From an uncultured Alphaproteobacteria bacterium (GTDB lineage Bacteria; Pseudomonadota; Alphaproteobacteria; Rhodobacterales; Rhodobacteraceae): 34,674 nt of DNA. The stretch lies in assembly GCA_902596605.1 (NCBI GenBank), contig CACJUU010000016.1, positions 1 through 34,674 on the forward strand, given 5' to 3'. The position numbers were made by a program, and so were the translations under genes. Numbering within the stretch: position 1 is the first letter of the stretch; each line of letters opens with the position of its first letter. The notes beneath the pieces were generated by a model, which had not been told where the DNA came from, did not search any database, and saw only the letters and a list, made by a program, of their open reading frames with translations. This document shows, one piece after another, positions 1-34,674 of the stretch.

Positions 1-206
1 TTATGACTTCTGTAACAACTTTATTAGCTCTTTTCGCTCTGTATTTTCTGGGTGGCGATGTTATTAGAGGGTTTACGTTTGCTATGATCTGGGGTGTTCT
101 AGTTGGGACATACTCATCAATTTTTGTAGCAGCGAAAATTCTCTTAATACTTGATGTTAAACGAAATTGGGATGAAAAAGGCTCAAAAGCAGGAACACAA
201 TTTTAA
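1..206 (+). CDS. secF: SecF, C-terminal fragment (cut by window edge)
   Basis: This is the last 67-68 residues of the SecF subunit of the SecDF-YajC complex, an inner-membrane helper of Sec protein export driven by proton motive force. The reading frame is open from base 1 and stops at 204-206. The peptide begins MTSVTTLLALFALYF and continues GGDVIRGFTFAMIWGV and GTYSSIFVAA, the conserved last two membrane helices of SecF. The first Met is an internal residue, not a start. The matching N-terminal part of SecF, residues 1-219, lies on the opposite strand at 27371-28027. About 33 residues of the family's middle, including the DRxREN segment after NDTV, are in neither piece. sodB follows 67 bases downstream. 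Confidence 0.9.
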   Translation, partial: MTSVTTLLALFALYFLGGDVIRGFTFAMIWGVLVGTYSSIFVAAKILLILDVKRNWDEKGSKAGTQF

Positions 207-273
207 CTTACTGAACTGTTGCTAAACAAACTATTTATGCTAATTAATGAATATTATTTAAAGGAGATTGAAA

Positions 274-873
274 ATGGCATTTGAACTTAATGACTTGCCT
301 TATAGCCATGACGCCCTTGAGGCTGCAGGCATGAGCAAAGAAACTTTGGAGTTTCATCATGATTTGCACCACAAGGCTTATGTTGATAATGGTAATAAGC
401 TTATTTCAGGAACTGAGTACGAAAATATGACGTTAGAAGAAATAATCACAAAATCGTACGATCGATCGGCAATTGCTCAGTCTGGTATTTTTAATAATGC
501 ATCGCAGCACTGGAACCACATGCAGTTTTGGGAAATGATGGGTCCAAACCAAACAGGGTTACCAAGTGAATTGGCATCAGCTATAGACGATAGTTTTGGC
601 TCTTTTGGAAAGTTTAAAGAAGATTTTTGTGCTTCAGGAGTTGGACAGTTTGGATCAGGCTGGGTATGGCTTGTAAAATCTAGTGATGGGAGTCTCAAAA
701 TTTCAAAGACTGAAAATGGTGTTAATCCGTTGTGCCATAATGAGACAGCTCTTTTAGGATGTGATGTTTGGGAACACTCATATTACATCGATTTCAGAAA
801 TAAGAGACCTGCTTACTTAGAAAATTTTTTAGATAAGTTAGTTAATTGGGAAAATGTAGCCTCAAGAATGTAG
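274..873 (+). CDS. sodB: Superoxide dismutase, Fe type
   Basis: Cytoplasmic enzyme that converts superoxide to oxygen and hydrogen peroxide. The product is 199 residues, the normal length for bacterial Fe-SOD. Metal ligands are visible as His28 (in LEFHHDLHH), His82 (QHWNH), Asp164 and His168 (DVWEHSYY). Gln78, in the NNASQHWNH segment, is the position that favours iron over manganese in this family; the assignment to Fe is therefore by motif, and cambialistic activity cannot be excluded. I chose ATG 274 because AAGGAG at 261-266 lies 7 bases upstream; an in-frame TTG at 268 is too close to that site. The 67-base gap after secF may hold its own promoter, but no convincing -35/-10 pair is visible. 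Confidence 0.95.
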   Translation: MAFELNDLPYSHDALEAAGMSKETLEFHHDLHHKAYVDNGNKLISGTEYENMTLEEIITKSYDRSAIAQSGIFNNASQHWNHMQFWEMMGPNQTGLPSELASAIDDSFGSFGKFKEDFCASGVGQFGSGWVWLVKSSDGSLKISKTENGVNPLCHNETALLGCDVWEHSYYIDFRNKRPAYLENFLDKLVNWENVASRM

Positions 874-901
874 TAGCTAAAAGTCCCATAATTTTTCTAT
901 A

Positions 902-1810
902 TTGCATCTTAAGTACCTACTTCATTTAATTTTAGGGACAGTCATTTGGGGACTGTCCCCAATTTTTTATGATCTCTTATATAATGTCTCTTCAATCGAG
1001 ATAGTGGCACATAGATCGTTTTGGTCGGCAATATTTTTATTTCTTTATCTTTATTTTTTTTTAGGGTTGGATCGTAAATTTTTCCAAAAAGGTTTAAATG
1101 AATTAGGCTTACTTTTTTTGGCTGGGATATTGATTGCTATAAATTGGTATGGTTTCATTTATTCAGTAACCTCAGGCAATGCACTTCAGGCTTCTCTGGG
1201 CTATTACATATTCCCTCTGGTCGCCGTTTTTCTTGGGATTGTTTTCAACAAAGAAAAATTTACTTTCATTCAAATTCTTGCTATTTGTCTCGTCATTATA
1301 TCCGTTATTTCATTAATTTATATGAATGGAGAAGTGCCCGGCCTAGCTTTGATACTTGCATTCAGCTTTGGTTTCTATGGCTTGATAAAAAGCAACGTAA
1401 AATTAAATCCTATTTCATCTGTTACGTATGAAACGATTTTGATTACACCGTTAGCTATAATAGTGATGATTATCTTCACTGAACCAACAATTAGTAGGGA
1501 AAATATATTTGCCGATAGCACTTTAATTTTATTGATATTTTCTGGGCTAATTACTGCTGTTCCTCTCGTATTATTTTCTACGGGGACAAAAGTTTTTTCT
1601 TATGCCACTGTCGGTTTGGTGCAGTACTTAAATCCAACAATACAATTTATAATTGCAATCTTTTATTTTGAAGAAGCATTCGAGTTAGGTCACGCAATAG
1701 CGTTCTTTCTTATTTGGGTAGCATTATTTATCTATTCTTTTGAGTCAATCTCCAAAGAGCTCAATAAAGATGGTATTAGTGTTTCAACGCTTTCAAAAAA
1801 AACAAAATAA
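902..1810 (+). CDS. rarD: RarD-family EamA transporter
   Basis: Inner-membrane permease of the drug/metabolite transporter superfamily, 302 residues (E. coli RarD is about 296). Recognisable RarD segments include an early VIWGLSP, EIVAHRSFWS, NWYGFIYSV followed by ALQASLGYY, and a late GLVQYLNPTIQFIIA. About ten hydrophobic helices can be counted, consistent with two EamA repeats. The family is named for chloramphenicol sensitivity; the natural substrate is not established. The start is TTG 902: the frame is open only from 881 and no ATG or GTG precedes the first helix. The final 79 bases overlap the 3' end of the LOG gene on the other strand. Confidence 0.88.
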   Translation: MHLKYLLHLILGTVIWGLSPIFYDLLYNVSSIEIVAHRSFWSAIFLFLYLYFFLGLDRKFFQKGLNELGLLFLAGILIAINWYGFIYSVTSGNALQASLGYYIFPLVAVFLGIVFNKEKFTFIQILAICLVIISVISLIYMNGEVPGLALILAFSFGFYGLIKSNVKLNPISSVTYETILITPLAIIVMIIFTEPTISRENIFADSTLILLIFSGLITAVPLVLFSTGTKVFSYATVGLVQYLNPTIQFIIAIFYFEEAFELGHAIAFFLIWVALFIYSFESISKELNKDGISVSTLSKKTK

Positions 1811-2310
1811 TTTAAAAGGTCTATGCTAGCAAATTCTAAAGAAACGAATTGTTCCAGGAGCACCCTGAAATTATCCCAGTAACCATTAATATTTAAGAAA
1901 AATATTGGTTTTCTACTAATGTTCAACTGAAACCAAGTTATTGTTTCAGACACTTCTTCAAGCGTTCCAATGCCTCCTGGTAAGCACAAAAAAGCATCTG
2001 AATTATCATACATTGTTTTTTTTCTAATATGCATGTCATCAGTGATAATTATCTCTCCGTGGTTTTTGTCTATGCCTTCTATCTGTAATAAATGTTTGGG
2101 AATTATGCCAAGTACCTCTCCATTATTTTTATGCACACTTTTAGAGAGTTCCCCCATAAGTCCTAGTGAGCCACCTCCATAAACCAATTTGATTTGATTT
2201 TTCGCAAGTTGTTCTCCTAATTTTTCGGCAGCCTCTTTATAAATTAAGCTATTTCCAGTTTTGGAGCCACAGAAGACACAAAGGGATTTTTTTTGTTTAA
2301 TATTTTTCAT
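1732..2310 (-). CDS. LOG family protein (TIGR00730 type)
   Basis: Predicted cytoplasmic phosphoribohydrolase of the LOG (Lonely Guy) family, which releases the base from cytokinin-type nucleoside 5'-monophosphates or from AMP-like nucleotides. The protein is 192 residues, the usual length. The fold markers are CVFCGSKTG at residues 11-19, LVYGGGSLGLMG at 42-53, Arg96 in MHIRKK, and the catalytic loop PGGIGTLEE at 111-119. These family proteins were often annotated as lysine decarboxylases in the past, a label this motif set does not support. It starts at ATG 2310, divergent from the LysM gene (78 bases apart), and its end overlaps rarD by 79 bases. The real substrate in this organism is unknown. 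Confidence 0.9.
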   Translation of the reverse strand: MKNIKQKKSLCVFCGSKTGNSLIYKEAAEKLGEQLAKNQIKLVYGGGSLGLMGELSKSVHKNNGEVLGIIPKHLLQIEGIDKNHGEIIITDDMHIRKKTMYDNSDAFLCLPGGIGTLEEVSETITWFQLNISRKPIFFLNINGYWDNFRVLLEQFVSLEFASIDLLNYFVFFESVETLIPSLLSSLEIDSKE

Positions 2311-2388
2311 ATTTTTAAGAGAACGTTTCCCACAATTTTTAGTAGTTTTTCATAGAAATCCAGTTTACCCTAGGGACTAGGAGAGCCA

Positions 2389-3483
2389 ATGATTAATTTT
2401 CTTTTAAAGTATACGGGTACTTATGGGTTGCTTGCTATTTTGGCAGTTGCAATTGTTACCCCTACTTATTTTTTCTTTACTAGTCAGCAAGAGCTGCGTC
2501 AAGAGCCCTCTGCAGAAAAACAAGATTTTAGTAATGAAGAAAAGATTGAAGAAAAAATAGTTTTATCTGAAGAACTAAAAGAAACTACCGATGGAACTTC
2601 TAACAAGTCAAAACAAAAGGAACCCTCTAAGCGAGAAAATAAAGAGTTTTCGGAGCAAGTTGATAGTGTGTCAGTTGATGTTTTTCGTGTAGATGAGTTT
2701 GGAAATATAATATCAGCGGGTAAAGTTTCAAAGGAAGCCAAAATTGAAATTTTAGCTGATAATAAAAAAATTATTGGAGCTGATAAAACTGAGGCCGATG
2801 GAAGCTTTGTTATATTTGGAAAAGCTCAGAGCACAGGTTTAGTTCAAACTGTCAAAATAAGAGGATTAATTGAGGATAAAGGCGAAGAAAAAATAGTCGA
2901 CTCAGCTGATTTATTTTTTGTACTACCTCAAGTCGAGAAAAATAATGAAAAAGAGGTAAATAAAATAGAAAAAAAGCCACTAATTGTTAGAGATGACGGA
3001 AATGACCTTAAAGTTCTCGTGCCAATTCAAGTGAGTTCTGTTGATAGAATTACATTAGATACGATAAGTTACACTCAGGATTCAAATGCCGAGCTAGCTG
3101 GTCGAGCGCGACTTGATAACACGATTAGAATTTACTTAAATAATGAATTGGAAAGTGAGGTAAAAGTAAACGAAAGTGGAGCATGGAAAACTACACTGTC
3201 ATATGTTCAAGCTGGAGTTTACACCTTGAGACTTGACGAATTAAACGATAACGGAATTGTCGAAGGTAGGCTAGAGCTGCCTTTTAAAAAAGAAGATGAA
3301 GCACTTATTCAAGCTATGGGAGAAGGGAGCATTACCGTGCAACCAGGAAATAGTTTGTGGAGGATCGCAAGAAAATATTATGGAAAAGGCATACAATATG
3401 TTGAAATATTTGAAAGAAATTCTCATCTAATAAAAGATCCCGATTTAATTTATCCAGGCCAAGTGTTTTCACTGCCAAACTAA
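2389..3483 (+). CDS. LysM-domain membrane-anchored envelope protein
   Basis: A 364-residue protein with one N-terminal membrane segment (about residues 12-31), a charged Glu/Lys-rich low-complexity stretch (about 34-85), a middle part that looks like one or two beta-sandwich (Ig-like) repeats, and a C-terminal LysM domain (about 313-364: ITVQPGNSLWRIARKYYG, then the NPDLIYPGQ-like segment DPDLIYPGQVFSLP). LysM binds the glycan backbone of peptidoglycan, so the protein probably spans from inner membrane to cell wall. The start at ATG 2389 is supported by AGGAGAG at 2379-2385. It opens the envelope gene run that leads to bamB and der. Similar LysM proteins occur across Alphaproteobacteria with no firmly assigned role. 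Confidence 0.85.
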   Translation: MINFLLKYTGTYGLLAILAVAIVTPTYFFFTSQQELRQEPSAEKQDFSNEEKIEEKIVLSEELKETTDGTSNKSKQKEPSKRENKEFSEQVDSVSVDVFRVDEFGNIISAGKVSKEAKIEILADNKKIIGADKTEADGSFVIFGKAQSTGLVQTVKIRGLIEDKGEEKIVDSADLFFVLPQVEKNNEKEVNKIEKKPLIVRDDGNDLKVLVPIQVSSVDRITLDTISYTQDSNAELAGRARLDNTIRIYLNNELESEVKVNESGAWKTTLSYVQAGVYTLRLDELNDNGIVEGRLELPFKKEDEALIQAMGEGSITVQPGNSLWRIARKYYGKGIQYVEIFERNSHLIKDPDLIYPGQVFSLPN

Positions 3484-3511
3484 TCTATGAAAAAGTAGTA
3501 ATATAACAATA

Positions 3512-5356
3512 ATGAGAACTAGTTCTTATGCAAATGACGATTTAAGGAAAGTCAACAAGCAGGAGGACTATAAGTCTATTTTTGCAACTACTTTTCGCTA
3601 CTTGTGGCCGGATGAACTAATTTTTAGAATTAGGGTCATAGGTTCACTTTTTTGTTTAATACTTGCAAAAGTTTTTACGGTTTTAACACCTTTATTGCTT
3701 ATGACCTTGGTCGATGAATTAAATGTTTCAGTTAATGGTACCAAGACAGGTGACTTCGTAATATGGGGAGCAGTTGCATTGGCTTTGGGCTATGGAGCAG
3801 CAAGGTTTTCATCGGTTGCTTTCGTACAAATTAGAGACTTTCTTTTTGTAAATGTTGCTCAAAATGGTCTAAAAAAGCTTAGTATGGATGCCTTTCAACA
3901 TATGCATAGCCTTCCTCTGAGTTTCCACTTGTCTAGACAGACTGGTTCTCTACATAAGGTTATTGATCGAGGCGTGCGGGGTATAGAATTTCTTCTTAGG
4001 TTTGTACTTTTTTCCATCGGACCTTTAATTCTCGAGTTATTATTTGTCTGTATTTTGATTACTTACAAGTTTGACGAAATTTTTCTAATTATTATTCTGG
4101 TGACAATATTTTTATACGTCATTTTCACTGTAAGCGTTACAAATTGGAGAGTGAGAATACGAAAAAAAATGAATATATGGGATGCTGACCTAAGCCAAAA
4201 GACGATAGATAGCCTTTTAAACTATGAGACAGTAAAATATTTTTCTGCAGAAAATCATGAAAAAGAGAAGTATTTGCAATCATTAACGTCATATGAGCTC
4301 TTTGCTATTAAGACTGGAAAATCGTTATCAATGCTTAATTTTGGTCAGGCTCTCATTGTAACACTTGGGTTGCTGATCCTAATAGTTATTTCAACAAAAC
4401 AGGTTATTGATGGCTCTTTAACAGTAGGTGGTTTGGTTGGATTGAATGCAATTATGTTGCAATTAATTTTACCATTGAACTTTTTAGGTACTGTTTATCG
4501 AGAAATAAGGCAGGCGTTGGTTGATATGGCAGATTTATTTATGTTGTTTCGGGAGGATAGGGAGGAGGATGAAATAGTAAAAGACGAGCTTACTTCTATT
4601 GAGCAGGGGTTTATTTTTGATAAAGTTTCTTTTGGGTATGTCGGGGCTAGGATGGTTATTAGCGATGTTAGTTTTTCCATTCCTGTTGGAAAAACAATCG
4701 CGATAGTCGGGCCGTCTGGTAGCGGCAAGTCTACAATAGGAAAACTAATTTTTGGTTTTTATAAACCATCGAGTGGAAATATTTTAATCGATGGAAGGGA
4801 CAGTGCTGACTTAAAAACAGCAACGGTTAGGAAGCAATTAGCAGTCACTCCCCAAGATATAGTTCTATTTAATGATACGTTAGGATATAATATTAAATAT
4901 GGTTCTAACCACGTCTCAGATGACAAATTGAATAGTGTTATTGATCAAGTAGATTTAACGGATTTTGTTTCAAGCTTACCGGATGGTTTGGCAACTCAGG
5001 TCGGTGAAAGAGGTCTTAAGTTATCTGGAGGCGAAAAGCAAAGAGTTGCTATTGCTAGAATGTTATTGAAAGATTGTTGCATTAATATTCTTGATGAAGC
5101 TACTAGTTCACTGGATTTAAAAACAGAAAAAATAATTGTTGAAAATTTATTAGAAAAAAAGACAAGTAAGACTTTAATAATTATATCCCATAGGTTATCT
5201 TCCATTGCGAATGCGGACAATATTTTGGTTATAGAAAATGGTCGACTGACTCAACAGGGGAAACATGTTAGCTTAATGCAGGAAAACGGACTATACAAAG
5301 AAATGTGGGAAAAACAGAAAAAATACGAAGTTACAGATACGCGGGACAAATCTTAA
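3512..5356 (+). CDS. Atm1/HMT1-type ABC exporter (fused permease and ATPase)
   Basis: A 614-residue half-transporter. Six membrane helices occupy about residues 45-330. The C-terminal nucleotide-binding domain has Walker A GPSGSGKST (about 400-408), the signature LSGGEKQR (about 503-510), Walker B INILDEATSSLD (about 524-535) and the H-loop histidine in IISHRLSS (about 559). The NAENHEKEKY-like segment SAENHEKEKY (about 247-256) and the ETVKYFSAE context are typical of the mitochondrial Atm1 and bacterial heavy-metal/glutathione exporter group. Members export glutathione-bound metals or sulfur species; the cargo here is inferred only. It acts as a homodimer in the inner membrane. The gene sits 28 bases after the LysM gene, and its stop overlaps the next ATG in TAATG. 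Confidence 0.88.
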   Translation: MRTSSYANDDLRKVNKQEDYKSIFATTFRYLWPDELIFRIRVIGSLFCLILAKVFTVLTPLLLMTLVDELNVSVNGTKTGDFVIWGAVALALGYGAARFSSVAFVQIRDFLFVNVAQNGLKKLSMDAFQHMHSLPLSFHLSRQTGSLHKVIDRGVRGIEFLLRFVLFSIGPLILELLFVCILITYKFDEIFLIIILVTIFLYVIFTVSVTNWRVRIRKKMNIWDADLSQKTIDSLLNYETVKYFSAENHEKEKYLQSLTSYELFAIKTGKSLSMLNFGQALIVTLGLLILIVISTKQVIDGSLTVGGLVGLNAIMLQLILPLNFLGTVYREIRQALVDMADLFMLFREDREEDEIVKDELTSIEQGFIFDKVSFGYVGARMVISDVSFSIPVGKTIAIVGPSGSGKSTIGKLIFGFYKPSSGNILIDGRDSADLKTATVRKQLAVTPQDIVLFNDTLGYNIKYGSNHVSDDKLNSVIDQVDLTDFVSSLPDGLATQVGERGLKLSGGEKQRVAIARMLLKDCCINILDEATSSLDLKTEKIIVENLLEKKTSKTLIIISHRLSSIANADNILVIENGRLTQQGKHVSLMQENGLYKEMWEKQKKYEVTDTRDKS

Positions 5357-5994
5357 TGGTTGAATCAGAAAGCTTTATCAAAGAGGTCAGCGAAGAAGTT
5401 AAAAGGGATAAACTATTTAAGTTTCTTAATAAATTTAAGTGGCCTCTATTTGCTTTGATTATACTCTTAATTGGAGCAGTTGGAGGCTATGAATATTACA
5501 AGTTTTCTAAAAAAGCTAAGTCACAAAAAAATGGAGAGTTTTTGGTCTCCGCAATGGAAAACTTAAAAAATAATGGTCAAACTGTTACCGAAGAAATGGA
5601 TAACAAATTTTTATCCGTTTTTATTAAGTTGAATGAGGCAAAATATTTTGAAGAAAAAGATGACATTAAAAGCGCGACAGCTGCGTATGAGTATATAATT
5701 AGTAAGCACGGTGAAAATAAATTTTTTAACCATTATTCAAAATTCCAATTGTATTTAATGGATCCCGCAGAAAGTCTCAGTGATAAAAAGAAAATAGATA
5801 TTCTTGATGAGCTCTCTGGTCCAGATGGTCCTCTGAAGTTATTAGCGTTAGAGCAAAAACTATATTTATATGTGAAGATTAGTGACTTAGATAACATAAT
5901 GTCACACGTGAAGCTTATATTATCAGATCCATCAATCATGCCTGAACAGTTTAGCAGGATAAAAGAAATTGAAAAAATTTATGAGCTTAATTGA
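5356..5994 (+). CDS. YfgM-like TPR membrane protein
   Basis: A 212-residue protein with a cytoplasmic basic N-terminus, a single membrane helix (about residues 29-47, WPLFALIILLIGAVGGYEYY) and a periplasmic alpha-helical part resembling the TPR_21 domain of YfgM. In E. coli, YfgM is an ancillary chaperone partner of PpiD and the Sec translocon, and its gene lies directly before bamB and der, exactly as here. I chose ATG 5356, in TAATG with the ABC gene stop; an in-frame ATG at 5305 would add 17 residues that lie inside the ABC gene and before the normal N-terminus. Sequence similarity to E. coli YfgM is low, so the call rests on topology plus synteny. Confidence 0.72.
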   Translation: MVESESFIKEVSEEVKRDKLFKFLNKFKWPLFALIILLIGAVGGYEYYKFSKKAKSQKNGEFLVSAMENLKNNGQTVTEEMDNKFLSVFIKLNEAKYFEEKDDIKSATAAYEYIISKHGENKFFNHYSKFQLYLMDPAESLSDKKKIDILDELSGPDGPLKLLALEQKLYLYVKISDLDNIMSHVKLILSDPSIMPEQFSRIKEIEKIYELN

Positions 5995-7267
5995 TTATAT
6001 TTTTAAAAGATTTGCTTTTTTAAAGTTAATCCTAATTACCTCTGCTATTTTTTCTCAGAGTTGTTCTAATGATCAAAGACTAGAGGGTTTTAGACAGCCA
6101 GTTTTATTGGAACAAAAGGTTTATGAAATAAGCAAAAAAAGCAAAAAATTGGCTCTTGGAAATCCGAAAAATATTAGCTCTTGGACGCATAGTGGTGGTG
6201 GGTCAAGCCATAGTTTAGGCAACATGGCTTTCTCAGCAGACGGAAAGTTTATTTCTCATTCCAAAGTTAAGGTTGGTCCTAAAGGATCATACTCTGAGCC
6301 AATTGTTCAAAATAATCAGATTTTTTTGATGACGCCCAATGGATATGTTGTTGTTTATAATGACAAAGGGCAATTCCAGTGGGAGCTAAGCATTGTTCCT
6401 GAGGGAAGTAGGGCGAAGAGCGATATATATGGTGGCTTGGCAATAAATAAAGATAAGATTGCCGTTACTTCATCATTCGGAGAGCTCTTGCTAATTAGTA
6501 TATCAAAGAGGAGAGTGGATTGGAGATATGATTTCAAAAGACCATTTAGATCAGCACCTATATTTCATAAGGGATTTATTTTTGGAGTTACAGGAGATGA
6601 TATTGCTGTATCTTTTGATGTTAAGGGCAAGTTAAGGTGGACAAAAAAGGGACCTCAGAAAAACACAAAAGTGTTTGCAACAGTATCTCCTGCTGCCTTG
6701 GGAAGTAAGGTGCTTTTCCCGTTTAGTGGTGGTTCTTTAGTCGCGCTCAACGCGGTGAATGGAATAGAAGCGTGGAAAATAAATTTAGAAAATTCTAATA
6801 TTGGTTCAGCATCTGCTTCATTAGGCGATTTTGCTAGTGACCCGGCAGTATACGGCTCAAGTATATTTGGAGTAGGTGCCTTCGGTGAAACCTTTTCTGC
6901 AACCAAAAGTGGGAAAGTTTTATGGAGAAACAACATCCAGAGTTCTAGTCGACTAGTAGTATCTGGTAATTCCGCTTTCTACACTTCCAACAACTCTTTG
7001 ATAGGAAGAATTAATTCTAAGAATGGGAAAATAGTATTTTTAAAAGAGATTACAGGTAAAAAATGGGTCAAATATCATGGTCCGTTACTTCTTCAAAATA
7101 AGCTGCTAGTTCTTGCTACCGATAAAAATGCTTATTGGTTTTCTCCGGAAGATGGAAGGTTGCTTAATACGGAGAAACTTGGAAAAAAAATTTCGTCTCC
7201 TCCAGTAGTAGTAAACAAAAGACTAATGTTTGTTTCTGAAGATGGTATGTTGAATATACTTAACTAG
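5981..7267 (+). CDS. bamB: BamB-like PQQ-repeat beta-propeller protein
   Basis: Predicted outer-membrane assembly factor, a beta-propeller accessory of the BamA complex. The 428-residue product shows repeated propeller blades with the pattern G..xALNAVNGIEAWK and similar (for example GKFISHSKV, GQFQWELS, RRVDWRYD, GKLRWTKKG, GKVLWRNN). The N-terminus is a signal sequence ending at Cys28 (AIFSQSC), a poor lipobox, so lipidation is likely but not certain. I chose ATG 5981, which overlaps the YfgM-like gene by 14 bases; an upstream TTG at 5969 is less likely. Placement between YfgM-like and der matches the proteobacterial yfgM-bamB-der order and is the strongest support for BamB over other PQQ-repeat proteins. 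Confidence 0.85.
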   Translation: MSLIDYIFKRFAFLKLILITSAIFSQSCSNDQRLEGFRQPVLLEQKVYEISKKSKKLALGNPKNISSWTHSGGGSSHSLGNMAFSADGKFISHSKVKVGPKGSYSEPIVQNNQIFLMTPNGYVVVYNDKGQFQWELSIVPEGSRAKSDIYGGLAINKDKIAVTSSFGELLLISISKRRVDWRYDFKRPFRSAPIFHKGFIFGVTGDDIAVSFDVKGKLRWTKKGPQKNTKVFATVSPAALGSKVLFPFSGGSLVALNAVNGIEAWKINLENSNIGSASASLGDFASDPAVYGSSIFGVGAFGETFSATKSGKVLWRNNIQSSSRLVVSGNSAFYTSNNSLIGRINSKNGKIVFLKEITGKKWVKYHGPLLLQNKLLVLATDKNAYWFSPEDGRLLNTEKLGKKISSPPVVVNKRLMFVSEDGMLNILN

Positions 7268-7284
7268 TAAATAAGGAGAATTTC

Positions 7285-8649
7285 TTGTTCATAAGAGCAG
7301 GTATAGTTGGTCGCCCGAATGTTGGGAAATCTACATTCTTCAATTGTTTGCTGGGACGTACTAGAGCGATCGTAGGTGATTTTGCTGGAGTTACACGCGA
7401 TTATAAGGAAGAGCTTCTAGATTTAAAAAACTTTCAAATCCAGTTAGTGGATACTGCTGGCCTGAAATCGTCACTTATTTCTGAACAAGAAAAGACAATA
7501 AATAGGCATACCCTCAATTTAATTAATCATTTAGATATTATTCTGTTTGTCGTAGATGGCAGAGTGGGAGTGACTTTTGAAGATAAAGAAATTTTTCAAT
7601 TATGTAGGAAGTTAGATAAGCCTACTATTTTAGTTGTAAATAAAGTTGAAACATCTCTGATTGAAAAGAAATTTTTTGAAGAGGATATAAATTTTTTTGG
7701 TTTACCTTATATTATTTTTGTTTCCAGTGAGCACAGGTTAGGGATAGAAAAAGTGTTAGGTACCCTCGAAGATATTTGTCAAGAAAATAAATTAGAATCG
7801 ATCGCGAAAGAAGAATTCAATTATGAAAAAAATCCGATAAATATAGCGATAATAGGTCGCCCAAATGTTGGGAAATCTACGCTTGTAAACGCCATTATAA
7901 AAAAGAAAAGATTTGTTACAGGTCCAGAAGCCGGATTAACAAGAGACAGCAATTTTGTTTTTTTTGATTGGGATAATGTTTTTTTCAAGATTTACGACAC
8001 TGCTGGTGCAAGAAAAAAACGCAAAATTGATAATTCTTTAGAAAAAGAGTCAGTCAAAGAAACCTTAAGAGCCATAAAGTTTGCTCAAATTGTTATATTA
8101 GTTTTAGAACCTGATGAGTTACTTAATGCTCAGGATCAAAAGCTTGCCTCTCTGTGCGAGAGAGAGGGTAGAGCCATTGTTTTTGTTGTCAACAAGAGCG
8201 ACAAAATTTTTGATAAAAAATTTGCTGATGAAAAGCTCAAGAAAACTATTTCAAAATCTTTGCCTCAGTTCAAAGGAGCTTATTTTTCTTATATTTCAGG
8301 TTTAAAAAGTATTGGTCTTGATACCTTAAGAGAAAATGTGATGAAAGCTTATTCAAATTGGAACTTTAGACAGTCTACTTCTAATCTGAATACTTGGTTG
8401 AAGGAAAAACTTGATAAACACGCTCCACCAACTAACAACGAAAAAAGAAGAATAAAGCTAAAATATATAGTGCAGTCAAACAGTAGACCGCCAACTATCA
8501 AAATATTTACTTCTCACAATGGTATCGTGTCAAAATCTTACAAAAGGTATCTTGAAAACTCATTTAGAGAAGATTTTGGTCTTCTCGGTACACCAATAAG
8601 AATAATATTTAAGTCAGGTGATAATCCTTTCACCTCTAATAAGCATTAA
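7285..8649 (+). CDS. der: Ribosome biogenesis GTPase Der (EngA)
   Basis: Essential double-GTPase that helps assemble the 50S ribosomal subunit. The 454-residue product has two complete G domains: first G1 GRPNVGKS at 9-16, then DTAGLKSS and NKVE; second G1 GRPNVGKS at 191-198, then DTAGARKK and NKSD. A C-terminal KH-like domain follows (about 365-454). Switch I of the first domain reads DFAGVTRD in place of the common DxPGVTRD, a mild deviation. The start is TTG 7285: AAGGAG at 7273-7278 sits 6 bases upstream and the peptide begins directly at the first G domain. The last 36 bases overlap the convergent SDR gene. Confidence 0.97.
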   Translation: MFIRAGIVGRPNVGKSTFFNCLLGRTRAIVGDFAGVTRDYKEELLDLKNFQIQLVDTAGLKSSLISEQEKTINRHTLNLINHLDIILFVVDGRVGVTFEDKEIFQLCRKLDKPTILVVNKVETSLIEKKFFEEDINFFGLPYIIFVSSEHRLGIEKVLGTLEDICQENKLESIAKEEFNYEKNPINIAIIGRPNVGKSTLVNAIIKKKRFVTGPEAGLTRDSNFVFFDWDNVFFKIYDTAGARKKRKIDNSLEKESVKETLRAIKFAQIVILVLEPDELLNAQDQKLASLCEREGRAIVFVVNKSDKIFDKKFADEKLKKTISKSLPQFKGAYFSYISGLKSIGLDTLRENVMKAYSNWNFRQSTSNLNTWLKEKLDKHAPPTNNEKRRIKLKYIVQSNSRPPTIKIFTSHNGIVSKSYKRYLENSFREDFGLLGTPIRIIFKSGDNPFTSNKH

Positions 8650-9318
8650 AATCTTCTCTATTATTTTTCTAGCTTCTTTATTAACAGCATCACTATCAAT
8701 ATTCCTCTCACCTGGAAACATCTTCTTTCTTAACTTTGTCCCCATTGGCTCTGGATATTGAATTAGAACCTTGATCCCTAGTCTTTTATTCTCTTCTTGA
8801 TATGATAGGAACAGCTGATCACACGCTTTTTTTGCCGAATTGTAGGGACCATTAAATTTTTTTGTTCTAGCATCGGAGATATAAACGAATAAACCTTTGG
8901 GATCTCTAGTTAATAATCGATGAAAACATGATATTAATCTAAAGGAAATCATAATTGGTGAAAGTAAATTAATCTCTACCTCTTTCAAAGAAACTTGATT
9001 AATTGGCATCATTTGAAGTGAAGACATAGCACAGTGAATAATTCCATGAAGTTCTCCAAAATTTTCTGATATTCTATTTGATAGTTCTTCAATTGTTCCT
9101 AGCTTTGCTAGATCTATACAAACAAGCGTTACTGACCCTTTTGTTTGTTTTATAGCGTCAGATAAGTCTTCTAATCGATTTTTATTTCTACCGACAGCAA
9201 TAACTTCAGCACCCTCCTCAGCCAACGCGATAGAGATACTAAATCCTAAACCACTGGTTGCTCCTGTTATTAGCACTTTGGATCCAGAAAGCCTCTTAGA
9301 ATTATGATCTACTCTCAT
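8614..9318 (-). CDS. SDR family oxidoreductase (YciK-like)
   Basis: A 235-residue short-chain dehydrogenase/reductase. The cofactor motif TGATSGLG is near residue 18, the active-site Tyr and Lys are in YNSAKKA, and a Ser precedes them in VYISDA. The usual NNAG motif is replaced by HCAMSS. The late segment EPMGTKLRKKMFPGE matches the PGxTRTxxRxxxFPGE region of the YciK group of SDRs, whose substrates are unknown. The start is ATG 9318, sharing TAATG with the stop of cvpA, so translation is probably coupled; a TTG at 9333 is the alternative. In many Alphaproteobacteria an SDR of this kind lies just after cvpA-purF; purF is missing here. Confidence 0.82.
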   Translation of the reverse strand: MRVDHNSKRLSGSKVLITGATSGLGFSISIALAEEGAEVIAVGRNKNRLEDLSDAIKQTKGSVTLVCIDLAKLGTIEELSNRISENFGELHGIIHCAMSSLQMMPINQVSLKEVEINLLSPIMISFRLISCFHRLLTRDPKGLFVYISDARTKKFNGPYNSAKKACDQLFLSYQEENKRLGIKVLIQYPEPMGTKLRKKMFPGERNIDSDAVNKEARKIIEKILMLIRGERIIT

Positions 9319-9878
9319 TACTTTTTTACACAAGTTGTTAACAGATTATCGTAATTGTCAATTATCCACTCTGGAATATTTTGGGGATACTTCATAAGTA
9401 TTTTTTCTTGTACATCTAAAGTGATTGTATTGGACTTAGACAGCCCAACAAATTTCCATGACTCAGAGTCTTTAAACACCTGATTATAGATAATAAGAAA
9501 AATTATTATTATAATAACCCCTCTTAAAAACCCAAAGAGCAAACCAAGAATTTTATTTACCTCGTTAAGGATTGAGGTTTCGATAAAATATGAAATTCTG
9601 TATGTAATGAATGAGATAGAAATAAGAGCTAGTGTGAAGCCCAAAATAAAAGAAAGTATCATCATTAATTCACAGCTATCGCCTAATATGCTCATCACGA
9701 AATCTATTTCGGAAATAGTAGTAAAAATCAGAGGGGAAATAAGATAAGCTACCACGATCGCCAGAAACCAGTTTAAAATTAACAGAACTTCTTTTATGAA
9801 ACCTCGGTAGTAGGCAAAAACCCCTGAAAAAATTATTAATCCGGCTGAAATCAAATCAAAAGAGGACATGGTCTCCAT
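9318..9878 (-). CDS. cvpA: CvpA family membrane protein
   Basis: A 186-residue inner-membrane protein with four to five hydrophobic segments (about 8-27, 30-52, 65-92, 100-125) and the CvpA landmarks FDLISAGLIIFSG, YYRGFIKEVL and LGLLFGFLRG. CvpA is named for colicin V production and has been linked to envelope homeostasis and to purF expression; its biochemical role is unresolved. ATG 9878 has AAAGGAA about 10 bases upstream. A second in-frame ATG lies three codons on. It is followed by the SDR gene with a TAATG overlap and preceded by mlaF with 50 bases between. Confidence 0.85.
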   Translation of the reverse strand: METMSSFDLISAGLIIFSGVFAYYRGFIKEVLLILNWFLAIVVAYLISPLIFTTISEIDFVMSILGDSCELMMILSFILGFTLALISISFITYRISYFIETSILNEVNKILGLLFGFLRGVIIIIIFLIIYNQVFKDSESWKFVGLSKSNTITLDVQEKILMKYPQNIPEWIIDNYDNLLTTCVKK

Positions 9879-9928
9879 TAGCTCAGATTCCTTTGTAGAG
9901 AAATTTAATTAAAAAACTTTTTAAGAAA

Positions 9929-10663
9929 TTATCCATTTAAGAATATCTTTAACAATTTATTTTTGGATAAGATAGCCTGTTTTGGATTTCCAGACCATTC
10001 AACTTTTCCATCATCTAACAGAATAATCTTCGTCGCAAGAAACATTGCCAAATTAATATCGTGGGTGATTGTAATAGCAGTTTTTTTCGAATCCTTTATG
10101 ATTTCACTAATTAAAGAAATTATTTTTTTTGACATTATTGGGTCAAGCCCAGTAGTGGGTTCATCAAAAATCAGAATATCTGGTTCTGAAAATATTGATC
10201 TCGCTATGCCAACCCTTTTTTGCATTCCCCCAGATAATTCAGAGGGGTAGTCTTCAGCTATGTTAGTAGGCAATCCAACCTCTCTTAGCCTTTCAATTGC
10301 TAGTTTTCTAAGCTTGATAATGCTAGGAGACTTTTCATTATATAGTTTTTTAAAAGCAATGTTCTGCCAAATATTATAGCTATCAAATAGCGCATTACTT
10401 TGAAAACAAACACCCAATTTACTTAAAATTTTTTGTCTATCTACATTTCCGCTTATCCGCTTACCATCAAAAAATATTGAACCAGAGCTAATATCTTCCA
10501 GCCCTAATATGCACTTTGCCAACATAGACTTGCCTGCACCTGAACCACCTATGATTACCAAATGCTCCTCTGGCTCTATTGTAAAAGAAATATCCTTTAG
10601 AATCGGTTTAGAATCTATCGCTTTATTTAAGTTTTTCACTTCGATTTTCGATTTTTTGATCAT
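9929..10663 (-). CDS. mlaF: MlaF-type ABC transporter ATPase
   Basis: ATPase of the Mla (Mkl) phospholipid transport system that keeps outer-membrane lipid asymmetry. The 244-residue protein shows Walker A GGSGAGKS (39-46), the signature LSGGMQKR (143-150), Walker B DILIFDEPTTGLDP (162-175) and the H-loop ITHD. GGMQKRVGIAR is typical of the MlaF/TGD3 group. Its ATG is embedded in the mlaE stop (ATGA overlap), so the two are co-translated. No MCE-domain gene (mlaD) follows in this operon, so the substrate-binding partner must be encoded elsewhere. Confidence 0.92.
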   Translation of the reverse strand: MIKKSKIEVKNLNKAIDSKPILKDISFTIEPEEHLVIIGGSGAGKSMLAKCILGLEDISSGSIFFDGKRISGNVDRQKILSKLGVCFQSNALFDSYNIWQNIAFKKLYNEKSPSIIKLRKLAIERLREVGLPTNIAEDYPSELSGGMQKRVGIARSIFSEPDILIFDEPTTGLDPIMSKKIISLISEIIKDSKKTAITITHDINLAMFLATKIILLDDGKVEWSGNPKQAILSKNKLLKIFLNG

Positions 10664-11442
10664 TTATTAAATAAGGCTTCAGTTAAAATATAGTTTGCGG
10701 CAAGAATAGAGATTGAAGACCAAACAACAGAGTTAATAGTTGCTTTCCCCACACCTCGTGCTCCAACTGTTGTATTAAGTCCATGAAATGTCCCCAGCAC
10801 GCCAATGATTAACCCGAAAAAGCCAGCTTTTATTAAACCAGAGACAACATCGGCTAATTCTAGGAATTTAATGGTATTTAATAAATAATTAGATGGATTA
10901 AATTCGAGAGTACTTACGCCAACCAAGAAACCCCCTAAAATGCCAAGAATATCACCAGTGAGTGTTAAGAGTGGTAAGGAAATAATACAAGCAAAAACTC
11001 GGGGTATAATTAGAAAATTGTATGGGTTTGCATTCAGTGTATACAGAGCGTCAATCTGTTCTGTAACTTTCATTGTTCCTATTTCCGCCGATATTGATGA
11101 AGCAACCCGACCGGACATAATCAAACCACATAGCACGGGTCCTAGCTCTCTGCAAATACCAATAGCCACAATTGAAGGAACTACACTTTCGGCATTGAAC
11201 CGAGTTCCTCCAGAATAAATTTGAAGGGCTAAAGCGGCACCGGTAAAAACAGCAGTCAACCCTACAACAGGTAAAGACATAAATCCTATTTGTATTAATT
11301 GACTGAAGAAGGCTTTCGCGTAGAATGGTCCCGTAAATGCATATGATAGTATTTTCCAGGTAAATCTGCTTAAAATACCAATTTTAGACATAAATATTAG
11401 AACTGAGTTACCTATAAGTGCGATATAAAAAATAATTTTCAT
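10660..11442 (-). CDS. mlaE: MlaE-type ABC transporter permease
   Basis: Inner-membrane permease of the MlaEF(DB) phospholipid transporter, 260 residues, with about five or six membrane helices. Family landmarks are VVGLTAVFTGAALALQ, IGICRELGPVLCGLIMSGRV, AEIGTMKVTEQIDAL and the late GVGKATINSVV. These are shared by MlaE, plant TGD1 and YrbE proteins. It lies 8 bases downstream of alr and overlaps mlaF by 4 bases. The position between alr and the cvpA region resembles the arrangement seen in some alphaproteobacterial orders. Confidence 0.93.
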   Translation of the reverse strand: MKIIFYIALIGNSVLIFMSKIGILSRFTWKILSYAFTGPFYAKAFFSQLIQIGFMSLPVVGLTAVFTGAALALQIYSGGTRFNAESVVPSIVAIGICRELGPVLCGLIMSGRVASSISAEIGTMKVTEQIDALYTLNANPYNFLIIPRVFACIISLPLLTLTGDILGILGGFLVGVSTLEFNPSNYLLNTIKFLELADVVSGLIKAGFFGLIIGVLGTFHGLNTTVGARGVGKATINSVVWSSISILAANYILTEALFNK

Positions 11443-11450
11443 ATAATTTC

Positions 11451-12491
11451 CTATTTAGAGTAAACTCTGCTAACTCTTTCACCCAAATTCACTAGCACTT
11501 CATGACTAATGGTTTTACAGTCTTTTGCAAAATCATCAACTTGATATTCAGGTGAAAATACACAAAGATATTTAGGGGTTTGGGGTAAATTTGAAACATC
11601 TACTGTAACGAGATCCATAGAAATTCTACCTATTATGGGGCATGGTATTTTTCCATAGAATAATTTACCTATATTACTCAGTGTTCTCGGTAAACCGTCT
11701 GCATATCCCATTGACAGAGTAGCAACTCTCATCTTATGTTTAGCTCTGAATGTAAAGTTATAACCAACTTGCATATTTTCATCTATAATAAACTCTTGGA
11801 GGACTGGAACCTTTATTTGAATAACTTCTTTCAATCCATTATTCCTAATTCCTCCGTATAACCCAATACCAGGCCGGACCATATCAAAGTGAAACTCTTT
11901 CCCCAATAAAGTTCCATGGCTTGCTGAGATACTTTGACGAATGTTGGGAAAAAAATTGCATAATTTAATGAATAGGTCTTTTTGTGCTTTGTTTTCTTTA
12001 TTGGATGTATCGTCTGCACAAGCTAAATGTGACAAAATCAAATTCAATGGTAGTGATTTTACTATATCGATGTTTTCTAGAAGAGATTGCTCATCCAGTC
12101 CTAAGCGGTTCATACCAGTGTTTAGTTGAATGGCAACCTTTTGTGTTTGATTAAATATTTCAATAAATTTTTGGGCTTCTAAAATGTTATTTATGATTGG
12201 AGTAATATTATGTTCTCTATAAAGATTAGATTTCAGAAAATCAAATCCATTTAAAGTGAATATTTCACAATCCCTTGAGTAACTCCTTACCTTTATTGCT
12301 TCAGAAATAGTAGCTGTAAAAAAACTTCTTACGCCATATCGCTCAATTTCAGGGACTATTTTCGCAATGCCTAGGCCATAAGCGTCTGATTTAACAACAG
12401 CCGATAGCTCGGTATTTTTTTTTAATATTCTTTGAAAAAAATTGATATTACTTTTTAAATTGGCAAGATTAATATGAAGTTCAGGAGACAA
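11451..12491 (-). CDS. alr: Alanine racemase
   Basis: PLP enzyme that interconverts L- and D-alanine for peptidoglycan synthesis. The 346-residue product has the PLP Schiff-base lysine Lys34 in VVKSDAYGLG and the second catalytic residue Tyr244 in VGYNFTF, plus the SMGYADGLPR and GRISMDLVTVDVS segments of the C-terminal beta domain. The start is TTG 12491: the peptide begins at the normal N-terminus and AGGA lies about 8 bases upstream; no nearby ATG is in frame. It follows dnaB by 15 bases, the usual alphaproteobacterial dnaB-alr pair. Confidence 0.95.
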   Translation of the reverse strand: MSPELHINLANLKSNINFFQRILKKNTELSAVVKSDAYGLGIAKIVPEIERYGVRSFFTATISEAIKVRSYSRDCEIFTLNGFDFLKSNLYREHNITPIINNILEAQKFIEIFNQTQKVAIQLNTGMNRLGLDEQSLLENIDIVKSLPLNLILSHLACADDTSNKENKAQKDLFIKLCNFFPNIRQSISASHGTLLGKEFHFDMVRPGIGLYGGIRNNGLKEVIQIKVPVLQEFIIDENMQVGYNFTFRAKHKMRVATLSMGYADGLPRTLSNIGKLFYGKIPCPIIGRISMDLVTVDVSNLPQTPKYLCVFSPEYQVDDFAKDCKTISHEVLVNLGERVSRVYSK

Positions 12492-12506
12492 TTATTATCC
12501 TAAGGC

Positions 12507-13955
12507 TCAATTTTTGACTTGATGGCTCTTTGCCAAATTACCAAATCGTGTAAAACGTCCATCAAAAGCTAAATCAACTGTACCAACTGGACCGTGGCGT
12601 TGCTTTCCAATTATTAACTCTGCTTTCCCATGAATTTGTTCCATTTCCTCTTGCCACTTTATAAGTGCATCGAGGTCTTGATCGCCTGGCTTTTCCCTCT
12701 CTTTATAATACTCTTCTCGAAATATAAACAAAACGACATCAGCATCTTGTTCAATGGAACCACTCTCCCTTAGATCTGCAAGCTGTGGTCTTTTATCATC
12801 TCTATTTTCCACTTGCCGAGAGAGTTGAGATAAAGCTAAGACAGGTATATTCAATTCTTTTGCAATTGCTTTAAGCCCTTGAGTTATTTCAGCAATTTCA
12901 TTAACTCTGTTTTCTCTGTTTGATGAAGCACGTATTAATTGAAGATAATCTATTATCAAAAAATCAAGGCCATGTGTTCTTTTTAGCCTTCTAGCTTTAG
13001 ATGCAATACTTGATATTAAAAGTGCAGGAGTATCATCTATAAAAAATTTACTTTGATCCAGTGATCGAGCAGCATCGACAAACTGATTAAATTCATTTTC
13101 AGATAACTCGCCTCTTCTTATCTGTTCTGAAGGAATTTTGCTTATATCAGATAAAATTCTTGTGGCGAGTTGTGCTGAGGACATTTCAAGTGAAAAGAAG
13201 CCAACACTAGAAGCTTTGCCATATTTCTTATAATTCGCAATCGAAGCATTATATGCGATATTTGTTGCCAAAGCGGTTTTTCCCATAGATGGTCTTCCAG
13301 CAAGAATTATCAAATCTGAATTCTGTAACCCACCCAATTTTTTGTCTATGTCGATAAATCCAGAAGGTATACCCGATACGCCTTGTATATCTGAGTCGAA
13401 AGCTCTGTTAGCCAATTCGATTGCCTCAGTTGCAGCTTTAACAAGAGGCTCAAAGCTTTTTGATTGAGTACCATTTGATGCTACATCATAGAGAGATTGC
13501 TCTGCTTTTATTATAAGTTGAGCAGGAACTGTTTCTTCTGTTATTTTTTGTGCGTCAAGAATTATTTCGTTTCCAATATCAACGAGTTTTCTTCTAACCG
13601 CTAGATCATATATAGCATTTGCATAGTCTTTTGCTGCATAGGCGCTTATAGCCATCGCAGACAATTCGGTAAGCAAAGAAGGAACGTCTATATCATGGAA
13701 ATCTTCATCTGAGTCTAGATATGGTTTTAAAGTAATAGGTGAGACAATCAGCCCTTTTTTTGTTCTGGATGCGATATGGGTGAATATTTTTTTATTTATT
13801 CCGTCATAGAAATGATCTTCATCAATAATGGATTCTATCTCCCCTAAAACTTCACTATTTACTAATAGTAAACCTATCAGAGCTTGCTCGGCTTCAAGAT
13901 TAAAAGTGGAAGATTTGTCTACATCCGACGTTTGATCAAGTTTAACATTATCCAT
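12507..13955 (-). CDS. dnaB: Replicative DNA helicase DnaB
   Basis: Hexameric helicase that unwinds DNA at the replication fork. The 482-residue product has the N-terminal DnaB collar domain (from FNLEAEQALIGLLL, residues 18-31), a linker helix, and the RecA-like motor with Walker A GRPSMGKT (220-227), Walker B DFLIIDYLQL (331-340) and ALSQLSRQVE (374-383). No intein or insertion interrupts it. ATG 13955 is the natural start. A 119-base spacer with a plausible promoter separates it from rplI, so dnaB can be expressed separately from the ribosomal protein genes. Confidence 0.97.
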   Translation of the reverse strand: MDNVKLDQTSDVDKSSTFNLEAEQALIGLLLVNSEVLGEIESIIDEDHFYDGINKKIFTHIASRTKKGLIVSPITLKPYLDSDEDFHDIDVPSLLTELSAMAISAYAAKDYANAIYDLAVRRKLVDIGNEIILDAQKITEETVPAQLIIKAEQSLYDVASNGTQSKSFEPLVKAATEAIELANRAFDSDIQGVSGIPSGFIDIDKKLGGLQNSDLIILAGRPSMGKTALATNIAYNASIANYKKYGKASSVGFFSLEMSSAQLATRILSDISKIPSEQIRRGELSENEFNQFVDAARSLDQSKFFIDDTPALLISSIASKARRLKRTHGLDFLIIDYLQLIRASSNRENRVNEIAEITQGLKAIAKELNIPVLALSQLSRQVENRDDKRPQLADLRESGSIEQDADVVLFIFREEYYKEREKPGDQDLDALIKWQEEMEQIHGKAELIIGKQRHGPVGTVDLAFDGRFTRFGNLAKSHQVKN

Positions 13956-13973
13956 AAGTCTTACCGACGATAG

Positions 13974-14002
13974 TATATACGAACTCTTTTTTTTTTCACC
14001 AA
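13974..14002 (-). promoter_or_regulatory. Candidate sigma-70 promoter for dnaB-alr
   Basis: Read on the minus strand, TTGGTG (13997-14002) and TATATA (13974-13979) are separated by 17 bases that include a run of ten A. The transcript would begin near 13967 and give a short leader before dnaB at 13955. Only two boxes support it, in AT-rich DNA. Confidence 0.35.
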
Positions 14003-14074
14003 GTTAATTATACATACAATCTCTATTTCATAGTAATAGCTTTTTGAGTGTAATAGATTTTATTGGTAAGCAGA

Positions 14075-14707
14075 CTATTCTGTTCCGCTTTGCTCGGGTG
14101 ATTTATTTTCAGAGCTAGTCTCCTCTTTTACTTCTTCAGAGGTAGCCTCTTCAGTTTTTAGCGAAACTCCATCTTCAAGGAGACTTTCGTTCAGCTCCGC
14201 ATTAATTTCATTGGAGCTATTATCTTCATCATTTTTCTTTTCTATATCCGATGTAGTATCTCCTAAGCTTCGTGCCACTTTCAATTTTATTTTGCTTTCA
14301 ACTTCGGGATGCAAAATTATACTCATATCGAATAATCCTAACTCCTTTATGGGTTTGTCTAAAGCGATCTGTCTTCTGCTTAGTGTTATTCCATTTTCAC
14401 CAATTAGGTTTGCTATATCTCTCGTAGTGACCGACCCATACAATACTCCAGTATCAGATGCTGACCTAACAATCAACAAATCAAGAGATTCTACTTCTGC
14501 TCTTATTTTCTCTGCTTTTTCAATCTCGGCTTTATTTTTCTCGAGCAACTTTGCTTTTGTAGTTTCAAAAACTTCTTTGTTCTCTTTCGTTGCTCTCAAA
14601 GCTTTACCACTAGGAATAAGATAGTTTCTACCAAATCCTGGCTTTACTTTAACTGTATCGCCTATATTCCCTAGTTTATTAATTTTTTGAAGTAATATGA
14701 TTTCCAT
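14075..14707 (-). CDS. rplI: 50S ribosomal protein bL9 with acidic tail
   Basis: Ribosomal protein bL9, binding 23S rRNA near the L1 stalk. The N-domain is clear (MEIILLQKINKLGNIGD, then KPGFGRNYLIPSGKA at 22-36), followed by the connecting helix and a C-domain ending near residue 150. The last 60 residues (151-210) are a low-complexity tail with 19 Asp/Glu and only 5 Lys; E. coli bL9 ends at about 149. Acidic C-terminal extensions of bL9 are seen in other Alphaproteobacteria. It lies 8 bases after rpsR in the rpsF-rpsR-rplI operon. Confidence 0.96.
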   Translation of the reverse strand: MEIILLQKINKLGNIGDTVKVKPGFGRNYLIPSGKALRATKENKEVFETTKAKLLEKNKAEIEKAEKIRAEVESLDLLIVRSASDTGVLYGSVTTRDIANLIGENGITLSRRQIALDKPIKELGLFDMSIILHPEVESKIKLKVARSLGDTTSDIEKKNDEDNSSNEINAELNESLLEDGVSLKTEEATSEEVKEETSSENKSPEQSGTE

Positions 14708-14715
14708 TACAGGGC

Positions 14716-14976
14716 CTATTTGACTGCATAAGGCAACAAGCCTAAAAACCTGGCTCGTTTAATTGCAATTGCAAGCTCTCTTTGTTTTTTAGTTGAAACC
14801 GCAGTAATTCTTGACGGTATGATTTTCCCTCTTTCTGAAATAAACTTCTGAAGGGTCCTCACATCCTTGTAGTCAATAGGTTGTGCTCCTTTTTCGGAGA
14901 ACGGACAACTTTTTTGACGCCTAAAATAGTGTTTATTATTGTTTACAGACCTTCTATCATTATACCTTTTTTCCAT
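14716..14976 (-). CDS. rpsR: 30S ribosomal protein bS18
   Basis: Ribosomal protein bS18, partner of bS6 on the 30S platform, 86 residues. Diagnostic segments are [52 protein letters not shown] and the final LGLLPY. Two starts are possible: ATG 14976 (used here) or TTG 14982, two codons earlier and directly abutting the rpsF stop. AGAGG lies 6 bases before the TTG but about 12 before the ATG, so TTG initiation is a real alternative. The difference is only two residues. Confidence 0.95.
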
Positions 14977-14982
14977 ATCCAA

Positions 14983-15330
14983 TCAAGTCCTCTCTTCTTC
15001 GTCTTTATTCCTACTGTTCATCATGATTGAATGACCATCTTTATGCTCTTTAACCTTAACGGTTAAAAATCTCATAATATCTTCATGGATGTTCATTAAA
15101 CGCTCCATCTCAGCCACGGCTTTTGCTTCACTATTTGATTTAAACATAAAATAATGACCCTTCCTGTTTTTATTCATTCTGTAAGCTATTGATCTTAATC
15201 CCCAATATTCGCTTTCAATTACATTTCCACCATTCTCAGTAAGGGTACCTTTAAATTCTTCTGCCAGAGCCTCAGCTTGTACAGATGTTAAATCTTGTCT
15301 ACAAATAAAAACGTGTTCGTAATTAGGCAT
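14983..15330 (-). CDS. rpsF: 30S ribosomal protein bS6
   Basis: Ribosomal protein bS6, 115 residues, binding 16S rRNA as a complex with bS18. Typical segments are MPNYEHVFICRQDLT, EYWGLRSIAYRMNKNRKGHYF and a short charged C-terminal tail. ATG 15330 has AGGA six bases upstream. It is the first gene of the minus-strand operon that runs through rpsR and rplI and faces fabD across a 146-base divergent promoter region. Confidence 0.96.
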   Translation of the reverse strand: MPNYEHVFICRQDLTSVQAEALAEEFKGTLTENGGNVIESEYWGLRSIAYRMNKNRKGHYFMFKSNSEAKAVAEMERLMNIHEDIMRFLTVKVKEHKDGHSIMMNSRNKDEEERT

Positions 15331-15361
15331 TCAAAATCCTTAAAAATAGTTGGTCAAGGTT

Positions 15362-15393
15362 GTTATATACAGCAAAAATAAAAAAGCAAGCAA
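15362..15393 (-). promoter_or_regulatory. Candidate promoter for rpsF-rpsR-rplI
   Basis: On the minus strand two overlapping TTGCTT boxes (15388-15393 and 15384-15389) precede an AT-rich -10 region: TATATA at 15364-15369 (18-base spacer from the first) or TATAAC at 15362-15367 (16-base spacer from the second). The leader to rpsF would be about 25 bases. The call is by inspection only. Confidence 0.38.
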
Positions 15394-15402
15394 ACAGTTG
15401 CA

Positions 15403-15429
15403 TTGTTTAAATGATTATTTTGGTATACA
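15403..15429 (+). promoter_or_regulatory. Candidate promoter for fabD operon
   Basis: The -10 box TATACA (15424-15429) is preceded by TGG, an extended -10 pattern. Weak -35 candidates are TTGTTT at 15403-15408 (15-base spacer) and TTGCAT at 15398-15403 (20-base spacer). It would start a transcript about 40 bases before fabD ATG 15477, in the region shared with rpsF. Confidence 0.35.
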
Positions 15430-15476
15430 CATTATTACAATGCAATTCTTCTAAGAACGAATGCGAGGAAAAGAAT

Positions 15477-16424
15477 ATGAAAAAAGCTTTTTTGTTTCCA
15501 GGCCAAGGATCACAATTTACAGGTATGGGTCAAGAATTAGCAAGCCAGTTTAAGGTGGCCAATGATGTATTTTTGGAAGTTGATGAAGCTCTTGGAGAAA
15601 AATTGTCTGCACTGATGTTTAGAGGCGATATTAAAGAATTAACATTAACAAAAAACGCTCAACCCGCAATTATGGCAGTTTCCATTGCTATTTTGAGGGT
15701 CATGTCATCTAATGGTTTGGATCTTAAAACAATTGATCTTTTAGCTGGGCACTCATTAGGAGAATATAGTGCCCTTTGCGCCTCAGGGGTAGTTTCTCTA
15801 AGGGATACTGCAATAGTATTAAGGAAAAGGGGTATAGCCATGCAAAATGCAGTCTCTGAAGGTGAAGGTTCAATGGTCGCTGTTTTAGGCTTGACTAACG
15901 AAATTGTAAACGAATTTTTAATTACAAGCAAATGTGATAACCATTTGATCCAAGTTGCAAACGATAACGACCCTTCACAAGTGGTTATCTCCGGCGAAAA
16001 GAAAGAAGTAAAGAAGTTCTCTGACTTTTTAAAAAAGAAAAATGCTAAGAGAATTATTAACCTTCCAGTTTCTGCCCCTTTTCACTCTCCTCTTATGAAA
16101 CCGGCTGCGTTAATAATGGAATCTGAGTTGAGAAAGGTCAATTTTTCAAACCCAATAGTTCCAATAATTCAGAATGTTGATTTAAGTATATTAGGTTCAA
16201 CTGAAGGATTGGTGGAGAGTTTAGTCAAACAGATTTGTGGAACAGTAAGATGGAGAGAGAGTTTAATAAAGATGGCAGACGAATATGGCATAAAAAACTT
16301 TTTTGAAATAGGTCCCGGTAAAGTATTGGCTAGCACGGTGAAAAGAACAATTCCTGATGCAACCGTCCTTTCGGTAGGCCTTGCTCCTCAGATCGGACAA
16401 GCATTGGAGATGTTAAATGACTAA
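15477..16424 (+). CDS. fabD: Malonyl-CoA:ACP transacylase FabD
   Basis: Transfers malonyl from CoA to acyl carrier protein, the entry step of type II fatty acid synthesis. The 315-residue product has FPGQGSQ (7-13), the nucleophile Ser93 in GHSLG (91-95) and the catalytic His203 in SAPFHSPLM. ATG 15477 is preceded by GAGGAAA at 15465-15471; an in-frame ATG at 15411 would add 22 non-homologous residues and lies in the promoter region. The last 8 bases overlap fabG, consistent with coupled translation. Confidence 0.96.
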   Translation: MKKAFLFPGQGSQFTGMGQELASQFKVANDVFLEVDEALGEKLSALMFRGDIKELTLTKNAQPAIMAVSIAILRVMSSNGLDLKTIDLLAGHSLGEYSALCASGVVSLRDTAIVLRKRGIAMQNAVSEGEGSMVAVLGLTNEIVNEFLITSKCDNHLIQVANDNDPSQVVISGEKKEVKKFSDFLKKKNAKRIINLPVSAPFHSPLMKPAALIMESELRKVNFSNPIVPIIQNVDLSILGSTEGLVESLVKQICGTVRWRESLIKMADEYGIKNFFEIGPGKVLASTVKRTIPDATVLSVGLAPQIGQALEMLND

Positions 16425-17160
16425 TTTGGAAAACTTAAATATCCTAATTACTGGTGCATCTGGTGGGATAGGAACAAGCCTATCTAAGGCATTTGCTTCA
16501 ACGAAAGCAAATCTCTTTCTTGTCGGATCTTCTGAAGAGAAATTATCCAAGTTACGGAGTGAACTGCCAGCTAGAGAGAATATTAACTATTTTCCCGTTG
16601 ATTTAAGTGAAAGAGAAAATGTAAGTCACTTTTGTGACTCGATAATTGAGAAATATGGAGGAATTAGCATTATTGTTAATAATGCGGGTATTACTGAAGA
16701 TAATCTATTTATGAGAATGACTGACAATGCTTGGGATAAGGTTTTTGCAATTAATCTCGATGCATCGATGATAATTTGCAGAAAGTTCATTCGAGGGATG
16801 ATAAAAAATAAATGGGGGAGAATTGTAAATATTTCGTCTGTAGTTGCATCAACAGGTAATCCAGGGCAAAGCAATTATGTAGCCGCCAAAGGTGCATTGA
16901 ATGGATTAACAAAATCATTGGCAATAGAAGTCGCAACAAGAGGCATTACAGTCAACTGCATATCACCAGGTTTTATTGATACAGCTATGACAGCTAAATT
17001 GACAGATGATCAAAAAGTGAAAATAACTGAAAGGATTCCGATAGGCAGAATGGGGTCTGGCGATGATGTATCAGCTTTGGTGTTATTTCTTGTGACTAAT
17101 GAAGCAGGTTATATTACAGGGCAAAACATACATGTTAATGGAGGCCTTTTCCTAACATAG
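16417..17160 (+). CDS. fabG: 3-oxoacyl-ACP reductase FabG
   Basis: NADPH-dependent ketoreductase of fatty acid elongation, 247 residues, cytoplasmic tetramer. It carries TGASGGIG (12-19), NNAG (88-91), Ser141 in NISSVVA, and Tyr154 and Lys158 in YVAAK. The C-terminus has the ITVNCISPGFIDTAMT and GYITGQNIHVNGG segments typical of FabG and not of other SDRs. It overlaps fabD by 8 bases and is followed by a 147-base gap that carries a candidate acpP promoter. Confidence 0.96.
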   Translation: MTNLENLNILITGASGGIGTSLSKAFASTKANLFLVGSSEEKLSKLRSELPARENINYFPVDLSERENVSHFCDSIIEKYGGISIIVNNAGITEDNLFMRMTDNAWDKVFAINLDASMIICRKFIRGMIKNKWGRIVNISSVVASTGNPGQSNYVAAKGALNGLTKSLAIEVATRGITVNCISPGFIDTAMTAKLTDDQKVKITERIPIGRMGSGDDVSALVLFLVTNEAGYITGQNIHVNGGLFLT

Positions 17161-17202
17161 AGAGTTTTTCTTCATCTTACTCTAAAATTTTCCAGATAAG
17201 TA

Positions 17203-17229
17203 TTGCTTGTTTTCGTAATTATGTATAAA
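17203..17229 (+). promoter_or_regulatory. Candidate promoter for acpP
   Basis: TTGCTT (17203-17208) and TATAAA (17224-17229) with a 15-base spacer lie in the 147-base gap between fabG and acpP. acpP is usually expressed far above its neighbours, so a dedicated promoter is expected; the short spacer makes this call tentative. Confidence 0.35.
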
Positions 17230-17241
17230 AGAAAAATCTAT

Positions 17242-17260
17242 CGAAAATTGACCATTTTCG
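17242..17260 (+). promoter_or_regulatory. Inverted repeat in acpP leader
   Basis: CGAAAAT (17242-17248), loop TGACC, and ATTTTCG (17254-17260) form a perfect 7-bp stem. It lies downstream of the candidate promoter and 47 bases before the acpP ATG, so it would be in the 5' leader of the mRNA. It could be an RNA hairpin or an operator half-site pair; no T-run follows, so it is not a standard terminator. Confidence 0.4.
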
Positions 17261-17307
17261 TAACAGAAAACAGGCCAAATAATGGGTATGATGATGAGGA
17301 GGTTAAT

Positions 17308-17541
17308 ATGAGTGATGTTGTAGATAGAGTTAAAAAAATAGTTGTAGAGCATTTGAGTGTAGAAGAAGGCTCGATATCAAACAGTTCATCTTTTATAGAT
17401 GATTTGGGCGCGGATAGCCTTGACACAGTGGAGCTGGTGATGGCTTTTGAAGAAGAATTTGGTATAGAAATTCCAGATGATGCAGCCGAAACTATCCAGA
17501 CTGTGGGTGATGCTGTCAAGTTCATCGAAGAAAACTCTTAA
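17308..17541 (+). CDS. acpP: Acyl carrier protein
   Basis: Small acidic carrier (77 residues) that holds growing acyl chains on a phosphopantetheine arm. The attachment residue is Ser37 in [13 protein letters not shown]. Length, acidity and the [12 protein letters not shown] segment are standard. ATG 17308 is supported by a very strong GAGGAGG at 17296-17302, five bases upstream; in-frame codons further upstream would give a non-family extension. fabF follows after 39 bases. Confidence 0.97.
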
Positions 17542-17580
17542 GGTGCCTGAAATTCGGAGCGCTACATTATATAGAAAAGC

Positions 17581-18840
17581 ATGAGACGTGTTGCAGTAAC
17601 TGGAATGGGGTTGTTGACCCCACTTGGGTGCGGCGTCGAGATAGTCTGGAATAGACTGTTAAAAGGGTTATCATCAGCAACGAAGATCACTAAATTCGAC
17701 CCGTCGGATTATTCAACAACTTATGCTTGTGAAATTCCTTTTGGTGATGACTCAGAAGAAAAATTTAATCCCGACGAGTGGATGAATTCAAAAGATAGAA
17801 GGAAAGTTGATGACTTTATTCTTTATGGTATTTGTGCGGCGGATCAAGCTGTAAAAGATGCAGGTTGGACTCCTGAAAAAGAGCAAGACTTACTTCGAAC
17901 TGGTGTAATGATAGGCTCTGGTATAGGTGGTCTTCAATCTATAGGCGACACTGCTAATTTAATCAAAGATAAGGGACCGAGGAGAGTTTCTCCTTTCTTT
18001 ATACCGGGGGCATTGATCAATTTGATCTCTGGTCAGGTCTCAATAAGATATGGCTTCAAAGGGCCAAACCATTCTGTGGTAACAGCCTGTTCAACCGGTG
18101 CGCATGCTATCGGAGATGCTGCTAGGTTTATTATATCTGGGGAAGCTGATGTAATGATCGCTGGTGGAGCTGAAAGCCCTATAACAGAACTTGGGATAGC
18201 TGGGTTCAATGCATGTAAGGCTTTATCTACAAAATTTGGAGAAGATCCAAGTATTGCAAGTAGGCCATATGATGTTGATAGAGATGGCTTTGTTATGGGA
18301 GAAGGTGCAGGGATAGTGGTTCTTGAGGAGCTTGAGCATGCAAAAAAAAGAGGTGCTAAAATATACTGTGAGGTTTTGGGTTATGGGCTGACCGGAGACG
18401 CATACCATATTACTGCGCCTCCGCCAGATGGAGACGGTGGCAAAAGATCGATGAGCGCAGCACTCAAAAGCAGTAAATCAAACATTTCTGATATTGACTA
18501 CATTAATGCACACGGTACGTCTACAATGGCTGATACCATAGAATTAGGTGCCGTTGAGTCTCTAGCTATGAATTATGCAAACAAAATATCCATGTCCTCT
18601 ACAAAATCATCAATTGGTCACTTATTAGGAGCTGCTGGCTCGGTCGAGGCTATTTTTTCAATATTATCAATTCGAGATCAAATTGTTCCACCAACTATAA
18701 ATCTTGAAAAACCAGCTGTTGATACTAAAATCGATTTAGTTCCAAAGGTTGCGCGGGAAAGAAAAGTTGATAGAGCTCTATCAAACTCCTTCGGGTTCGG
18801 CGGCACAAATGCATCTTTAGTGGTAGGAAAACTAAATTAG
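17581..18840 (+). CDS. fabF: 3-oxoacyl-ACP synthase II FabF
   Basis: Condensing enzyme that elongates acyl-ACP with malonyl-ACP, 419 residues. The catalytic triad is visible as Cys170 (TACSTG), His311 (NAHGTST) and His347 (SIGHLLGAAGS), with the conserved Lys342 before it. The N-terminus RRVAVTGMGLLTPLG and C-terminus SNSFGFGGTNASLV are typical. The ribosome site before ATG 17581 is weak, although the gene follows acpP closely. mltG follows by about 20 bases, a common alphaproteobacterial arrangement. Confidence 0.97.
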   Translation: MRRVAVTGMGLLTPLGCGVEIVWNRLLKGLSSATKITKFDPSDYSTTYACEIPFGDDSEEKFNPDEWMNSKDRRKVDDFILYGICAADQAVKDAGWTPEKEQDLLRTGVMIGSGIGGLQSIGDTANLIKDKGPRRVSPFFIPGALINLISGQVSIRYGFKGPNHSVVTACSTGAHAIGDAARFIISGEADVMIAGGAESPITELGIAGFNACKALSTKFGEDPSIASRPYDVDRDGFVMGEGAGIVVLEELEHAKKRGAKIYCEVLGYGLTGDAYHITAPPPDGDGGKRSMSAALKSSKSNISDIDYINAHGTSTMADTIELGAVESLAMNYANKISMSSTKSSIGHLLGAAGSVEAIFSILSIRDQIVPPTINLEKPAVDTKIDLVPKVARERKVDRALSNSFGFGGTNASLVVGKLN

Positions 18841-18861
18841 AAATTACTGTAAAATTGAGTG

Positions 18862-19839
18862 ATGGCTACTTTTTTTTCTAACGTTTTTTGCCTATTTTTA
18901 GCTTGTTTAATTTCTTTTTATATTGCTGTCACTAGTTTCAAACTTTACTATGAAAAGCCCGGACCAAGTGAGCAAGAACAATTATTGATCATAAAAAAGG
19001 GCCAAAGTGTTGCAAATATTGCCAGTCACCTAAAAGAATTAAATCTAATTGAAAACCGTATGGTCTTTATTCTGGTTGTGAGGCTCAAGGGCTTTCATGA
19101 CAAAATAAAGTTTGGAGAATATATGATTACAAAAACTGCCTCTATTAAAGATATTTTAGATTCAGTGATTACTGGAGTATCGTTCCAGAATAAAATCACT
19201 ATTCCCGAGGGTCTCAGCACGATTTCAGTAATACATCGGATAAATAATGATTCTAGGATTAAAGGCGATTTGATTAGTTTCAGCGAGGAGGGTGTGCTTG
19301 CTCCCAATACATACAGCTTTGATATTACCACAGAGAAAAAAGATCTCTTCTTAAAGATGAGAAAAAATCAAGAGAGGATTTTAGAAGCTGCGTGGGATAA
19401 AAGGGATCCTGATTTGCCGCTGAATAATGCTTCGGAGCTTTTAATTTTGGCATCTATAGTCGAGAAGGAATCTGGTAATGAGGAGGACAAAAAAAAAGTT
19501 GCTTCTGTGTTTTTAAATCGTTTGAAAAAAAAAATGAGATTGCAATCTGATCCAACTGTTGTCTATAGTTTAACAAAAGGTAAAGAGCCGTTAAATAGAG
19601 AGCTTAGTAGAAGTGATCTTAAAACAAAGTCCCCCTTTAATACATATAAAATTGATGGACTGCCACCTAGCCCAATTTGCAATCCAAGCAAGGCATCAAT
19701 TCACGCGGTTTCAAATCCACTTAAAACAGACTTCTTGTTTTTTGTAGCTAATGGAGAGGGAGGGCATAATTTTTCAGACAATCTCAAGCAGCACAACAGG
19801 TTTGTTAAAGAGTATAGAAAATTGAAGATAGAAAATTGA
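18862..19839 (+). CDS. mltG: Endolytic transglycosylase MltG
   Basis: Inner-membrane lytic transglycosylase (YceG family) thought to terminate nascent glycan strands. The 325-residue protein has one N-terminal membrane helix (about 4-25), a LysM-like subdomain (about 38-100) and the YceG catalytic core: ILASIVEKES, where Glu201 aligns with the catalytic Glu of E. coli MltG, then QSDPTVVYSL, SPFNTYKIDGLPPSPI and FVANGEGGHNFS. The start is ATG 18862; a GTG directly before it at 18859 would add one residue. It lies 21 bases after fabF and 37 before cysE. Confidence 0.95.
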   Translation: MATFFSNVFCLFLACLISFYIAVTSFKLYYEKPGPSEQEQLLIIKKGQSVANIASHLKELNLIENRMVFILVVRLKGFHDKIKFGEYMITKTASIKDILDSVITGVSFQNKITIPEGLSTISVIHRINNDSRIKGDLISFSEEGVLAPNTYSFDITTEKKDLFLKMRKNQERILEAAWDKRDPDLPLNNASELLILASIVEKESGNEEDKKKVASVFLNRLKKKMRLQSDPTVVYSLTKGKEPLNRELSRSDLKTKSPFNTYKIDGLPPSPICNPSKASIHAVSNPLKTDFLFFVANGEGGHNFSDNLKQHNRFVKEYRKLKIEN

Positions 19840-19845
19840 TTTTTT

Positions 19846-19859
19846 AACATAATTATGTT
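19846..19859. promoter_or_regulatory. 14-bp perfect palindrome between mltG and cysE
   Basis: AACATAATTATGTT is a perfect 14-bp palindrome in the 37-base gap before cysE. It could be a binding site for a dimeric regulator of cysE or a chance product of AT-rich DNA. No other copy was noticed by eye in the window. Confidence 0.3.
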
Positions 19860-19876
19860 GTTAATAAGAATTATTT

Positions 19877-20689
19877 ATGGAGTCGTTGTTATTGGAACAA
19901 AGTGATATAAAAATAAAGAAGATTTGGGAAACAATCTGCAAGGAAGCTCAGGTATCCTTAAAGAAATCTAATTACATGAAAAAATATTTTAATAACAACG
20001 TTTTGGATCAAAGTAGTTTCGGCGATGCATTATCGCATATCATCGCTGTAAAGGTTTCTAGCCCTGATTTTGAATTAGGACAGCTCATTCCAATACTGCA
20101 ACAGCAGATTAGTAATTTCCCTTATATATGTGATTACGCAGTGGATGACTTGATTGCCTTTTATGAAAGAGATCCTGCTTGCCACTGGTTTTATCAACCT
20201 TTTCTTTTTTACAAAGGATTTATTGCTTTACAAGTACACCGAATAGCAAATGCACTTTACAATAATGGAGACATAGATTTTTCTCTTTATTTACAAATGA
20301 AAGTATCAGAGGTTTTCAGTATAGATATTCATCCTGGAGCAACAATAGGTAAAGGCATCATGTTTGATCATGCTCATAATCTCGTTATCGGAGAAACGGC
20401 CAAAGTTGGGGATAATGTCTCTATTTTGCATTCTGTCACTCTAGGTGGTACTGGAAAAGTTCGGGGTGACAGACACCCTAAGATAGGAAATAATGTTTTA
20501 ATTGGAGCAGGTGCAAAAATATTAGGCAATATTTCGATTGGAGAGTGTTCTAGAGTCGCTGCTGGTTCGTTAGTCTTGAAATCAGTGGATCCTTTTAAGA
20601 CCGTAGCAGGGGTGCCCGCTAAAGTGGTAGGAAGTTCAGGGTGTCCCGAACCATCAAAAATGATGGACCAAATTTTAAACAAAAATTAG
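19877..20689 (+). CDS. cysE: Serine O-acetyltransferase
   Basis: Makes O-acetylserine from serine and acetyl-CoA, the first step of cysteine synthesis. The 270-residue product has the all-helical N-terminal SAT domain (residues about 10-115, with AFYERDPACHWFYQPFLFYKG) and the left-handed beta-helix of hexapeptide repeats. Active-site residues match the family: Asp150 and His152 in DIHPGA, Asp164 and His165 in MFDHAHN. The glycine-rich loop LGGTGKVRGDRHPKIG is complete. The C-terminal tail ends near LNKN without the Ile that in E. coli mediates cysteine synthase docking. It ends one base from the convergent pdhC stop. Confidence 0.95.
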   Translation: MESLLLEQSDIKIKKIWETICKEAQVSLKKSNYMKKYFNNNVLDQSSFGDALSHIIAVKVSSPDFELGQLIPILQQQISNFPYICDYAVDDLIAFYERDPACHWFYQPFLFYKGFIALQVHRIANALYNNGDIDFSLYLQMKVSEVFSIDIHPGATIGKGIMFDHAHNLVIGETAKVGDNVSILHSVTLGGTGKVRGDRHPKIGNNVLIGAGAKILGNISIGECSRVAAGSLVLKSVDPFKTVAGVPAKVVGSSGCPEPSKMMDQILNKN

Positions 20690-20690
20690 T

Positions 20691-21566
20691 TTATTTTATC
20701 ATTAAAACATTAGGATTTTGTAGGTAGAATACTATTCTATCAAGGAGCTTCGCTGCAAGCTCTCCATCAATCGTTCTATGATCAACGGATAATGTTAAGT
20801 AAACTTGTTTGCATGATAAAAAGCTTCCGTTTTCACTAATAACCTCGTCTTTAACTGCCCCAACTGCTAATATTGATGAATTTGGTGGGTTAATAATCGC
20901 ATCGAAGTTTTCGATAGAAAACATCCCTAAGTTCGAAATGGCATGCGCACAGTCTATAAAGTCACTGTTTCGCAGTTGTTTTTTCTTTGCTTTTTCAATA
21001 AGCTCCTTCATTTCTGAGGAAATTTGACTTAATGATTTTTTATCAATGTTTCTAAGAGTTGGGGTATACAGTCCTGCTTCAGTTGATATAGCTACTCCAA
21101 TTGCTACTTCGTTAAATTTTAACATATGTTGCTCTTGCCAGATCATATTACAGTCAGGAAAGTCTATTAAAGCACAAGCACACGCTTTTATAAAAAAGTC
21201 ATTTATTGATATTTTATTGTTTTTTTCAAGTAAATCATTTGTCTTATTTCTAAAGTTTATCAATTCATCTACTCTAGCTTTACGTCTTAAGTAAAAGTGA
21301 GGTATTGACGACTTTGAAAGGGTTAGCTTTTCCGCAATTATTCGTCTTATTTTAGGTACATTTATTACCTCATGGTCTATACCATTAACTTGTCCGGCAT
21401 TATTCTTTTGTTCGATTTCTTTTTTAGACGAGGGTAACTTTAAATGTTTTTCGATATCAATTTTTGTGATTCTTCCCCTTGGTCCAGTACCTATGATATC
21501 TTCGATATTTATAGAATTCAAAGAGGCTAACTTTTTGGCTAAAGGTGTTATAAATATTCTACCCAT
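20691..21566 (-). CDS. pdhC: Pyruvate dehydrogenase E2 acetyltransferase lacking lipoyl domain
   Basis: Dihydrolipoamide acetyltransferase core subunit, but only 291 residues. It begins with the peripheral subunit-binding domain (residues 3-41: ITPLAKKLA, then GTGPRGRITKIDIEKHL), a short linker (42-66) and the catalytic domain (67-291) with the active-site DHRTIDG (262-268, His263 and Asp267) and SNLGMFSIENFDAIINPP. Alphaproteobacterial PdhC normally has an N-terminal lipoyl domain of about 80 residues before this; here only 7 bases separate its ATG from the pdhB stop, so the domain is not lost by a wrong start. Acetyl transfer must therefore depend on the lipoyl domain of PdhB or of another protein. 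Confidence 0.93.
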   Translation of the reverse strand: MGRIFITPLAKKLASLNSINIEDIIGTGPRGRITKIDIEKHLKLPSSKKEIEQKNNAGQVNGIDHEVINVPKIRRIIAEKLTLSKSSIPHFYLRRKARVDELINFRNKTNDLLEKNNKISINDFFIKACACALIDFPDCNMIWQEQHMLKFNEVAIGVAISTEAGLYTPTLRNIDKKSLSQISSEMKELIEKAKKKQLRNSDFIDCAHAISNLGMFSIENFDAIINPPNSSILAVGAVKDEVISENGSFLSCKQVYLTLSVDHRTIDGELAAKLLDRIVFYLQNPNVLMIK

Positions 21567-21573
21567 AATTTAT

Positions 21574-22965
21574 TTAATCTTTATAGAGAACTTGTTTGAC
21601 AGAAAAAACAATCTCGTCTGGAGTAATTAAAGCCGCTTTTTCCAAATTCTCTGCATAGGGCATAGGAACGTCTTTCCCTGTGCAATTCAAAACCGGGGCA
21701 TCCAAGTAGTCAAATGCTCTTATCATGATTTGCGAGCCAATATAGCTTCCAACTGAACAAACAGGAAAAGATTCTTCCACGGTTACACATCTATTAGTCT
21801 TTTTCACTGACTGTATTATTGTATCGAAGTCAATTGGCCTTATTGTTCTTAGATCGATTATCTCTGCACTTATTCCTAATTCCTTCAGCTTCATATCAGC
21901 CTCAAGCGTGTGCACCATGCCGATTCCATAGCTAATGATTGTCACGTCCTGTCCGGTTGAAATAGTTTTCGCCTTTCCAATTGGTATAATTTGTTCAGAG
22001 GCAATATTTACTGGAAACGACTTCCCATACAAAATCTCATTTTCAAGAAAAATAACCGGATTATTTTCTCTAATCGCTGACTTTAGTAAACCTTTTGCAT
22101 CTTCTGCAGAAAATGGCTGAATCACTTTCAAACCTGGAATTGAAGCGTATAATGATGCGAAATCTTGGCTATGTTGAGCTGCTACTCTAGCGGCTGCTCC
22201 ATTTGGCCCCCTAAAGACAATTGGACAATTAATTTGTCCACCTGACATATAATTTGTTTTAGCTGCTGAGTTAATTATCTGATCTAAAGCCTGCATAGCG
22301 AAATTGAATGTCATGAACTCGACTATTGGTCTTATTCCGGTAAAAGCAGCTCCAACAGCTAGTCCAGTGAACCCATGCTCAGTGATAGGAGTATCAATTA
22401 CTCGTTCCGACCCAAACTCTTCAAGCAAGCCCTGACTAACTTTGTATGCTCCTTGATACTCTCCTACCTCTTCACCCATCAGAAAAACGTCATTATCAAG
22501 TCTCATCTCCTCGGCGATAGCGCTGTTTATTGCTTCCCTAACAGTTAATTCATTCACCACCTGATTTTCTATTGTCTCATTATTAAGCATTTTGTTGTCT
22601 TCAAAATTCTTGTCTACATTATCCAAATTACCTTCTTCGCTCAAAACTTGTTCATTATTATCAATACTTACAGGTTCAATTTTCTTGATATCATCAACCT
22701 TTCTTATGTTAATTTCCTCAGCGCCTTCAGTTTCAATTATGGCAATCAAGGAATTAACTTTTATATTCTCCGTTCCCTCCTTTACAATTAGTTCAACAAT
22801 AGTGCCTTCCTCAATACTTTCATATTCCATTAGAGCTTTATCCGTTTCGATATCAGCTATGATATCACCTGGTTTAACCTTATCTCCAGGGCTGACGTAC
22901 CATTTTGCAAGGCTACCTTCTTCCATAGTGGGTGAAAGAGAGGGCATTAAAATTTCGGTCTTCAT
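21574..22965 (-). CDS. pdhB: Pyruvate dehydrogenase E1 beta with N-terminal lipoyl domain
   Basis: Beta chain of the thiamine-diphosphate pyruvate decarboxylase, 463 residues. Residues 1-78 are a lipoyl domain with the lipoylated Lys43 in ETDKALMEY. Residues about 79-137 are an acidic, Asn-rich flexible linker. From about 138 the E1-beta fold follows ([55 protein letters not shown], and a C-terminal transketolase domain with [11 protein letters not shown]). The fused lipoyl domain on E1-beta is a known alphaproteobacterial feature. ATG 22965 has AGGA 7 bases upstream. It lies 15 bases after pdhA and 7 before pdhC. Confidence 0.96.
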
Positions 22966-22980
22966 TTTTTTTCCTAATAT

Positions 22981-23955
22981 TTAACCAGCATACACATCAG
23001 TCCAAAGCTCCTCAATATCAGGTTCTGGGCTGTTTAAAGCGAAGTCTGACGCTTCAGTTACTATTGCTTTAATCTCAGCATCCGTTGCTTTAAACTGCTT
23101 CTCTGAGATTTTATGTTTTTCTATCAATATAGACCGTAGCATATCTATTGGGTCTTTCTCTTCTCTGACCTTTTGCACCTCTTCTCTAGTTCGATATTTT
23201 GCTGGGTCAGACATAGAGTGCCCCCTGTATCTGTATGTTTTCATTTCAAGTATAAACGGGCCTTCACCGGCCCTACAATGATCAGCCGCGTGAGCAGCTT
23301 CTTTTGCTACATCAAGAACATTCATACCATTAACGGCTTTCCCTGGAATATTGAAAGCCAGTCCTCTTGCAAACATCTCTTCGGTTGAGGACGCTCGAAC
23401 CATTGAGGTCCCCATGGCATACTGGTTATTTTCAATAACAAAAACTACTGGTAATTTCCAAAGTGAAGCCATATTGAAAGCTTCGTAAACTTGTCCTTGA
23501 TTTGCAGCCCCCTCACCAAAGTATGTGAAACATACGCGACTATTTTTTTTATATTTATTTGCAAAAGCGATGCCGGCCCCAATTGGTACTTGTGCGCCTA
23601 CAATTCCGTGCCCTCCATAAAAGCCTTCACTTTTAGAGAACATATGCATAGACCCCCCTTTACCCTTTGAGTATCCAGTAAAACGACCCGTCAGTTCTGC
23701 CATGACCATTTTTGGATCCATACCACAAGCAAGCATATGACCATGATCTCTATAAGATGTAATGTTTTGATCTCCCTTCTCCTTAATAGCATCTATTCCC
23801 ACAACAACAGCTTCCTGGCCAATATACAAATGACAAAATCCTCCTATGTGTCCCATGCCATAAAGCTGCCCCGCTTTTTCTTCAAATCTTCTAATTAGGA
23901 GCATCTTGTGATAAAGTTCAAGCAACTCTTTTTTTGACATCACTGTTTTGTTCAT
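22981..23955 (-). CDS. pdhA: Pyruvate dehydrogenase E1 alpha
   Basis: Alpha chain of pyruvate dehydrogenase E1, 324 residues. The thiamine-diphosphate motif runs from GEG (147-149) to NN (176-177). Other landmarks are RRFEEKAGQLYGMG, HLYIGQEA, YRDHGHMLA, and the active-site loop YRYRGHSMSDPAKYR. The gene starts at ATG 23955 and heads pdhA-pdhB-pdhC. The 30-base gap to ftsB contains a small AT-rich inverted repeat. Confidence 0.97.
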   Translation of the reverse strand: MNKTVMSKKELLELYHKMLLIRRFEEKAGQLYGMGHIGGFCHLYIGQEAVVVGIDAIKEKGDQNITSYRDHGHMLACGMDPKMVMAELTGRFTGYSKGKGGSMHMFSKSEGFYGGHGIVGAQVPIGAGIAFANKYKKNSRVCFTYFGEGAANQGQVYEAFNMASLWKLPVVFVIENNQYAMGTSMVRASSTEEMFARGLAFNIPGKAVNGMNVLDVAKEAAHAADHCRAGEGPFILEMKTYRYRGHSMSDPAKYRTREEVQKVREEKDPIDMLRSILIEKHKISEKQFKATDAEIKAIVTEASDFALNSPEPDIEELWTDVYAG

Positions 23956-23960
23956 GAATA

Positions 23961-23978
23961 TAGTTTAGTATTAAACTA
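23961..23978. promoter_or_regulatory. Short inverted repeat between ftsB and pdhA
   Basis: TAGTTTA (23961-23967), loop GTAT, TAAACTA (23972-23978) is a perfect 7-bp stem that fills most of the 30-base spacer just before pdhA. It is entirely AT-rich apart from one G/C pair and could be an operator or weak hairpin controlling the pdh genes. Confidence 0.3.
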
Positions 23979-23985
23979 AATATTT

Positions 23986-24342
23986 TCAATATCTAATTTT
24001 AAATACTATTAGTTCATCTTCACCAATTAGTCCTAAAATTTTTCTTGCCTGCTGGTCAAGAAGCTCTAAGTCAAGACTTGTATCCGAAAGCCGCTTAATT
24101 TGGTTTTTAACTACCTTAGTTCTTTCATTTACTAACCTCAATTCTTTGGTCAAAGCTTTTTCTTTTGCTAAAAGATTGTACTTGGAAGAAACACCAAACT
24201 CTCCTTTGAATGATGCAATAATAAAATAAAAGCAAAGTATAAAGCATACAGCGGACAAAGTAATATCTAAAATTTTAAAGCTTTTGAACAATTTAGAATC
24301 CTCAAACGAATCATTGCATACTTGATTCGTAAAAGGAATCAT
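23986..24342 (-). CDS. ftsB: Septum formation initiator FtsB/DivIC-like
   Basis: A 118-residue bitopic division protein: short cytoplasmic N-terminus, one membrane helix (about residues 25-45, LDITLSAVCFILCFYFIIAS) and a periplasmic coiled coil (about 57-92, rich in Leu, Glu and Lys), then LDQQARKILGLIGEDELIVF, the family's end motif. FtsB bridges FtsQ and FtsL in the divisome. The location between pgk and pdhA follows the common alphaproteobacterial order near eno/pdh. It starts 4 bases after the pgk stop. Confidence 0.86.
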   Translation of the reverse strand: MIPFTNQVCNDSFEDSKLFKSFKILDITLSAVCFILCFYFIIASFKGEFGVSSKYNLLAKEKALTKELRLVNERTKVVKNQIKRLSDTSLDLELLDQQARKILGLIGEDELIVFKIRY

Positions 24343-24346
24343 TTTT

Positions 24347-25534
24347 TTATACTTTCAGTGATTCGATCCCAGGAAGTGATTTGCCTTCTAACCATTCCAG
24401 AAAAGCGCCTCCAGCAGTTGAAACATAACTAAATTTTGAAATTGAAGCGGATGTTTTAAGAGCACTGACAGTATCACCACCCCCTGCTATTGAGATTAAT
24501 TGCTTTTTTGAAGTTCTATTTGCTGCGTAGTTTGCTATATTATTAGTTCCTTGATCAAATGGTCGAGTTTCAAATGCACCCAGCGGGCCATTCCAAATCA
24601 AGGTCTTTGATTTATCAATTATATCCATTATGTTTTTTTGAGACTGTTTTCCTATATCAAGTATCATTTTATCTATTGGGCAACAATCAACTCTAAAGGT
24701 TTGGGCTTCCTTCTTTTCAATAATTGAGTCGGCACAGACTATATCTAGAGGTAGTACTAACTTACATTTTTTATATTTCAGTTCTTGGATTATTTTTTTT
24801 GCAGTCTGTATCATTTTCTTTTCTGTAAGTGATACTCCAATTCCATATCCCTGAGCACTTAGAAATGTATTGGCCATTGCCCCACCAATTATCAAATATT
24901 CTACTTTATTGCTTAAATTATTTAGAAGCTCAATTTTTGTCGAAATCTTAGAACCTCCAACAATAGCTGTAACTGGTTTTAAAGGTTTGTCTAATGCTAA
25001 AGACAAAGCTTTAAGTTCACTTTGAACAAGGAAACCTGCAAAACTTGGAAGATAATTAGTTATACCCTGAGTAGAGGCATGAGCTCTATGTGAAACTGAA
25101 AAGGCATCATTACAATAAACATTGCCAAGTGACGCAAGTTTCGAGCTAAAATCAGGATCATTAAGCTCCTCTAATTTGGAAAATCGTACATTCTCCAATA
25201 AGAAAATTGAGGGGAAAGGGGCGGCTTCAATTTCTTTGCTCCATAAGTCTATTTCAAGTGATGGCAAAAATTTTATATCTAAATTGAGGGTTTCATTTAG
25301 GTATCCCAACAATTTTCTTAAGCTTAGATCTTTATTTATTATTCCATTTGGTCTTCCAAAGTGCGAAAGTATAACTACCCGGTTTTCGTTTTTTATTAGA
25401 TGATGTATTGTTTCTTTTGTTTTCTCTATTCTTGATGTATCGCTACTCTTTCCATTTGAATAAGGAACGTTTAGGTCAAGACGGAGGACTACTGTCTGTT
25501 TTCTTATATTGGCATCTTGAATTTTTTTTATCAT
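24347..25534 (-). CDS. pgk: Phosphoglycerate kinase
   Basis: Glycolytic and gluconeogenic kinase exchanging phosphate between 1,3-bisphosphoglycerate and ADP. The 395-residue product has RLDLNVP, SHFGRPNG, AHASTQGI, VGGSKISTKIELL, NGPLGAFE, the nucleotide loop SIAGGGDTVSAL and the end motif STAGGAFLEWLEGK. I chose ATG 25534; a TTG at 25543 is the alternative. Neither has a clear ribosome site. It lies 19 bases after tkt; gap (glyceraldehyde-3-phosphate dehydrogenase), often between these two, is absent. Confidence 0.96.
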   Translation of the reverse strand: MIKKIQDANIRKQTVVLRLDLNVPYSNGKSSDTSRIEKTKETIHHLIKNENRVVILSHFGRPNGIINKDLSLRKLLGYLNETLNLDIKFLPSLEIDLWSKEIEAAPFPSIFLLENVRFSKLEELNDPDFSSKLASLGNVYCNDAFSVSHRAHASTQGITNYLPSFAGFLVQSELKALSLALDKPLKPVTAIVGGSKISTKIELLNNLSNKVEYLIIGGAMANTFLSAQGYGIGVSLTEKKMIQTAKKIIQELKYKKCKLVLPLDIVCADSIIEKKEAQTFRVDCCPIDKMILDIGKQSQKNIMDIIDKSKTLIWNGPLGAFETRPFDQGTNNIANYAANRTSKKQLISIAGGGDTVSALKTSASISKFSYVSTAGGAFLEWLEGKSLPGIESLKV

Positions 25535-25553
25535 CAGGATCAAAAAAATGCAA

Positions 25554-27374
25554 TCAAATCAATGTCTTAACTTGCCGACATATTTCGTCAACATTGATTT
25601 GAAAGTGATCAAAGAGATCCTTTGCTGGTGCAGAAGCGCCAAAGCCCTTCATTCCTATAAATGAGGTTTTGGTTTGGTTGCCACCATTTTCATAAAGCCA
25701 TTTTTCCCAACCTAACTTAACTCCGGCTTCTATAGCTATTCTGACGGTGCCTCTCGGCAATAATTTCTTCTTGTATGTATAATTTTGTTCTTCAAATAAT
25801 TCCCAAGAAGGAACCGAAATTACCCTAGTACCAATCCCATTATCTTCTAATACCTCTCCTGCTTTTAATGCAATCTGAACTTCAGAGCCAGTAGCTATGA
25901 GTATAACTTTTTTCTTATTGATAAAATCTTTTACAATGTAGGCGCCCTTAAACGATCGATTAATTGAAACTTTTTCCTTTCTAATTAAAGGCAAATTCTG
26001 TCTCGATAAGCAAATAATAGAGGGTTTGTGTTTTGACTTGAGTGCAATCTCCCAGCATTCAATAGTCTCTATAATATCACATGGTCTAAAAACGTTTAAA
26101 TTTGGGATCGATCGAAGAGATGCCAAATGCTCAACTGGTTGATGTGTTGGTCCGTCTTCACCCAACCCAATACTGTCATGAGTCATAACATAAATAACAC
26201 CCAAACCCATTAGTGCACTTAAACGAATTGCGCCTCGACAATAGTCAGAGAAGGTCAGAAATGTACCTCCATAGGGAATTATTCCCCCATGTAAAGACAT
26301 TCCATTCATGATAGCTGCCATTCCGTGCTCTCTTATACCATAATGAATATATCTGCCTGATCGATTAAGTTCTGAAAAAACTTCAAGCGTTTTTGTTTTG
26401 GTGTTGTTTGAACCTGTCAAGTCTGCAGAACCCCCAATGGTATTATTAAAACACTCATTTATTAGATCTAGGCATAATTCACTTGCTTTTCTTGTTGCTA
26501 GATCCACTTGAATTTCTTGTGAATATAATTTTTTAAAATTTTTAATACCTCGAGTAAGTTTTGAAGGAAATATTTGATCTAGCTCGTTTATAAAGGTCTT
26601 TTTTTTCTTTTCCGATAGACATTGGAAGCGGTCTGACCAATCTTTAAAAACTTTGTGATTTTTTTGCCCAATGTTTACCCATGCTTCCTTTATATTCGAA
26701 GGGATTACAAATTCTTTATATTGCCAACCAAGATTTTTTCTTAATTGTTCAACTTCATTCTTCCCTAATGGAGCTCCATGTACTCCTGAAGTTCCCTGTT
26801 TAGCTGTCGAACCGTAACCAATTATTGACTTGGCCGCAATTAGGGATGGGAGGCTGTCTTTTCTTGCATTATTTATCGCTTGATCAATTTCAATTGGGTT
26901 ATGAGCATCACAAGAAAAAGTAGACCATCCAGACGATTTAAATCTGGAGATCTGGTCAGTATTACAAGAAAGATCTACTTCTCCATCAATTGTAATTCCA
27001 TTATCGTCCCAAATTACTATAAGCTTATTGAGTTTAAGTTTGCCTGCTAATGATATAACTTCTTGGCTTATACCTTCCATTAGACAACCATCCCCAGCAA
27101 TCACATACGTGTAATGGTCACAGAGATGGCTACCCCATTTTGTTCTGATGAATTCTTCTGCGATTGCCATGCCAACGGCATTACCAAGCCCTTGTCCCAA
27201 TGGACCCGTAGTCGTTTCAATACCAGAAATGTGGCCATATTCTGGGTGACCAGCTGTTTTTGAATTAAGCTGCCTGAAGTTTTTTATATCTTCCAAAGTA
27301 ATATCAGGATAACCGGCTAAATAAAGAACAGAATATAAAAGCATTGATCCGTGACCCGCAGATAAAATAAAACG
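25554..27374 (-). CDS. tkt: Transketolase, 5'-truncated at a junction with secF
   Basis: Thiamine-diphosphate transketolase of the pentose phosphate pathway, missing its N-terminus. Homology begins with the codons for RFILSAGHGSMLLYS at 27374, with a stop codon just upstream in the same frame; about 58 residues expected by comparison with E. coli, including the HPG motif that contacts the cofactor, are absent. The internal ATG at 27344 is not the natural start. The remainder is intact: GDG (84-86 counting from that ATG) to Asn115, GIREHGMAAIMNG, DSIGLGEDGPTHQPVEH and ATGSEVQIALKAG. As it stands the product should not be active. The upstream sequence is SecF in another frame. Confidence 0.93.
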   Translation of the reverse strand, partial: RFILSAGHGSMLLYSVLYLAGYPDITLEDIKNFRQLNSKTAGHPEYGHISGIETTTGPLGQGLGNAVGMAIAEEFIRTKWGSHLCDHYTYVIAGDGCLMEGISQEVISLAGKLKLNKLIVIWDDNGITIDGEVDLSCNTDQISRFKSSGWSTFSCDAHNPIEIDQAINNARKDSLPSLIAAKSIIGYGSTAKQGTSGVHGAPLGKNEVEQLRKNLGWQYKEFVIPSNIKEAWVNIGQKNHKVFKDWSDRFQCLSEKKKKTFINELDQIFPSKLTRGIKNFKKLYSQEIQVDLATRKASELCLDLINECFNNTIGGSADLTGSNNTKTKTLEVFSELNRSGRYIHYGIREHGMAAIMNGMSLHGGIIPYGGTFLTFSDYCRGAIRLSALMGLGVIYVMTHDSIGLGEDGPTHQPVEHLASLRSIPNLNVFRPCDIIETIECWEIALKSKHKPSIICLSRQNLPLIRKEKVSINRSFKGAYIVKDFINKKKVILIATGSEVQIALKAGEVLEDNGIGTRVISVPSWELFEEQNYTYKKKLLPRGTVRIAIEAGVKLGWEKWLYENGGNQTKTSFIGMKGFGASAPAKDLFDHFQINVDEICRQVKTLI

Positions 27375-28027
27375 GTATCATTTAACGAGTAACCTATAAT
27401 TGTAAGTAAGGCTGCTATTATTGAAAGGTTAAATTCGTACCTTAGGATTGAAAATACGCCAATGGTCAAAATAACGTCATGAATGAGTGCAAATACCGCT
27501 CCGAGAGCAAATTGCCACTCAAACCGTAACCAAATATATACCAAAACTGATATAACAGCAAAAAGAACAGCTAGCATACCATTTCTTACAAGCTCTGATG
27601 AAACCTTAGATCCAACGGATTCAATTTGTAAGAATTTCATATCAGGCACTTTATTTAGCAGTAAAGCTTTTACCTTTGTTTCAATATTTTGGCCTTCAGT
27701 TTTTTCAACTTTGATGATAAAAATATTGTCAGTACTAGTTAATGTTCCAGCACTCAAAGTCTCTAATGGGTTAGTTGCTTGAGATATAGAAAGATCTCCT
27801 AAATTTGAGCCGCTCAACGTATTTCGAACATCTGACACCTTTATCTTTTCTGAACTTGATACCATAAACATGGTACCACCACGAAAATCTATGCCATAAT
27901 TTAGTCCCAAAATGAAGAATAGCATAATCGATACTAAGATAGCCCCCAGTGAAATATAAGACAGCAAATTAGAAAAGCTGAAAAATTCTATTTCTTTTGA
28001 CTGATTAAATAAGCCTCTAAGTAACAT
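27317..28027 (-). CDS. secF: SecF, N-terminal part, fused to tkt sequence
   Basis: N-terminal 219 residues of SecF: first membrane helix (about 21-43), periplasmic P4 domain with the NYGIDFRGGTMF motif, then helices ending in LLTIIGYSLNDTV, where the conserved family sequence stops. The frame runs on for 17 unrelated residues, decoded from tkt DNA in another frame, to a stop at 27317. SecF should be about 320 residues; its last two helices lie at 1-206 on the other strand. ATG 28027 directly follows the secD stop. Confidence 0.93.
   Translation of the reverse strand: MLLRGLFNQSKEIEFFSFSNLLSYISLGAILVSIMLFFILGLNYGIDFRGGTMFMVSSSEKIKVSDVRNTLSGSNLGDLSISQATNPLETLSAGTLTSTDNIFIIKVEKTEGQNIETKVKALLLNKVPDMKFLQIESVGSKVSSELVRNGMLAVLFAVISVLVYIWLRFEWQFALGAVFALIHDVILTIGVFSILRYEFNLSIIAALLTIIGYSLNDTVLFYLRVTDQCFYILFFI
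27369..27382. other. Breakpoint joining secF to tkt
   Basis: SecF homology ends at the Val codon 27373-27371 (NDTV) and transketolase homology begins at the Arg codon 27374-27372 (RFILSAG), so the two reading frames share a few bases at the crossover. The short shared T-rich sequence (CGTTTTATTT on the minus strand) suggests microhomology. No insertion-sequence ends, target duplications or site-specific recombination sites are visible. Confidence 0.85.
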
Positions 28028-29665
28028 TTATACCCTCAAAACTTTCGGCTTATAAAACAACATATATAGGTCGATAAACAGTCTCGTTATTAGTAAAGCT
28101 GTAAATACAGACGTAATTATCCCTAATCCTAAAGTAACCGAAAAACCTTTTATTGGTCCCGAGCCAAAGAAAAAGAGAATGATAGCTGCTATCAAGGTAG
28201 TTACATTCGCATCAACAATTGAGGACAAAGCTCTTTCATATCCAATTTTTATTGAGTTATAAATAGTGCTATTCTTTTTAATTTCCTCTTTTATACGTTC
28301 GAAAACAAGAACGTTAGCGTCCACTGCCATACCAATTGTTAAAACAATCCCTGCTATACCCGGCAAGGTCAGGGTAGCACCAAGAATTGATAGCAGTGCC
28401 ATCACTAAGATAATATTCAACATCAGAGCAACATTTGCGAAAATGCCAAAAAGACCATAACTTAACCACATAAAAAATAGAACGAAAAGTCCACCAACCA
28501 AAGCTGCTAATTTTCCAGCATTAATGCTGTCGCGTCCCAACTCAGGCCCAATAGTTCTTAATTCCAATACTTCGATCTCTGCTGGCAGCGCCCCACTTCT
28601 CAGCAGAATAGCAAGCCTATTACTCTCCTCTACTGAGAAATTGCCAGTTATAATGCCTGAACCTCCCGGTATATGACTGCGAATCGTGGGAGCTGAAATA
28701 ACTACGTTGTCCAATACTATTGCAAATGGTGAGCCTATGTTGTCTTTTGTATAATTTCCAAATTTTAGTGCAGCTGAGGGATTAAAATTAAATGAGACTG
28801 CTGGCAGGCCATTTTCATCAAAAGATGGTTGTGCATTAGTCAAATTTTCTCCAGAAACAACCGGCCGTTTTTTAAGCAGATAAAACAAATCATTATTTTG
28901 CTCAGAGCCAACTACAATTTCATCCAATTTTGCAGGAAAGTTTGAACTACTGTCTATCGACACAACCTCATTGAAAGTAAGCTTTGCCGTCTTTCCTAGA
29001 AGAGCTATTAACTCTTCACTTGAACCCAAACCAGGAACTTGTACCAAGACCCTTTTCCTACCTTGTCTTTGGATAGTCGGTTCTCTTGTACCAGTTTCAT
29101 CAACCCTTCTTCTTATAATCTCCAGTGATTGCTCGATTACTTGCTTTTCAAGAGTTCTCTTTTGCTCGTCAGAAAATGTAATTGTTATTATATTTTCCAT
29201 TGAATTGATTTTTAGTATATCTTTTTGCACTGACCCTGACCACCTAGACGAAAATAATTCTGTTGAAGAATTAAATTTGTCTATCTCCTTGATTGCAAAA
29301 TCAATATTTTCTGAGTTACCGATTTCAATCTTTAACTGGTCTCCTGAGGTATCTATTCTTCTTATTGATCCAAGCTCTTTTCTGTTTTTAGCTAAGGAGC
29401 TCCTTACATCCGTCCAAAGAAAATCAAATTTCTCTCTTATCACATCATCTGTTTTTACCTCAAGCAGCATGTATACACCGCCCCTGAGATCTAATCCTAG
29501 CTTTACAAGGGTAGAGGGCAGAAAATCAGGCCATGCGGATGTCTGTGTGGGCTTATTTAGCTTTTTATCAACTGTACTATAAAAAAAATTAGGTAGCGCA
29601 AATAAGAGTGAAGAAAAACAAATAATTGCTATTAAAAATATCCTAAAAAAACTAAGTTGTGGCAT
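28028..29665 (-). CDS. secD: Protein translocase subunit SecD
   Basis: Large subunit of SecDF, 545 residues. One N-terminal membrane helix (about 8-27), the periplasmic P1 domain starting near GLDLRGGVYMLLEV, a second subdomain with RRRVDETGTREPTIQRQG and VQVPGL, then LLRSGALPAEI and five C-terminal helices with GIAGIVLTIGMAVDANVLVFERIKEE. It uses proton flow to help pull exported proteins out on the periplasmic side. It is directly adjacent to yajC and to secF, with no spacer on either side. Confidence 0.97.
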   Translation of the reverse strand: MPQLSFFRIFLIAIICFSSLLFALPNFFYSTVDKKLNKPTQTSAWPDFLPSTLVKLGLDLRGGVYMLLEVKTDDVIREKFDFLWTDVRSSLAKNRKELGSIRRIDTSGDQLKIEIGNSENIDFAIKEIDKFNSSTELFSSRWSGSVQKDILKINSMENIITITFSDEQKRTLEKQVIEQSLEIIRRRVDETGTREPTIQRQGRKRVLVQVPGLGSSEELIALLGKTAKLTFNEVVSIDSSSNFPAKLDEIVVGSEQNNDLFYLLKKRPVVSGENLTNAQPSFDENGLPAVSFNFNPSAALKFGNYTKDNIGSPFAIVLDNVVISAPTIRSHIPGGSGIITGNFSVEESNRLAILLRSGALPAEIEVLELRTIGPELGRDSINAGKLAALVGGLFVLFFMWLSYGLFGIFANVALMLNIILVMALLSILGATLTLPGIAGIVLTIGMAVDANVLVFERIKEEIKKNSTIYNSIKIGYERALSSIVDANVTTLIAAIILFFFGSGPIKGFSVTLGLGIITSVFTALLITRLFIDLYMLFYKPKVLRV

Positions 29666-29947
29666 TTATTTTTTTGCAGGCTCTGTTTTGCCCAATATAT
29701 TTACAATTGTAGATCTCATAACGGAAACTTTAACATCCTTTGCTAATTCTACCTCGATTTCTTCACCCTCCTTAACCTTTGTTATTTTACCAATAATACC
29801 ACCCTGTGTTAGAACTTGATCTCCTCTTCGAAGATTATCTACCATATTTTTATGCTCTTTTATTTTTTTCTGCTGAGGTCTGATCAACAAAAAATACATA
29901 ATTACAAATATCAATATTATAGGAATAAAACTTTCTAATCCGTTCAT
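29666..29947 (-). CDS. yajC: Preprotein translocase subunit YajC
   Basis: Small single-span accessory protein of SecDF, 93 residues. The membrane helix (about 6-22) is followed by IRPQQKKIKEHKNMV and the small cytoplasmic beta domain with GDQVLTQGGIIGKI. ATG 29947 has AGGAGAG a few bases upstream. It is the third gene in a minus-strand run that begins with two small exported proteins. Confidence 0.96.
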   Translation of the reverse strand: MNGLESFIPIILIFVIMYFLLIRPQQKKIKEHKNMVDNLRRGDQVLTQGGIIGKITKVKEGEEIEVELAKDVKVSVMRSTIVNILGKTEPAKK

Positions 29948-29981
29948 GATTTCTCTCCTAGCATTTCTTACTTTCTAAAGG

Positions 29982-30230
29982 TTAATAACAAATAATCAAT
30001 GGCAAACTTTTTTTACGTGGCTGTTCATAATGACAATAAACTAGTTGGTCATCTACAATTATTGAAAAAGTTCGATATCTATCAAGCTGTTTGCTTTTAA
30101 TCACTTCTTTTGCCCGAATTAATTTTTCTTTAATCTCTCGTTTTACAAGGCCATTGTAAGTCTGCTCATTTGCAAAACTTACGCAGACAGAGGAAACGCA
30201 CGCTAAACATATATAAATAAACTTATACAT
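29982..30230 (-). CDS. Small predicted secreted protein
   Basis: An 82-residue protein I do not recognise. The first 20 residues form a signal peptide (MYKFIYICLACVSSVCVSFA, cleavage probable before NEQ). The mature part of about 62 residues starts with a charged helical stretch rich in Lys, Glu and Arg and ends with a hydrophobic, two-cysteine segment (VYCHYE and IICY). It starts 5 bases after the gene at 30236-30592 and 34 bases before yajC, so it is probably co-transcribed with the Sec genes. It is most likely periplasmic; no function is assigned. Confidence 0.6.
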   Translation of the reverse strand: MYKFIYICLACVSSVCVSFANEQTYNGLVKREIKEKLIRAKEVIKSKQLDRYRTFSIIVDDQLVYCHYEQPRKKSLPLIICY

Positions 30231-30235
30231 CTATA

Positions 30236-30592
30236 TTACTTATTACACGTTGAAATATAAAACAACTGCTCTTTATTTAAATTCTGCCAAAGTGTTACTT
30301 CTTTGAGTTCAGATCCCCTACTAATATTTAGTAAAACTCCAGATGGAGAAGAAAACAGATAAAATGAGGGATGAGAATAAATTAACTCAAAAAACTTTGT
30401 ATCTAAGTCGCCTCCCAAAATAGATAAGGAGGAATTATTAATTTTTATAGAAAAATTGTCTTTCAAAATTTTTTTGTTCTTTATCTCTTTCCATGGTGCA
30501 CAATAGAAAACAAAGTCTGACGAATATGAACATACAGGCCATAAAATTAGACCAGTTAACAGAACAAGTGCGAATTGTCTTTTTGAGATCAT
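30236..30592 (-). CDS. Predicted periplasmic protein of unknown function
   Basis: A 118-residue protein I do not recognise. From ATG 30592 the N-terminus is a good signal peptide (MISKRQFALVLLTGLILWPV, then CSYSSD). The mature part has two cysteines, one near its start (VFYCAPW) and one at the end (YISTCNK), suggesting a disulfide, and looks mostly beta-stranded. An upstream in-frame ATG at 30637 would add 15 residues and hide the signal peptide, so I prefer 30592. It is the first gene of the run leading to yajC-secD-secF and is divergent from the CoA ligase gene. Confidence 0.6.
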   Translation of the reverse strand: MISKRQFALVLLTGLILWPVCSYSSDFVFYCAPWKEIKNKKILKDNFSIKINNSSLSILGGDLDTKFFELIYSHPSFYLFSSPSGVLLNISRGSELKEVTLWQNLNKEQLFYISTCNK

Positions 30593-30695
30593 AACATTTA
30601 GTTTCCAACGAACTTTGTTTATATTTAGTAGTAGCAAATAATTAAATATTAATATAGGTCTAGAGCAATTCTTTTAATTAATTTGGAGCGATATT

Positions 30696-32210
30696 TTGGT
30701 CAAGAGTTTAACTGGTAAATCAATCGTTGAGATTATGAAAGTGCATAGAGGTCAATGTCTATTTAGTGACGACGGATTAGAATTAGAGTATGAGGATTTA
30801 GTAGAAACTATCGAGGAGTTTGGCAAACAACTTTCATCAATAGAAATGGAAAATAAAGTTTGTGCGCTAGTACTGCCCAACGGGGTTGATATGGCCATCA
30901 GTTTTCTAGCCCTCGCTAATTATGTAACTGTATCACCACTAAACCCAAATTACACTAGGGAAGAATTCTTGTTTTTCTTAAAAGACTTAGATTGTGAGTT
31001 TATAATTACCGATAATAATGCATCAAATTCTTTAAAGGAGGCAGCAAAACAACTCAAAATAAAACTATTCTACCTTAATAATTATTCGCCAAAAAATAGA
31101 CTTTCAATAAAATCATTGTCGACCCCTTCTAAATGTTTGCTTGATCAAAATAAAGCCAATGATATTTGCTTAATATTACATACTTCAGGAACAACATCTC
31201 GGCCTAAACAGGTGCAGCTCTCTTGTATGAATATCATATCCTCAGCATTGAATATCGCCAGCGTGCTTCAGCTTGATAAAGAAGACAAAGGCATGAATAT
31301 AATGCCGCTATTTCATATTCATGGCTTGATCGCATCTTTACTATCATCAATTGTTACAGGCTCAAGTGTTATATGTACTAGCGGCTTTAATGCGCTGACT
31401 TTTTATGGAAATATAAAAACCTTTGAACCTACATGGATAACAGCTGTTCCTACTATGTATCAAGCTATCTTATCGAGAGCTTCAAGAAATAAAGAAATAA
31501 TCGAAGCGTCAAGCTTGAGGTTGCTGAGGTCATCTTCTGCTGCAATGCCAGTAGCTACAATAGAAGCGCTAGAAAATGCTTTCCAGTGCCCTGTTATTGA
31601 GGCTTATGGAATGACAGAGGCCTCGCATCAAATGGCTTCAAATTTTTTGGATAGTATAAGAAAACCGGGGTCTGTGGGTAAATCTGCCGGTCCAGAAATA
31701 TTACTTTTTAGAGAAAATAAGCTGATAACTGAAGCAAATACGGTCGGGGAAATAGTTATCAGGGGATCAAACGTAACTAAAGGATATAAAAACAACGATA
31801 AAGCAAATAAGGAAAACTTTTTTGATGGATGGTTTAAGACAGGGGACCTCGGAAAATTTGATGACGATGGTTTTTTATTTATTTCAGGCAGAATTAAAGA
31901 AATTATTAATAAGGGAGGAGAAAAAATATCCCCTCAAGAGGTTGACGAAGCTCTTATGAAACATGACGCGGTTTTCCAAGCTGTATGTTTTTCAGTAAAA
32001 CATGAAAAATTGGGAGAGGATATTGCTGCTGCTGTAGTTTTAAAGGACGGTTCGACCATCGACGATAAAGGTTTAAGGACATTTCTTTCCAAGTCAATAA
32101 CAACTTTTAAAATTCCGAGACCGATCTTAATTCTTGATGAAATTCCGAAAGGGAATACAGGAAAGATACAAAGAATTGGGCTTGCCAAAAAATTAGGACT
32201 TGAACAATGA
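30696..32210 (+). CDS. Acyl-CoA synthetase, AAE3/oxalyl-CoA synthetase-like
   Basis: An AMP-forming CoA ligase of 504 residues. The P-loop reads TSGTTSRPK (163-171), followed by MPLFHIHGLIASLLSS (203-218), TAVPTMYQAIL, AYGMTEASHQM (303-313), GWFKTGDLG, the hinge GRIKEIINKGGEKISP (398-412) and the catalytic Lys in GNTGKIQR near 494. SGTTSRPK and the MPLFH..HGL stretch closely resemble plant AAE3 and yeast Pcs60, which activate oxalate, so a short dicarboxylic acid is a reasonable guess for the substrate. The start is TTG 30696, with GGAG at 30685-30688 seven bases upstream. Its stop overlaps the next gene by 4 bases. Confidence 0.85.
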   Translation: MVKSLTGKSIVEIMKVHRGQCLFSDDGLELEYEDLVETIEEFGKQLSSIEMENKVCALVLPNGVDMAISFLALANYVTVSPLNPNYTREEFLFFLKDLDCEFIITDNNASNSLKEAAKQLKIKLFYLNNYSPKNRLSIKSLSTPSKCLLDQNKANDICLILHTSGTTSRPKQVQLSCMNIISSALNIASVLQLDKEDKGMNIMPLFHIHGLIASLLSSIVTGSSVICTSGFNALTFYGNIKTFEPTWITAVPTMYQAILSRASRNKEIIEASSLRLLRSSSAAMPVATIEALENAFQCPVIEAYGMTEASHQMASNFLDSIRKPGSVGKSAGPEILLFRENKLITEANTVGEIVIRGSNVTKGYKNNDKANKENFFDGWFKTGDLGKFDDDGFLFISGRIKEIINKGGEKISPQEVDEALMKHDAVFQAVCFSVKHEKLGEDIAAAVVLKDGSTIDDKGLRTFLSKSITTFKIPRPILILDEIPKGNTGKIQRIGLAKKLGLEQ

Positions 32211-33184
32211 AAATTTGTATCTTTGGAGGTGGGTCAATTGGAGGTCTTTTAGCAGTAAATTTAGAAAAGATTGGAATAAATGTAAGCATTATTGCAAGAG
32301 GGCAGCATCTAGAGGTTATGAAAAAAAATGGCCTCACTCTTATTGATCCGACAGGGGTAGAAAAGACTGCAATTGTTATTTGCACTGATGAACCCCACTC
32401 ATTGGGAGTCCAGGACTATCTTTTCCTAACAATCAAATCACCTGCACTTTTACCTAGTCTTGAAGCGATGAAGCCTCTTATTGGGAAAGATACAACAATA
32501 ATTACTTGTATGAATGGAATTCCGCACTGGTATTTTCATAGATTAGATAATAAGTATGCAAATTATAAAATAAAGTGCCTAGACCCAAATCTACTAATCG
32601 ATCCCATTCTACCTCCAGATAACATTGTAGGGTCAGTTGTATACCCAGCTTGCGAGATAGTAAAACCAGGAACAATTAAGCATATCGCTGGAAACAGATT
32701 TAGTCTAGGCGAACCCGAGGGTAGTGAAAGTGATCGATTGAAATTCATCTCTGACATCTTAAAGAGAGCAGGATTCAGGGCACCTATTCAAAAAAATATT
32801 CGCGATGAAATATGGTTGAAATTAATAGGTAATCTCAGTTTCAATCCAATATCTGCTCTTACTGGGGCCACTTTGGAGCAAATTTGTAACGACCAAGGGA
32901 CCGAGGCAATTGTAAGAGCAATGATGACTGAAGCGAAAATAATTGCTGAAAAATTAGGAGCGAAGATAAATATGTCAATTGAAAAGAGAATTGATGGAGC
33001 AAGAAAAGTTGGGGCACATAAAACTTCTATGCTTCAAGATATCGAAGCAAGCAAACCAATTGAGATAGATTCAATTATCGTGGCGGTAAAAGAGTTGGGG
33101 AAATTAACAGATTCCCCTACCCCCTACATCGATACAATTTTAAGCCTAACACTCCAGAAAGCAAAACTTATAGGCTGTCTCTAA
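32207..33184 (+). CDS. PanE/ApbA-family 2-oxoacid reductase (ketopantoate reductase-like)
   Basis: A 325-residue NAD(P)-dependent reductase. The Rossmann motif is IFGGGSIGG (5-13); the active-site Lys205 lies in EIWLKLIGN with Asn209 and Asn213 nearby (NLSFNPISALTG), and the C-terminal helical domain has HKTSMLQDIEASKPIEID. These residues fit the ketopantoate reductase family, but many members reduce other 2-oxo acids. The ATG overlaps the stop of the CoA ligase (ATGA), so the two are co-translated and may act in one short pathway rather than in pantothenate synthesis. No panB or panC is present. Confidence 0.87.
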   Translation: MKICIFGGGSIGGLLAVNLEKIGINVSIIARGQHLEVMKKNGLTLIDPTGVEKTAIVICTDEPHSLGVQDYLFLTIKSPALLPSLEAMKPLIGKDTTIITCMNGIPHWYFHRLDNKYANYKIKCLDPNLLIDPILPPDNIVGSVVYPACEIVKPGTIKHIAGNRFSLGEPEGSESDRLKFISDILKRAGFRAPIQKNIRDEIWLKLIGNLSFNPISALTGATLEQICNDQGTEAIVRAMMTEAKIIAEKLGAKINMSIEKRIDGARKVGAHKTSMLQDIEASKPIEIDSIIVAVKELGKLTDSPTPYIDTILSLTLQKAKLIGCL

Positions 33185-33251
33185 CAAATCAAAGCTTTAC
33201 TTTAATTCAGAAACTGTTAGCGCTTAATCAGTGTAAAAAAAGAACTTCCGA

Positions 33252-34421
33252 ATGAACAGTCGTCATCCTAAAACAATATCCTTAGCTGCTATCTCTGGTA
33301 TTTATATAATTGCTCAAGTGATTATTGTTCCTGTTTTACCAGAATTATCTCTTGTTTTTTCAACTGATTATAAAACTATCCAGCTAAGTATAGGTGCTTT
33401 TTTATTGGGGGCTGCTTTGGTTAACTTGATTGCTGGACCTCTTTCCGATAGGTATGGCAGAAGACCAATAGCATTTATATTCTTTATAATTTTTATTTGT
33501 GCATCTTTAGCGTCTTTTTTTGTTGAAAATATTTATCTTTTTATTTTTCTAAGATTCCTACAGGCGAGTTGTGCTGCAGGAATGGTTTTAGCTAGAGCAA
33601 TAGTTGGGGATATATATAGCGGAAAGCAAGCTACCATTATGTTTGGGTACATTTCCATGATTATGGCAATCGGCCCATTGGTAGGACCATTTTTAGGGGG
33701 GTTAATTAGTGATCTTCTTGGACCATTGCAAGTATTAGTTTTTTTAGCTCTTCTTGGTGTTATCGTTTTGTATCTAATCATAACAGATCTTCAAGAAACA
33801 AATTTAACAAAATCTGAAAGCATACTTGCTCAATTGAAAAGTTATCCCTTACTATTAAAATCGAATAAATTTTGGCCCCCTACTTTGGTTTCTTCCTTTA
33901 GCTTTTCTGTTTTTGGTATTTTTTTTGTGGGTGGCCCATACATCGCTTCTAGTATATATGAGATGAGCGCATCGCAAATAGGAGTATATTTTTCATTTCC
34001 ACCACTAGGTTTTATTATTGGTAACTTTTTGGCTGGAAAGTTTTCAGATGAGCTTAGCACCAAATCTTTTTTGTTTTCAGGCTCATGTATATTAACTTTA
34101 GCGCCAATAGCATTATTTTTGCTTTCAAATATGTATGAGCATCAGTTAGCTTTTTTTGGACCAATAATTTTAATGACGTTAGGCGCAGGTATTATTTGGC
34201 CCGTTGCTAACACCGCAATTGTAAAAGCAGTTCCTCCACTAGCAGGGAGCGCTTCAGGATTAAGTTCAGCTTTAATGGTAATAGTCTCTGCACTTGCAAG
34301 CGCAATTGTCGGATTTAGTTTGGAACTTGGAAATCCAATCCTTAAACTCACAGTAGTCCTTGTGGTTGTAGGTCTTATAACTATATTTTGCGCATTATTT
34401 ACAGAGAAAGAAGCAGACTAA
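33252..34421 (+). CDS. Bcr/CflA-family MFS efflux transporter
   Basis: A 389-residue major facilitator protein with about twelve membrane helices. Motif A is AGPLSDRYGRRP (61-72), and the LARAIVGDIY segment of helix 4 and AIGPLVGPFLGG are typical of the Bcr/CflA drug-resistance group, which exports drugs and small metabolites. The start is ATG 33252, with no good ribosome site and 67 bases after the reductase gene. It ends 4 bases from the convergent ccmE stop. Whether it works with the ligase and reductase is unknown. Confidence 0.87.
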   Translation: MNSRHPKTISLAAISGIYIIAQVIIVPVLPELSLVFSTDYKTIQLSIGAFLLGAALVNLIAGPLSDRYGRRPIAFIFFIIFICASLASFFVENIYLFIFLRFLQASCAAGMVLARAIVGDIYSGKQATIMFGYISMIMAIGPLVGPFLGGLISDLLGPLQVLVFLALLGVIVLYLIITDLQETNLTKSESILAQLKSYPLLLKSNKFWPPTLVSSFSFSVFGIFFVGGPYIASSIYEMSASQIGVYFSFPPLGFIIGNFLAGKFSDELSTKSFLFSGSCILTLAPIALFLLSNMYEHQLAFFGPIILMTLGAGIIWPVANTAIVKAVPPLAGSASGLSSALMVIVSALASAIVGFSLELGNPILKLTVVLVVVGLITIFCALFTEKEAD

Positions 34422-34425
34422 TATA

Positions 34426-34674
34426 CTAGTTTGTCATGGTATTTTTTATCTCACGAGGCATATATTTTTCGTCATGTTTAGCTAACACTTGAGACGCGAT
34501 AAAAACACTATCTTTAAATTTACCTCTTACGATCACTCCTCGCCCTTCAGCAAAGAGGTCAGGCAATACACCAGTATATTGAACCTTAACTTCGTTAGTA
34601 CCATCTGTAATTACAAATAAGTTGTCGACGCCCGTTCTGTGAACGCTATTTCTTACCACTAAACCACCTACCCG
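34426..34674 (-). CDS. ccmE: Cytochrome c maturation protein CcmE, C-terminal fragment
   Basis: The last 82 residues of the periplasmic heme chaperone CcmE; the frame is open to the window edge, so the N-terminal membrane anchor lies outside. It begins RVGGLVVRNSVHR, then VKVQYTGVLPDLFAEGRGVIVRG, and has the heme-attaching histidine (residue 67 of the fragment) in KHDEKYMPRE, close to the family HDENYxPxE motif. The organism therefore uses the System I cytochrome c pathway. Further ccm genes are expected beyond the right edge. Confidence 0.93.
   Translation of the reverse strand, partial: RVGGLVVRNSVHRTGVDNLFVITDGTNEVKVQYTGVLPDLFAEGRGVIVRGKFKDSVFIASQVLAKHDEKYMPREIKNTMTN

Follow-up and report, generated by a model that had tools for sequence, protein, structure and literature searches.

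Layout of the contig and the two interrupted genes

The window analysed here is the entire contig C16 (34,674 bases) of a draft genome that comprises 1,974,238 bases in 48 contigs, with a completeness of 84% and a reported contamination of 0. On its minus strand, yajC and secD are followed by codons 1–219 of secF, which run toward position 27371, where the SecF reading ends and a transketolase gene (tkt) takes over. The relevant features are given below, with the basis of each assignment in brackets.

1..206, plus strand: SecF C-terminal part, last 67 codons and stop codon, at the opposite end of the contig and on the opposite strand (Pfam)
1..27373, no strand: segment inverted with respect to the comparable same-genus genomes, sodB ... 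pdh, pgk, tkt (gene order in relatives)
25554..27374, minus strand: transketolase (tkt) without its first 67 codons (Pfam and full-length matches in relatives)
27371..27374, no strand: bases that fit SecF as well as tkt, minus-strand sequence CGTT (base-level comparison)
27371..28027, minus strand: SecF N-terminal part, codons 1–219 (Pfam and alignment to 16 intact relatives)
28028..29665, minus strand: secD, intact, in its usual place ahead of secF (Pfam)

On the minus strand SecF can be read up to ...GYSLNDTV with 27371 as the final base, and the transketolase (RFILSAGHGS...) extends from 27374 down to 25554 in a frame that differs from that of SecF. The two sequences part at 27371–27374, and the coordinates of the original prediction, which let SecF end with NDTV at 27371 and tkt begin with RFILSAG at 27374 in different frames, are correct. 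Pfam detects Sec_GG and positions 2–101 of the 189 positions of SecD_SecF_C at 27374–28027 (minus strand), as well as Transketolase_N from position 57 onward together with the pyrimidine and C-terminal domains at 25557–27374 (minus strand). At the left end of the contig, bases 3–206 of the plus strand match SecD_SecF_C positions 137–186, in agreement with the earlier proposal that the missing SecF C-terminus is located at 1–206. A superoxide dismutase gene (sodB) follows this part.

The two parts of secF contribute 657 and 206 nt and, with 100 missing bases, add up to 963 nt, corresponding to 320 amino acids and a stop codon. tkt lacks 201 bases, provided that translation begins at the ATG 67 codons upstream, which all 14 relatives with a full-length tkt have; the loss predicted for this gene was 170–200 bases. 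Automatic gene calling would give a 236-residue SecF (27317–28027, minus strand), the final 17 residues of which are out of frame, and a 596-residue transketolase (25554–27344, minus strand) starting from an internal ATG, both of them products of the join. tRNA genes, considered as sites of rearrangement, are absent from the window.

Gene order and integrity in related genomes

The search with the SecF part covered this genome and 100 relatives, including 21 genomes of the same genus. secF was found in 16 of these 21; the five genomes without a match have completeness values of 58–71%. In each of the 16 genomes secF is whole (320 amino acids, 963 nt), and the left end of the window, from base 1 on, starts 100 bases past the secF part. 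The gap in secF, predicted as about 100 bases, is exactly 100 bases in comparison with every one of these relatives.

The order at secF was aligned in two sets of nine and seven relatives. Since secF is intact and followed by the sodB end in all 16, the segment 1–27373 is flipped in this contig alone; as judged from these alignments, no relative compared has the inversion. The site within tkt is reached, likewise unflipped, in eight of the 16 contigs (G001, G002, G003, G004, G005, G007, G008 and G016), while the remaining eight stop short of it or, in G009, no longer align. In all eight relatives measured, 27,474–27,567 bases separate the secF and tkt sites, and the matching distance for the window is 27,374 + 100 = 27,474 bases. 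The comparison of gene order with relatives, suggested as a check along with the original prediction, has thus given the unflipped order in 16 of 16 cases at secF and in 8 of 8 contigs at tkt. It bears out the claim that a single flip of roughly 1–27373 restores the order secD-secF-sodB.

The join itself was searched for with a 102-base query spanning it. It occurs as one piece in none of the 21 same-genus genomes; the 24 matching places, distributed over 16 of the 21, represent halves only, the longest of which covers positions 1–65 of the 102. Relatives with the same join, named beforehand as an outcome that would contradict an artefact, were accordingly looked for and not found within this set.

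A full-length tkt match is present in 14 of the 21 relatives, in open frames of 674–693 amino acids; in the other seven the match is absent, or weak and partial. Weak transketolase-like matches (25–36% identity) occur in five relatives. Among them, neighbouring open frames in G003:C1, G005:C65 and G007:C2 resemble the two halves of a transketolase at 25–36% identity and probably represent a split transketolase-like pair. This pair was not seen in the genome of the window.

Copy number, neighbouring contigs and control stretches

The assembly holds one secF and one tkt, both cut; the search for these genes also returned secD and two matches in a frame of 1121 amino acids on contig C32. A second secF or tkt was not found in this assembly, although it could lie in the missing part of the genome, since the assembly is 84% complete. 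The missing 100 bases of secF, searched for with the relatives' sequence, are not located elsewhere in the assembly; nor does it contain the start of tkt or the adjoining 2.4 kb, for which the relatives again supplied the sequence.

No decay was observed in the broken secF and tkt, which remain under the usual constraint as far as the join. For the 40 secF codons nearest the join, comparison with 10 of the 16 relatives gave 4–17 silent and 0–1 other changes each, and for the first 40 codons of the tkt part the values are 3–7 silent and 0–2 other changes each (7 of the 14 relatives). Six relatives were examined for inverted repeats at the breaks, and none were detected. Exact inverted matches within 300 bases of the breaks have a maximum length of 9–11 bases, which does not exceed that of random pairs; these longest matches are 200–276 bases off.

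With relative G003 as reference, contig C28 lies no more than about 4.3 kb from the right end of the window, and the end of contig C2 is about 6.9 kb past the tkt break. Both are likely chromosomal neighbours of the contig, as their placement on this relative suggests. They were considered as arbiters of the order; neither touches the second break and, consequently, no decision on the order can be derived from them.

Stretches of C1 and C3 (20 kb each), the final 14.5 kb of C2 and most of C28 served as controls and contain no comparable flip; chimeras are thus not ubiquitous in this assembly. Three relatives are collinear with C3:1-20000 and, within the reach of their contigs, also with C1:1-20000 apart from the first 155–185 bases or so. 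These bases are not collinear in G003 and G008 and adjoin a tRNA-Leu gene (186–271, minus strand); part of this gene also has matches elsewhere in three relatives. The start of C1 is probably a variable region at a tRNA gene rather than a chimera. A piece of C28 of about 0.36 kb is inverted with respect to G003 (about 11762–12128 within G003:C5:46000-65999). It was considered as a rearrangement of this assembly and ruled out by its collinearity with G008, so that the change probably lies in G003.

Microhomology at the join

At the base level, the secF strand ends with ...CCGTT and the tkt strand offers CGTT, so that four bases are shared. For this comparison, secF of 16 and tkt of 14 relatives were used. 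Ten of 14 relatives have CGTT at their tkt site, and 8 of 16 have CCGTT at the corresponding position in secF. The base after the shared stretch is G in all 16 secF sequences and in none of the 14 tkt sequences. There would be a fifth shared base if the lost tkt base was C, as in 3 of the 14 relatives. The chance of at least four shared bases at a random join in this window is 0.023.

These properties can be compared with those of chimeras from multiple displacement amplification (MDA). During MDA, displaced 3' ends prime on displaced strands nearby, and inverted joins at short complementary stretches are the principal chimera known from phi29 polymerase. According to Lasken and Stockwell 2007 (PMC1855051), 406 of 475 MDA chimeras were inverted and most joins contain 2–21 complementary nucleotides. 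The present join resembles these chimeras in that it is inverted, connects two sites of one chromosome, lies on four shared bases without inserted ones and is absent from the relatives compared. It differs in the distance of about 27.5 kb between its sites: 337 of the 406 inverted chimeras join sites less than 10 kb apart and 69 exceed 10 kb, which makes the present case one of a minority class, and beyond 10 kb complementary bases were found in only 34.8% of these inverted joins (PMC1855051). A further difference is that the join is seen here in a contig and there in single reads.

The exact gap of 100 bases

Three reports (PMC5519541, PMC9007364 and PMC9771814) describe a workflow in which each end of SPAdes contigs is trimmed by 100 bp and contigs longer than 2,000 bp are kept, with one wording across all three. 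If this trim was applied here, the untrimmed contig would have ended at the base right after the shared CGTT, i.e. at a fork. At exactly this base the true path (the rest of secF) and the false path (tkt) would part, and stopping at its own fork would be the behaviour of an assembler once one branch has already been used. The workflow with the 100-bp trim is presumably that of one centre, SCGC. At a fork, the SPAdes contigs of both branches normally retain the shared k-mer. Contrary to this usual output, no such k-mer remains here, which counts against an artefact. We also considered that the contig end and the join may mark one physical break of the template, the layout of which would be identical to that of a fork in the graph.

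In a benchmark of the SCGC workflow, 1.5 misassemblies per 100 kb were reported (PMC11247762), so the expectation for a contig as long as this one is about 0.5. With the misassembled contigs of single-amplified genomes, the window shares an internal false link, a contig end at the true link, and an end that lacks exactly as many bases (100) as the published trim removes. It differs in that the putative misassembly is read here from the contig sequence and the workflow would have to be deduced.

Origin of the genome

Identity to the SecF part is 81–96% in the six named relatives closest to it. Five of them are AG- isolates with NODE contigs (AG-916-E11, AG-422-M03, AG-892-M03, AG-904-M20 and AG-430-P14), and the sixth is a MAG, EAC2087; the record titles of AG-916-E11 and AG-892-M03 also start with 'MAG'. 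AG- names, including that of plate AG-892, denote single-amplified genomes of GORG-tropics in PMC12416821. On the basis of these named relatives and of the 100-base signature, we infer that the genome derives from a phi29-amplified single cell and passed through the 100-base trim.

Discussion

Two readings place the inversion in living cells. A real and recent inversion of 27.5 kb in the lineage of the cell, with breaks inside secF and tkt that were joined on four bases, would account for the layout by one flip. Microhomology of at least four bases is expected of a microhomology-mediated event of either kind, and both the true secF link and the tkt start are absent from the assembly. Such an event would, however, disrupt two housekeeping genes of which no second copy was found, and it must be very recent, in a cell losing SecF and the only transketolase found. 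None of the 21 same-genus genomes has the join. A natural inversion between inverted repeats would likewise consist of one inverted segment between two breaks, but repeats are missing at the breaks in the six relatives examined. This reading also gives no reason for a contig end exactly 100 bases from the second break; as the contigs average 41 kb, an end within 100 bases would be a coincidence of about 0.2%. We therefore regard an inversion of this kind as very improbable. The same low standing applies to its cellular consequence, a single marine alphaproteobacterial cell with a fresh inversion cutting both genes, which would be lethal or nearly so.

In the second reading, the assembly would be a metagenome bin from a mixed population in which a real inversion is polymorphic, with a graph that forks at both breaks. 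This would explain both why there is a join and why the contig ends at the other break. The MAG among the six nearest named relatives and the two AG- records titled 'MAG' are in line with it, whereas the other five nearest named relatives carry AG- names of the type used for GORG-tropics single-cell genomes (PMC12416821). Moreover, the reported contamination of 0, the exact number of missing bases, which suits a trimming step, and again the lack of the join in the 21 same-genus genomes and of inverted repeats in the six relatives speak against a mixed population. Of the two inversions, this one is even harder to sustain and barely credible.

We propose instead that the join is an MDA or assembly chimera that was made in the laboratory and not in the cell, to which we assign a probability of about 0.94. 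An artefact is favoured because secF is whole and in the other order in every close relative in which it was found, and because the length of the missing piece exactly equals that of the trim described in the single-cell workflow papers. The original prediction had already preferred an artefact, a preference strengthened by the 0 of 21 genomes with the join, by the published trim and by the failure to find a second secF or tkt in the assembly. The distance of about 27.5 kb, the two AG- records titled 'MAG', the completeness of 84%, the split transketolase-like pair of three relatives and the unaffected control stretches are points against a chimera.

Directly observed in this explanation are the geometry of the join, the gap of exactly 100 bases, the four bases common to both genes and the state of the relatives. 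The chimera most probably arose when phi29 polymerase copied a strand through secD-secF, ending in ...CCGTT-3', and this strand came loose. It would then have annealed by CGTT to a displaced tkt strand about 27.5 kb away and been extended backwards along it. Besides the amplified single cell and the passage through the trim, it is the behaviour of the assembler that we infer: it would have taken the false link from secF to tkt, continued backwards through the segment and halted at the true continuation of secF, as the same contig already contained what follows there, the first part of secF. The 100-base end trim would finally have taken off the first 100 bases of the true continuation.

Our verdict is that the join is not a biological feature. 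The living cell very probably possesses an intact secD-secF-sodB arrangement and an intact tkt. Caution is called for, since truncated secF and tkt genes and a false rearrangement would enter a catalogue derived from this assembly. An offset of exactly 100 bases that separates the end of a contig from an inverted join inside it may serve as a signature of chimeras in single-cell assemblies trimmed in the same way.
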